Part shown: positions 1 through 44,734 of the stretch, piece after piece
How positions within the stretch are numbered: position 1 is the first letter of the stretch
Layout: every line of letters starts with the position of its first letter
Assembly: GCA_016190245.1 (NCBI GenBank)
Contig: JACPQY010000035.1
Span: forward strand, 1-44,734
Source: Nitrospirota bacterium
GTDB lineage: Bacteria; JACPQY01
Reading direction: 5' to 3'
DNA: 44,734 bases
The notes under the pieces: model-generated
What the model was told of the DNA's origin: nothing
The model's database searches: none
The model's input: the letters and a program-made list of their open reading frames with translations, nothing else
Translations under genes and position numbers: made by a program

Positions 1-639
1 GCGCTTGGGCTCCACGGCCGCCACGGAGCGCTCCTCCGCCAGCGGGTTCTGGATCTCAGGAGTGCCGGCGGGAGCTGGGGCCGAGGCTACCGGTTCGGGT
101 GCGGGGGGGGCGACAGCAGGTTTGGGCGGCGGAGGCGCCACCGCCGGCGGGGGCGGTGGGACCTCGACAGGAGTCGGAGGCGCTGCGGCGGGCACCGGCG
201 CAGGGGCCGGAGACGCCGGCACCGGCTCCTCCTCCAGGACGGCGAAATCCACTCGCCGAAGCGTGGCGGGACTCGCCCTCCGCCCCGGGTCCCACGGGGC
301 CGCTCCCATGTCGCGCACCTTCAGTCGCGACGAGTCCAATCCTTGCGCCGCGAGGAAGGCGCGGACCTCCTCGGCTCGTTTGAGCGAAAGTCTCAGGTCC
401 GCCTTGCCCAGAAAATAGTCATCCCACCCCTGCACTTCCAGCCGCAGGTTGGAATGTTCGCGGAGACGCGTCGCGTGCGCAGCGAGCACCTCCTTCGCCT
501 CGGGGGTGAGTTCGGCGTTTCCGAAGGCGAAGTAAACCGATCGAAAAGGCTTTTCAATTTTCGTGGCGGCCGCGGAGGAATCGGCGCTGACGACCATGGC
601 CATCAACCAGCCTGCGGCCCACGCCGCCCGCGTTCTCAT
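1..639 (-). CDS. OmpA-like envelope protein with Pro/Ala-rich tail, 3' end cut by window edge
   Basis: The frame starts at ATG 639 and is still open at base 1, so only the first 213 residues are visible. Residues 1-25 look like a signal peptide (MRTRAAWAAGWLMAMVVSA). Residues 35-140 resemble an OmpA C-terminal domain: VYFAFGNAELTPEAKEVL, then a segment in the place of the usual TDxxG motif that reads GWDDYFLGKADLRLSLKRAEEV, in shortened form LSLKRAEEV. The motif is therefore divergent, although the RA pair of the peptidoglycan-binding helix is kept. After residue 150 the sequence is almost all Pro, Ala and Val, a periplasm-spanning linker, and the domain after it is not visible. The start overlaps the stop of the Fis-type regulator upstream by 4 bases (ATGA), so the two are probably co-translated. 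The frame and signal peptide are firm. The OmpA assignment is by motif only. Confidence 0.7.
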   Translation of the reverse strand, partial: MRTRAAWAAGWLMAMVVSADSSAAATKIEKPFRSVYFAFGNAELTPEAKEVLAAHATRLREHSNLRLEVQGWDDYFLGKADLRLSLKRAEEVRAFLAAQGLDSSRLKVRDMGAAPWDPGRRASPATLRRVDFAVLEEEPVPASPAPAPVPAAAPPTPVEVPPPPPAVAPPPPKPAVAPPAPEPVASAPAPAGTPEIQNPLAEERSVAAVEPKR

Positions 640-1181
640 CCGAGCCGGTATTCCCGCACCTTCTTGTGCAGCGTGTTCCGATTGATTCCCAGGAGCGAGG
701 AGGCCTGGAGCTTGTTGCCGTGGGTCCGCTCCATGATCTTTCGAATGAGCACCCGCTCGACCTCGCTCATCACGATCCGGTGGAGCTGCGTGCGCCGCTC
801 GCGGATCCCGTTCAGGATGCGCTCGATGCGCCGGTCCAACCAGCGCGTGGCGTCGAGGGCCCGCTCGACCTTGAGTTCCACCTCTTCCCGGCGCACCGGC
901 CTCAAGATGTAGTCGAACGCGCCTCGCTGCATGGCTTCGATCGCCTCGCCCACGCGGGGGGGGGTGGTGAGGATGAAGCTGAGCGGAGGATACTTCACAT
1001 CGTTCGCGCGCCGCGCGAGCTCGCTGCAAACGAAATAGACATCCGCGCGCGGCGCCTGGAGCCCCTGCAGCGCCTTCTCCGGATTCGAAACATGCGAAAA
1101 CGCCCAGTGCCGATCCTTGCAGAACTCCCGGAGGGCGGGCTCCACGTGGCCTTCTTCTTGGAGGAGGATCACCTCCGGCAT
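636..1181 (-). CDS. Fis-type response regulator with degenerate receiver domain
   Basis: 181 residues. Residues 1-115 have the length and pattern of a CheY-like receiver (PEVILLQEEG, SFILTTP, AFDYILRPV, with alternating hydrophobic strands). The residues that define a working receiver are changed: the acidic pair after strand 1 is QEEG, the phospho-acceptor position after DVYFV is Cys/Ser rather than Asp, and the invariant Lys of the KP motif is Arg (LRPV). Residues 140-181 are a Fis/NtrC-type helix-turn-helix (ERTHGNKLQASSLLGINRN). There is no sigma-54 AAA+ domain between them, so the layout is like ActR/RegA/PrrA regulators. Such proteins bind DNA as dimers. The altered pocket suggests phosphorylation-independent control, which is inference. 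It is the first gene of a unit with the OmpA-like gene, overlapping it by 4 bases. Confidence 0.85.
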   Translation of the reverse strand: MPEVILLQEEGHVEPALREFCKDRHWAFSHVSNPEKALQGLQAPRADVYFVCSELARRANDVKYPPLSFILTTPPRVGEAIEAMQRGAFDYILRPVRREEVELKVERALDATRWLDRRIERILNGIRERRTQLHRIVMSEVERVLIRKIMERTHGNKLQASSLLGINRNTLHKKVREYRLG

Positions 1182-1309
1182 GCGCCCATTATCTCCGCTG
1201 GCCCCGCGATTTCAAGGAGTGCCGTACACTCCACCCACCCGCGCCGATTCGCTCCCGGGCCTCCTGATTCCATGGCGCAGCGCGTCATGCTCTGCTACAA
1301 TCGCCGCGA

Positions 1310-2287
1310 ATGAGTGAGTCCCCCACCGTCCACCGACTCACCCTCCCGCTTCCGTTTCCAATACAGGACATCAACGTCTATCTCCTGGAGACGGGCGACG
1401 GGCTCGTTCTGATTGATACCGGCGTGCGCACGCCGGCCTCATGGCGAACCCTGCGCGAGGGGCTGCACGCCCACGGCCACCGCGTCTCTTCCATCCGCTC
1501 CATCCTGCTCACTCACGTCCACCCCGATCATGCCGGCCAGGCCCGCCGCATCAAGCGTCACAGCGGGGCGCGCGTGTTCGCCCACGAGTGGGAAACGCCG
1601 GCGATTCAAAAAGGCAGCTTCGATTTCTATCTCCATCCGCGCATCATCCGCTATCTCAGAACTCAGGGCGTTCCCAACCGTCTGATCGCGGCCAACTTCG
1701 CCCTCTCGGTGGCCAGCTTCATGATCCGCGAGAGCGTTCGCGTGGACGAGGCCGTGACCGATGGGCAAGTCCTCCGGTTCGGCCAAGAGGAACTGCGCGT
1801 GATCCACGTGCCCGGGCACAGCTACGGCCACATGGTGCTCTACATGCCCGAGCACAGGATCCTTTTCTCCGCCGATCATCTCCTGCCCACGATCACGCCC
1901 GTTCCGCTCCTCCAGTTCCCCGATGGTCGGCCCAAGCCGAAGTCCCTTGCCGACTTCATGAGCTCCCTCAACAAGCTGATCGGCCTTGCCGTGGAGCGCG
2001 TCTATCCCTCCCACGGCGAGCCGTTCGAAGACCACCTCGAACTCATCCGCCGATACCGGGTGCTCTACCTCAAGCGGCGCCGCAAGATCGAGCGATTGAT
2101 GGAGGAGCGCCCGAAAACCGCCTATGAACTCTCCGTGGATGTGTTCGGGCGGAGGGCGCGAACGCAGATGATGCTCACCATGTCCGAGGTGATCGGGCAC
2201 CTTGAAATCCTCGTGGACGAAGGTAGAGTGGAGACTACGCGAACATCAGGGGTTGACCGCTACACGCTCAAAGGGCAGGCTGCATAG
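1310..2287 (+). CDS. Metallo-beta-lactamase-fold hydrolase with C-terminal winged helix
   Basis: 325 residues. The metal-binding motif THVHPDH lies at residues 68-74 (His69, His71, Asp73, His74). Further ligand positions follow in VPGHSYGH, LFSADHLLP and VYPSHGEPF, so the dinuclear zinc site looks complete. Residues 250-320 form the helical winged-helix tail of LACTB2-type proteins (RRKIERLMEERPKTAYELS, then LVDEGRV and VDRYTL). Family members hydrolyse thioesters, lactones or RNA, and the substrate cannot be told from sequence. The protein lacks a signal peptide and is probably cytoplasmic. It is transcribed away from the Fis-type regulator, and its TAG stop shares one base with the GTG start of the dodecin gene, so the two are translationally coupled. 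Confidence 0.92.
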   Translation: MSESPTVHRLTLPLPFPIQDINVYLLETGDGLVLIDTGVRTPASWRTLREGLHAHGHRVSSIRSILLTHVHPDHAGQARRIKRHSGARVFAHEWETPAIQKGSFDFYLHPRIIRYLRTQGVPNRLIAANFALSVASFMIRESVRVDEAVTDGQVLRFGQEELRVIHVPGHSYGHMVLYMPEHRILFSADHLLPTITPVPLLQFPDGRPKPKSLADFMSSLNKLIGLAVERVYPSHGEPFEDHLELIRRYRVLYLKRRRKIERLMEERPKTAYELSVDVFGRRARTQMMLTMSEVIGHLEILVDEGRVETTRTSGVDRYTLKGQAA

Positions 2288-2508
2288 TGTCCGTTGTCAA
2301 GACCGTTGAGGCTATCGGCCGATCTCGCAGGAGTTGGGATGATGCCGTGCAGGAGGTTCTTCGGCGCGCCTACAGGACGGTGATCGGCATCCGCGAAATC
2401 GAGGTTGTTGGTCGAACCGCCGCGGTGAGCCCGCGCGGCGAGTTGGAATACGAGATGCGCGTCCTCCTGCACTTCGAGTTGGTGGACGAACTGGAACCAC
2501 ACGGCTGA
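2287..2508 (+). CDS. Dodecin family protein
   Basis: 73 residues, the usual dodecin size (about 65-75). The sequence begins SVVKTVEAIGRSRRSWDDAV, the typical dodecin first strand and helix, and ends in the EYEMRVLLHFELVDE strand. Dodecins assemble as hollow 12-mers that bind flavin, flavin-related ligands or, in some branches, metals. In flavin-binding members a Trp sits in an LRWFEV-type segment. Here the matching segment is GIREIEVVG with Glu at that position, so classic isoalloxazine stacking is doubtful. The start is GTG at 2287, overlapping the TAG of the hydrolase gene by one base, which suggests expression by re-initiation. The identification is strong. The ligand is unknown. Confidence 0.9.
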   Translation: MSVVKTVEAIGRSRRSWDDAVQEVLRRAYRTVIGIREIEVVGRTAAVSPRGELEYEMRVLLHFELVDELEPHG

Positions 2509-2579
2509 GGACCGGCTCAAGTGGACCGACGCTCAGCACTCTCGCCCGATTCGTCCCCGCCCCGCACGCAATCGGACTT

Positions 2580-2743
2580 GTAGCCGCGGGCTTCCCGCCT
2601 GTCCAGTCCGCCACGGCGGACGGACTTCGGCGGGCAGGCAGCCCGCGTTCGGACGCAGCCTGAAGGCCATGTTCCATGTGGCCCACCCTGGGTCACAACT
2701 TGTCATGGCCCCATGCGCTCCTGGGCAAGGGGCTGCGGCTACC
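2580..2743. repeat. Dispersed palindromic repeat (GTAGCCGCGGGCTTC family), interrupted copy
   Basis: The left arm GTAGCCGCGGGCTTC starts at 2580, the middle GCCCGCGTTCGGACGCAGCC at 2641-2660, and the closing arm CTGCGGCTACC ends at 2743. Compact copies of the same element are at 28218-28274 and 44673-44727. This copy is longer because it has two extra pieces: one at about 2595-2640 that itself contains a GTCCGCC/GGCGGAC hairpin, and one at about 2669-2732. It fills most of the gap between the dodecin gene and the convergent glycosyltransferase gene. Confidence 0.7.
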
Positions 2744-2748
2744 GGAGC

Positions 2749-4170
2749 CTACGCTGGGCCCTGAGCAGAGCTTTCGAAGCTGATCCGGGTCTCGCGGGCG
2801 GGGCCCCTGAACAGTTCGACACGCCCGTCCGGCATCCGGATGGAGTAGTCGCGTACGGCGTGATTGAGCGCCGCCCACAACAGGCCCCAGTATCGCTTGG
2901 CCTTGCCATGGAGTTGGCCCGAGCGGAATCCGCGCGGATACCAGAGGTTCGCCTGCGGCAGATCGCCGATGAGACGGAACACCCGCGAGGCGCCATAGCG
3001 GGCCACGCCTTCCAGTTCCGGGTCCCGGCTCGCTTGGGCGAGCGCGGCGGAGGACTCTTCCAACCTGCCCTGCAAGATCCCGACGAGCGCTCCGAGAAAA
3101 GCCTGCTCTCCAGCCTCCGGCCCCGGGCCGAACTCGTTCTGGAGCCGCTCTCGAGCCAGCTCCAGTCGTTCATCGAACCAGACGTTCCAGCCGCTCGCCG
3201 GGACCATGGGAGTATCCAAGGCCAACGCTACCAGAGCGCGGGCCATCTTGAGACCCCGCATGGCAGGCGAATCGCGCCGGATCTTCGTCCGAAGCACCTG
3301 ACGGATCATCCGGGTCACCTGGCGCCCGCGGTGCGTCCGTAGGTGTTGCCCGACTGTTTTCAGGAATCCGTTGTGGGCCATCTTTTGGGACGCCGACAGA
3401 TTGCGCAGGGCCTGGACCACGCGCGCGGCGGCTTGCTCCCCACTCCCTGCAGGGTAGTCCACGAAATCGACTCCGGGCCCGAGCAATTCGTCCATGCCCG
3501 CAATTCCCGCCGGGCTGACCAGGAGAGCGCCGCAAGCCGTGGCCTCGAACACTCTCATGTTGACGTCGTCCGCAACCGGGACATTCAGAACGATCTTTGA
3601 CCGGGCGTATGCGCTGCGCCAGTCGCCCTCCCCAAGATGAAGGCGGTACCGCGCCGATAGCCTCTCTGAGACCTCCGCCAGAAAGCGCGCCCGGTGAACG
3701 TGGTTTGGATTCTTGACATGGCCCACGAACGCCACGTCGATCTCACGCTCCGCCAGAGGCGCCGGACGCAGGGGCGCTTCGGGAAGGTCCGCCCAGTAGG
3801 GGATCCACTCCGCCAGGCCGGGGATGGCCTTTCCGACCCGGTCCACGAAGGCACGTTGAGTGGTCGCCATGTGGTCGAAAGCCGTGGCGTAGTCCTCCGC
3901 CCAGGTCGCCAGCAAGTGGGGATCGTGGAAGAAGCAGAGGGTGGGAACCTCGCACCGGTCCAAGTCAACGAGGTGGCCGAGGTCGCCATCCGTCCAGACC
4001 ACCAAGTCGGGGCACGCGCCGAGAGAGCGGCGTAGGCCCTCGATCGTCATGTTACAGGTCTCGGGGGGTGCGTCGGCCGGGCCGCGAGCAGAGACGACCG
4101 TCAGATCGAAACCCCGGCGGAGTTCCTCCTTGAAAGAGCACGAACCAACCCAAACGATTCGGGGCCTCAT
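2749..4170 (-). CDS. CgeB-like glycosyltransferase with helical C-terminal extension
   Basis: 473 residues from ATG 4170. The start MRPRIVWVGSC is the first strand of a GT-B fold, as in CgeB/DUF3880-type glycosyltransferases. Residues 65-120 carry the N-lobe (LVVWTDGDLGHLVDLD, PTLCFFHDPH). The C-lobe nucleotide-sugar motif is at about residues 205-230 (VLNVPVADDVNMRVFEATA followed by CGALLVSP), which is the E-x7-E-like signature. After residue 310 the rest is helical and TPR-like (ALVGILQGRLEESSAAL), beyond the usual domain. A longer reading from TTG 4245 would overlap the exporter stop by 4 bases, but its 25 extra residues are Pro/Gly-rich and unlike the family, so 4170 is preferred. The acceptor is unknown. 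It lies downstream of the RND exporter on the same strand. Confidence 0.85.
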   Translation of the reverse strand: MRPRIVWVGSCSFKEELRRGFDLTVVSARGPADAPPETCNMTIEGLRRSLGACPDLVVWTDGDLGHLVDLDRCEVPTLCFFHDPHLLATWAEDYATAFDHMATTQRAFVDRVGKAIPGLAEWIPYWADLPEAPLRPAPLAEREIDVAFVGHVKNPNHVHRARFLAEVSERLSARYRLHLGEGDWRSAYARSKIVLNVPVADDVNMRVFEATACGALLVSPAGIAGMDELLGPGVDFVDYPAGSGEQAAARVVQALRNLSASQKMAHNGFLKTVGQHLRTHRGRQVTRMIRQVLRTKIRRDSPAMRGLKMARALVALALDTPMVPASGWNVWFDERLELARERLQNEFGPGPEAGEQAFLGALVGILQGRLEESSAALAQASRDPELEGVARYGASRVFRLIGDLPQANLWYPRGFRSGQLHGKAKRYWGLLWAALNHAVRDYSIRMPDGRVELFRGPARETRISFESSAQGPA

Positions 4171-4241
4171 CGGTGCAGGCACACCATCCCTTATCCTCAG
4201 AATCGGCAGGAATCCCTCCGGGCTTGACCCCGGCCCAGCCC

Positions 4242-6590
4242 TCAAGACCGGCGGTAGTAGCGCGTGAACAGAAGCGGGGTGAGGGTCAGATCAAGGGCCA
4301 GGGCCACGAGGAGGGCAAATCCCCCGAAGATGCCGAAGTCGCGGACGGCCTTGAATCGAGAGAAGAAGAAGACGGCAAAGCCCGCCACCAGGATCACCGT
4401 GGTGGCCACCATGGCCCGGCCGCTGGTCCCCATCGTGCGCTCCGCCGCCTCGCGCGGGCCGAGCCCCCCTTTGCGCTCCTCGAGCCAGCGGGCAATGAAA
4501 TGGATCGTGTCGTCCACGGCGATCCCGAGAGAGACGGTGAAAATGAAAACCGAGGCCGTCCTCATCGGGATGCCCACCAGCCCCATCAAACCCAGCGTGG
4601 CCACGAGCGGCAGCACGTTCGGGATGACACTGATCAGACCGATCCGCACCGAGCGGAAGAGCACCATGATCACGGCGAAGATCATGACGAAGGACCAGCT
4701 CAGGCTCACCATCATGTCCCGGACAATGTACGTGAGGCCGGTGATCGCCACGTCGGACGTACCGGTCATGTGGACCGTGAAGCCGGACGGGAGTTCTTTC
4801 TTCAGGTACTCCGCCACTACCGGCTTGAGGCGGAGCCACCGCTCGCTCCCCACGTCCTTCCCGCGGACCCGGATCGCGAGTTTCTGAAACGACTCATCGG
4901 TGAAGGGACGCAACACATCGGGGTCCACGAACAAGAGATACTGATAGAGGAGGTTCTTCTCTTCCGGCAGGCGATAGTGCGCTGGATCCCCCCCGTTCAT
5001 GCGTGCGTGAATCTCTTTCACGAGGCCCACGAGCGAATTCGTGCGGCTGATGAAGACCGGCTCACGCTCCTTCATGAGCTTCTCCGCGCCCTCAACAACG
5101 CGCAGAATCGCCGGGTCCAGCACGGCATCGGGGTTTTCGCCTTCGATGACAACGGCAAACGAGAGCAGGCCGCTCATGTGCTTCTCGACGAGCCGCATCT
5201 GAACGCTGAGGGGGTCATCTTCCATGATTTCTTCGAGAAGATAGTGGTGGGATTCCAGGCGTGTTGCCGCCCAGGCTGATCCCAGGGTGAGGACGGCGAT
5301 CGCCCCTAAGATGGCCCGGGGTCGGCTCAGCACGGTGGAGGCAACGCGGGCCAGGACACTGTCCAGCGCGCGTCGCGGGGGGGACGGAGAGGGCGCCGAA
5401 GCCCCGGCGCTCGACAGCAGGTGATTTCGGCCAAAGGAAAGCAGCGCCGGGACCAAAACCATCGTGTTCAGGTAGGCCAGTATCACTCCCGAACCGGCAA
5501 AAATGCCCAGATCCCGGATGACCCGCGTGTGGGCGCCGAGGAGCGACCAGAATCCCATGGCCGTCGTGAGGCTGGTCAGAAAGCATGCGCGAGAAAGCGC
5601 CACCACCGAGGCGCGGATGGCCTCTTCGCGACTCTTCCCTCGTTCCATCTCCTCCCTGAACCGGAGGATGATGTGGATCGCATCGGCGATCCCGATCACC
5701 ATGATCGTGGTGGGAATGACCTGGTTGATGATGTTGACGCCCTGACCGGCGAGGGACATGAGGCCCAGCAGCCACACCACGCTGACACTGACGGGAAGGA
5801 GCGCAATGACGACCCAAAGGGCCCGGCGCAGGAACGCATAGGAGATGATGAGCAGAAGGATCACGGCGGCGGGCACGAAGCGCGCCTGGTCTTCGAAGAC
5901 AAGATCCTTGTACCCCTGCTGGACCACGGGGATGCCCGTCACGAAGGTCTCGATGGGCTTTCCGGCGGCCAGGGCGGCCACCCGCTCCTCCACCTCGCGG
6001 ATGACGCGCTCGCGCTCGCTGGCCAGGTCGGCGTCGTTCTCCAACTCGACCAGCATGACCGTCATCGTGCGATCGCTCGACACGAGTTCGCCTTCAAGGA
6101 ATGGATACTGCGAGACGGTCCGAGCGAGGGCCGCAGCGCCGTCCGCCGTCTTTGGGCTGCCGCGGGAGAGAGGCTGGATCTCGAAACCGTCCTTCTTCGC
6201 CACGGGCACTTTCACATTGAGCAGGTGGGTGACTCCCCTCACCCCCTCGACGCCGGCGGCCGACTGCCCCGCCTCCTCGATCCATTTCAACACCTCCGGT
6301 GTGAAGAGGTGATCGCTCTGAACGACAACGAACAGGTTCGAGGCGTCATCTCCGAAAGTGTCGCGGTATTCGAGGAAGCGTTCCATCTCGCCCCCCCGGC
6401 TCTCGAAGAGGGTGACGAAACTGAAGTCGAACTCGAGGCGGCCCGCAAGGAGGGCGAGGACCAGTGTGGCCACGACCCACACCCCGAGCACGGGCCCCCT
6501 GCGTCTGAGGAGGAAGAGCGCGTAGCGTTCGCGCAACCGCTCGGGGAGGCTACCCGACATGGCGGTATGGAACAGGAACGTCCACTCCAT
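4242..6590 (-). CDS. RND/MMPL-family exporter (HAE3-like)
   Basis: 782 residues, typical for single-polypeptide HAE3/MMPL-type RND permeases that lack the long AcrB docking loops. There are two halves, each with one membrane segment, a periplasmic domain and a five-segment membrane block. The proton-relay TM4-like motif in the first half is VIGIADAIHIILRFREE (near residue 300), and in the second half GIAVDDTIHFIARW (near residue 690), so the acidic residues are kept. Relatives export hopanoids, lipids or hydrophobic compounds from the inner membrane. The substrate here is unknown. The start could also be ATG 6560 (MSGSLPERLRERYALFLL), which gives a tidier N-terminus. The adjacent glycosyltransferase may act on the same lipid-linked product, which is inference. 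Confidence 0.9.
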   Translation of the reverse strand: MEWTFLFHTAMSGSLPERLRERYALFLLRRRGPVLGVWVVATLVLALLAGRLEFDFSFVTLFESRGGEMERFLEYRDTFGDDASNLFVVVQSDHLFTPEVLKWIEEAGQSAAGVEGVRGVTHLLNVKVPVAKKDGFEIQPLSRGSPKTADGAAALARTVSQYPFLEGELVSSDRTMTVMLVELENDADLASERERVIREVEERVAALAAGKPIETFVTGIPVVQQGYKDLVFEDQARFVPAAVILLLIISYAFLRRALWVVIALLPVSVSVVWLLGLMSLAGQGVNIINQVIPTTIMVIGIADAIHIILRFREEMERGKSREEAIRASVVALSRACFLTSLTTAMGFWSLLGAHTRVIRDLGIFAGSGVILAYLNTMVLVPALLSFGRNHLLSSAGASAPSPSPPRRALDSVLARVASTVLSRPRAILGAIAVLTLGSAWAATRLESHHYLLEEIMEDDPLSVQMRLVEKHMSGLLSFAVVIEGENPDAVLDPAILRVVEGAEKLMKEREPVFISRTNSLVGLVKEIHARMNGGDPAHYRLPEEKNLLYQYLLFVDPDVLRPFTDESFQKLAIRVRGKDVGSERWLRLKPVVAEYLKKELPSGFTVHMTGTSDVAITGLTYIVRDMMVSLSWSFVMIFAVIMVLFRSVRIGLISVIPNVLPLVATLGLMGLVGIPMRTASVFIFTVSLGIAVDDTIHFIARWLEERKGGLGPREAAERTMGTSGRAMVATTVILVAGFAVFFFSRFKAVRDFGIFGGFALLVALALDLTLTPLLFTRYYRRS

Positions 6591-6668
6591 GTCAATTGAA
6601 GGACGGCTGAGATGCCTGGGCCTCGATCCTGGACAACCCGGAACCCGGCGGCTACAATCGGGCCGACC

Positions 6669-7307
6669 ATGCGCCGGACCTTCCTCGGAGCCTGCCTCGC
6701 CGCTCTCTTGGCCTCACCGGCGTGGGGCCAGGACAAGACGTTCTACGTCACTGCCGTTCGGGCGGAGTTACGCAAGGGACCAAGCTACTACTATCCCATC
6801 GTCGGCCAGTTGAAGCGGAATGCGAAGGTCACATCGCCCAAGCGCGTCGGGCAATGGTTCCTCGTGCTGAGCGACCAGGGCGAGGGCTGGGTGACAGGCT
6901 GGCTGTTGGGGCAGGAGCCCGTCGAGGAGGGAAAGACATCCGCCAAGCCCGAGATTGACGTTCAGCAGATGGCGGCTCAGGTGGTGGGCGGGGAATCGGA
7001 GCAGGCTGCGGCCCCCGCTGGAGCCGCTCCGAAAGACACCGAGACCGCCGCGGCTCCGCCGGCCGCACCCTCGCAGCCCCAGGCGAAATCGGCTGCGCCG
7101 CCGAGAGCCGCCATGATCCTTCTGCCGAACAAGCCGAAGATCCCTCTTCGCAAAGCCGCGGCCAAGTCGGGCAGGATCGTCACCTGGGCCCCGAAGGGAA
7201 TGCCGTTGGAAGTTGTGGGCCGGTCCGGGGCTTGGTTCAAGGTTCGCTCACCCAAAGGAACAGAAGGGTGGGTGAACGGCTACGACGTGGACCTGGCCGG
7301 TAAGTAG
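6669..7307 (+). CDS. Secreted protein with two bacterial SH3 domains
   Basis: 212 residues. The start at ATG 6669 gives a clean signal peptide, MRRTFLGACLAALLASPAWG, followed by QDK. An upstream in-frame ATG at 6612 would bury it behind 19 unlikely residues. Residues 25-80 are an SH3_3-type domain (VRAELRKGPSYYYPIVGQL, GWVTGWLL). Residues 95-145 are an Ala/Pro-rich linker. Residues 150-210 form a second SH3-like domain (KIPLRKAAAKSGRIV, GAWFKVRSPKGTEGWV). Such pairs usually bind peptidoglycan or partner proteins in the periplasm. It diverges from the RND exporter with 78 bases between starts and converges with the SulP gene. Confidence 0.85.
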   Translation: MRRTFLGACLAALLASPAWGQDKTFYVTAVRAELRKGPSYYYPIVGQLKRNAKVTSPKRVGQWFLVLSDQGEGWVTGWLLGQEPVEEGKTSAKPEIDVQQMAAQVVGGESEQAAAPAGAAPKDTETAAAPPAAPSQPQAKSAAPPRAAMILLPNKPKIPLRKAAAKSGRIVTWAPKGMPLEVVGRSGAWFKVRSPKGTEGWVNGYDVDLAGK

Positions 7308-7339
7308 TCTCTTTTCTCAGGCGTATCCCGGCACCGTGT

Positions 7340-7361
7340 CGGCCACTGGAGGGTGTGGCCG
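7340..7361. terminator. Possible bidirectional hairpin between convergent genes
   Basis: CGGCCAC at 7340-7346 pairs with GTGGCCG at 7355-7361 around an 8-base loop. It sits 33 bases after the SH3 gene stop and 70 bases after the SulP gene stop, the right place for a shared terminator. There is no T-tract on either side, so this is only a structural candidate. Confidence 0.3.
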
Positions 7362-7430
7362 GCGAGGGCCCGCAGGACATCACGGGCTCCACCTCCAACC
7401 CGCCCTCGAAAAACGTTCGCAGCAAGAGGG

Positions 7431-9647
7431 CTATGCTTCTTCGAGGGCGCGAAGTTCCGCGTCCGTTTGCCGCAGGCGGAGGGCCAGGGCGCGGGCGAGA
7501 CGGGCCATGATCTTGTTGCCAACCAGAGGGTGTCGCATGGCAAACGCGTCAAACCTGGCGCGGGAAAGAACGTACAGGTCCGTTGCTGCGCTTGCGACGG
7601 CATCCGCCGACCGTGGCGTGTGGTCCAAGAACGACATGTCGCCGAAGAAATCTCCGCGCGTAAAGGTGGCGAGATGATGGTGCTCGCCTCCCTGGAGCTG
7701 CAGGTTGATGCGCACCTCACCGCGACGGATCAAAAAGATCTCGTCGCCAGCAACCCCAACACTGAAGATCTTCTCTCTTTCCTTGCAGGAACGTGCCTCC
7801 ATGACAGCCTCCACCTCTTTCAAATCCTTCGGATCGATTCCGCGCATGAGATCGAACTGGTCCAACCCGAACGGCGGCTCCGCCTGTTTGGCGAGCAGAC
7901 CTTCTTCTTCGAGGATGCGGTCTTCCACCCATTCCAAAGCATCGTCCAACTCCTCCACCATCTTGACGTTTCGAGAGGGCTTGGCGAGTCCTACCTCGCT
8001 GAAGTAGGCTTCAAGGTTCTGTTCGGACGGCAGGTGATGCTCGAGGCCGGCAAAGATGAGAAATGCTTCACGCTCGGTGAGCTGGGCCTCGATCTGGTCC
8101 AACTTGTGCGCGGCCGTCACGTCCACCGATCGGACCGACCGCATGTCCAGAATGATGTACTTCCGCGTTCTCAGGTCCTCGTCGAGTTCCATCATGAGAC
8201 GGTCCGTTGTGCCGAAGAAGAGGTTCCCGACGAGTTCGTAAACGGCCGTCTGGCCGCCCTTCTTTTCGAGGGCGGCGGCTTCAGCGGGCAGCCGACGTTT
8301 CTTGGAGAAGGTGTGCTCGCCGGTCGTCTTCCTGCGGACGATCGGCTCCCTGACTTCCTCGCGCAGGAAAAGCAAGACGGCGATGCCCAGTCCGACCGCT
8401 TCTGCCGTGACCAGATCGACCGTGACCGTGACGATGGCCACGACGGCCACCACGAGGAAGTCCAGCCTCGTGGAACGGTTCTTGAGCAGGTGGAAGCTGT
8501 CCCGATCCACCATGCGGTAGGCCACGACAAGGAGAATTCCGGCCAGAGCCGCAAGCGGGATCCACGACACCCAGCGGGAGAACAACAGGAAGACCACCAG
8601 GACGAGAACTCCCTCCATGAGCCCCGAGAGGCGGGTCTTCGCGCCGCTGCTCAGATTGATCAGAGTCGCGCCCATCGTTCCGGAACCCGGCGCTCCGCCG
8701 ATGAGGCCGGACGCGACATTGCCAATGCCCTGTCCGATCAGTTCGCGATTCGAATTGCTCCGGGATCGTGTCAACGCGTCGACAATCACGCTGGTTTTCA
8801 GCGTATCGAGGGAAAGGAGAATCGCCAGCGTCAGGGCCGGAATGATCACCCACTTGAGTTGCGGCAGGGCGAGACTCGACAGGGCGCTCCACCGACCGAC
8901 CAGGCTGGAGAGGGACAGGGCCTCACGTCCGCCGACGGGGCCGATCACGAGATGGTTGTCGGTCAATTCCAGAAGGGCCGGCTGGAAATAGGCCATGGCG
9001 AAGTAGGCTCCGATTCCTCCCAGAAGGGCCAGGATGACGGCGGGCAGACGTCGGGTGATTTTCGGGCCGATCAACATTCCGCCGACCGTGACCAGTCCGA
9101 CCACGATTCCCTGCCAGCGCCAGAGTCCCGGATCGGTGAGGCCGCCCCAGAGGCCGGTGGACTTGGGGAAGCCGAAGAACTTCGGAATCTGCGCCGTGAA
9201 AATCACAATGGCAACCCCGCTGAGAAATCCGGCCACCACAGGGTAGGGAATGTATTTCATCAACTTTCCCCCGCCGAGCGCGCCGATCAGAAGCTGGAGC
9301 AGCCCGGCGGACACGCCGGTGACCGCGAGCAGCAACAACACGGTGGCCACGTCCGATGGATCCGACGCCGAGGATATCAGGCGGTAGAATTCCGCGGCAG
9401 TTGCAGCCACCACGGCGGCGGCGGGCGCGGAGGGCGAGGTGATGAGCCTCGGAGTTCCGCCGAACAACGGCGCCAAGATCCCCAAGGCAATGGCTCCGAT
9501 AACACCGGCGAGGGCACCCTGGGGGGCATAGGCCGAACCCATCGCGGAGAACATCACAACCCCGTAGGCGATGGATGAAGGAAGGGCCACGAGCGTCGCG
9601 GCAACGCCTCCCCAGATGTCGCCCGTGCGGCTCTCAGCCTTGTTCAT
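7431..9647 (-). CDS. SulP (SLC26-like) anion transporter with STAS and cyclic-nucleotide-binding domains
   Basis: 738 residues. Residues 10-400 are the SulP membrane domain (GDIWGGVAATLVALPSSIAY, SAMGSAYAPQGALAGVIGAI, the PRLITSPSAPAAAV segment). SulP members move sulfate, bicarbonate or other anions. Residues 430-560 are a STAS domain (TAVYELVGNLFFGTTDRLM, YIILDMRSVRSVDVTAA). Residues 610-735 are a Crp-like cyclic-nucleotide-binding domain. Its phosphate-binding cassette reads FFGDMSFLDHTPRSA: the Arg is kept, but Asp replaces the usual Glu after Gly. It lies next to the MotAB cluster but 153 bases away and probably has its own promoter. Ligand binding to the cNBD is inferred. Confidence 0.93.
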   Translation of the reverse strand: MNKAESRTGDIWGGVAATLVALPSSIAYGVVMFSAMGSAYAPQGALAGVIGAIALGILAPLFGGTPRLITSPSAPAAAVVAATAAEFYRLISSASDPSDVATVLLLLAVTGVSAGLLQLLIGALGGGKLMKYIPYPVVAGFLSGVAIVIFTAQIPKFFGFPKSTGLWGGLTDPGLWRWQGIVVGLVTVGGMLIGPKITRRLPAVILALLGGIGAYFAMAYFQPALLELTDNHLVIGPVGGREALSLSSLVGRWSALSSLALPQLKWVIIPALTLAILLSLDTLKTSVIVDALTRSRSNSNRELIGQGIGNVASGLIGGAPGSGTMGATLINLSSGAKTRLSGLMEGVLVLVVFLLFSRWVSWIPLAALAGILLVVAYRMVDRDSFHLLKNRSTRLDFLVVAVVAIVTVTVDLVTAEAVGLGIAVLLFLREEVREPIVRRKTTGEHTFSKKRRLPAEAAALEKKGGQTAVYELVGNLFFGTTDRLMMELDEDLRTRKYIILDMRSVRSVDVTAAHKLDQIEAQLTEREAFLIFAGLEHHLPSEQNLEAYFSEVGLAKPSRNVKMVEELDDALEWVEDRILEEEGLLAKQAEPPFGLDQFDLMRGIDPKDLKEVEAVMEARSCKEREKIFSVGVAGDEIFLIRRGEVRINLQLQGGEHHHLATFTRGDFFGDMSFLDHTPRSADAVASAATDLYVLSRARFDAFAMRHPLVGNKIMARLARALALRLRQTDAELRALEEA

Positions 9648-9800
9648 GGTTTGGCGGGGGTGAGGGTTTCGGGAGTGGCTGTGAGTGCAAGGCCGGAGGC
9701 TTCATCGGGTCCTCCTGCTCATCTCAACACCCTGAGGGGAACTGTGGGGATGACCGAAGGGAGATCCGGGATCGAACGCCCGGGTCGAAAGAAGTTCGGG

Positions 9801-10505
9801 TCAGCCTTTCGGAGGTTTCGCAGGGGCCATCTTCTCCGTCGGGGCTGGGGCCGTGGAATAGATCATGATGTCAATTCGGCGGTTGAGGGCCTGGTTTTGA
9901 GGGAGCGGAACGCCCTCCTCGGTGTAGTCGGGGGCCACGGGGAGCGTATCGGCCGCAGCGATCGCGCGGATTCGGTTGGGGGCGAAGCCGCTCTCGATGA
10001 AGTAGCGCACGAAGTTCGTCGCGCGCGCGCCGGACAGCTCCCAGTTCGAAGGAAATTGCTCGGTCCGGATGGGCACGGTGTCCGAGTGGCCGATGACCTC
10101 GACGTTGTAGGAAATCGAGACGAGGTGCTCCACCACCTTCGTCATCTTCCGCCGCGCCTCCGGGAGCAACTCGGCGCTACCCGAGGCGAAGAAGGCCTCG
10201 CCCTTGGCCGTGAGGAGAATCCCGTCGGGCCGCTGGTTCACGGTGATGACATCCTGGAGATCCGCAAGGGAGATCAGGCGGTTGATGTCCTGGATCAAGT
10301 CTTCGCTGATTTTGCGTTCCGGGATCTCGACTCCGCCAATCTCATCCTGAATGGCCCCGGCCACGGCTGCGAGCTTCTTCTCATCGATGGTCGAGATAGA
10401 AACGAGCATGACGAAGAAAACCATGAGGTTCGTGACGAGGTCGCCGAAGCTGGCCAGCCAACCCGGCCCCTCGTCTCCGCCGCCGGCTTTTCGTGGGAGG
10501 GGCAC
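9801..10505 (-). CDS. motB: MotB-like stator protein
   Basis: 234 residues. The N-terminal membrane helix WLASFGDLVTNLMVFFVMLV (16-35) has the family Asp at residue 22, the proton- or sodium-carrying residue of MotB. Residues 105-220 are the OmpA-like peptidoglycan-binding domain (FFASGSAELLPEARRKM, VIGHSDTVPI, ELSGARATNFVRYF, NRRIDIMIY). The start is GTG 10505, with 24 bases between it and the MotA stop. It forms an ion-driven stator with MotA. A flagellar MotB cannot be told from the stator of another motor by sequence alone, and no flagellar gene is in this window. The upstream cNBD-FliG-like gene suggests an unusual rotor or regulator partner. Confidence 0.92.
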   Translation of the reverse strand: MPLPRKAGGGDEGPGWLASFGDLVTNLMVFFVMLVSISTIDEKKLAAVAGAIQDEIGGVEIPERKISEDLIQDINRLISLADLQDVITVNQRPDGILLTAKGEAFFASGSAELLPEARRKMTKVVEHLVSISYNVEVIGHSDTVPIRTEQFPSNWELSGARATNFVRYFIESGFAPNRIRAIAAADTLPVAPDYTEEGVPLPQNQALNRRIDIMIYSTAPAPTEKMAPAKPPKG

Positions 10506-10529
10506 AGTGGATTTCCCCGATCCGGGGAG

Positions 10530-11363
10530 CTACGCGGCCTTTCCCTTGGCCTCGCCGGCCGGGGCGGCTTTCTGCCCCTCCGCGGCCACTGACTTCACGC
10601 CACCCCACTTGCGCATGGGAAGGTAGGCCTTGAGGCGATCGTGCACGAGGTCCGGCGGCTGCCGCGTGGCCAGAAGCGTGAGCCCTTCCATGATCACGTT
10701 CATGAGCACCGTGCGCTGCTCGATCCGCTTGTCGTACTTCGTGGCAATCGGAAGGAAGATCATGTTGGCGAGGATGACGCCGTAGAACGTGGTGATGAGC
10801 GAAACGGCCATGCCCGTACCGATCGTCTCCAGGGCCCCTCCCGCTCCCAAGCCCTGGAGCATGGCGATCAGACCGATCAGCGTGCCGAGGAGGCCGAACG
10901 CCGGGGCGTAGTTGGCGAGGGACTTGAAGACCGCGGCCTCGCCCTTCCCTTGGTCGTACATCGTCTGCATCGACGCTTGCAGGTACTCGCGGATCTTGTC
11001 TATCGGCCTTTGGTCCACCAGCATCTGCAGGCCGTCCTTCAGGAACTCGTTTTCCTGACCCTCGAGCGCGCCGCCCATCTTCATGGTGCCTTTCGCAAAC
11101 ACCTGTTTGGAGAGCTCGACGATCTGGTTGATGTACGTGTCAATCGGCAGGTCCTCCTGCCTGAACACGTCCATGGCCACGCGGAGAGAACGGGTGACGT
11201 CTTTCATTGGAAAGGAAACAAACATGGCCCCGATGGTTCCTCCCAGCACAATGCCTATGCTGGGGATGTTGAAGAAGACCCCCACCTGAGGGGTGGAGGC
11301 GAACAGCGACCAAATCAGGATGGTCATACCTGCTACCATCCCGAGCAAGGTCGCGATATTCAC
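10530..11363 (-). CDS. motA: MotA-like stator protein
   Basis: 277 residues, normal for MotA. Four membrane segments are visible: residues 3-21, 30-50, about 148-170 and 178-203. The conserved prolines are kept in LANYAPAFGLLGTLIGL and ILANMIFLPIATKYDKR. The cytoplasmic loop carries the charged stretch FLKDGLQMLVDQRPIDKIRE, the region that touches FliG in flagellar motors. The C-terminal tail is Ala/Lys-rich. The start is GTG 11363 with GAGG just upstream, 21 bases after the cNBD-FliG-like gene. The order cNBD-FliG, motA, motB on one strand with short gaps indicates one operon. Confidence 0.94.
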   Translation of the reverse strand: MNIATLLGMVAGMTILIWSLFASTPQVGVFFNIPSIGIVLGGTIGAMFVSFPMKDVTRSLRVAMDVFRQEDLPIDTYINQIVELSKQVFAKGTMKMGGALEGQENEFLKDGLQMLVDQRPIDKIREYLQASMQTMYDQGKGEAAVFKSLANYAPAFGLLGTLIGLIAMLQGLGAGGALETIGTGMAVSLITTFYGVILANMIFLPIATKYDKRIEQRTVLMNVIMEGLTLLATRQPPDLVHDRLKAYLPMRKWGGVKSVAAEGQKAAPAGEAKGKAA

Positions 11364-11384
11364 GGTGCCTCGTCAGTCCAAGGC

Positions 11385-12599
11385 TCAGGCGACAGGCGCA
11401 GGGGCCGCGCCGCCCGCACTGGCTTTCTTCATCGCCTTGATCTGCCCGATGATGTTCTCCTCGATCTCCGCGACTTCGATCTCGTCCGCGTCTTCCACCT
11501 GGCCCATCTGTTCCTTGACCATCTGGGCCATGCGGTCGGAGAGATTCGCATAGATTTTCTTCTGGGCGTCTTCCTCGGCGTGCTTGATGACCTTGCACAG
11601 GTTGATCACATCCGTCTGGCCGAGGATCTGGCGGAGGGTCGTGTTGTCCACGAAGATGACGTCGTTGATCCCTTCCAGCTCTTCGATCTTCTTGGCCCGG
11701 CGCGAGGTCTTCTCGAAAAAGTCCTTCCCTTTCTCCGTGGCCCAGCCGATGGCCTCGCTGCGGCGGAAGAAGAAGATGTTCTCCGGCACTTCCTTGGCCG
11801 CGATCTTTTTGTACACGTTATCCGACTTCGTCCCCACGAGCTGCGAGAACGTGCTGATGTCAATCAGCTCCTGCTCCTGCTTGAAGCCCTGCGTGACGGA
11901 CGAGTCCATCTCCTTGGCGATCCCGCGGACGTTCTCGAGGAAGTTGGCGATGTCCGTGATGGTGAGCATGCGGTCGGTGGTCTTGGACGGGGCGGTGATC
12001 ACGATCTGGCGGACTCCCGCCATCTTCTTGAGGATGTTCTCCACGTCCGCGCCGGTCAGCGAGAGGGCCTCGCGGATGCGCGTCAGCACGTCGCGGAAGG
12101 GGAACGTCACGCTCTTGGCCACAACCCCGCCGTCTTTCCCGCCAGCGCCACCCTTCTCGCCGCCACCGCCCGCCGCCGCCCCACCCCCTTGGGACTTCGC
12201 CAAAAGGTCGAGAATCACCGCCACGCTCAGGAACGGGTTGTCGCTCACCTGGGCGCTGACCTGATCTACGGTCTTCCGCAGGCGAGTCACGAGGGAACGG
12301 ATGAGGATGGATAGAATCTTCGGCGCCTGGTTGAGAAGGCTGGTGAACCCGTCCAGGTCGAGGATCAGAATTTCGGTCGGCTCGAGCGTGATGGCCGAGG
12401 CGGAGCGATCCTGCTGGGTAATCAGGGCCATCTCGCCGAACAGAGAACCGGGGCCCAAGGTTTCGAGGAGGAGCTTCTTGCCGTCCACCGTCTTGGTGAT
12501 CTCGACTTTCCCGGACTTGATCAGGTAGGCCGCATCCCCTTTGGCCCCCTCTCTGAAGATGACCGTGTCTTTGTTGATGAGTTTGGTGGGAACGGCCAT
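11385..12599 (-). CDS. Cyclic-nucleotide-binding protein with FliG-like C-terminal domain
   Basis: 404 residues. Residues 5-120 are a Crp-type cNMP-binding domain. Its phosphate-binding cassette FGEMALITQQDRSAS has Gly55-Glu56 and Arg65, all expected for binding. Residues 138-160 are a Gly-rich linker. Residues 165-300 are helical (DVENILKKMAGVRQIVI, ITDIANFLENVRGIAKEMD) and may be FliG middle-domain-like. Residues 311-392 match the FliG torque-domain pattern: INDVIFVDNTTLRQILGQTD corresponds to the FEDxxxLDDRxIQ helix, CKVIKHAEEDAQKKIYANLS to LKGASEEVKEKIxxNMS, and RMAQMVKEQM to RAAEMLKED. There is no DNA-binding domain. ATG 12599 follows TAGGAGG. It is the first gene of the motA-motB operon. 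The FliG match is my own reading of the motifs and needs a profile or structure check. Confidence 0.8.
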   Translation of the reverse strand: MAVPTKLINKDTVIFREGAKGDAAYLIKSGKVEITKTVDGKKLLLETLGPGSLFGEMALITQQDRSASAITLEPTEILILDLDGFTSLLNQAPKILSILIRSLVTRLRKTVDQVSAQVSDNPFLSVAVILDLLAKSQGGGAAAGGGGEKGGAGGKDGGVVAKSVTFPFRDVLTRIREALSLTGADVENILKKMAGVRQIVITAPSKTTDRMLTITDIANFLENVRGIAKEMDSSVTQGFKQEQELIDISTFSQLVGTKSDNVYKKIAAKEVPENIFFFRRSEAIGWATEKGKDFFEKTSRRAKKIEELEGINDVIFVDNTTLRQILGQTDVINLCKVIKHAEEDAQKKIYANLSDRMAQMVKEQMGQVEDADEIEVAEIEENIIGQIKAMKKASAGGAAPAPVA

Positions 12600-12727
12600 G
12601 GATCGCAGCCTCCTAGGGGGTCTTTCTTATCCCACCGGGACTCGTTTTGTCAAGGCAACCGCTCACGACCTTAATCGGTAGACAACGCCTGGCTGCCGAG
12701 GGAAACCGGCTCACCCGTTGGGTGGGC

Positions 12728-12784
12728 CGCGTAGGGGCCGCCTTGGCGGCCCGCCAAGAGGGCGAGCAAGCTCGCCCCTACGCG
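12728..12784. repeat. Palindromic dispersed repeat (CGCGTAGGGGC ends)
   Basis: CGCGTAGGGGC at 12728-12738 is the exact reverse complement of GCCCCTACGCG at 12774-12784. Inside are two smaller hairpins, GGCCGCC/GGCGGCC-like and GGCGAGCAAGCTCGCC. The layout is that of small non-coding palindromic elements common in GC-rich environmental genomes. Only one copy was noticed in this window. Confidence 0.6.
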
Positions 12785-12917
12785 ATCAAACCTCTTGCCT
12801 GCGGATTGGGGTCACGAGAGAGCCAGAGACAAGGCCGTCGTCAACTTCGGCAGGAGAGGCCAGAAGGGCCGCGCACAGGAGTCGCGAGTCGCCTGCCGTT
12901 TGCCACCCGGATAGGTT

Positions 12918-12930
12918 GTTTGATACAAAC
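12918..12930. promoter_or_regulatory. Short inverted repeat GTTTG-ATA-CAAAC before the channel start
   Basis: GTTTG (12918-12922) and CAAAC (12926-12930) flank ATA, ending 6 bases before ATG 12937. It could be an operator or a small 5' UTR hairpin that affects initiation. No factor is known to me for it. Confidence 0.3.
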
Positions 12931-12936
12931 CGGGGC

Positions 12937-14301
12937 ATGAGGTTCCTCCACCCGAATCATCCCCTCAAAACGATCTGGGACGTGCTGGTCATCGTGGCCA
13001 CCGTGATCGCCTGCGTGGAGTCGCCCCTCCGGATCACCCTCAACTACCCGATGACGGACGGGCTGCTCCGGTACGACCTCCTGGTCTCCCTCATGTTTGT
13101 TGCGGATGTCATGATCAATTTCGTTGCTCCCCTGCAGGAGGGGAAGAAGCTTATCACCGATCCGCGCATGATCGCCGGGCGATATCTGCGGGGCTGGTTT
13201 GTGATTGATCTCCTCTCCGCCCTTCCTTTCGATCTGCTTCTTGGTGGAATGGCAGGGGGGACCGCCAACCGGATGCTTCGACTGTTGCGCCTGACGCGAC
13301 TTCTGAGGCTCGTACGGCTCGCTCAGTTCATGCGGAAGATCAGTCGGAGGAGCGCCGTGGCTCCCGGGGTGCTCCGAATGGCCTATCTCGTTTTCTGGAT
13401 CCTCATGGCCGCCCATTTCACGGCCTGCATCTGGCTCTATCTGGGGGCGGGCAACTCCGCGGGGACGAGTGGGAACTATGCCATGGACGACAGTGTCCGG
13501 AACTACGTTCGGGCGCTGTACTGGGTCACCACGACCCTGACGACGATCGGATACGGAGACATCGCGCCCGTCACCAACGTTCAGACGGTCTTCACCATGT
13601 TTGTTCAACTCATGGGCGCCGGCATGTACGGTTTCGTCATCGGCAATATTGCCAACTTGATCGCCAACCTGGACGTGGCCAAGGCGCAGCACCGGGAGAA
13701 GATGGAAAAGATCGCGACGTTCATGAAATACAAGAGCATCCCGGCGGACACGCAGAACAAGGTCGAAGATTACTACGGCTATCTCTGGGAGACACGGCGG
13801 GGGTACAACGAATTCCAGATCGTGGAAGACTTTCCGAGGCCCCTGCGCGCGGAGGTTCTGATGTTCCTGAACCGGGAGATGATCCAGAAGGTGCCCATCT
13901 TCGAGGGGGCCTCCCTCGACTTCCTGACGGAGATCGTTCTGAGCCTGAAACCCGTTGTCTATCCGCCCGGGAGCTACGTGTTCAAGAAGGGAAGCGTGGG
14001 ACGCAACATGTATTTCATCAGCCGGGGAACCATTGAGGTTGTGTCGGAGGACGGGGAAACGGTTTTCGCCACCCTAACCGGCGGGAACTTCTTCGGCGAG
14101 ATTGCGCTCCTGCTGGACCAGCCGCGGACAGCCAGCATCCGATCGGCGGACTACTCCGACCTCTACACGATTGATAAGGAGACGTTCGAGAGGGTATTGA
14201 AGAACTACCCGGAGGTTGAAAGCCAGATCCAGGAGTTTGCGCGCAAGAGGCAGGAAGAGATGAAGAAGGAGTCCGCCAAGAGGGGCTCCACGCCCTCGTG
14301 A
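12937..14301 (+). CDS. Cyclic-nucleotide-gated-type K+ channel (SthK-like layout)
   Basis: 454 residues from ATG 12937. An upstream in-frame reading from 12718 passes through the dispersed repeat and is rejected. There are six membrane segments. The S4-like voltage-sensor helix has a basic residue about every third position (RMLRLLRLTRLLRLVRLAQF). The pore helix and filter TTTLTTIGYGDIAP give a K+-type GYGD filter. After S6 (FVIGNIANLIANL) come a C-linker and a cNMP-binding domain at about residues 325-435. Its cassette FFGEIALLLDQPRTAS is complete, with GE and Arg. The domain order matches prokaryotic CNG/HCN-like channels. It is divergent from the cNBD-FliG-motAB operon. The gating nucleotide is not predictable. 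Confidence 0.93.
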   Translation: MRFLHPNHPLKTIWDVLVIVATVIACVESPLRITLNYPMTDGLLRYDLLVSLMFVADVMINFVAPLQEGKKLITDPRMIAGRYLRGWFVIDLLSALPFDLLLGGMAGGTANRMLRLLRLTRLLRLVRLAQFMRKISRRSAVAPGVLRMAYLVFWILMAAHFTACIWLYLGAGNSAGTSGNYAMDDSVRNYVRALYWVTTTLTTIGYGDIAPVTNVQTVFTMFVQLMGAGMYGFVIGNIANLIANLDVAKAQHREKMEKIATFMKYKSIPADTQNKVEDYYGYLWETRRGYNEFQIVEDFPRPLRAEVLMFLNREMIQKVPIFEGASLDFLTEIVLSLKPVVYPPGSYVFKKGSVGRNMYFISRGTIEVVSEDGETVFATLTGGNFFGEIALLLDQPRTASIRSADYSDLYTIDKETFERVLKNYPEVESQIQEFARKRQEEMKKESAKRGSTPS

Positions 14302-14491
14302 GGGGCGGTGGTCCCGGGCATGACGGAAACGGGCTGTATTCCTGCCAAGTAAGCGTTCAGCGGTTCCGCCGGTGGTCGGACGCAGCAGCTATCAGCGATC
14401 AGCCTCGGAACCGGTGGGAACCTCGCATACAACGATCCCCGATCCCCCATCCGAAGCCGAAAGCCGCCCGCTGACTGCCGAACGCTTGCGT

Positions 14492-15889
14492 TCAGAACTT
14501 CTTCTTGTAGATCGCGCGAACACCGTTCATTTCGACCCGCAGCGCCTCCACGAACTCCTGTGCCGTGCGGACCCGGCCCCGGGGCGAAAGGGAGCGGCAG
14601 AGCGCATCGAGGTCCGGAGAGAGCGTCCACACGCGGTTCTCCGGCCGTCCGGACACGAGGCGGAGGCGGCCTTGCACACGCTTGAGTTCGTCGTAGGCGT
14701 CGCGAAGGGCGCGCGCCTGTTCGGGCTCGAGCCAGCCGGCATGGGCCAGGGCGTCGAGCGCGGGACGCGTGGATCCCACTCGGACCTCTGGGCAGGAGTG
14801 ACCCAGGACCAACTGGCCCGCCTGAGCGATGAATTCGATGTCCACGATCCCCCCCGGTGCGTTCTTGATGTCCAGGACGTTCGGATTCCTGTGGACGTAG
14901 GCCTGCTCGATCTTGAGTTTCATGTCGTGCACCTGACGGAGGGTGTCGGCCTCGTCCCGAGGGACGTAGACGAGATTCTCAAGGGCTCGGGAGAGCCGAG
15001 CCGGCTGCTCCCAGGGGCCAACCGGTCGGGCCTTGATCAACGCTTGGCGCTCCCACAGGTCCTTCGAATCCGAGTGGTATTGCAGGAATCCCTGGTCTGA
15101 GGCCACGAGGACGCCGGCATTACCGTGCGGGCGGAGCTCGGTGTCCACCGAGTAGAGAGTCCCCTCCTCGGCCACGAGACTGAGATCGCGAACGAACGCC
15201 TGGGCAGCCCGGGTGGCGGGATACCCTTCTCCGCCGAGATGCAGGAGGACCACGTCCACGTCCGACTCATAGGTCATCTCGCGGCCGCCGAACTTCCCCA
15301 TCGCCAAGACGGAAAACCATGCCTCGGGGGCGGATCGGGCGCGTTGCATTTCCATCGCTCGATTGACAATCCCGTCCGCCAACTCGGTGAGGTCGGCCTC
15401 GCAGGCCGTCTGGTCCACCTCGCCTGCCAGATCCCGGACCAACATCGCCAGGGTCGCCTTTTGGCGGGCGATCCTCAGTTGGGAGAGCAGATCGGCGGGG
15501 TTGGGGGTAGCGGTCGACTCTGAACGGGTCCCAGATCCCTCACCCGGCCTCTCCGCCGGCGGGCGGACAGGCGGACCACCCTCCCCGCCTGTTGGCCCAA
15601 CGGCGGATTGGCGGGCAGGTCCCGCGGGCGGGAGAGGGATGAGGTGAGGGGGTGCGGCGTGACGTCCTTCCGGAGAGAAGAGCGGCGCGAGGTCCTCGAA
15701 ATGGGAGATCACGAATCTGGAGAGCGGCCACGTGAGGCCGAGGACATGGACCAACAGGTCGAGATCCTGAACCTGCCGTAGCGAGTCGGGCGCCGCGCTC
15801 CGCAGGGCCTCGTAGCTTTGGGCCGCAAGGGTCGGCCTCGGACTTGCCGCCAGGGCGGCCTTGAGGCTTCTTTTCACGCGACTCACCAT
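14492..15889 (-). CDS. Single-module GlnE-like adenylyltransferase
   Basis: 465 residues, about half of normal GlnE (about 900-1000), which has two nucleotidyltransferase modules. The N-terminus (LGLTWPLSRFVISHFEDLA) resembles the start of a GlnE protein. The catalytic motif LAMGKFGGREMTYESDVDVV lies at about residues 190-210. It is followed by LYSVDTELRPHGNAGVLVAS, WERQALIKARPVG and GGIVDIEFIAQ, all GlnE signatures, nearer to the adenylylating half. Full GlnE adenylylates and deadenylylates glutamine synthetase. One module could do only one of these, or act on another target. Residues about 80-117 are a Pro/Gly-rich insert encoded by a dispersed repeat (15537-15650). The frame runs on to a normal stop, so this is not an obvious pseudogene. 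glnA is not in view. Confidence 0.82.
   Translation of the reverse strand: MVSRVKRSLKAALAASPRPTLAAQSYEALRSAAPDSLRQVQDLDLLVHVLGLTWPLSRFVISHFEDLAPLFSPEGRHAAPPHLIPLPPAGPARQSAVGPTGGEGGPPVRPPAERPGEGSGTRSESTATPNPADLLSQLRIARQKATLAMLVRDLAGEVDQTACEADLTELADGIVNRAMEMQRARSAPEAWFSVLAMGKFGGREMTYESDVDVVLLHLGGEGYPATRAAQAFVRDLSLVAEEGTLYSVDTELRPHGNAGVLVASDQGFLQYHSDSKDLWERQALIKARPVGPWEQPARLSRALENLVYVPRDEADTLRQVHDMKLKIEQAYVHRNPNVLDIKNAPGGIVDIEFIAQAGQLVLGHSCPEVRVGSTRPALDALAHAGWLEPEQARALRDAYDELKRVQGRLRLVSGRPENRVWTLSPDLDALCRSLSPRGRVRTAQEFVEALRVEMNGVRAIYKKKF
15537..15650. repeat. Dispersed palindromic repeat inserted in frame in the GlnE-like gene
   Basis: The element begins CCCTCACC and ends GGTGAGGG. Its inner arms are CGGCCTCTCCGCC and GGCGGGAGAGGG, and it has further hairpins in the centre. 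Its 114 bases are exactly 38 codons, so the gene frame is kept. It encodes only Pro, Gly, Ala and Arg-rich sequence. A related element with the same CCCCTCACC.../...GTGAGGGG ends is at 37142-37290 inside the SBBP-type remnant. Confidence 0.65.
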
Positions 15890-15995
15890 GACGAGCCGAG
15901 CTTGGCAGGCATGTCCATGAGTTCGTGTCGGGCTACTGAGATTGCCGCGGCATCCCCGCCGGCTGACGGGGATTCGCCTCGCGATGACGCCGTGA

Positions 15996-16036
15996 TGTCA
16001 TTGCGATCCGCCGCAGGCGGAGAAGCAATCTCGACA
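15996..16036. repeat. REP-like repeat, copy 1 (TGTCATTGCGATCCGCCGCA...)
   Basis: TGTCATTGCGATCCGCCGCA, then GGCGGAGAAGCAATCTCG. CCGCC/GGCGG form a tight hairpin and ATTGC/GCAAT an outer arm. Positions 15996-16033 are identical to 17377-17414 and in the same orientation. It lies between the tRNA-Arg gene and the GlnE-like gene. Confidence 0.7.
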
Positions 16037-16079
16037 TGTTCGTGTGAACCTGTGCGCTTCGTTGGCCATTCGCGGCACA

Positions 16080-16153
16080 TGCGCCTGGAGGGACTCGAAC
16101 CCCCAACCTACGGAGCCGAAGTCCGTAGCTCTATCCAATTGAGCTACAGGCGC
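16080..16153 (-). tRNA. tRNA-Arg (anticodon UCG)
   Basis: On the minus strand the acceptor stem GCGCCTG (from 16153) pairs with CAGGCGC (ending at 16081), with discriminator A at 16080. The D-arm is GCTC...GAGC, the anticodon stem ACGGA/TCCGT encloses loop CTTCGGC with anticodon TCG, and the T-arm GGGGG/CCCTC encloses TTCGAGT. This decodes CGA/CGN arginine codons. No CCA is encoded. All stems fold fully. Confidence 0.95.
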
Positions 16154-16237
16154 AGGTGGGAGAAGCGTACCACATCGGAAGGAGGAGGGAACAGCCGCAG
16201 TCCGGCGCTCGCGGGGGCCGGACGATGGCGTCCCCTT

Positions 16238-17296
16238 TCATCGAGAGCCCCGCAAGACCCGCCGGATCCCTGCGCCGTGGCAACGGTCCGCTCCTGCCCG
16301 GCCCTGGAGGAGGTTGCAGGTGAACGCGTAGGCCGTAGTCCCGTCTCCGAAGGTGGCTGAGGAGGCCCCATCCACGCGATAGGCTGCCGACGCCCTGTCC
16401 GAACTCAACCGAACAACTCTCGGAATTCCCGAAACGGGCTCCTCCCGTTGCCCTTTGCGGAGCGGTGGATTCCAGTCCACTTCGGCATCGTCCAGCGAGG
16501 TTCCCTCCCACCTGCCGCAACCGCGCGCGATGAGCGGGCGACCGGCCGAGTCCGTGATGCGGTGCCAGAAGAGCCAAGCATCCTGCCCCAGTACCACCCA
16601 CTCGGACGATTCGGAACCGCCCTCGAGGGCGTCGGCGAAATAGGGATCCGCCGTTCCCGATTTCCGGAGGTAGAAGGCGTGGCCCTGCTCGGGTGATGCG
16701 GTCGACACCCTTGGCCACCACACCGAGGCCGGCCCCGTGAAGAGGATGGCCTCCTCGATCCCCCGCAAAGCATGGGTCCAGTGGGCCGTCACGGGGTAGG
16801 ACCTCAGAGAGCTGGGCCGCTCCCCTTCATGCCAGGCAACCTCGAGGAGCGGCCACACGGCGCCATCACCTTCGCCACGACCGGGCACGCCGGTGAGCGA
16901 GAAGCGCCCCGCTTGCTCGAGGTGCAGCCGACCATCCTGGCTGGGCGGGCCCTCCAGAACCCCCTCGATCGCCTGTTCGCTCGTGAAACCCGCCTGGTGC
17001 CACATCCGCCTGACCCCCTTCAGAGTGGGAGGGTTCAGCACGGCGCCGTCTCGCCCGACCAAGCCCACCTTCGCGTCGTACTGGATGATGGTCCCCCCGC
17101 GGAAAGGGAGAAAGGTGACCTCGAACTCCGACCAGTCGGACTGCACCTTGCGGCCGAACTGCGAGGCAACGGTGGTTGGGCCGTCCGGGGGACGGTCGAG
17201 CATCCGCAGGGCCCACGGTCGCAGCGCACCGGTGCGGGTGATCACGGCGAGCCCCGCGATGAGGGCAAAGAGACCGGCGAGGACGATCAGCCGCAT
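16238..17296 (-). CDS. Unknown membrane-anchored or secreted protein
   Basis: 352 residues. I do not recognise the family. Residues 1-20 (MRLIVLAGLFALIAGLAVIT) are a signal peptide or single N-terminal anchor. The rest has alternating beta-like stretches rich in Trp and Gly (FEVTFLPFRGGTIIQYDAKV, WVVLGQDAWLFWHRITDSAG) and no clear catalytic motif. Three cysteines occur late (GCGRW, FTCNLL, DRCHGAG), possibly disulfide-forming outside the cytoplasm. The frame has coding-like codon use and a normal start. It is between the HAMP-domain gene and tRNA-Arg on the same strand, and flanked by the two REP-like repeat copies. Confidence 0.65.
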   Translation of the reverse strand: MRLIVLAGLFALIAGLAVITRTGALRPWALRMLDRPPDGPTTVASQFGRKVQSDWSEFEVTFLPFRGGTIIQYDAKVGLVGRDGAVLNPPTLKGVRRMWHQAGFTSEQAIEGVLEGPPSQDGRLHLEQAGRFSLTGVPGRGEGDGAVWPLLEVAWHEGERPSSLRSYPVTAHWTHALRGIEEAILFTGPASVWWPRVSTASPEQGHAFYLRKSGTADPYFADALEGGSESSEWVVLGQDAWLFWHRITDSAGRPLIARGCGRWEGTSLDDAEVDWNPPLRKGQREEPVSGIPRVVRLSSDRASAAYRVDGASSATFGDGTTAYAFTCNLLQGRAGADRCHGAGIRRVLRGSR

Positions 17297-17376
17297 GTCG
17301 ATCTAGCCGCTCGTGGGGCAGGCCATGAATGAGCTTGCCTCGGTCGTCCGCTGCGGCGGACGCCCCCCCATCGCTT

Positions 17377-17414
17377 TGTCATTGCGATCCGCCGCAGGCG
17401 GAGAAGCAATCTCG
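17377..17414. repeat. REP-like repeat, copy 2
   Basis: The 38 bases are identical and in the same orientation as 15996-16033. Immediately to the left (17346-17361) is a further short palindrome, GTCCGC TGCG GCGGAC. It is in the gap between the HAMP-protein stop and the unknown gene start. The two copies bracket about 1.35 kb holding the unknown gene and tRNA-Arg. Confidence 0.7.
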
Positions 17415-17469
17415 TGGGCTGAAGTCCCTGCCCAAAATCATTCTGCACACCGCGGGGACGTATCGCCGC

Positions 17470-18078
17470 TCAGAGAGAGAACCGATCGAGCGCCTGAACG
17501 GCCTGCGCCTGCCGGGATTCGATCTCGGCCAACCGGCCGGCAATCTCATCGGGGCTCAGTCCCTTGGTGCGGAGGTCGGCCCGCAGCGCCTCGAGGTCAC
17601 CCTGCGCTTTCTTAGCCAGTTCGCGCGTCGTTCCGATCCGTCCGCCCAATCCCTGAAGCATGTCGTTGTAGAGATCGGCGAGATCCTTCAGGAAATCTCT
17701 CTCGCGGAGGCGGACGCGCACGGAGAAGTCGCCCTGTCCGACCTGCTGGGTGACCGCCTTGAGTCGGTGGACGGGGCCGGCGAACCGGTTGGACCGGACC
17801 ACGGCCACGGCACCAAGGGCGGCGAACACGGCCAGGCTGGCCGGCAGGACCCACCCATCGAGGAAGAGGAACTGGGAGGCGGCCCGCATCCGCACGTCCG
17901 CCACGCCGGCGTCATTCCACCAGGCGAGCAGGACGGGAGCGAGAAGCGAGAGGAGAAGCAGCGCCGTGTAGGCGGCGAGGTAGGTCCACACCTCCACCAC
18001 GAACGCGGCCTGGAGACTGCGTTCGACGAAGTAGTGTCGCCTCCGCCCCAACGCGGATTCGCGAGCCGGTTCAGACAT
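17470..18078 (-). CDS. Two-helix membrane protein with HAMP domain and no output domain
   Basis: 202 residues. The N-terminal cytoplasmic stretch has a basic RRRHYFVERSLQ. The first membrane helix is about residues 27-52 and the second about 73-95 (GWVLPASLAVFAALGAVAVV), separated by a short periplasmic loop. Residues 97-150 are a HAMP domain (VHRLKAVTQQVGQGDFSVRV, DFLKDLADLYNDML). Residues 150-198 form a coiled coil that stops without a kinase, cyclase or MCP signalling tip. ATG 18078 follows AAGGAGGTG, an excellent ribosome binding site. It is 79 bases after the giant Kelch lipoprotein gene on the same strand. It may pass a signal to a partner protein through its coiled coil, which is inference. 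Confidence 0.85.
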   Translation of the reverse strand: MSEPARESALGRRRHYFVERSLQAAFVVEVWTYLAAYTALLLLSLLAPVLLAWWNDAGVADVRMRAASQFLFLDGWVLPASLAVFAALGAVAVVRSNRFAGPVHRLKAVTQQVGQGDFSVRVRLRERDFLKDLADLYNDMLQGLGGRIGTTRELAKKAQGDLEALRADLRTKGLSPDEIAGRLAEIESRQAQAVQALDRFSL

Positions 18079-18157
18079 CGGACACCTCCTTCAACAAATG
18101 GGACGGCCACGGTGGCCCCGCACGGGACTCGCCTGCCCGGACAACACCAGCCGAAGG

Positions 18158-21100
18158 CTACGGCAGAGGCGGAGCGTAGGCGAGGTTCGTGGTCGCGTAG
18201 CAACAGCCCCCGACGCCGTAGATCCTTCCATTCGATTCCGCCGCGGCCCCGTGGTTGATGTCGGTGGGCATGGCCCCGAGCGTCGTCCAGGAATCCGCAC
18301 CGGGGTCATACTCTTCCACGCTCGTTAGGGCGATCGAGCAGTCGTCTCCCCCGAAGGCATAGATGCGCCCGTTCACGGCCGCCGATTGAAGTCCGCGCCT
18401 CGCGGTGGACAGCGAGGCCTTCGACGCCCACCCGTCCACGACGGGATCATACACCTGCACGGTGCCGAGGGCCGATCCCGGGCAAGCCGCTCCCTCGCCG
18501 CCTATCGCGAAAACCTTCCCGTCCAGAACCGCCACGGTGAGGAGTTGTCTCGCGGCGGGCATCGCCGTTTTGCCTGCCCACGAGTCATTGACCGGATTGT
18601 ATTCCTCCACAGCGGGCGAGTAGGAGCTTCCATCGTGTCCGCCGATCACGTAGATCTTCCCGTTCACCTCGGCCGCGCCCGTCCCCTGCCGGGCCAGACT
18701 CATGGCGGTCTTGGTGGCCCACAAATCGGTGATCGGGTCGTACTCCTCCGTCGTGCCCACCGGTCCGTAGCCGCCGAAGACGTAGATCCTTCCTCCCGCG
18801 GCCGCGGCGGAAGCCCACTGTCGGAGGGTTGGGGTACCGGCCTTGACGGCCCAAGAATTCGCGACGGAGTCGTACTCCTCGTTCGCGTTCAGACCGCCGC
18901 CACCCGCTTCGCCCCCAATCGCGTAGATCCGGCCGTTGACGGCCGCCGCGGCCAGGAGGCGGCGGCCGGTGGGCATGCCCGTCTTTGCTTCCCAGGCGTC
19001 CACCGGGACGCCAACGGCGGGGGGAATGAACTCCTCGTTCGTCGCGAGAACACTGCCGTTGTCGCCTCCGATGGCGTAGATCCTGCCGTTCACGGTCGCC
19101 GCTGCCTCCCACTCTCTTGCCGTGGGCATGTCCGCCTTGGCGGACCACGCATTCGCCACAGGGTCGTACTCCTCGTTCGTCGCAAGAGCGCTCCCGTTGG
19201 CTCCCCCGATGACGTAGACCCTGCCGTTCACGGCCGCCGCCGCGAGACTGTTTCTTGCCGTGGCCATGTCCGCCTTGGTGGACCACGTATTCGCCACGGG
19301 GTCGTACTCCTCGTTCGTCGCAAGATAGCCCAAGTTGTATCCCCCGATGGCGTAGATCCTGCCATTCACGGCCGCCGCCGCGAGATTGTTTCTTCCCGTG
19401 GTCATGTCCGCCTTGGCGGACCACGCATTCGCCACGGGGTCGTACTCCTCGTTCACCGCAAGACTGCCGCTCCCGTTCCATCCCCCGATGGCGCAAATCC
19501 TGCCGTTCACGGCCACCGCCGCGAGACTATGTCTTGCCGTGGTCATGGCCGTTTTCGTTGCCCACGTATTCGCCACGGGGTCGTACTCCTCGTTCACCGC
19601 AAGATAGCCCAAGTTGTATCCCCCGATGGCGTAGATCCTGCCATTCACGGCCGACGCCGCGAGATTGTTTCTTGCCGTGGTCATGGCCGTCTTGGTTGCC
19701 CACGTATTCGCCACGGGGTCGTACTCCTCGTTCACCGCAAGCTCGGTCCCGTTGGCTCCCCCGATGACGTAGATCCTGCCGTTCACGGCCGCCGCCGCGA
19801 GACCAAGCCTCGCCGTGGGCATGGCCGTCTTGGCGGCCCACACGTTCCCACCGGCCACGTCGCCCTTCTCGATGCCGTTGCTGTCCATGTTTCCCGCCTC
19901 GTCGCGGGCGCGGACAACGAAGTAGTAGGCCACGTTCTTCGTGAGACCCGAGCTGACGGTGTAGGACGTCGCTCCGGGCGACGTGGTATAGGTGGGGATG
20001 AAGGCCGAGCACCCGCCCGGCGTGGTCGTCTGGCAGATGTCGTACACGATGGCCGAGGGGGAGCTGACGACGTCCGTCGCGGCGGACCAGCCCAGATTGA
20101 TCGAGAGGCCGGCGGCCCCGACCCATTCCACCCCTCCGAACGTCGGCGGCGAAACGTCGAACGTGAACGTGCTGCCGGGGGATGGGGTCTCGATGTTCCC
20201 GATCTGGTCGGTCCCCTTGGATTGAATGTTGTAGGCTTCCGCATCGGCCCATGAAGGCACGTTCGTGTAGTTCCAACTTAGAGTCCCTGAGGCGAGGAGC
20301 CAAGTGACACCGGGGTTGAAGGTGGCGCCGGTCCAGTACTTGCTGTCCGAAAGGCGCTGGATGGAGATTTCGACCTGCTGGACGCCGCTGCCCGAATCGG
20401 CGCAGGCGCCCATGATGGAAGGGAGGGCGAGAACTTTGGCCCCATCCGCCGGCAAGGTCACGGACGAATACGGAGGCGTCGTATCCACGGTGACTCCGCT
20501 CGACGGCACGAAGACCGACGGGTTTCCCGCAGCGTCCACGGCCCGGACACAGTTGTAGTAGATCGAGCCGTCCAAAAGGGTCAGACTTCCGGTGTTCCGG
20601 GTCGTCACGAGTCCGACGTTCACGGTGGTGATCACGTCCCCCGCGCATCCGGTGGTCGTGCTCAGGTTGTAGTCGTAGGAGGCGAGCCCGCTGGTGGCGT
20701 CGTCGAACCCCATCCAGTTGGCGTCCATCGTGGTGGTGGAGGTCTGGTACATCAGATCCGGGCCCGTGCCGTCGTTGACCGAGCCCGTTGTGGGCGCCAC
20801 GGTGTCTTTCTTGATGTAGAAATTGTCGTCCAACTCGACCGAGTTGCCCGCATAGTCGTAGGCGATGTTGCTCACATAGTTGGTCCCCTCGCCCAACGCG
20901 CTGAAATTGACGCTCCAGTCCGTGGTGTAGCTCCCGGCGCCGATCCCACTTGCGATCGTGCTCCACGTGATCACCTCGCTGCCGGTCTTTCCGACCCCCG
21001 TCCAGACGGTGTACTGCACATAGTCCAGGTTGCTGCCACCCAAGTCGCTGAAGTCCACGTCGTAGATCGCGCTGGGGTCGGCGTTCCGCCACGTGTCGTC

Positions 21101-24100
21101 GCCGATCATGTTGTCCACCACGGCCGGGGGCGCGATGTCGTTGGTCTTGGAGGTGGCCAACGACTGGTTTCCTGCGAGATCGGTCTGGGTGACCCAGACC
21201 GTGGCGTAGACGTTGTCGGCGATGTTGAGCGCGGAGAAAGAACCGTCGCCCGCGGCGCCACCCGAGACGATGAGGGTCCCCAGGAGGGCGTCGGCCCAGA
21301 CCTTGACGGACGCATTGGCCTCGACGGCGCCCGCCGTGCCCTGAACGCTGTCCAGGGCGCCCGGGGCGTTTTGGGTCACGGTCACACTGGAAGGGTTGGG
21401 CTGGGCGGGGAAGGTCGTATCGCAGATAATCGAGTCAAACGCCACGGGAGGGGCGTTCACATTCCCGGCGGCATCCTTCACCCAGAGATACACCGTCTTT
21501 GTCCCATCCCCGACTGTGAGCGTGAATGACGTGGGCTTGGGCGTTGTCCACGATCCATCCGATTCCGTCGGCTGAGAGGACTGTGTTTCCGACAGGAGCC
21601 AGTAGGAAACCGTCCCGTCGTCCACGATCGAGGCGTCAACAGGGTTGGTGTTCGAGTAGCCGAACGTCTGAGGGGTGGGATCGGCGAGGGCGAGGGTCGG
21701 GCCGCCGGGGGCGACCGTGTCCAGGGTGATCGGAGTGCTCACGGGGCCCGCATTGACGTTCCCGGCGGCGTCCTTGAGCCACACATAGGCGGTCTTCGGG
21801 CCATCCCCACCTAAGAGCGCCAGCGTCGTCGGCTTGGGGGTGGTCCAAGCACCATCCGACTCGGTCGGCTGGCTGGATTGGGTTTCGGAGAGGATCCAAT
21901 ACGAGACCGTGCCGTCATCCACGATGGACGCGTCCACGAGGGGGTCGTTCGTGTAGGCCGCGCTCGAGCTCGTCTGGTCCGTGAGAGTGAGGGTCGGGTC
22001 GGCCGGGGGCGTGGTGTCCAGTTCGATCGCCGCGCTCACGGCCGGGCCCGAGTTCACGTTGCCGGCGGCGTCCTTGAGCCAGGCGTAGACGGTTTTGATT
22101 GCGTCGCCACCGGAAAGGGTGAACGTCGTCGGCTTTCCGGCCGCCCAGGACTCGTCCAATTCGGTGGGCTGGGTCGAATGCGACTCGGAGAGGAGCCAGT
22201 AGGACGGCGTCGCATCGTCCCCAATGGCCGCGTCCACGAGCGGATCGTTGGTGTAGCTCGTGTTGGCGCTGCTCGGGTCGGACAGGACCAGCGTCGGATC
22301 CGCCGGGGGGATCGTATCGAGCGTGGTCCCCGCCGACACGCCGGGCCCGACATTGATGTTCCCGGCAATGTCCTGAAGCCAGACGTAAACGACCTTCTCC
22401 CCGTCTCCCGAAGTGAGAGTGAATGTGGTGGGCTTGACGCCAACCCAGGCCGCGTCGAACTCTCCCGGCTCGGTGGACTGGGTTTCCGAGAGATTCCAGA
22501 GGACGGGGCTCTCATCGTCAAGGATGGACGCGTCCACCAGCACGTCGTTGGTGAAGTCCGGGCTCCCACTGGTCTGATCCGTCAGGGTCAGCGTGGGCGT
22601 GCCGGGCGGAATCGTGTCGAGGGTGATGGCGTACGAACCCGCAGGCTCCGCGCTCACGTTTCCGGCCAAGTCCTTGGCCCAGACATAGACGGTCTTGGCG
22701 CCATCGCCCGTCGAGAGGGTGGCAGATGTGGGCACCGGGTTGGTCCACGTCTCGTCGAGCTCGGAGGGCTGCGTGGACTGCGTCTCCGAGAGGATCCAAT
22801 CGGAGGCCGTCGCGTCGTCTTCGATCGCCGCAGTCACGACGGTCGAGTTCGTGTAGCTCGGGTTGGAGCTGGTCTCGTCGGCAAGCGTGACCACGGGCGG
22901 CTCGGGCGGGATGGTGTCCAGAACGATATCCACCGAGACGGCCGGGCCGGTGTTCACGTTTCCGGCCTCATCCATCAACCAGGCATAGGCGGTCTTGGTG
23001 CCGTCTCCAGACGTCAATGCAAGCACGGAGGGCGCGGAATCGCTCCACGCCGCATCGAATTCCCCCGGTGCGGTGGAATGGGTCTCGGAGAGAATCCAGT
23101 TGGAAGCAGTCCCGTCGCCCGTGATCGCGACGTCAACATTCACGTCGTTGGTGTGGGTCTCGCTCGCGCTCGACTTGTCCGTCAGCGCCAGGGTGGGATT
23201 TGCCGGCGGAATCGTGTCGAGGATGATGGAGACAATCCCGGCCGACGCGCTCACGTTCCCCGCCGAGTCCTTGGCCCATGCGTAGACCGTGTGGGTGCCC
23301 TGATTCACGCCGAGAAGATAGAAGGAGGTCGGCTTGGAGGATGTCCACGTGGAGTACCACTCAGCGGGCTGCGCGACCTGCGTTTCGGAGACGAGCCACT
23401 TCGCCGCCGTGCCGTCATCGTCGATGGCCAGGTCAACCAGCCGGTCATTGGTGTAGATCGTGCTTGCGCTCGACCTGTCGCTCACGGCCACACTGGGGGC
23501 AGAGGGCGGAACCGAATCGAGGGTGATCGAGGCCGACACGACCGGAGTCGAGTTGGGGTTGCCCGCGGCGTCCTTGACCCAAAGGTAGACCGTCTTGAGT
23601 CCGTCCTGGTCCGTGAGCTGGAACGTGGTCGGCTTCGTCGTCTTCCACGCGGGTTCGAACTCTGGGGGGGGGGAGTCGTAAGTCTGGGAGAGAAGCCAGC
23701 CGGCCGTGGCCGCCTCGGAGGTGATGGTCACGGTGACCCAGCGGCTGTTGCTGTGCGAGGCGGCGCCGCTGGTCTGGTCTTTGAGGGTCAGACTGGGACG
23801 GGCGGGTGGCGACGTGTCCAACGTGATCGTCGCAGAGTTCTTCTCGGCGTTGACGTTGCCGGCCGCGTCCTTCACCCAAATGTAGAGAGTCCTGGCGGCG
23901 TCGCCCGCTGAGAGAGTGTAAGACGTCGGGCGCACGGTCTGGAAACACGGGTCGGTTGTGGCGGGGGCCGACGTCATCTGCTCGGACAGGCACCAAACCA
24001 CGGCGGCGGAATCCTGATAGACGAGGACCGAAACGAGGGGCGAGTTCGTGAGCGTTGCGCTTCCCGACGTCATGTCCGATACGGACAGGAGAGGCACGGG

Positions 24101-25906
24101 GGGCGGTGCTACGTCGTTGGCGAGCGTCACCGGTGCGCTTGCATTGCCCGCGGCATCGTAGGCGACCACGAAGATCTGGTCCGACGGGCCGGCCTGGTTA
24201 TCGCCGATGCTGAAGGCGGCCACGCTCCCGTCCCCCGAGGCCTGAGACTGGCCGACGGCGGTGCTCAAGACAGAGTCCTTGTAGACCTTCACGACGGCGC
24301 CGCCTTGGACCGCTCCCTGGGAAGCCGACAACTGATCGCTCGATCCCGGCGGATTCATCGCAACGTGGAAAAGACCCGCGTTCGGCGTGGGCGGACTGGT
24401 GGTGTCCACCGTCCAAGTCTTCGAGACAGGGGTGGGGTCCGCGTTCCCGGCCGCATCTTTGGCGAAGACAACGAGCGTGTGGTCCCCATCCGACAAACCC
24501 GCGAATGAGAAAGGGGAGACGCAGCCCGTCACGGAGGCGCCGTCAAGCTGGCAGACGAAGGTCGCCTGGGGATCGTCGCTCGAGAACTTAAACGTCGCGG
24601 CTGCACTGGCGCTCAGGCCGGGCGGGGCATCGGTCAGGAGGGTATCGGGTGTATCCCCATCCACCGTCCAGGTGAACTGCGCGGGCGTGGGGTCCACGTT
24701 CCCGAGCCTGTCCGCCGCTTTCACATCGTAAATGTGCTTCCCGACCGCGGCGGTGAGACCGACAGGCGAGGCACAGGCCGCGAAGGGCGCTCCATCCGCA
24801 GCGCACCGGTAGGTGCATGGAGATTCCGTGCACGTGAACGCCAGCGTAACCTTGTCCGTCACCCCGACGGAGCCACCCGTGGCCAGCGGGATCGGGCCAA
24901 CGGCCGCCGTGACGCCGGTCTCGGGGGGGGTGAGATCAACCTCGATCTTGAGCGGCGCGACCGAGGGAGCCGCAACGCCCGCCGCCTTGAGGTCGGCCTG
25001 TGTCTTCTGCTGGAGACCCGTCGCAAGGCCCACGAAAGCCTTCTGGACCTGAGCCTCGGAGACGGATTTCGTCTCATCCTTCGCGACCTCGATGGCGGCC
25101 GAAAGATTGACCTTCACCGCACCGGGCTCCGCCGACGAGAGAACGGTCACGACCTCGATGAGAGTCGATATTCCGTTCCCGTCGTAGTCGGGAAGCTGTA
25201 CTTCATCCTCCACAATGGGGGTCTCCTCGACGGCCATGTCCGCCACCGCATCTTCGGGCGTCCCCGCTACGGGGGAAGGGGCGGCGATGGCGCGGATCTT
25301 GGCCGTGGTGTTGACCTCGACAAGCGGCACGTCCGAGTGAGAGGCCGGAGTCACCTGAGCTTGAAAGGCGTTGTCACCGGGCTGCAGGGAACTGATCGGG
25401 ACATCGAAGTCGGCCAGGAAGACGAAAACCAGATCGTTCCCTTCGCCCCCGGCCGACCCGGGAGAGTCGGTGCTCCCGCCCTCCGCCTGTCGGGCCGGGG
25501 CGGCGCGGACGCCGCCGCGCACGCCGCCTCGAACTCCACCTCGAATCCCGCCGCGAATTCCGCCTCGAACGCCTGCGCGGACCCCTCCCCGTATCCCCGT
25601 GTGCACCTGGCCGCGAACGCCGGCCTGCAACGTGCCTCTTACGCCTTGGGCCGCGGGCTCACCGTTGACAGAAACATTCAGCACAAGGTCCTCTTCAGCC
25701 GAAACGCCGTTCAGGGCAGCGGCGGTTTCGGGGGCGAGAGGGACTCCGATTTCGAGCGGTATCCCCTGGCCTGGATCAGGCCGGAACGGGAGATCTTCGA
25801 CTTGGTTGATGCAGGCGACACCACCCAAAACCGCGGCGCCCGCCGCGAATAGAATCTCCCCCACTAGTCGTGGGGAGAACCCGCCTGACCACGTGCGACC
25901 CCCCAT
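18158..25906 (-). CDS. Giant surface lipoprotein: GGVR tract, Ig-like repeats, Kelch propellers
   Basis: 2,582 residues from ATG 25906. The N-terminus has a lipoprotein-like signal (LFAAGAAVLGGVACIN, Cys near residue 32), so it is probably anchored in the outer membrane. In order: residues 88-135, a tract of GGVR/GGIR tetrapeptides; about 240-330, an all-beta/helical region with an EF-hand-like loop DYDGNGISTLIE; about 330-600, Ig-like units of the CQLDG...C...DGDHTL...DAAGNADPTP type; about 605-1505, nine ~100-residue repeats; about 1505-2020, more beta domains; and 2020-2582, twelve Kelch repeats. The N-terminal reading from GTG/ATG further up (25966) adds 20 unlikely residues. Such proteins act in adhesion, gliding or surface display, and nothing here shows which. 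It diverges from the triple-OmpA gene. Confidence 0.9.
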   Translation of the reverse strand: MGGRTWSGGFSPRLVGEILFAAGAAVLGGVACINQVEDLPFRPDPGQGIPLEIGVPLAPETAAALNGVSAEEDLVLNVSVNGEPAAQGVRGTLQAGVRGQVHTGIRGGVRAGVRGGIRGGIRGGVRGGVRGGVRAAPARQAEGGSTDSPGSAGGEGNDLVFVFLADFDVPISSLQPGDNAFQAQVTPASHSDVPLVEVNTTAKIRAIAAPSPVAGTPEDAVADMAVEETPIVEDEVQLPDYDGNGISTLIEVVTVLSSAEPGAVKVNLSAAIEVAKDETKSVSEAQVQKAFVGLATGLQQKTQADLKAAGVAAPSVAPLKIEVDLTPPETGVTAAVGPIPLATGGSVGVTDKVTLAFTCTESPCTYRCAADGAPFAACASPVGLTAAVGKHIYDVKAADRLGNVDPTPAQFTWTVDGDTPDTLLTDAPPGLSASAAATFKFSSDDPQATFVCQLDGASVTGCVSPFSFAGLSDGDHTLVVFAKDAAGNADPTPVSKTWTVDTTSPPTPNAGLFHVAMNPPGSSDQLSASQGAVQGGAVVKVYKDSVLSTAVGQSQASGDGSVAAFSIGDNQAGPSDQIFVVAYDAAGNASAPVTLANDVAPPPVPLLSVSDMTSGSATLTNSPLVSVLVYQDSAAVVWCLSEQMTSAPATTDPCFQTVRPTSYTLSAGDAARTLYIWVKDAAGNVNAEKNSATITLDTSPPARPSLTLKDQTSGAASHSNSRWVTVTITSEAATAGWLLSQTYDSPPPEFEPAWKTTKPTTFQLTDQDGLKTVYLWVKDAAGNPNSTPVVSASITLDSVPPSAPSVAVSDRSSASTIYTNDRLVDLAIDDDGTAAKWLVSETQVAQPAEWYSTWTSSKPTSFYLLGVNQGTHTVYAWAKDSAGNVSASAGIVSIILDTIPPANPTLALTDKSSASETHTNDVNVDVAITGDGTASNWILSETHSTAPGEFDAAWSDSAPSVLALTSGDGTKTAYAWLMDEAGNVNTGPAVSVDIVLDTIPPEPPVVTLADETSSNPSYTNSTVVTAAIEDDATASDWILSETQSTQPSELDETWTNPVPTSATLSTGDGAKTVYVWAKDLAGNVSAEPAGSYAITLDTIPPGTPTLTLTDQTSGSPDFTNDVLVDASILDDESPVLWNLSETQSTEPGEFDAAWVGVKPTTFTLTSGDGEKVVYVWLQDIAGNINVGPGVSAGTTLDTIPPADPTLVLSDPSSANTSYTNDPLVDAAIGDDATPSYWLLSESHSTQPTELDESWAAGKPTTFTLSGGDAIKTVYAWLKDAAGNVNSGPAVSAAIELDTTPPADPTLTLTDQTSSSAAYTNDPLVDASIVDDGTVSYWILSETQSSQPTESDGAWTTPKPTTLALLGGDGPKTAYVWLKDAAGNVNAGPVSTPITLDTVAPGGPTLALADPTPQTFGYSNTNPVDASIVDDGTVSYWLLSETQSSQPTESDGSWTTPKPTSFTLTVGDGTKTVYLWVKDAAGNVNAPPVAFDSIICDTTFPAQPNPSSVTVTQNAPGALDSVQGTAGAVEANASVKVWADALLGTLIVSGGAAGDGSFSALNIADNVYATVWVTQTDLAGNQSLATSKTNDIAPPAVVDNMIGDDTWRNADPSAIYDVDFSDLGGSNLDYVQYTVWTGVGKTGSEVITWSTIASGIGAGSYTTDWSVNFSALGEGTNYVSNIAYDYAGNSVELDDNFYIKKDTVAPTTGSVNDGTGPDLMYQTSTTTMDANWMGFDDATSGLASYDYNLSTTTGCAGDVITTVNVGLVTTRNTGSLTLLDGSIYYNCVRAVDAAGNPSVFVPSSGVTVDTTPPYSSVTLPADGAKVLALPSIMGACADSGSGVQQVEISIQRLSDSKYWTGATFNPGVTWLLASGTLSWNYTNVPSWADAEAYNIQSKGTDQIGNIETPSPGSTFTFDVSPPTFGGVEWVGAAGLSINLGWSAATDVVSSPSAIVYDICQTTTPGGCSAFIPTYTTSPGATSYTVSSGLTKNVAYYFVVRARDEAGNMDSNGIEKGDVAGGNVWAAKTAMPTARLGLAAAAVNGRIYVIGGANGTELAVNEEYDPVANTWATKTAMTTARNNLAASAVNGRIYAIGGYNLGYLAVNEEYDPVANTWATKTAMTTARHSLAAVAVNGRICAIGGWNGSGSLAVNEEYDPVANAWSAKADMTTGRNNLAAAAVNGRIYAIGGYNLGYLATNEEYDPVANTWSTKADMATARNSLAAAAVNGRVYVIGGANGSALATNEEYDPVANAWSAKADMPTAREWEAAATVNGRIYAIGGDNGSVLATNEEFIPPAVGVPVDAWEAKTGMPTGRRLLAAAAVNGRIYAIGGEAGGGGLNANEEYDSVANSWAVKAGTPTLRQWASAAAAGGRIYVFGGYGPVGTTEEYDPITDLWATKTAMSLARQGTGAAEVNGKIYVIGGHDGSSYSPAVEEYNPVNDSWAGKTAMPAARQLLTVAVLDGKVFAIGGEGAACPGSALGTVQVYDPVVDGWASKASLSTARRGLQSAAVNGRIYAFGGDDCSIALTSVEEYDPGADSWTTLGAMPTDINHGAAAESNGRIYGVGGCCYATTNLAYAPPLP
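18175..19845 (-). repeat. Twelve tandem Kelch repeats within the giant lipoprotein
   Basis: Each unit is about 46 codons with the pattern AxMxTARxxLAAAAVNGRIYxIGG, in parts AAAVNGRIYAIGG and NEEYDPVANTWA. I count twelve units, which suits two six-bladed propellers. Units 2-5 (about 19140-19780) are nearly identical at DNA level. For example, the stretch around CACGGGGTCGTACTCCTCGT recurs with only a few changes, which points to recent duplication or ongoing homogenisation. Later units near the C-terminus are more divergent, and the last one lacks the EEYDP segment. Confidence 0.88.
21395..24110 (-). repeat. Nine tandem ~300-bp repeats encoding Ig-like domains
   Basis: Units start about every 300 bases. 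The protein pattern is TNDPLVDASIxDDGTxxxW, LSETQSxQPxExDxxW, KPTxFTLxxGDGxKTVYxW and KDAAGNVN, closing with LDTxPPxxPT. Units nearest the N-terminus (around 24000) are most divergent, while those between 21700 and 22700 are closest to each other, including the LSETQSSQPTESDG segment shared by the last two. The pattern resembles bacterial Ig-like or Big-type surface domains. Confidence 0.85.
25500..25645 (-). repeat. GGVR/GGIR tetrapeptide tract
   Basis: About 48 residues following the pattern GVRGxxxAGVRGxxxxGIRG, which becomes a strict run of GGVR and GGIR units. The underlying DNA is a degenerate 12-bp repeat (CCTCGAACTCCG-like on the plus strand). Gly every second to fourth position with regular Arg makes it strongly basic and flexible. 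It lies just after the lipid-anchored N-terminal region, before the folded domains. Confidence 0.8.
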
Positions 25907-25992
25907 GAGAATTCTGCTCTTGTGTTTCTCACACGGTGAGCGCGGGAAGTCAAGCAAAGTCGGCACCTTTCGCGGTAGCGGATACGACGATT

Positions 25993-26008
25993 TGTGATAT
26001 AAGTCACA
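25993..26008. promoter_or_regulatory. Perfect CRP-type palindrome TGTGA-N6-TCACA
   Basis: TGTGA at 25993-25997, spacer TATAAG, TCACA at 26004-26008: an exact match to the core of the enterobacterial CRP site. It lies in the 110-base gap between divergent genes, centred about 95 bases from the giant lipoprotein start and 16 bases from the triple-OmpA start. That spacing suits activation of the lipoprotein gene, while on the OmpA side it would overlap the 5' leader. On the minus strand, TTGACT at 25954-25949 could be a -35 box. That a CRP homologue of this organism reads this motif is an assumption. Confidence 0.5.
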
Positions 26009-26016
26009 CCGTGCCC

Positions 26017-28200
26017 ATGAGCCGGGAAGCGGGAGCCGGGAGTCGAGAGTCCAGAGCCGTCACGAACCCCACCCGCCCGCACGCCTCTTGGCGGTTGGCC
26101 CTTGCCGCGACCTTGTGTTGTCTGGCCGCCGTCGCCTGCTGCCCAGCGGAAGCGAGCGCCGCGGAGCCCCCCCCCCACTCCGCCGCCTGGACCGGGCAAC
26201 CGGGCCTGCTGCGAACGTTCTCAGGATTCCCCATGCACTGGGGGAGATGGACCCACACCTCGCTCCTCGGGATCTATGCGGACGAGGCGCTCACGCAGGA
26301 CGGGGAGAAACACCTCTCCTTCGAGGGCCACTACGCGCTCGCCTATCGGCCCTGGTACGCCGGCTCGCTTTCTCGGCTCGGTCTCGCCGTCTCCGTCGAG
26401 GGTCGCAGGTACGATCTCTCCTCCAGCGAAGACGAGGCGACGACGCTCACGCTGGGTGACACCACCTTCACGGCTCACTATGCCGCGTGGACCGGCCGCG
26501 AAGCGGCGGTGGCCCTGTTGGCGCCCATCCGGATCCTGGCGCGGCCCGGTGGCGGCCCCTCTCTCAACTCGGCAAGCCCGGAAATCCTTGTCGCCGCCTC
26601 CTACCGGAGTCGGAGCGCCTCCGAGTTCTTGTCCCACGGCCTGGATCTGAACGTCGGCTACTTCGCGGATCAGGCCAACGCCGTCCTGAAGCGTACCGAC
26701 GCGGGCGCCAATCGGCGCACGCGGTTGGCTCAGGGCGCGGTCAGCGAGAATGCCTACATTCTGAGAGGCGGGTATTCCGCCGAACTCCAGGGCTGGGATA
26801 CCCGCCCAATCGCCTTCCTCGAGGTCTCGCTGTGGAAAGACGCCGATGGGAAGGCCCTGAACTCCAAGGGGGAGCGTGTGGACCTACCCGGCGGGTACCT
26901 GCCCATTTTTCTCACACCCGGGCTGAAAGTTTCGGTGCGCGACGAGATCCAGGTGCAGGCCGCGATCGACCTCGGCGTGCTGGCCTCGAACTTCCCCGCG
27001 GAGCACCGGGCCGTCCCGGGCTGGAGGATCTGGTCGGGCCTTTCCTGGATCCCCGCCCGCGACGCTCCTCCCCCCCCCCCGCCCGTGGCGAAAGCCGAAC
27101 CCTCACCCGCGGTGGCCGCCGTGCCCCCACCTCCTCCGCCCCCCGCGGCGCCGGAGCCTCCGCCTCCACCCTTGCCGCCGGAACCCGCCCAGCGCGAGCG
27201 CCGCCTCACCGAACATGTCTCGTTCGAGAGGGGGCGCGCCGTGCCCGACGCCGGATCTCTCGCCCAACTCGCCCCCATCCTCGCACTTCTGGCGGACCCG
27301 GAGTGGAGCGTGCGCGTCGAGGCCCACACGGACGGTTTCGGCGACGATCGAGCGAACCAGGATCTCTCCGAAAGTCGGGCCCGGGCGGTCTCCCGCGCGC
27401 TTGCGGAGGGGGGGATTGCGCCTGGACGCATCGTGCCGGTCGGTCTCGGCGAAAGCGGGCCGGTGGCGCCGGACAAGCTGGAGCAGGGCCGGGCGCTCAA
27501 CCGGCGGGCCGAGTTCGTCCTGTTTAGGCCCTCGTCCTGGAGCTTCCGCTTCGAGCGGTACAGCGCTTCCCCCCCCCCGGAGACGGAAGCCCGCGCGCGG
27601 GAGCTGGCCTCACTCCTGGGCACCGAGGCCGAGGCCCGCCTGCGCCTGGAGGGACATGCGGATGCTCGGGGCACAGCCGCCGCGAACAAGACGCTCTCGC
27701 TCAACCGCGCCCGGGCCGTCGCCGATCTCATGGCCGCCGCGGGCGTGGACCCTTCCCGCCTCGTCCCCGTGGGATTGGGCGAGGCCGAGCCTGCCGCGGG
27801 CAACGAGAGCGAGGAAGGACGCGCCGCCAATCGCGCCGTGGACGCGGTTCTGCTGAGGCCCGCCCGCTGGTCCGTCCGATTCGACTCCAACAGGATCGGG
27901 CCGCCGCCCGGCTCGGACCCACTCCTCGATGAGATCGCACGGGCGCTGTCGGAAAAGCCGGGGACGCGCGTGCGGATCGAGGGTCACACAGACGGCTCCG
28001 GGCCCGAGGGATGGAAACGGATGCTCTCCTTGCTCCGGGCCAAGACGGTGGCCCTGGCGCTGGTGGGCCGGGGCGTGGACGCCGCGCGGATCGAGACGGT
28101 CGCCTACGGCGACACCCGTCCGCGGGCGCGCGAAGAGGATGAGACGGGAAAGGCCGAGAACCGGCGCGTCGAGCTCACGCTGATCGAACCGGCGCCCTGA
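26017..28200 (+). CDS. Outer-membrane protein with three tandem OmpA C-terminal domains
   Basis: 727 residues from ATG 26017 (GTG 26011 is also possible). A signal peptide follows (WRLALAATLCCLAAVACCPA, then EASAAEP). Residues 50-355 are beta-rich with aromatic strand ends and likely form a barrel or adhesin-like domain (LSFEGHYALAYRPWYAGSLS). Residues 360-405 are a Pro-rich linker. Three OmpA-type domains follow. The first has HTDGFGDDRANQDLSESRAR, the second HADARGTAAANKTLSLNRAR, the third HTDGSGPEGWKRMLSLLRAK, and each ends with an NRxxE/NRxVD-like segment. Most OmpA proteins have one such domain, which binds peptidoglycan. Three runs of 10-11 C (26167, 27070, 27569) lie in the coding sequence. 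It is divergent from the giant lipoprotein. Confidence 0.88.
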   Translation: MSREAGAGSRESRAVTNPTRPHASWRLALAATLCCLAAVACCPAEASAAEPPPHSAAWTGQPGLLRTFSGFPMHWGRWTHTSLLGIYADEALTQDGEKHLSFEGHYALAYRPWYAGSLSRLGLAVSVEGRRYDLSSSEDEATTLTLGDTTFTAHYAAWTGREAAVALLAPIRILARPGGGPSLNSASPEILVAASYRSRSASEFLSHGLDLNVGYFADQANAVLKRTDAGANRRTRLAQGAVSENAYILRGGYSAELQGWDTRPIAFLEVSLWKDADGKALNSKGERVDLPGGYLPIFLTPGLKVSVRDEIQVQAAIDLGVLASNFPAEHRAVPGWRIWSGLSWIPARDAPPPPPPVAKAEPSPAVAAVPPPPPPPAAPEPPPPPLPPEPAQRERRLTEHVSFERGRAVPDAGSLAQLAPILALLADPEWSVRVEAHTDGFGDDRANQDLSESRARAVSRALAEGGIAPGRIVPVGLGESGPVAPDKLEQGRALNRRAEFVLFRPSSWSFRFERYSASPPPETEARARELASLLGTEAEARLRLEGHADARGTAAANKTLSLNRARAVADLMAAAGVDPSRLVPVGLGEAEPAAGNESEEGRAANRAVDAVLLRPARWSVRFDSNRIGPPPGSDPLLDEIARALSEKPGTRVRIEGHTDGSGPEGWKRMLSLLRAKTVALALVGRGVDAARIETVAYGDTRPRAREEDETGKAENRRVELTLIEPAP

Positions 28201-28217
28201 CGGGCTGCAACTCTGGT

Positions 28218-28274
28218 GGTAGCCGCGGGCTTCAGCCCACGTCCGAAGACGCACCCATGAAGGGTGCGGCTACC
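28218..28274. repeat. Dispersed palindromic repeat, compact copy (GGTAGCC...GGCTACC)
   Basis: GGTAGCCGCGGGCTTCAGCC at the left and GGGTGCGGCTACC at the right. The outer arms GGTAGCC/GGCTACC are perfect. It lies in the 87-base gap between the convergent triple-OmpA and PI-PLC-like genes, where it might also end transcription. Same family as 2580-2743 and 44673-44727. Confidence 0.7.
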
Positions 28275-28287
28275 AGCTTAGGGCTCC

Positions 28288-29268
28288 TCACGGGCTCCCG
28301 ATATCTTCCAAGTCCGCGGCCACGCAATCCGGCGGTGCCGTGACGGGGTTGCAGCGTGAAGGCGTCCCGCCCGGGATTTCGACCCAGTATCCTTCGATCA
28401 GGCCGGGCGCCGGGTAGTCCGTGCTGATCATATGCGCGCCGCCGGCCAGGGCCGTGTCTCGACGCCGGGTGTCACCCGCGCGAGGCTCCGTCACGCTGTC
28501 GGCCCGCGTCCGAACGAGAAATCCCGCCTGAACGGCGGCCCGGATCGAGGCGTCCTCGGCGAGCGGATCGTCCAGCTTCAGCACGGCGGCAAAAGGGTCG
28601 CTCGGCTCCGCCGTGACAAACATCAGCCGGCCATCGAGCGAGGTCCGGCTGAACGTGTAGCGGGCCCGGTGGGTGCCCGTGTCGAGCATGACGAAAACGG
28701 CGCGGCCGCGCAGGTCCGATACGGGCGGCCATCCATCCTGCGTAACCGCCTCGCGAAGGGTGGGAGCCGACCCACGCGCCTCCTCCGGCGTGAGGACCCG
28801 CTCCCCGGGCCACACGGAAAGGATTTCCGCTTCCAAGTCTTCGTAGTGCCCGAGAATCGGGCTCGGATCGATCTCGTCCTTGGGCTCTAAGAAGATGAAC
28901 AGCGGGTGATGATGGGGGTGTGCGTCGGACCACGCCTTGAAAATCGAAAGGCAGTCGGCGAACCAGTAGCACCGCGTTCCCTCGTCCGCATAGGGAATGT
29001 GGTAGACGGCGAAACGGGACGCTTCCGCTCTCCAGTGGACGTCCAGCTCGAACTGCCGCACCCCCATCGAGGAGAGCTGATCCTCAAGCGGCGGAAGGCT
29101 GTAGTCGAGGTCAACGACCACGAAGGGCGAGGGCGCCAGGTGATAGCTGTTGTGTGTGCCTTTCATCTGGATGTGGTGGAGCCGGGGGCCTGCTGAGGCC
29201 GACGAACCACACGAACCGCCGAGGGCCAGACACGAGAGCAGGAAGAAACCGCTCCCCAGCCCTCTCAT
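28288..29268 (-). CDS. Ca2+-dependent phosphoinositide phospholipase C-like lipoprotein
   Basis: 326 residues from ATG 29268, chosen because AGGGAGGGG lies just upstream. A longer frame to 29418 runs into the kinase gene. The N-terminus is a lipoprotein-like signal (FLLSCLALGGSCGSSAS). The catalytic motif MKGTHNSYH has His39. FELDVHWR supplies Glu74/Asp76, and VYHIPYADEGTRC has a second His at 90. This is the pattern of the Ca2+-dependent PI-PLC family. The C-terminal part includes FVMLDTG and MISTDYPAPGLIEGY, typical of its TIM barrel. Members cleave phosphoinositides or related glycerophospholipids. The bacterial substrate is unknown. It follows the second kinase gene by 22 bases on the same strand, so it is probably the last gene of the operon. 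Confidence 0.85.
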   Translation of the reverse strand: MRGLGSGFFLLSCLALGGSCGSSASAGPRLHHIQMKGTHNSYHLAPSPFVVVDLDYSLPPLEDQLSSMGVRQFELDVHWRAEASRFAVYHIPYADEGTRCYWFADCLSIFKAWSDAHPHHHPLFIFLEPKDEIDPSPILGHYEDLEAEILSVWPGERVLTPEEARGSAPTLREAVTQDGWPPVSDLRGRAVFVMLDTGTHRARYTFSRTSLDGRLMFVTAEPSDPFAAVLKLDDPLAEDASIRAAVQAGFLVRTRADSVTEPRAGDTRRRDTALAGGAHMISTDYPAPGLIEGYWVEIPGGTPSRCNPVTAPPDCVAADLEDIGSP

Positions 29269-29290
29269 GACCCCTCCCTGAAAGAGAAGC

Positions 29291-31567
29291 TCAGTGTGCG
29301 GATGGCCCCGCTTCCCCGTTGCGACCGGGGACACTCCCTTGGGCCTCGGGGTGCGGCGGGACGGGCTTCTCAGCCCCTCCCCTCCAAAGCCGCCGCCACC
29401 ACCTTTGCGACGCCGCATCCGCCTCCGGGGTGTAGCCGCGGTACTGGTAGCGGTAGAGGTAACGCGGGTAGAAATACGGGCCGTGGTAATCGATGTCGTT
29501 GAGCACGATTCCGATGAGGTTGCCGCCCGCGCCCTTGATGGTCTCGATGGCGCGCATCAACATGTCGCGCGGTGTGCGGCCGATGCGGTAGACGAGAATC
29601 ACGGCATCCACGTGGGGCGCGATCACCGTCGCATCCGCCACGGGCAGGATCGGGGGGCAATCCACGATCACGGTCTCGAAGGCCCGCTTCGCCTCCTGCA
29701 GAAAACCGCGCGAGGTGAGCTGCATCAACGTCTCCGACGGGTGCACGGGCGTGGGGCCCGCGGGCAGGATGTGGAGGTTGTCGAGCCCCGGCGATTCCTG
29801 CACGGTCTTCGGATCGAGCCCGTCCACGAACAAATCGTAGATGCTCCGCACCTCGTCGCGCCAGGGGCGGTTGTCGAGCACCACGTTCGTGAGCCCGTCG
29901 TCGGCTCGGAGAGGGAAGATCTTGTGCATGGTGGGGCGCCGCGTGTTGGCCTCGACCAGGAGCGTGGAGTAGCCCGCCTGGGCGAAGGTGATGGCAAGGT
30001 TCGAGGTGATGAAGGACTTGCCTTCCTGGGGGGTCGCGCTCGAGACCATGAACAGCCGTCGCTCGGCCAGACCTCCTCTGAGCGCCATCCGGAGGATCCG
30101 GAAACTCTCGCTCGTCGGATTCTTGGGCCAGAAATGGGCCACCATCTTCTCCCGGAAATACGGCGTCCCGCTGCCGTTGACCGCGGGCGGAGCCCGGCCC
30201 TTGTGAACGCGATCCGACTGGGGGTTGAAGTGCGGGATCACGGACAGCACCGGCAGCCCCACCAGGGCCTCCACCTCCGCCACGTTTTCCAGCGAGAAAT
30301 CGAACGCCTCGCGGAGGAAGGCCAGTCCAATCCCCGCGATGAGGCCGAGAAACATCACCGGCAGCACCGGCGCGAGCTGGATCTTGTGGACGGGTTCGGT
30401 GGGCAGGAGGGCCAACTCCACAACCTGGACGTAGTCGGCGCGGAAGCTGTCCTCGAACTCGGCGGTCTGGTAGGCCTGCTCCATCTGCTCCAGCATGGAC
30501 TGGTATCGCTCCACCCGGCGCCTCAGCCGCACCATCTCGATCTCATCTTTCAGATAGTCCGAGCGCGCCGCCTCGATCTGTGCCTTCTGTTGGTCGATCT
30601 CCAGACGCTTGCGTCCGCTCTCTTCCAAGAGCCCTCCAAGGGTGTGAACCAACTGAGCCCGGAGGACGGCGAGGCGTTCCTCCATCTCCCGCACGAGCGG
30701 GTGCGAGGTGGTGAGAAGCAACTGCTGCTCCTGGCGCCTCAGGAGGAGTTGCGTGTAGTCCTGACGGAGCTGTTCGTAGTTGGGCGGCGCTTCGGGGATG
30801 GTGAGTGAGTTCAACGTGCCCTCTTGGGAGGCAACATCGGACGTGAGGACACCCAGGACGTTTCGCACGGCCTCTTCCTGCCAGACCAGGGACTGGTCTT
30901 TCTCCTCGAGATCCACCAAACGGTTGAGTTGGACGCTCAGGGTGGAGCCCGTATCGGACAGGCGGTGGGACAGCTTGAACTCGTTCATCTCCTGCTCGGC
31001 CTTCTCCTCCATTTCCTCGAGCTTTTGCTTGTGCCCGCCGGTCAGGTCGCGGGCATGCTGGGCCCGTTCGCGGCTCCTCTGGGTGCGGTACGTGCGGTAG
31101 GCTTGGGCCGTGTAGTTGGCGAGGTCCCTGGCCTCTCTCGGCTCTCCGGAGGTGGCCACGATATCAATGAAGGCCGTGCGTTCCCGCTTGCGGGCTTCCA
31201 CCTTGCTCTGGTAGTCGCGGATCACGGAGAACACGGTCTCCTGGCGGGAGGCCTCCTCGAGCGTCGTTTCCGCCGGAATCCGACCCATCTTCTTGGCCAC
31301 ATCGAGCATCACCGGGAGGCTCGTGACCACGTTCAACTCCGTCGTGAGATCGGTGATGCCGTAGGGGAAGCCGCCCCGGGCGGCGAAGAAGTACTGGACC
31401 TCGACACTGGCATGGGTCTGATACTGCACTTCCTGGCGCCGCAGAAAGAACGCGGCAACAAGAACGGAAAGCCCAACCGCAAGGAAGACGATGAATTTCC
31501 GCTTGAGGATGACCCTGAAGACCTCCGGCAGCGAGGCGTAGCGTTCGAAGCGGCCGCGGCTCGTCAT
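29291..31567 (-). CDS. Wzc-like tyrosine autokinase / chain-length regulator, copy 1
   Basis: 758 residues. Residues 10-35 are the first membrane helix, followed by a Wzz-type periplasmic domain with long coiled coils (about residues 150-390) and a second helix near 400 (LAPVLPVMFLGLIAGIGLAF). The cytoplasmic BY-kinase domain has Walker A SATPQEGKS (near 510), a Walker A' segment LLVEANTRRP where the usual DxDxR is ExNxR, and Walker B VIVDCPPILPVAD. The C-terminal tyrosine cluster is dense, with eight Tyr in 23 residues (FYPRYLYRYQYRGY). The family controls polymer length and export in Wzy-dependent polysaccharide pathways. It starts 13 bases after an HD-GYP gene. No Wzx, Wzy or glycosyltransferase is beside it. 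Confidence 0.92.
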   Translation of the reverse strand: MTSRGRFERYASLPEVFRVILKRKFIVFLAVGLSVLVAAFFLRRQEVQYQTHASVEVQYFFAARGGFPYGITDLTTELNVVTSLPVMLDVAKKMGRIPAETTLEEASRQETVFSVIRDYQSKVEARKRERTAFIDIVATSGEPREARDLANYTAQAYRTYRTQRSRERAQHARDLTGGHKQKLEEMEEKAEQEMNEFKLSHRLSDTGSTLSVQLNRLVDLEEKDQSLVWQEEAVRNVLGVLTSDVASQEGTLNSLTIPEAPPNYEQLRQDYTQLLLRRQEQQLLLTTSHPLVREMEERLAVLRAQLVHTLGGLLEESGRKRLEIDQQKAQIEAARSDYLKDEIEMVRLRRRVERYQSMLEQMEQAYQTAEFEDSFRADYVQVVELALLPTEPVHKIQLAPVLPVMFLGLIAGIGLAFLREAFDFSLENVAEVEALVGLPVLSVIPHFNPQSDRVHKGRAPPAVNGSGTPYFREKMVAHFWPKNPTSESFRILRMALRGGLAERRLFMVSSATPQEGKSFITSNLAITFAQAGYSTLLVEANTRRPTMHKIFPLRADDGLTNVVLDNRPWRDEVRSIYDLFVDGLDPKTVQESPGLDNLHILPAGPTPVHPSETLMQLTSRGFLQEAKRAFETVIVDCPPILPVADATVIAPHVDAVILVYRIGRTPRDMLMRAIETIKGAGGNLIGIVLNDIDYHGPYFYPRYLYRYQYRGYTPEADAASQRWWRRLWRGGAEKPVPPHPEAQGSVPGRNGEAGPSAH

Positions 31568-31580
31568 GCCGGGGCGGGAC

Positions 31581-32501
31581 TCACACGAGTGCTTCGCGGA
31601 TCGTGATCATGGGGTGCCGCTGGAGGTCAACGAGCCGATGCTCCACCTCGGCAGGATCCCCATCCAGCACCTCCACGAGGGGACGCATGGGCGTCTCGGG
31701 ACGCACGTCTTTGACGCGGGCCATGCGGCCGCTGGAGAGGCGCACTAGAGAGCCGGGAGGGTACGGCGTGAGGCTCCTGAAGGCGGCAACCCAAAGACGA
31801 CGCGAGAACTGGTCCCGGCCTGATCGAAGGAGGTGAGAAATCCCTTCGAAGAACGAAACCGCCCGCCGCCACGGCCGGGCATGCGTGAGACTTTCGAGGG
31901 TGTCGCAGACGCCGACGACCTGCGCCGTGAGGTCGATCTGATCGCTCCGGAGACCCTGGGGATACCCGCTGCCGTCCGCGCGCTCGTGCTCCTGAAGGGC
32001 CACGCGGGCGAAAACGCGGCTCAGGCCGGAATCGCGCAGGATCAGCGAGCCCCGATCGGGATGCGTCTTCATGAGACGGCGCTGATCGTCGCTGAGGGGA
32101 CCGTCCTGCCGCAGCATGTCCGAGGGCAGACCCAGCATTCCCACGTCGTGCAGGAGAGCAGCCACGCCGACCAGGAGCAGGTCCTTCCCCCGTAGGCCCA
32201 ACTCGCCGGCGAGCCTGAGCGAGATGACGCTGACGTTTAGGGAATGCGTCCCGACCGGATCGGCGTCTTGGACTTCGGGAGTCAGGCGGAACACCCGCTC
32301 CAGCCACAGTTGAGACCAAGCGACCGAGTGCTCGGTGAGATCCGTGAAGAGGGCGAAGAGTCGGTGATCGCTCACATCGCGCTGGTTGTGGAGCTGCCCC
32401 ATGAGGTGGTTAAGCTCCTCCAGCACGGCGCGCCTGAGCGCCTCAACCTTCTTCCTCTCAGGATCGTTCCCGTTCGACGAATGTGTCCCTATACCAGCCA
32501 C
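31581..32501 (-). CDS. HD-GYP domain protein, copy 1
   Basis: 306 residues from GTG 32501. Residues 80-240 are an HD-GYP domain: His86 in GTHSLNVS, His118-Asp119 in LLHDVGMLGLP, His147, EHERADGSGYP with His172 and GYP at 179-181, and Asp200 in VCDTLESLTHARP. The domain usually hydrolyses c-di-GMP. The typical HDIGK Lys is Met here, and the HHE pair reads EHE, so activity should be tested. Residues 240-306 form a beta-rich tail often seen after HD-GYP domains (YPPGSLVRLSSGRMARV). No sensor domain is present. It is followed by the Wzc-like gene after 13 bases, implying c-di-GMP-linked control of polysaccharide. Confidence 0.9.
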   Translation of the reverse strand: MAGIGTHSSNGNDPERKKVEALRRAVLEELNHLMGQLHNQRDVSDHRLFALFTDLTEHSVAWSQLWLERVFRLTPEVQDADPVGTHSLNVSVISLRLAGELGLRGKDLLLVGVAALLHDVGMLGLPSDMLRQDGPLSDDQRRLMKTHPDRGSLILRDSGLSRVFARVALQEHERADGSGYPQGLRSDQIDLTAQVVGVCDTLESLTHARPWRRAVSFFEGISHLLRSGRDQFSRRLWVAAFRSLTPYPPGSLVRLSSGRMARVKDVRPETPMRPLVEVLDGDPAEVEHRLVDLQRHPMITIREALV

Positions 32502-32585
32502 CGTTCCGGTGCGTGATCGGAATTAGCCCACCGGTTGCATATTGTATCGAACAGAGTGAGGAAAGTCAACGAAAGTCGCCGCACT

Positions 32586-32653
32586 GTGCCGCCGGCGCGG
32601 CACGCCGGACGGCCTCCAATATTTCTCCCCCCCCACAGCCATCCGGTGGGGGG
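32586..32653. terminator. Two GC-rich hairpins between module 2 and module 1
   Basis: Hairpin one: GTGCCGC (32586-32592), loop CGGC, GCGGCAC (32597-32603). Hairpin two: CCCCCCAC (32629-32636), 9-base loop, GTGGGGGG (32646-32653). They follow the stop of the second kinase gene on the minus strand and precede the next HD-GYP start by 85 bases. Neither has a T-tract, so they could be Rho-dependent stops, attenuators or mRNA-stabilising structures. Confidence 0.4.
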
Positions 32654-32692
32654 TCCACGCCGAGCGTTCGCTACGGTGGTGGTCCCGCGACT

Positions 32693-34942
32693 TCAGGCGG
32701 GATTCGCCCCCACATCCTGGTCGGCGCTTGCTACCGCCGGCGCCTGATGATCGGGCGCGCCCCCAAGGCGCCACCGTTTCCAGAAGGGCACGGATGCCCG
32801 ATCGGCCTCCGGTGTGTAGCCGCGGTACTGATACCGATAGAGGTACCGCGGGTAGAAGCTCGGCCCCTGGTAGTCCACATCGTTGAGCACCATCCCCATG
32901 ATGTTGCCCTTGACGCCGCGGATGGTCTCGATCGCGCGCATGAGCATGTCGCGCGGTGTTCGCCCCATGCGGTAAACCAGGATGACACCGTCCACATGCG
33001 GGGCCAGGACGGAGGCATCCGCCACCGGGAGGATGGGCGGGCAATCAATGATCACGATCTCAAACTCCTTCCTGGCCTGGCCGATGAGATTTCGATCCAT
33101 GAGCTGCATGAGCGTCTCCGAGGGATGCACGGGCGTCTGTCCGGCGGGCAGGAGGCGAAGGTTCTCCAAGCCGGGCGCGTCCTGGATGGACTTCGGATCG
33201 AGTCCCTCCAGGATGAAGTCGTGGACGCCTCGGATCTGGTCCCGCCAGACAACGGCATCGGACACCGCGCTGGTCAACCCCTGGTCATGCTTGATCGGGA
33301 AGATCTTGTGCATGGTGGGGCGCCGCGTGTTCGCCTCGATGAGAAGCGTGGAGTAGTTCGCCTGGGCAAAGGTGATGGCGAGGTTCGAGGTGATAAAGGA
33401 CTTGCCTTCCTGCGGCGTCGCGCTCGTCACCAGGAACACCCGCGGCCCCTCAGTCCCCCTTCGGATCGCCATCCGGAGCATCCGGAAGCTCTCGCTCGTC
33501 GGATTCTTGGGCCAGAAATGGGCAATCATCTTGGACCGGAAGTACGGCAGTTCGGCTCCGTTGCCTTTCGGCGGCGGCCGACGACCTTGCCGGGCCTCGG
33601 CCTGCTCCGCGTCGAAGTGAGGGATGACCGAGAGGACGGGCAGCCCGACGACGTGCTCGGCTTCCGAGATGTCCTCCATCGAGAAATCGAACGCCTCGCG
33701 CAGGAAGGCGAGCCCGATCCCCATCACAAGGCCGAGGAGCAGGATGGGGACGGTCGGGCCGAGGCGCAGCCGGGTCATCGGCTCCGTGGGCAGAACGGCC
33801 ATCTCGACCACGCGAACATGCTCCCCCCGGTAGCTCTCCTGGAATTCGACGGTCTGGAGAGACTGCTCGGTTTGCTCGAGCATGGACTGGTACCTGTCCA
33901 CCTTCCGCCGCAGCCGGACGAGTTCAATCTCATCCTTCAGGAAGTTGTGGCGCGCCGACTCGATCGCTGCGCGCTCGGCCTCGAGCTGCTCGCGGTGGCG
34001 CCCGATTTCTTCCAACAGCATCCCGATGGTGCCCACGAGGCGTCCCCGCAGGGCTGTCATCCGCTCGTCGAGCTCTTGCAGACGAGGGTGGGCCACGGCC
34101 AGCATGCTGCGGGCTTCGTCCCGCTCGACCTGGAGGGCCAGGTAGTTCTCCCGCAGGCGCTCGATCGCAGACGGATCCGCGGTCGCGAGAACGGCGGGGG
34201 CGGCCGCCGCTTCCCCGGGCTCCGCGCCCAAGGAGGACAACATCTGCCGATAGACCTCGGCGCGGCGAGACAACTCCGCACCCTGCTCCTCGACTTCAAC
34301 CTGGCGGTTGAGCTGCACATCCATGGCGGCCTGGGCCTCCGTCACACGGCGCTCGAGCTTGAAGTTGCTCAACTCCTTCTCTGCCTGGCCAAGCAACTCC
34401 TCCAGGCGTTCGCGATAGGAGCGGCCGACCTCGCGGGCCTGCTCCACGCGCTCGTGGGACCGCAGGTTGCGGTGGCTCCGGTAGGCGTAGGCTGTGAAGT
34501 TCGCCACATCACGCGCTTCCATGGCCTCCGGTGAGGTAACGTGGATATCTACGATGGTGGTGCTGCCCCTCTGCTCCGGGCTGATGAGGCTCTGGATGCG
34601 GCGCAAGTCGGCTAGAACGGCCGAATCGCGCCCGGCCTCTTCCAATCCGAGGGACTCGGGAACGCGCCCGAGCCGCTGCGCCACCTCGAAGACCACGGGG
34701 AGGCTGGTGATGATGTTGCGCTCGGTCTCGAAGTCCGTGAAGTTGAATCCGAAGCCGTTGCGCATCTCGTAGAATTGCTCTACCTCGACGGACGCGTGCG
34801 TCCTGAACAACTCCTGCTGCCCCCTCAGGAAGAAGGCGGCCACCATCCCCGAGAGAACAAAGCACATGAGGACGATGTACTTCCGCTTGATCACCACCCG
34901 GAGGATGTCCGGGAGCGAGGTTGCGGCTTCACGGCGTGCCAT
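32693..34942 (-). CDS. Wzc-like tyrosine autokinase / chain-length regulator, copy 2
   Basis: 749 residues, clearly a paralogue of the protein at 29291-31567 over its whole length. It has an N-terminal membrane helix (RKYIVLMCFVLSGMVAAFF), Wzz-type domain with coiled coils, and a second helix near 405. The kinase domain has Walker A SATPQEGKS near residue 505, the same altered Walker A' (LLIEANTRRP), and Walker B VIIDCPPILPVAD. The C-terminal tyrosine cluster has seven Tyr (FYPRYLYRYQYRGY). Periplasmic coiled-coil parts differ most between the copies, while the kinase domain differs least. ATG 34942 follows AAGGGGTGAACC. It is 29 bases after its HD-GYP partner. Confidence 0.92.
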   Translation of the reverse strand: MARREAATSLPDILRVVIKRKYIVLMCFVLSGMVAAFFLRGQQELFRTHASVEVEQFYEMRNGFGFNFTDFETERNIITSLPVVFEVAQRLGRVPESLGLEEAGRDSAVLADLRRIQSLISPEQRGSTTIVDIHVTSPEAMEARDVANFTAYAYRSHRNLRSHERVEQAREVGRSYRERLEELLGQAEKELSNFKLERRVTEAQAAMDVQLNRQVEVEEQGAELSRRAEVYRQMLSSLGAEPGEAAAAPAVLATADPSAIERLRENYLALQVERDEARSMLAVAHPRLQELDERMTALRGRLVGTIGMLLEEIGRHREQLEAERAAIESARHNFLKDEIELVRLRRKVDRYQSMLEQTEQSLQTVEFQESYRGEHVRVVEMAVLPTEPMTRLRLGPTVPILLLGLVMGIGLAFLREAFDFSMEDISEAEHVVGLPVLSVIPHFDAEQAEARQGRRPPPKGNGAELPYFRSKMIAHFWPKNPTSESFRMLRMAIRRGTEGPRVFLVTSATPQEGKSFITSNLAITFAQANYSTLLIEANTRRPTMHKIFPIKHDQGLTSAVSDAVVWRDQIRGVHDFILEGLDPKSIQDAPGLENLRLLPAGQTPVHPSETLMQLMDRNLIGQARKEFEIVIIDCPPILPVADASVLAPHVDGVILVYRMGRTPRDMLMRAIETIRGVKGNIMGMVLNDVDYQGPSFYPRYLYRYQYRGYTPEADRASVPFWKRWRLGGAPDHQAPAVASADQDVGANPA

Positions 34943-34971
34943 GGTTCACCCCTTTTTCAAGCCGAAGCGGC

Positions 34972-35892
34972 CTATGCCAGCGCTTCCTGAATCGTGACCA
35001 GCGGGTAGCGCCGCAGGTCGAGAAGAACGTCTCCCTCCGGGTCCTTTTCGCTCTGGAGCACCTCCACGGTGGGCCGCATGAGCGTTTCCGGGTCCGGTTC
35101 GTACACGCGGCCGAGCTGGCCGTTGGAGAGGCGGACCATCGTGCCGGGCGGGTACGGCGTGATCCGCCGGAGCCCCGCGGACCAGATCTCGCGCGGGAAC
35201 TGCGCCTTGTGCTCGTGAAGGAGATCCGTGAATGCCCGGATGAAGGGCCGGGCCTTCCGGTGCGGCCGCGGGTGCGTCATGCTCTCGATCGTGTCGCAGT
35301 AGCCCACGATCGAGGCGAAGCCATGGATCTCGGGCCCCTTGAGCTTGAATGGGTAGCCGCTGCCGTCCTGCCTTTCGTGCTCCTGGAGAACGACCTCCGA
35401 GAACGACCGCGAGAGACCGGAGTGACGCAGGAGTTTGAATCCCTGCTCCGGATGGCGGCTCACGATCGAACGCTCCTCCGGCGTGAAGGCTCGCTCGACC
35501 TCCAGCACCTGATGGGGGACGTCGAAGAGGCCGATGTCGTGCAGGAGGGCGCCCATCCCAAGGAGCATGAGGTCGCGACCCGCGTAGCCGAGATCGCGGC
35601 CGATCTCCATGGAGAGGATGCTGACGTTGAGCGCCTCCACAGACAGCCGCTCGCCGTTCACCGGCTCGGGGGTCGGGCGGAACACGAATTCCAGCCAGAA
35701 CCGGCGGCGGATCGGGATGTCCTCTGCGAGCGTCGAGTAGACCGAGAACAGGCGGTGGTCCCGGATGTCGCGCTGATTTCGCAGCAGTTCGACAAAGTCC
35801 CGGAACTCCGTCAGGACCGAGCGTGCGATGGACCGGACATGCAGCCGATCCTGCTCGTTTTCGTTCTTTCGAATGAGCGGCCGAGCTTCCAC
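34972..35892 (-). CDS. HD-GYP domain protein, copy 2
   Basis: 306 residues from GTG 35892, with GGGAGGG upstream. It aligns without gaps in the core to the copy at 31581-32501: His118-Asp119 (LLHDIGLFDVP), His147, EHERQDGSGYP and Asp200 (GYCDTIESMTHPRP) are at the same positions. The His86 of copy 1 is Glu86 here (RLSVEALNV), so one candidate metal ligand differs between the copies. The tail has the same beta-rich pattern (YPPGTMVRLSNGQLGRV). It is the first gene of the five-gene minus-strand run. The likely role is c-di-GMP hydrolysis or sensing tied to the polysaccharide kinase. Confidence 0.9.
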   Translation of the reverse strand: MEARPLIRKNENEQDRLHVRSIARSVLTEFRDFVELLRNQRDIRDHRLFSVYSTLAEDIPIRRRFWLEFVFRPTPEPVNGERLSVEALNVSILSMEIGRDLGYAGRDLMLLGMGALLHDIGLFDVPHQVLEVERAFTPEERSIVSRHPEQGFKLLRHSGLSRSFSEVVLQEHERQDGSGYPFKLKGPEIHGFASIVGYCDTIESMTHPRPHRKARPFIRAFTDLLHEHKAQFPREIWSAGLRRITPYPPGTMVRLSNGQLGRVYEPDPETLMRPTVEVLQSEKDPEGDVLLDLRRYPLVTIQEALA

Positions 35893-36036
35893 TGTTAGCC
35901 CTCCCCGGCCGACTCGGACACCGCTGATATTTCGTTCATGGTACTAAACCCCCTTCCCTTCGTCAAATTCTTCCACCATTCGACAGGCCGACCCCCGCTC
36001 GCGCCCTAGCTGCCCTCCGCCCGCCATTGCGCCATT

Positions 36037-36060
36037 GGGGTCAAGTCTTGACTTGATACT
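36037..36060. repeat. Left inverted end of RAYT element
   Basis: 24 bases, GGGGTCAAGTCTTGACTTGA followed by TACT, perfectly inverted relative to 37057-37080. Confidence 0.85.
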
Positions 36061-36102
36061 TCTTGGCTCTCCCCGAAAGTGATTCACGGTTTGCCTCCTG
36101 AC

Positions 36103-37041
36103 CTACGTGGTTTCCACAATCCCGATCAGAAGCGTTCTGATTCTCTGGTCCGCCCGAACGAGGCTGTCCATTCGAACGCACGCCTTCGTCACGGCACTGT
36201 CGCTCCCCAAGCCGAAATGCCGCCGTATCTCCGCACTCGGATACCCCGCCACCCGGCTCGAAAGGTAGATCGCCAAGTTCCGCGCGTCATTCGTCCGACC
36301 CCGCCGCCCCGTCAAGAGATCCCGTGAAGTGCGACCCGTCTTCCGAACCACTGCCTGCACCACGGCTCCCAAGGAGGGGAACTGCGGGGTCCGTTCCCTC
36401 CGCGCATGCTCCCGAGACGGTCGAGCCCTCCTGATCGCCGCGGCAAGAAAGCCCCCATCCCCCAGAAACGGGCTCCATCGCCCGCCCTCAAGATAGGCCC
36501 TCAGCGCAGCCTCGTTCCCCTCCGCCACAAACCGCTCGAAGGCGCCAGGGTTCGGAAATCGACCCAGCACCTCCGCCCAGGCCAACCATCCCGGTTTCCT
36601 CGAAGCAAGGTACAAGACGTGACTGCTCCACGGGTATGCCCTCGCGGCCCTCACCAAGCCGGCCTCAACGGGGTTGAGGTGAATGTACCGGACCAGTTGC
36701 AACAGGTAGACATCCGCATCCACCAGAAGAGCCTTGTAGCGGCCTCGGAACAAGGGACCGTCACGCCCGCGATCCCGGTTGAATCGCTGGGTGTACAGTC
36801 CATCCACATGCCTCATCACTCGGGACACGTTGCCGCGAGGGGTCTGCAAGAAGAGATGGTAGTGGGTCTTCATGCAGCAATAGGCCATTACCCTGACGTC
36901 CCACCGCGTCGTGATATCCGCAAGCAGATCAACGAATCGCCCATGATCCTCCTCCCGCTCGAAGACCGGCTGCCGATCGAGGCCGCGGTTCATCACGTGG
37001 TAGTACGCCCCGGGGAATTCGACTCGCAACGGCCGCGCCAT
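36103..37041 (-). CDS. REP-associated tyrosine transposase (RAYT / Y1 family)
   Basis: 312 residues from ATG 37041 (three codons further up is another ATG). The start MARPLRVEFPGAYYHVMNRG is the standard opening of this family. The HUH metal-binding pair is in CCMKTHYHLFLQTP. GRYKALLVDADVYLLQLVRY contains the candidate catalytic Tyr, followed by IHLNPVEAGLV. The C-terminal third has a DnaA-like helix-turn-helix (AEIRRHFGLGSDSAV), as in the longer transposase subgroup. It cuts and rejoins single-stranded DNA at palindromic repeats. The frame is intact, and inverted ends flank it at 36037 and 37057. Confidence 0.93.
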   Translation of the reverse strand: MARPLRVEFPGAYYHVMNRGLDRQPVFEREEDHGRFVDLLADITTRWDVRVMAYCCMKTHYHLFLQTPRGNVSRVMRHVDGLYTQRFNRDRGRDGPLFRGRYKALLVDADVYLLQLVRYIHLNPVEAGLVRAARAYPWSSHVLYLASRKPGWLAWAEVLGRFPNPGAFERFVAEGNEAALRAYLEGGRWSPFLGDGGFLAAAIRRARPSREHARRERTPQFPSLGAVVQAVVRKTGRTSRDLLTGRRGRTNDARNLAIYLSSRVAGYPSAEIRRHFGLGSDSAVTKACVRMDSLVRADQRIRTLLIGIVETT

Positions 37042-37056
37042 CAAATCCATCCAAGT

Positions 37057-37080
37057 AGTATCAAGTCAAGACTTGACCCC
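37057..37080. repeat. Right inverted end of RAYT element
   Basis: Exact reverse complement of 36037-36060. It overlaps the last codons of the SBBP-type remnant, giving that frame an artificial end (SWGQVLT). Confidence 0.85.
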
Positions 37081-37573
37081 ATGACCTTGCGTTGGGGTTT
37101 GAGCCGGAGAGTTTGAGGCGGAGGACGGAGGATTCCCATATCCCCTCACCCTCTCCCGCAGGCGGGAGAGGGGAAAGTCTTTTGGAGCCTATCTTGGAGG
37201 CGGTGTCGGCCTCTCCGGAACTCCTCACCCTCGCCCTCTCCTCTTCGAGGAGAGGGAACTCCCTCGACCCATTCTGGATGGCGTGAGGGGATCTGCCCGC
37301 GAAAACGAGAACGGCCTCGGTCGACGTGAGGAAGAGGGTGTAGCCGGGGCCACGGGAGATGAATTGAACCGAGGGGTCGGTTTGACCCTGATTGGATTCG
37401 AAAATCAGTTGGCGCGTTGCAAAGGCCTGAACTTGGGGCTTGGTCAACGCAGCCCGAGGATGGGTCTTGGCAGGCCGGTTCGCGTCCGGTTCGCCACCGC
37501 GACCGATGACAAAGATGGCCAAAGCGCATGCGGACGCTGCGGAAACCGCAGCGATTCGGAGCGTTCTAGTCAT
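37061..37573 (-). pseudogene. 5' remnant of SBBP-type (DUF7948-like) secreted beta-propeller gene
   Basis: 170 residues. ATG 37573 follows AAGGAGGAT, and residues 1-24 are a signal peptide (TLRIAAVSAASACALAIFVI). Residues 50-92 match the N-terminal region of SBBP-repeat proteins (LIFESNQGQTDPSVQFISRG, PGYTLFLTSTEAVLVF). A dispersed repeat (37142-37290) then interrupts. The family sequence resumes as SSVLRLKLSGSNPNA and ends at the RAYT boundary. Full-length members are many hundreds of residues, and I see no remainder on the far side of the element (35893-36036). The promoter-proximal part still looks translatable, so a short exported peptide may be made. Confidence 0.75.
37142..37290. repeat. 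Dispersed repeat with CCCCTCACC/GTGAGGGG ends inside the SBBP remnant
   Basis: It starts CCCCTCACCCTCTCCC and ends GGCGTGAGGGG. Inner hairpins CTCTCCCGCAGGCGGGAGAG (37152-37171) and CCTCTCCTCTTCGAGGAGAGG (37235-37255) are near perfect. It is related by its ends to 15537-15650. It keeps the host frame open and encodes low-complexity sequence. Confidence 0.65.
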
Positions 37574-37634
37574 GGATGTATCCTCCTTAGGAGTTGGTTG
37601 ACACCGCTATTCACCCTGAAGAGCTTCGAACTAC

Positions 37635-37829
37635 TCACGAAGCCTTCCCATTGATCCCACAGTTGAGCGGCTCGGGAGGCGCGGGTTTTCCGCACGCGAC
37701 AAGACTCTGCGGCTCGAATGCGGTCTCCGTTGCGACGATTGCAGGCCGGACGTACGTGAGTTTTCCCGTCCGAGCGCCGGTACCCACGCTGGCCCCGCGT
37801 GCATCGTCAGCGTGCGTTTTTCGTTCCAT
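37635..37829 (-). CDS. 64-residue peptide with two C-terminal cysteines, possible RiPP-type precursor
   Basis: ATG 37829 is preceded by GGAGGTGAT with ideal spacing. The stop of the giant secreted protein is only 18 bases upstream, so the two are probably coupled. The N-terminal half is charged and Gly-rich (ERKTHADDARGASVGTGA). Then comes KLTYVRPAIVATETAFEPQS, and a tail LVACGKPAPPEPLNCGINGK with Cys47 and Cys57. The YVxPxIVxTE segment followed by a short Cys-containing tail resembles small peptide families I associate with modified-peptide leaders, but I cannot name one with certainty. No maturation enzyme (radical SAM, YcaO, lanthionine synthetase) is in the window. The gene is well supported. 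The function is open. Confidence 0.75.
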   Translation of the reverse strand: MERKTHADDARGASVGTGARTGKLTYVRPAIVATETAFEPQSLVACGKPAPPEPLNCGINGKAS

Positions 37830-37832
37830 CAA

Positions 37833-37841
37833 ATCACCTCC
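37833..37841 (-). promoter_or_regulatory. Shine-Dalgarno sequence of the small peptide gene
   Basis: GGAGGTGAT on the minus strand, complementary to the 16S anti-SD over at least eight bases, with 7 bases from GGAGG to ATG. It decides the start at 37829 over the TTG one codon earlier and is the strongest argument that this short gene is real. Confidence 0.85.
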
Positions 37842-37847
37842 ATGGCG

Positions 37848-40800
37848 TCACGGCGAGGGGTCGGAGGTCCAAACGGGCAGGTACCAAACCGTATCGCTTG
37901 CGCCGACCACCACCAAACGTTGCCCATCGTACGACACGACGATATTGCCATCCAAAGTCTGACCCAGGGCATATGGATACCCCTTGCCGGTGAGTTGAAT
38001 CGGGGAGCTCCGAAGAGTGGTCCCGGGGAAAGTGATGTCATAGGCGTACACTTTCCCGTTGGCATGCGCGAGATAAAGGACCCCGGTGAGGACGATCGGC
38101 TGGCTTCGGATGGCAGACGACTCGGACTGGAGAGGGTATCCAGCGCCACAAGTCCCGCCGGTTGCGTCGTCCTTCAGACAGTGCAACTTCCCGGTTTCGT
38201 CGCCGACAAAGATACCGCCGTAGGCGATCCAAGGAGCGAAGTTCCTTATTCCTCCGACTCCAGAGGTGTAGCCGGTCCCGGCCGGGGCCCAGGCCGGGTA
38301 GGCGGCGCTGAAGGAAGCGTCGTTGTTGAACACGTGCAGGGCACCGGTGCTGCTGTCCTTGTATGTGCCGACGTAGAACCTGTTGAAGAAGGTACGATAA
38401 GGAAAGCCGAAGACCGTATATCCCGGGCCAGCCCCGTCGACTGCGTAGTTGGGTCCGGGTTTGGAGAAAGAGGAGGCGTCCGCCTTGAAAGTCGAGACAC
38501 CCATGGCATCAGTGCCCGACACCCACACCGTTCCCGAGAAGTCGGTGTTTGGAAGATGCGCGGCGGCCGGCGTGTGGGCGACACAGTCGTACAGTCGAGG
38601 GGGCGTGACCCCATCGCAAGTCGTGGCCCCGGCGAGATCAAACCAGCACAACGAGCACATGAACTGGCTCAGCCCTTGGCGTGCCCCGAAAAAGAGCAGT
38701 TCCCCGTCGCCGGTGACGGCCGTGGTGATCTCGTCGAAGTTCCTTGCCTCACCTCCCTTGATCTCAGAATCCGACTTGAACGTCCAAGCCGGCGGTGAGG
38801 CACCAAACCCGGTGCCGGTAAAATCCAAGCGAAACACGTAGCCAGCCGTCGTCCCGAAGAATATCGCCTCCTTCTCGGTGGCCGAGCAGGTGGTCGCATA
38901 ATCCTCGGTCCAGTGCCAAGGGGGCCCCACGAGATCGCCGCAGTTCCCCCCGCCACAGGAGGCGGAGAGGTCGGGGAGGGAATAGGTCGCCCGGAATCCG
39001 GAGGCGTCGAACTTCACGACATAGATCTTGTCACCCGAGCCGGCCGCACCCTCGCGGGAAGACACGAACGAGCCCAGGAATGTCGAGAGATCCGGATCAT
39101 CGTAATTGGAGTCGGTCGACGTGCAGAAGCTCCAAACGTTGTAGGCGGCCGTCTGCGCAGCGCCCGCGACAGCGAGAGTCGTGATCTTGCTTCCCAGATC
39201 GCCTCCAATGTTCGGCGGCGAGCCTTTAACGGGGTTTAAGCCCACCTGGATCGAGCAGGCTGAAATCGTGATGCTGTCGTTCACCGTGACGGTGGGCGAT
39301 GTCCCGAGGGTAATCTTGAGACGGTTGTTGGTTAGCAAGCCAACACTCGACCAGGCGCAACTTGGGGAGGATCCCCAGGTGTGGCTCGCCGATAGGGTCA
39401 AGTTTGCGTCCAGGTTGCCTGGACACGGCGTGCCGGCACCCCACCCATTGGTGCCCTTGTCGAAGGTCAGCGTAACTGCGTCACCGGCCTGAGCGCCAGC
39501 CCCGTTCCCGGAGTCGTCGCTGGCAAGGGCGGAGAGGATCACACCATCGGTGGGCAGCGTGGAATCGAAGGTGCCGGTGATGCTGGGGGGGGAGCCGACG
39601 GCGTCGTTGCCGGAGGCGTCTTCGATAGTGTTGGGGGCGATCGTGATCGTATCCCCCACGGCCACGGTGGGTGAGCCGCCGGTGATGGTTATCGTGAGGG
39701 TATCGTTGGCGAGGCTGCCGGTGGACCAGGCGCAACTGACCGTGCCCCACGTGTGGCCGTTGCTCAACGCCAATTCGGTGTTGATCGAGCCGCACCCGTA
39801 GGCGCCGTTCGTGCTCCCGTTGAAGAGAACAGTCACGGTATCACCGGGTCCCGGCCCGACGTCGCACGCGCCCGCCTCGGCCGCTGTGAGACCGGTCGCG
39901 TCGGGGTTCACAGTGTCCACCATGAAGTCGAGTTCTTCCGAGGCACCCTCCTCATATTCGACCCAGGAGCTGGACGCGCCTTCCACATCCACGGTGCGGG
40001 CCTGCCACTTGTAGTTGCCGTCCGCGATCGTGGCCGTGATGCTTACTGTGGTCCCGCTGGCCACGAGGGGCGAACTGTAGGTGGGGCTGTTTGCGAAGCT
40101 CGACCCCGTGGTCACGACCTCCACTTGGAGCATGACCGTGTTGTTGTCCGGGTCGGACACCGTCCCACTGAACTTGATTGTGGTCTGGGCCGTGGTCCCC
40201 GCGTCCGGGATGATCGAGCCCGAACCGTCCTTCTGCGCGAGGGACGTCGGTGTGTTGGGCGGGTTGTTGGCCGACGCGTTGCAGTTCTTTCCTCCGGTGA
40301 CGACCACGGTATCGCCCACGGAGGGTGTTTGGTTCACGGCATCGCCATCCGTCTGTTCTGTGCCAATGATATTGAGAGACACCGAAGCCGTCCCGCTGCA
40401 GAAGTCGGTCGTGAGGGTGACGCTGGAGGGCTCGACGAAAGGACTGATTCGGGCCTGGCCGCCGCCCGCGGCGAGCGTGGTGGTCACCTGGCGGTACTCC
40501 ATCGCGTAGCTGGCGGGGACGGTCTGGCTCGGCGTGCAGGAACTCAGGAGGCACTTGTAGCCGTTCACGGTGAGCTTGGAGAAGTTGCCGAGGGGGTTAT
40601 CCTTGATCGTCATCGCGTCGTTCCCGGTGTTTTTCACCTCGAGGGCCACCTGGGGCACGGTCCCCGCGGCGAGGGTGTTCGTGCAGCAGCCGTCGAGAGG
40701 AGTGGTGTCGAGCGTGGCGGCGACGTACTCGACGGTGGCGAAGGAGCAGTTGGGGTCGCCGTCCACGACGGTAACCGTGTCGTCCACGATGGGGGTGGAG

Positions 40801-43800
40801 TTCACGGTCGCCAGATCAATGTCGTTCCCTACGACGCGAAGGGTGACCTTGGCCGGCCCGTTGCAAAACACCGCTCCGAGTGCGGCGGTATTGGTGTTGA
40901 AGCTGAAGGACGCCGTGTCGGACGGCTGCCCCCCCGCGCCGAGGTCCACCGAGGTGGCCACAGGGACACGGGTGGTGTACGTATGCGTTCCGTACCCATT
41001 CAAATCGGTGAGGGTGACCTCCGTGTAGAAGGGTCCGGCAATCTGGTCCTTGACCGTCATAGCCTTCACGCCCACGTTCTTGATACTCATCGAGGGCGCC
41101 CAGGGGCCGGTCGCGCTCTGGGAGGCCGGAAAGATCGTTCCGGAGACATAGGTGGGCAAGCCACCCGCGCAGCTTGCGCCACCGGTCACGGTGATCTTGT
41201 CGCTCACGGTCGGCTGCTGCGTCACGGGGTCCGGGTTGGTGTCCGGGTCGCCGCCGTTGTAGTCGTCCGGCCCTGTCCCTTCAAGTGTCAGGACCGGGGT
41301 GAACGACCCGTTGCAGAAGCCCGTCGTGATCGTCGTGCCCGTCACGAACGTGAGCGTTTCGACCTCCGCGTCACCCAAGATGCAGTCTCCACTGCACGTC
41401 GAGAGCGTAGCGGTGCTGCTGTTCGTCCCGTCCGTGAAGGACATCGTGCTCGCCGTGGACAGTGTGTAGGCGATGTTTCCGTTGTTTCTCACGTTCATCG
41501 TGTAGGAGGGTTTGCTGCCGGCGCTCACCGTAGTCGGCGCCAGCGTGCCGCCGATGTAGTTGGTCACGATGCCCGTGACCTTGTTGAACTGCTTCGTCCC
41601 CGTGGTGCAGCCATCCCGGTAGCAGGCCGTCACGGTGGACGTGACAGTCCCACTCCCAATGCTGATGGGCGCAATCAGGTTCACAATGCACTTCCCGAGG
41701 CCGTCCGTGACGCACGTGGACTGGACGATCGTTCCGTTGTCCGACGCCCACTCGACCGGCAGACCTGGCTCGGGGTTGTCGCCGGCGTCCTTCGCTTCCA
41801 CGGTGATGACGTAGGTGGACTGGCCATCGGCATTCAGGCAGTCCGGACAGGTCCCTCCGGGCGTGGTGGGGAGTAGAGAGAGCTTGAACCCCGAGACGAT
41901 GAAGAACCCCCCCGTGACCCACACGCGCGCGTTCTTGACGCCCTGCTTGTTGAAGAGCTGCTGGGTGAAGATAATGCGCAAATCCGTGCGGGTGCGCGGC
42001 ACGGCCTTGGTGCTCGCATCGCACGTGGACACCCCGTCCTGAAACGTGATGCTGAAGTTGTAGTTGTTGCCGGGCTGTAGGGGCGTGTTGTTGTTGGAGG
42101 TGAAGCCGACCATGTTGCAGTACAACTCGTTGTTGGTCCACCCGGCCGGCAGCGTGCCGGTGCTCGCCGACTCCGGCCTCATCTTGGCGGGGTCCCACCA
42201 CAAGCGGAAACGGTTGATCTGTTCGGGCCCGCCGTGGAACACGGTGAAGTTGAGCGTAACCGGGGTGGTGCCCGTGGGAACGTAGATGTCCCCGTCGGCC
42301 GCGTCCTTCATGGTGAGGGAGAACAGCCGGACCCGCCCCTTCAGGCTGGTTCCTTTCGTCGCACTGGTGTTCCCAGGGGCAGGCGTGGTGTAGCTGACGT
42401 ATCCTTGATACTGGTAGGTCTGTTCCTGGGTGCCGTTGATCGTGCACGAGTAGTTGAAGATCGAGACCGAACCGGGCGTCAGCGATTGCAGCGTAGCGGG
42501 AGAAGGGGCGCCGCAGCTCGAGGCGGCGGTGCTGTCGGCGGTAAGTTGGAGAGTGGGGACCACGTCGCCGTAACTGATCGTGTCGTTGTTTTTCACGCGG
42601 AGTTGGATGTCGATCGCTTCGCCGTCCACCACGATGTCCTTCGTGACGATCGCCTCGACGCCGATGTTTGCCACCTGGATCTCGCGCGTGCGCACGAGCG
42701 GCGAGGAGAAGGGGTGATCGTCACCGCACGGGAGCCCCGCCGTGGGCGGGGCGATCAGCTTGCCTTCGGCACAGTCTTCGAGCTCGAAGTAGCCCGGCGT
42801 GCCGCCGATCGTGTACACGAAATTGACGTGGGCGAAACCTCCCGGCTGAATGTATTTGTAGGTGTCGTTGGTGTTGTAGAGGATCGTGCCCACGCTATGG
42901 CTGACCGCCGTGGTCGCGCCGGCCCCGCGGGACAGGGTGTTGAACGTGTCCGGCGGCGATGCGTTGTTCGTGATGGACACATAGTCGATCAGTTCGTCGT
43001 CCACCCGCAGGCGCCCGTCGTTGTTCTTGTAGCCCGTGACACTGTCGGTCTGGAGGGCGGTGGCCTCGGTGCTGTTGAGGTTCGTCCACAGAATGGAGGC
43101 GGGGTCGCGGCTGTAGAAGGGGCCGTAGGTGGGGGCCGGCAGGAGATACTGCTGGCCGGCGGTGCCTTTGACGATCGTGGGAGGGTTGACAATCTGGGCG
43201 AAATGATCCGTCAGGCTGAGGTTGTTGATCTGCCATTCCGTATGTAGCCGAGTGGGAATGGTGTCGCCCGTGTCCGGGTCCGGCGCGATCGAGGACTTCA
43301 CCCACGGCACGACGAGGAGAGAGGCGAGCTCGAAGGCGCTGTTGTTGGTGGTGATGTTGATGAACCGGTCGCCGGAGGCCTTGGAGAGGCTGTAGGTGGC
43401 GTCGAACAGACGCAGGGGCAGGGCCGCAGGGACGTAACCGCAGGCGCCGGGTGCTGGGTCCGTCTCCGGAAACCCGATGACGGCAAGACGGATCGTCATG
43501 TTTGCACCGACCGCGAGGCTGTTGCTGCCGGTTGCCTGGAACCGGGTGCCCCAGCGGGAGCCGGCGGGATAGATGGAATCGTCGATCGAGTAGCCGGCCG
43601 TCACCCAGCCGGCGGGAGGGATGCTCAGCGGGTAGGGAACGATACCGTTGCTGTTCACGCCTCCGTCCGCCGAGTTGCAGGGCGAGTCCATCCAAACCGT
43701 GACTTCCTTGATGGGGGCCTCGCCGGAAGAATGGGTCACGATCATGTCGAGCCAGCCGAGTTCCTGTTTCATGACGACCGCGGGGTTGGCCGATGCCAGC

Positions 43801-44456
43801 GTGATGCTGGAAACTTTGGAATAGAGGGTCACGTCATCAATGTAGGCGCCGGCGGCCTGGTTCGTCGCGTCGGAATCGAAGTAGAACTGGAACTGGACAC
43901 TCGGTTGGCCCGCGAAGGCTGACAGATCGGCCGAGACGGCCACCCACTCGGAATCGAAACCGAACCAGGCGGCGTTGCCATCGGCGATCAGGCCGTCGTA
44001 CGCGAGGCCGAGCTTCCCGCCAGGGTCCAAGGAGGTGAAGACCAACGTGTTGTCGAGGTTTCTCCACGTCAGCCCGCCATCGCTGGTGACGCGCAGCCTG
44101 AGGCCGTCGAATCCCTCTTCGATCCCCCGCCAGAACCAGAAGCTGAGGTAGACGTTGGCGTAGGGACTGAAGTCATAGGGAGTGGGAGGTGAGGTCAGAA
44201 TGCTGGTGGTGTCCGCGGAGTATCGGGTATCGATCTGAGTGGCCCAACAGTTCGAGCCGCCGTGGCAGGAGGCCGGGCCGAAGGTGGGCGTGCCCCACTC
44301 CCAGTCGTTGGTGGGTGTGAAGCCGCCGTTGTCGGACTCGAAGTCGTAGGAGGCGATGGTGGCGGCCTCGCCAAGCCGCGCCCACCCCAGCGCCAGGAGA
44401 ACAGCCAGTCCGAGACCAATGTAGTGGGTCAGAAGTCTCTTTGCTTTGCCCGTCAT
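37848..44456 (-). CDS. Giant secreted multidomain protein (jelly-roll, CARDB/Big-like domains, C-terminal propeller)
   Basis: 2,202 residues from ATG 44456. The signal peptide is MTGKAKRLLTHYIGLGLAVL, then LALGWARLGEA. Residues 40-190 are a MAM/jelly-roll-like domain (YDFESDNGGFTPTNDWEW, YIDDVTLYS). Residues about 190-870 are repeated beta domains with Cys pairs. About 870-945 is a Big_1-like domain (VEAKDAGDNPEPGLPVEW). About 960-1395 holds three CARDB-like repeats (MSIKNVGVKAMTVKD, LEVKNTGNDAMTIKD). About 1519-1755 has two SwmB-like units (GDTVTVLFNGSTNG). Residues 1760-2202 are a PQQ-type propeller (GKVYAYDITFPG, GNIVVSYDGQRL). No anchor or sorting signal is seen. A longer frame up to 44606 is translated repeat sequence and is rejected. 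The peptide gene follows after 18 bases. Confidence 0.88.
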   Translation of the reverse strand: MTGKAKRLLTHYIGLGLAVLLALGWARLGEAATIASYDFESDNGGFTPTNDWEWGTPTFGPASCHGGSNCWATQIDTRYSADTTSILTSPPTPYDFSPYANVYLSFWFWRGIEEGFDGLRLRVTSDGGLTWRNLDNTLVFTSLDPGGKLGLAYDGLIADGNAAWFGFDSEWVAVSADLSAFAGQPSVQFQFYFDSDATNQAAGAYIDDVTLYSKVSSITLASANPAVVMKQELGWLDMIVTHSSGEAPIKEVTVWMDSPCNSADGGVNSNGIVPYPLSIPPAGWVTAGYSIDDSIYPAGSRWGTRFQATGSNSLAVGANMTIRLAVIGFPETDPAPGACGYVPAALPLRLFDATYSLSKASGDRFINITTNNSAFELASLLVVPWVKSSIAPDPDTGDTIPTRLHTEWQINNLSLTDHFAQIVNPPTIVKGTAGQQYLLPAPTYGPFYSRDPASILWTNLNSTEATALQTDSVTGYKNNDGRLRVDDELIDYVSITNNASPPDTFNTLSRGAGATTAVSHSVGTILYNTNDTYKYIQPGGFAHVNFVYTIGGTPGYFELEDCAEGKLIAPPTAGLPCGDDHPFSSPLVRTREIQVANIGVEAIVTKDIVVDGEAIDIQLRVKNNDTISYGDVVPTLQLTADSTAASSCGAPSPATLQSLTPGSVSIFNYSCTINGTQEQTYQYQGYVSYTTPAPGNTSATKGTSLKGRVRLFSLTMKDAADGDIYVPTGTTPVTLNFTVFHGGPEQINRFRLWWDPAKMRPESASTGTLPAGWTNNELYCNMVGFTSNNNTPLQPGNNYNFSITFQDGVSTCDASTKAVPRTRTDLRIIFTQQLFNKQGVKNARVWVTGGFFIVSGFKLSLLPTTPGGTCPDCLNADGQSTYVITVEAKDAGDNPEPGLPVEWASDNGTIVQSTCVTDGLGKCIVNLIAPISIGSGTVTSTVTACYRDGCTTGTKQFNKVTGIVTNYIGGTLAPTTVSAGSKPSYTMNVRNNGNIAYTLSTASTMSFTDGTNSSTATLSTCSGDCILGDAEVETLTFVTGTTITTGFCNGSFTPVLTLEGTGPDDYNGGDPDTNPDPVTQQPTVSDKITVTGGASCAGGLPTYVSGTIFPASQSATGPWAPSMSIKNVGVKAMTVKDQIAGPFYTEVTLTDLNGYGTHTYTTRVPVATSVDLGAGGQPSDTASFSFNTNTAALGAVFCNGPAKVTLRVVGNDIDLATVNSTPIVDDTVTVVDGDPNCSFATVEYVAATLDTTPLDGCCTNTLAAGTVPQVALEVKNTGNDAMTIKDNPLGNFSKLTVNGYKCLLSSCTPSQTVPASYAMEYRQVTTTLAAGGGQARISPFVEPSSVTLTTDFCSGTASVSLNIIGTEQTDGDAVNQTPSVGDTVVVTGGKNCNASANNPPNTPTSLAQKDGSGSIIPDAGTTAQTTIKFSGTVSDPDNNTVMLQVEVVTTGSSFANSPTYSSPLVASGTTVSITATIADGNYKWQARTVDVEGASSSWVEYEEGASEELDFMVDTVNPDATGLTAAEAGACDVGPGPGDTVTVLFNGSTNGAYGCGSINTELALSNGHTWGTVSCAWSTGSLANDTLTITITGGSPTVAVGDTITIAPNTIEDASGNDAVGSPPSITGTFDSTLPTDGVILSALASDDSGNGAGAQAGDAVTLTFDKGTNGWGAGTPCPGNLDANLTLSASHTWGSSPSCAWSSVGLLTNNRLKITLGTSPTVTVNDSITISACSIQVGLNPVKGSPPNIGGDLGSKITTLAVAGAAQTAAYNVWSFCTSTDSNYDDPDLSTFLGSFVSSREGAAGSGDKIYVVKFDASGFRATYSLPDLSASCGGGNCGDLVGPPWHWTEDYATTCSATEKEAIFFGTTAGYVFRLDFTGTGFGASPPAWTFKSDSEIKGGEARNFDEITTAVTGDGELLFFGARQGLSQFMCSLCWFDLAGATTCDGVTPPRLYDCVAHTPAAAHLPNTDFSGTVWVSGTDAMGVSTFKADASSFSKPGPNYAVDGAGPGYTVFGFPYRTFFNRFYVGTYKDSSTGALHVFNNDASFSAAYPAWAPAGTGYTSGVGGIRNFAPWIAYGGIFVGDETGKLHCLKDDATGGTCGAGYPLQSESSAIRSQPIVLTGVLYLAHANGKVYAYDITFPGTTLRSSPIQLTGKGYPYALGQTLDGNIVVSYDGQRLVVVGASDTVWYLPVWTSDPSP

Positions 44457-44546
44457 TCCGGGCTTGCCGCGCCCCGTCATTTCGGGGACCCGGAATCCAG
44501 TCTTTCTGCCCTGGATTCCCCCCGCCGGCGGCGGGGCGGGAATGAC
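44452..44546. repeat. Dispersed repeat with GTCATTCC/GGAATGAC ends overlapping a start codon
   Basis: The ends GTCATTCC (44452-44459) and GGAATGAC (44539-44546) are inverted. Inside are CCCCGTCATTTCGGGG, CCCGGAATCCAG and CCTGGATTCC, the usual pieces of a widespread GC-rich repeat. On the minus strand the left end reads GGAATGAC, and its ATG is the start codon of the giant secreted protein. Confidence 0.7.
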
Positions 44547-44734
44547 AGCCTCATCATTCATCTGAAGTGTCGGACGCACTACGCTAGTTCGAGAACGCAT
44601 CTTCAACGACGCGCCGACCGCGCCGCGAGCCCCGCACCCTCCCAGGATTCCCCGGTTTCCCAGACGGAAGCCGGTAGTCGCGGGCTTCAGCCCGCGTCCA
44701 GGGCGCAGCCTGAAGGCTGCGGCTACCCGGAATA
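44457..44734. other. Upstream region of the giant secreted protein gene, mostly dispersed repeats
   Basis: It holds the GTCATTCC-type repeat (to 44546) and the GGTAGCC-type repeat (44673-44727). Between them, 44547-44672 is unassigned and could hold the promoter of the minus-strand gene. No gene is seen before the window ends. Confidence 0.5.
44673..44727. repeat. Dispersed palindromic repeat, compact copy (GGTAGTCGCGGGC...GGCTACC)
   Basis: GGTAGTCGCGGGCTTCAGCC, then CGCGTCCAGGGCGCAGCCTG, closing AAGGCTGCGGCTACC. Its two internal hairpins are GCGGGCTTCAGCCCGC and CAGCCTGAAGGCTG. It is the best-preserved copy of the family that also occurs at 2580 and 28218. Confidence 0.75.

Follow-up and report, generated by a model that had tools for sequence, protein, structure and literature searches.

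The window, meaning the whole stretch of 44,734 nucleotides that was analysed, carries a gene for a 404-amino-acid protein which combines an N-terminal cyclic-nucleotide-binding domain (cNBD) with a homologue of the C-terminal torque domain of FliG (FliG_C), and this gene is followed directly by motA and motB (Table 1). A preliminary description of this DNA had placed motA and motB next in order at short spacing; both gaps were given correctly, and both genes are Pfam-significant. Three neighbouring genes between positions 7431 and 14301, encoding the SulP transporter, the cNBD-FliG_C protein and the ion channel, contain a cNBD, and all are tied to ion-conducting membrane proteins.

Table 1. 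Genes and protein features of the cNBD-FliG_C locus (positions in the window)
Feature	Position	Strand	Basis
cNBD-FliG_C gene, 404 aa	11385..12599	-	ORF, ATG start, AGGAGG just 5'
cNBD, residues 9-91	12327..12575	-	PF00027, E 2.9e-23; model pLDDT 80-95
Gly-rich low-confidence linker, residues 138-160	12120..12188	-	Sequence; pLDDT <50
Middle region, residues 161-303, homologous in Burkholderiaceae	11691..12119	-	Profile E 2e-6 alone
FliG_C torque-domain homologue, residues 307-392	11424..11681	-	PF01706, E 1.1e-10; Z 12-14 vs FliG structures (model biased by FliG rows)
MotA of the operon	10530..11363	-	Pfam MotA_ExbB; Phe89, Gly97; 21-base gap after cNBD-FliG_C gene
MotB with plug, OmpA-like peptidoglycan-binding domain and channel Asp22	9801..10505	-	PF13677, E 1.1e-15; PF00691, E 1.5e-14; 24-base gap
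SulP anion transporter-STAS-cNBD; follows the operon in both genomes of the phylum	7431..9647	-	Pfam; counterpart in the second genome (G001), L036 2529-4748
Divergent ion channel with cNBD	12937..14301	+	Pfam; not adjacent in G001

The cyclic-nucleotide cassette that had been read in the N-terminal part, FGEMALITQQDRSAS, is present, and the Pfam search identified a cNBD there. The F, G, E and R of the cassette are near-invariant across the cNBD alignment, and the Glu and Arg of the phosphate-binding cassette are both present. The FliG C-terminal pattern, previously placed at residues 311-392, was likewise borne out by a match to PF01706 that scored 42.2 bits, above the cut-off of 23.3. When the C-terminal half alone was used as the query, every match in the PDB was either a chain of flagellar FliG or a fusion of FliF with FliG (best E 1.4e-5, phmmer).

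The protein is nevertheless not a FliG, and it falls short of FliG in three defining features that were tested. No Pfam match to FliG_N or FliG_M was obtained at the expected places, the EHPQR, MFXF and FliM-binding motifs are absent from the 404-residue sequence, and neither a membrane part nor a FliF-binding part was detected by sequence inspection or Pfam. The score against the fliG equivalog TIGR00207 was 31.8 bits, below the curated cut-off of 226.7. Pfam also gave no match to a PilZ domain in this protein. Its FliG_C homologue may act on MotA as FliG_C does.

By sequence, the cNBD and its C-helix are closest to Crp-like proteins (136 bits over residues 6-140). The middle region matched no Pfam family and showed weak winged-helix-like and MerR-HTH-like structural resemblance (Z <5, VIA-align); no helix-turn-helix family was found above noise.

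A structural match to FliG-C had been proposed as a test of the preliminary description. The full-length model, built without FliG rows in the alignment, was confident for the cNBD only and poor in the FliG_C part. In a model of the C-terminal half, whose alignment included FliG rows and so favours the FliG fold, FliG_C had a pLDDT of 83-91. With the same bias, this model matched FliG structures at Z 12-14 with an rmsd of 1.5-1.7 over 86-89 residues, and the matches included 8ucs_H, the FliG chain bound to MotAB.

FliG_C binds between two MotA cytoplasmic domains (PMC11302681), and the contacts in E. coli are those of MotA R90 with FliG D288-D289 and of MotA E98 with FliG R281 (PMC12505986). 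At the equivalents of E. coli FliG K264, R281, D288, D289 and R297, the flagellar FliGs compared all have K, R, acidic, acidic and R/K, whereas the proteins of the window and of a second genome of the phylum, G001, have K, R, E, Q and D, and homologues from Burkholderiaceae (described below) have A, A/V/T, W, V/L/I and D/N. In all cNBD-FliG_C members, position 289 is non-acidic and position 297 is Asp or Asn, not Arg or Lys. Judged by these positions, the FliG_C of this family is not a normal torque surface.

The partner MotA is altered as well. In the window and in G001, R90 is replaced by Phe and E98 by Gly, and among 106 MotAs compared, which were best matches and not a random sample, these two are the only ones that have lost both residues; R/K was found at position 90 in 99 and E/D at position 98 in 96. 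The MotA of the Burkholderiaceae operons keeps Lys/Glu at 90/98. Since the Burkholderiaceae FliG_C domains have none of the 264, 281 and 288 equivalents while their MotA retains these residues, the docking mode may differ there. In the window's lineage, and there only, the substitutions at the contact positions suggest that the two partners are insulated from the flagellar FliG. The window's MotA has kept the channel prolines P173 and P222, and MotB has kept its plug, its Asp and its OmpA domain; because the plug, the Asp and the prolines are kept, the motor should conduct ions.

Within the phylum, the comparison comprised one other genome, G001, which belongs to a different genus. There, the cNBD-FliG_C gene is divided between the ends of two contigs, which share an overlapping sequence, and it is followed by motA, motB and the SulP-cNBD gene in the same order; the cNBD ion channel is probably outside the conserved unit. 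Identity between the window and G001 is 73% for the C-terminal and 62% for the N-terminal half of the cNBD-FliG_C protein, 91-92% for MotA and 78% for MotB. Of the three stators, the window's has the best conserved MotA between the two genera (91%, versus 87% for the flagellar MotA and 64% for the third MotA). The cNBD-FliG_C gene is conserved with a dN/dS of about 0.16-0.27, and the operon genes have values of 0.05-0.27, in both cases for the window versus G001 with dS near saturation. Because the gene is conserved and the PDB matches of its C-terminal half are all FliG, the assignment as a cNBD-FliG_C protein is not a matter of chance.

The absence of flagellar genes stated in the preliminary description holds for the window and not for the genome, which is 85% complete and has fliF, fliG and fliM on other contigs. 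The single canonical FliG is encoded on contig 29, next to fliH- and fliI-like genes (neighbours read by eye), and a flagellar cluster, motA-motB-motB-fliM-fliN, is located on contig 56. The genome has one FliF and one FliM; a second FliF or FliM was not found in this 85% complete assembly. There are two stator sets besides the window's. The third motAB pair (L077, C52, 8385-9957) keeps the canonical residues for FliG contact, and its neighbours include no recognised flagellar gene. Four class III nucleotide cyclase homologues are also encoded. With FliF, FliM and canonical FliG present once each, the genome should have a flagellum but no second rotor set, and MCP genes lie beside some of the Burkholderiaceae operons; nothing found here speaks positively for the suggestion that the motor powers gliding or another envelope machine.

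Beyond the phylum, a tblastn search of plasmid records matched the protein to eight Burkholderiaceae megaplasmids or chromids, from residue 13 to residues 338-356 (E 1e-17 to 2e-23; 21-26% identity, colinear). In 8/8 of these records, motA and motB follow the homologue on the same strand, so that the order cNBD-FliG, motA, motB, for which a search had been recommended, is conserved across phyla, in G001 and in the Burkholderiaceae. The single annotated record names the three products "cyclic nucleotide-binding domain-containing protein", "flagellar motor protein" and "OmpA family protein". A Burkholderiaceae-only profile matched the window's protein over residues 12-400; with the database size set to a million, the E-values were 2e-17 for the part without the cNBD, 2e-6 for the middle region alone and 2e-5 for FliG_C alone. 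In the Burkholderiaceae homologues FliG_C falls below the Pfam cut-off (E 0.003 and 0.02), which is why it is unnamed there. The operon is flanked by MCP genes in B. cenocepacia and Paraburkholderia PGU19 and by EAL genes in P. hospita. Colinear homologues accompanied by motAB in the Burkholderiaceae indicate that the system, as far as sequences tell, is either old or was transferred long ago.

In 386 genomes from across the domain, a profile of the C-terminal half picked up no member beyond the two of the phylum, and neither of two contig scans yielded a relative. These genome searches used peptide patterns and a two-sequence profile, queries too narrow to prove absence, since members exist in the Burkholderiaceae. 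No relative was found in phages. The homologues beyond the phylum come from plasmid records, and sampling elsewhere was shallow. No description of a cNBD-FliG_C fusion was found in the open-access literature.

Other arrangements of these domains were also encountered. The idea that a cNBD generally accompanies motAB was rejected: one of 98 sampled MotA loci of other genomes had a cNBD just upstream, which is weak. At that locus (L182, G189:C19, 4361-6525) a 185-residue cNBD protein directly precedes motA and motB, and its MotA has Gly instead of Glu98. In an unrelated lineage (L115, G032:C81, 4584-6854), a stand-alone cNBD protein of 136 residues, without FliG_C, is followed by motA and motB; this locus, met via the chance overlap of two lists and from the one genome in its phylum, was left out of the 98-locus count. 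A further cluster (L120, G055:C2, 4998-8713) consists of motA, motB, a gene for a membrane coiled-coil protein and a complete fliG (N, M and C domains); further flagellar genes were not recognised in the stretch read, and the cluster possibly encodes a MotAB-FliG machine that departs from the usual flagellar arrangement. FliG_C near motAB also occurs at L122 (G329:C13). A protein of about 645-649 residues with FliG_C (G339, L064, C82, 277-2214) looks like a FliF-like/FliG/TPR fusion and was not counted in the cNBD-FliG_C family.

The explanation that we favour, and to which we give about an even chance, is that the cNBD-FliG_C protein serves a dedicated MotAB stator as a pseudo-rotor that responds to nucleotide and holds or releases its own MotAB. 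It is based on the full-length homology of the cNBD/middle/FliG_C fusion, on the first position of its gene in a motA-motB operon in every member and on the shifted contact residues. The FliG_C-like domain would dock in the pincer that neighbouring MotA subunits form with their cytoplasmic domains, like FliG_C in the solved stator complex, and nucleotide on the cNBD would change the exposure or the oligomeric state of this domain. The docked protein would act as a clutch or holder, which keeps its own stator from work or frees it, whether at the flagellum or at another site in the envelope, and the main flagellar drive would still be the MotAB set beside fliM. With the EAL neighbours in P. hospita, c-di-GMP is a possible ligand of the family. 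A tentative and rather doubtful further step is that the locus represents an unnamed conserved rotary module, whose MotAB is switched by a cyclic nucleotide via a built-in FliG-like partner, apart from the flagellum.

The preliminary description had regarded the protein as a rotor-side or clutch-like partner that makes MotAB respond to a nucleotide. The architecture and the operon agree with such a partner, neither of the two results it had named as refuting, an absent structural match or an unconserved neighbourhood, was obtained, and the notion of a true rotor is weakened by the torque residues and by the absent FliF- and FliM-binding domains. As a true rotor subunit, the protein would form a ring of copies via its cNBD or middle region, pushed by this MotAB in a machine that is additional or not flagellar; the nucleotide would set assembly or clutching. 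A FliG_C homologue and a dedicated MotAB do share one operon, both sides of the contact are altered in the window's lineage, and motA-motB-membrane protein-fliG clusters in other genomes indicate that MotAB-FliG sets exist in other layouts. However, every anchoring part of FliG listed above is missing, the genome, though 85% complete, yielded only one FliF and one FliM, and the torque residues vary within the family, so that this reading is unlikely.

We consider it quite unlikely that the protein is instead a modulator of the flagellar motor, whose FliG_C-like domain, when nucleotide is bound, competes with the flagellar FliG or caps flagellar stators, similarly to YcgR, MotI or EpsE. The flagellar set of the genome, the MCP and EAL genes beside the Burkholderiaceae operons and the Lys/Glu kept by their MotA at the FliG contacts would suit such a role, but the gene is always beside its own motAB and never with flagellar genes, and the window's MotA is without the usual contacts for flagellar FliG. 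It is improbable that the protein is a Crp-like transcription regulator of the motAB operon with helix-turn-helix segments in mid-protein and a FliG_C-like relic or dimerisation domain. The Crp-like cNBD and C-helix and the weak winged-helix and MerR-like matches speak for it; against it are the lack of a helix-turn-helix family above noise, the structural Z scores below 5 and the FliG_C homologue, whose position is the same throughout the family.

Second-messenger control of flagellar stators is mainly exerted by c-di-GMP and PilZ proteins. Among the motor clutches and brakes, YcgR and MotI have PilZ domains and EpsE has a glycosyltransferase fold, and they respond to c-di-GMP or to no nucleotide. 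Like them, the pseudo-rotor proposed here would be a soluble protein that links a signal in the cell to the engagement of stator and rotor, and it would differ in using a cNBD and a FliG_C homologue instead of a PilZ domain or glycosyltransferase fold. EpsE is described as a flagellar clutch or brake (PMC3000366). With FliG, the protein shares a homologous C-terminal subdomain of the same predicted fold, in which the K264, R281 and D288 equivalents are kept in the window (D288 as E); unlike FliG, it has no N or M domain and no FliM-binding or MFXF motif, is changed at 289 and 297, begins with a cNBD and is encoded with motAB. It is like Crp/Fnr-type proteins in its cNBD and C-helix, and unlike them it has a FliG_C tail and no recognisable DNA-binding domain. 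The stator corresponds to flagellar-type MotAB (FIT group, PMC12505986) in its MotA_ExbB channel, MotB plug, OmpA domain and channel residues, and differs in that the window's MotA is without both FliG-contact residues and the operon is headed by the cNBD-FliG_C gene.

In conclusion, because the cNBD-FliG_C gene lies directly before motA-motB in two deeply separated bacterial groups, the locus suggests that a small signalling molecule may tell a MotAB motor when to run. The altered contact residues are a natural experiment on stator-rotor recognition, and genetics is feasible, as the family occurs in culturable Burkholderiaceae, where the one annotated record calls it just a cNBD protein. The fusion of a cNBD with the domain that MotA acts upon would be a direct connection between a cyclic nucleotide and an ion-driven motor.

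Follow-up and report, generated by a model that had tools for sequence, protein, structure and literature searches.

The question raised by this locus is whether a short frame of 64 codons, lying directly behind the gene of a giant exported protein, is a gene at all and, if so, what its product does. The window analysed here is a stretch of 44,734 nucleotides from a Nitrospirota bacterium (contig JACPQY010000035.1, assembly GCA_016190245.1). An earlier note on this DNA had described a 64-codon frame with a Shine-Dalgarno sequence, placed 18 bases behind the gene of an exported protein of 2,202 residues, and had guessed that it encodes a precursor or secreted factor peptide. The description of the site is accurate. 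The frame starts with ATG and its Shine-Dalgarno sequence is perfect (Table 1). The giant ORF ends with a TGA at 37850..37848, on the same strand as the peptide, and the bases between this stop and the peptide ATG number exactly 18; they contain GGAGGTGA, followed by TTTG. The length of 2,202 residues holds when it is counted from the Met that precedes a signal-peptide-like segment. Between 37400 and 38000 on the minus strand, there were no matches to a sigma-70-like promoter or to a terminator-like site.

Table 1. Features of the peptide gene and of the giant gene in front of it (positions in the window)
Feature	Position	Strand	Description and basis
Giant exported protein gene	37848..44606	minus	TTG at 44606 gives 2,252 aa; Met at 44456 gives 2,202 aa
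64-aa putative precursor peptide gene	37829..37635	minus	ATG, 64 codons, TGA; direct reading and family profile from other phyla
Shine-Dalgarno sequence GGAGGTGA	37841..37834	minus	Four bases 5' of the peptide ATG; read directly
YVRPAI, the YxxPxI leader motif (residues 26-31)	37737..37754	minus	Alignment of 19 members
CGK, end of the conserved leader (residues 46-48)	37686..37694	minus	Alignment
Core Cys57	37659..37661	minus	Kept in all complete family members
C-terminal Ser64	37638..37640	minus	Ser in 32 of 33 members, Thr in one

The simplest explanation, a functionless frame arisen by chance, has in its favor that the frame is short and that the Pfam and NCBIfam scans gave no match for the peptide. 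It is contradicted by a held-out profile, which was constructed from 19 homologues from other phyla and none from the phylum of the window. Among all ORFs of the window this profile ranked the peptide first, with 19.3 bits (E=9e-5), compared to 5.6 bits for the next ORF and 10.3 bits for the best of 20 shuffled windows. The position behind a homologous giant gene, described below, is conserved as well, and chance can for practical purposes be dismissed. By these comparisons of sequence, the 64-residue gene is a real gene and a member of a peptide family.

Within the phylum of the window, the comparison consists of one other genome, G001, which belongs to the same family and another genus. It carries three homologues of the window peptide on contigs C8, C21 and C16, the last of which is located directly before a secreted, lipoprotein-like ORF (the start of this peptide is approximate). 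The first single-sequence search returned mostly weak matches, of which only G001 stood as found; G086 does contain a true member, but at a place other than its first match. A profile of the four same-phylum peptides led to members in further genomes, and phylum-wise searches added more. Weak profile matches in G064, G332 and G375 were set aside as chance. The family comprises at least 33 complete members, which fall into five phylum-level groups; a sixth is represented by a member truncated by a contig end. Six records of the second group, found in a scan of genome contigs with Rokubacteria peptides, bear the name Candidatus Rokuibacteriota. Four peptides used as queries against genome contigs produced no members, and a single peptide against viral contigs no relatives. 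The homologues that the earlier note had proposed to look for are thus present in five to six phylum-level groups.

The members have a common leader, YxxPxI...FE..(A/S)L..CGK, followed by a highly variable core of only about 16 residues that contains one conserved Cys. In the alignment of 19 members, the positions that are invariant or nearly so are the Tyr, Pro and Ile of YxxPxI (the first two invariant, the Ile near-invariant), the Phe of FE, the Lys of CGK and the core Cys. Because the Cys of CGK is replaced by Ala in three members from the phylum of genome G129, the core Cys is taken to be the essential one. The last residue is nearly constant, and the residues just before it vary. RiPP precursors are characterized by a conserved leader joined to a variable core, and the 19-row alignment displays this layout. 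Judged from its sequence, the window ORF is very probably a precursor peptide of the RiPP type. The segment YVRPAIVATE, to which the earlier note had drawn attention, belongs to the conserved leader, where it carries the YxxPxI motif. It is no part of the product; the core is the tail after CGK.

The neighborhoods of the family members, read by profile and pairwise searches, lend further support to the guess of a precursor. At 21 loci, a radical SAM/SPASM gene is located beside the peptide or in its cassette, usually together with a PqqD and an HprK-like gene; proximity to radical SAM genes had been suggested as a check. Thus a second RiPP feature, genes of a modifying enzyme and a recognition protein beside family members, is found in the cassettes of other genomes. 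On contig C8 of G001, a radical SAM/SPASM gene (376 aa) precedes the homologue, which begins 14 bases behind it. The Rokubacteria cassette consists of an HprK-like gene, PqqD (at most loci), the peptide and a radical SAM gene, often accompanied by genes of the signal-peptidase-like and NTP_transf_5 types. Several loci also have a large ORF, PQQ-like or propeller-like, further upstream. In the G129 phylum (four genomes), the cassette contains HprK-like, PqqD and radical SAM genes, the gene of a secreted FG-GAP-type protein of about 1,150 aa, the peptide and a signal-peptidase-like gene; the radical SAM gene was not seen in G388. Two genomes of the G266 phylum have PqqD, radical SAM, the peptide, a secreted protein of 700 or 1,150 aa and HprK-like, with an NTP_transf_5 gene upstream. 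The phylum of G288 and G150 has the radical SAM gene and the peptide, at one locus as two tandem peptides, and other copies of the peptide in this phylum have no radical SAM gene nearby. Genome G481 has two near-identical tandem peptide genes behind one radical SAM gene (L109, 933-1493, minus strand). The HprK-like proteins keep the His, the P-loop and the following DE. These P-loop kinases occur in the cassettes of three other phyla, and the window's genome has distant kinases elsewhere. From the composition of the cassettes, the core is probably modified by a radical SAM/SPASM enzyme.

Among the window genes scanned, there is no modifying gene beside the window copy of the peptide. Unlinked RiPP precursors occur in other systems, and an adjacent modifying gene is not an essential feature. 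The genome of the window has one close counterpart of the G001 C8 enzyme, a protein with Radical_SAM and SPASM domains encoded on contig C44 and 57% identical to it. A tree built from 36 radical SAM proteins pairs the C44 protein with that of G001 (support 1.0) and places it inside a clade of peptide-linked enzymes (support 0.989). The other radical SAM proteins taken from the two genomes fall outside this clade, except the enzyme on contig C5 of G001, whose cluster includes HprK-like and PqqD genes of its own. That cluster (L067, 6366-11272, minus strand) comprises two PqqD genes, HprK-like and radical SAM genes and a Cys-rich putative precursor with a YKKPEL leader; asparagine-synthetase-like ORFs, judged by eye, are nearby. 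The window's genome also has HPr-kinase-like genes on C33 and C86 and a PqqD gene on C86, all of them more distant.

These findings bear on the possibility that the window copy is a decaying orphan, left after the modifying genes moved away. For it speak the lack of a modifying gene nearby and the divergence of the window copy, the greatest among the four peptides of its phylum. However, the frame is intact, the ribosome-binding signal is perfect, all key residues are present and the matching radical SAM gene is still in the genome, making decay very unlikely. The C44 gene has no visible adjoining peptide because the contig edge is on its 3' side, and its linkage to the window cannot be read because this edge is made of dispersed repeats. 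Joining the right end of the window to C44 was tried and rejected: the orientations are compatible with an operon, but the ends are dispersed repeats without overlap. Dispersed repeats are found near 44673-44734, 28218-28274 and 2635-2743 of the window, as well as at the C44 edge and in G001.

The giant protein contains Big_1 and MAM-like domains, and its C-terminus is weakly BamB-like in profile scans. Searched by sequence, the C-terminus matched no solved structure, and an AlphaFold prediction from a two-sequence alignment had a mean pLDDT of 32 and no usable fold. The label 'propeller-like' is therefore a putative one, derived from the weak BamB match and from the secreted proteins of other phyla. 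On contig C21 of G001, the peptide lies behind an exported protein of 1,611 aa, the C-terminal ~600 residues of which are 40% identical to the window giant. The GTG start of this peptide overlaps the stop of the giant gene (TAGTG). The order of giant gene and peptide is thus conserved between two genera. A pair of genes encoding an HD-domain protein and a GNVR/tyrosine-kinase-like protein is found behind the C21 peptide; the window has two such pairs in tandem (29291-35892, minus strand), apparently by duplication. The large secreted proteins that recur in the cassettes are beta-rich. Giant or large secreted proteins adjoin the peptide in the window, on C21 of G001, in four genomes of the G129 phylum and in two of the G266 phylum. 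The coupling of peptide and giant protein, which had seemed unusual, is therefore no oddity, as it recurs in several phyla. From this recurrence, we would give even odds to a functional tie between the two.

Such a tie could also exist if the peptide were left unmodified and, co-translated with the giant protein, served it as an ordinary small partner or chaperone; the presence of radical SAM genes close to the homologues would then be incidental. The giant gene is the nearest gene and is translationally coupled to the peptide both in the window and on C21. Nevertheless, several phyla have homologues next to radical SAM, PqqD and HprK-like genes, and a plain subunit does not typically combine a conserved leader and a variable core, which renders this explanation unlikely. 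A subunit of another kind is known from quinohemoprotein amine dehydrogenase, the gamma subunit of which is small, bears Cys residues, is modified by the radical SAM enzyme QhpD and pairs with a propeller protein outside the cytoplasm. By analogy, the peptide could be a radical-SAM-matured small subunit of an extracellular enzyme, providing the giant protein with a cross-linked or redox-active part. The co-occurrence of a small Cys-bearing protein, a radical SAM maturase and a large propeller-like secreted partner speaks for it. However, the core of the family, at only ~16 very variable residues, is much shorter than the gamma subunit and has one or two Cys, and the domain scan found neither a haem nor a dehydrogenase domain in the giant protein. 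The likeness is one of function only, and the subunit explanation is improbable, slightly more so than the chaperone.

Among the closest known systems are those of the phosphorylated lasso peptides (paeninodin, the ThcoK/SyanK kinases and BsfA/BsfK/BsfB1; PMC10368454), with which the family shares YxxPx[LI], a PqqD-like protein, an HprK-like kinase and, in most of these systems, the C-terminal Ser. Lasso leaders carry a YxxPxL motif, and in the lasso system of PMC10368454 the PqqD-like B1 protein assists the kinase and the protease. According to the same study, every lasso phosphorylation reported before it involved the precursor's C-terminal Ser; the exception is its own BsfK, which acts on Ser3. 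The peptide might then be a lasso precursor itself, since the motif, PqqD and the HprK-like kinase are common to phosphorylated lasso clusters. This reading is set aside because the Pfam scan of the large window genes found no asparagine-synthetase-like cyclase. Furthermore, a radical SAM/SPASM enzyme takes the place of the cyclase in the cassettes of other genomes, as read by profile and pairwise searches, and the family adds FE..L..CGK, the core Cys and a large secreted protein. The window's genome also has a separate lasso-like cluster on contig C86, and a lasso identity of the peptide is even less probable than decay. The C86 cluster (L069, 3576-8149) is itself a candidate for a phosphorylated lasso peptide: its putative precursor ends in ...TPPGSS, and genes of an HprK-like kinase and of PqqD are close by. 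Paeninodin and other lasso peptides provide the analogy for phosphorylation of the C-terminal Ser of the window peptide, which is possible, at somewhat less than even odds.

The explanation we favor, and consider likely as a whole, is that of a RiPP precursor modified by a radical SAM enzyme, phosphorylated, and acting with the giant exported protein. Cassettes with radical SAM, PqqD and HPr-kinase-like genes and huge secreted neighbors indicate that the peptide is probably modified and may work with the giant protein. The lasso-like YxxPxI, what is known of the B1 protein and the kinase (PMC10368454) and the key residues of the HprK-like proteins form the basis of the proposed pathway. The precursor would be translated together with the giant protein. 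Its first ~48 residues would serve as the leader, in which YxxPxI...FE..L..CGK would be recognized by a PqqD-type protein. The radical SAM/SPASM enzyme (that of C44 in this genome) would modify the short variable core around the conserved Cys, and an HPr-kinase-like protein could phosphorylate the C-terminal Ser. The leader would be removed, possibly by a signal-peptidase-like protein, and the mature peptide would be exported, most likely to act with the giant protein outside the cytoplasm. It is conceivable, if doubtful, that such peptides form a RiPP class, radical-SAM-modified and C-terminally phosphorylated, whose members are dedicated partners of very large secreted repeat proteins in several little-studied phyla. 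The role of such a partner is a matter of equally tentative proposals: ligand, cross-linker or cofactor.

Other known systems resemble the family in part. SynChlorMet (TIGR04249 ScmC, TIGR04250 ScmE, TIGR04251 ScmF) also combines HprK-like and radical SAM/SPASM proteins. However, all ScmC, ScmE and ScmF scores are far under the curated cut-offs; ScmC, the best NCBIfam model for the kinases of loci L049 and L053, reached 43.8 compared to the required 125 bits. Mycofactocin and PQQ share a small precursor, PqqD-type recognition and a radical SAM/SPASM enzyme, but the core differs, no cofactor genes were seen, and the radical SAM scores are under the cut-offs (137.5 versus 265 bits for MftC, TIGR03962; 96 versus 381 bits for PqqE, TIGR02109). 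In the ACGX system, a radical SAM/SPASM enzyme is likewise associated with a Cys-Gly-containing peptide, whereas the present family has a single CGK, no ACGX repeats and a score of 77.1 against 400 bits for TIGR04340.

The motifs of the family were not described in the literature searched, which took in few subscription papers. Apparently, as judged from that literature and from the Pfam and NCBIfam scans, the family is undescribed. It is of significance that the family is the marker of a multi-gene cassette found in about six phyla and yet matched no Pfam or NCBIfam model in these scans. Two questions become testable with it: whether the same precursor is a substrate of both a radical SAM enzyme and an HPr-like kinase, and what ties modified peptides genetically to giant secreted proteins.

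The window has several other features. A second giant ORF of 2,602 aa (18158-25966) contains many Kelch repeats and Ig-like domains. A PI-PLC-C1 family gene, of the Ca2+-dependent phosphoinositide phospholipase C type, is located at 28288-29418. At 36103-37050 there is a REP-associated tyrosine transposase-like gene, whose score was slightly below the NCBIfam cut-off. The gene at 11385-12599 joins a cyclic-nucleotide-binding and a FliG C-terminal domain in one protein, which is an odd pairing. All four are on the minus strand.
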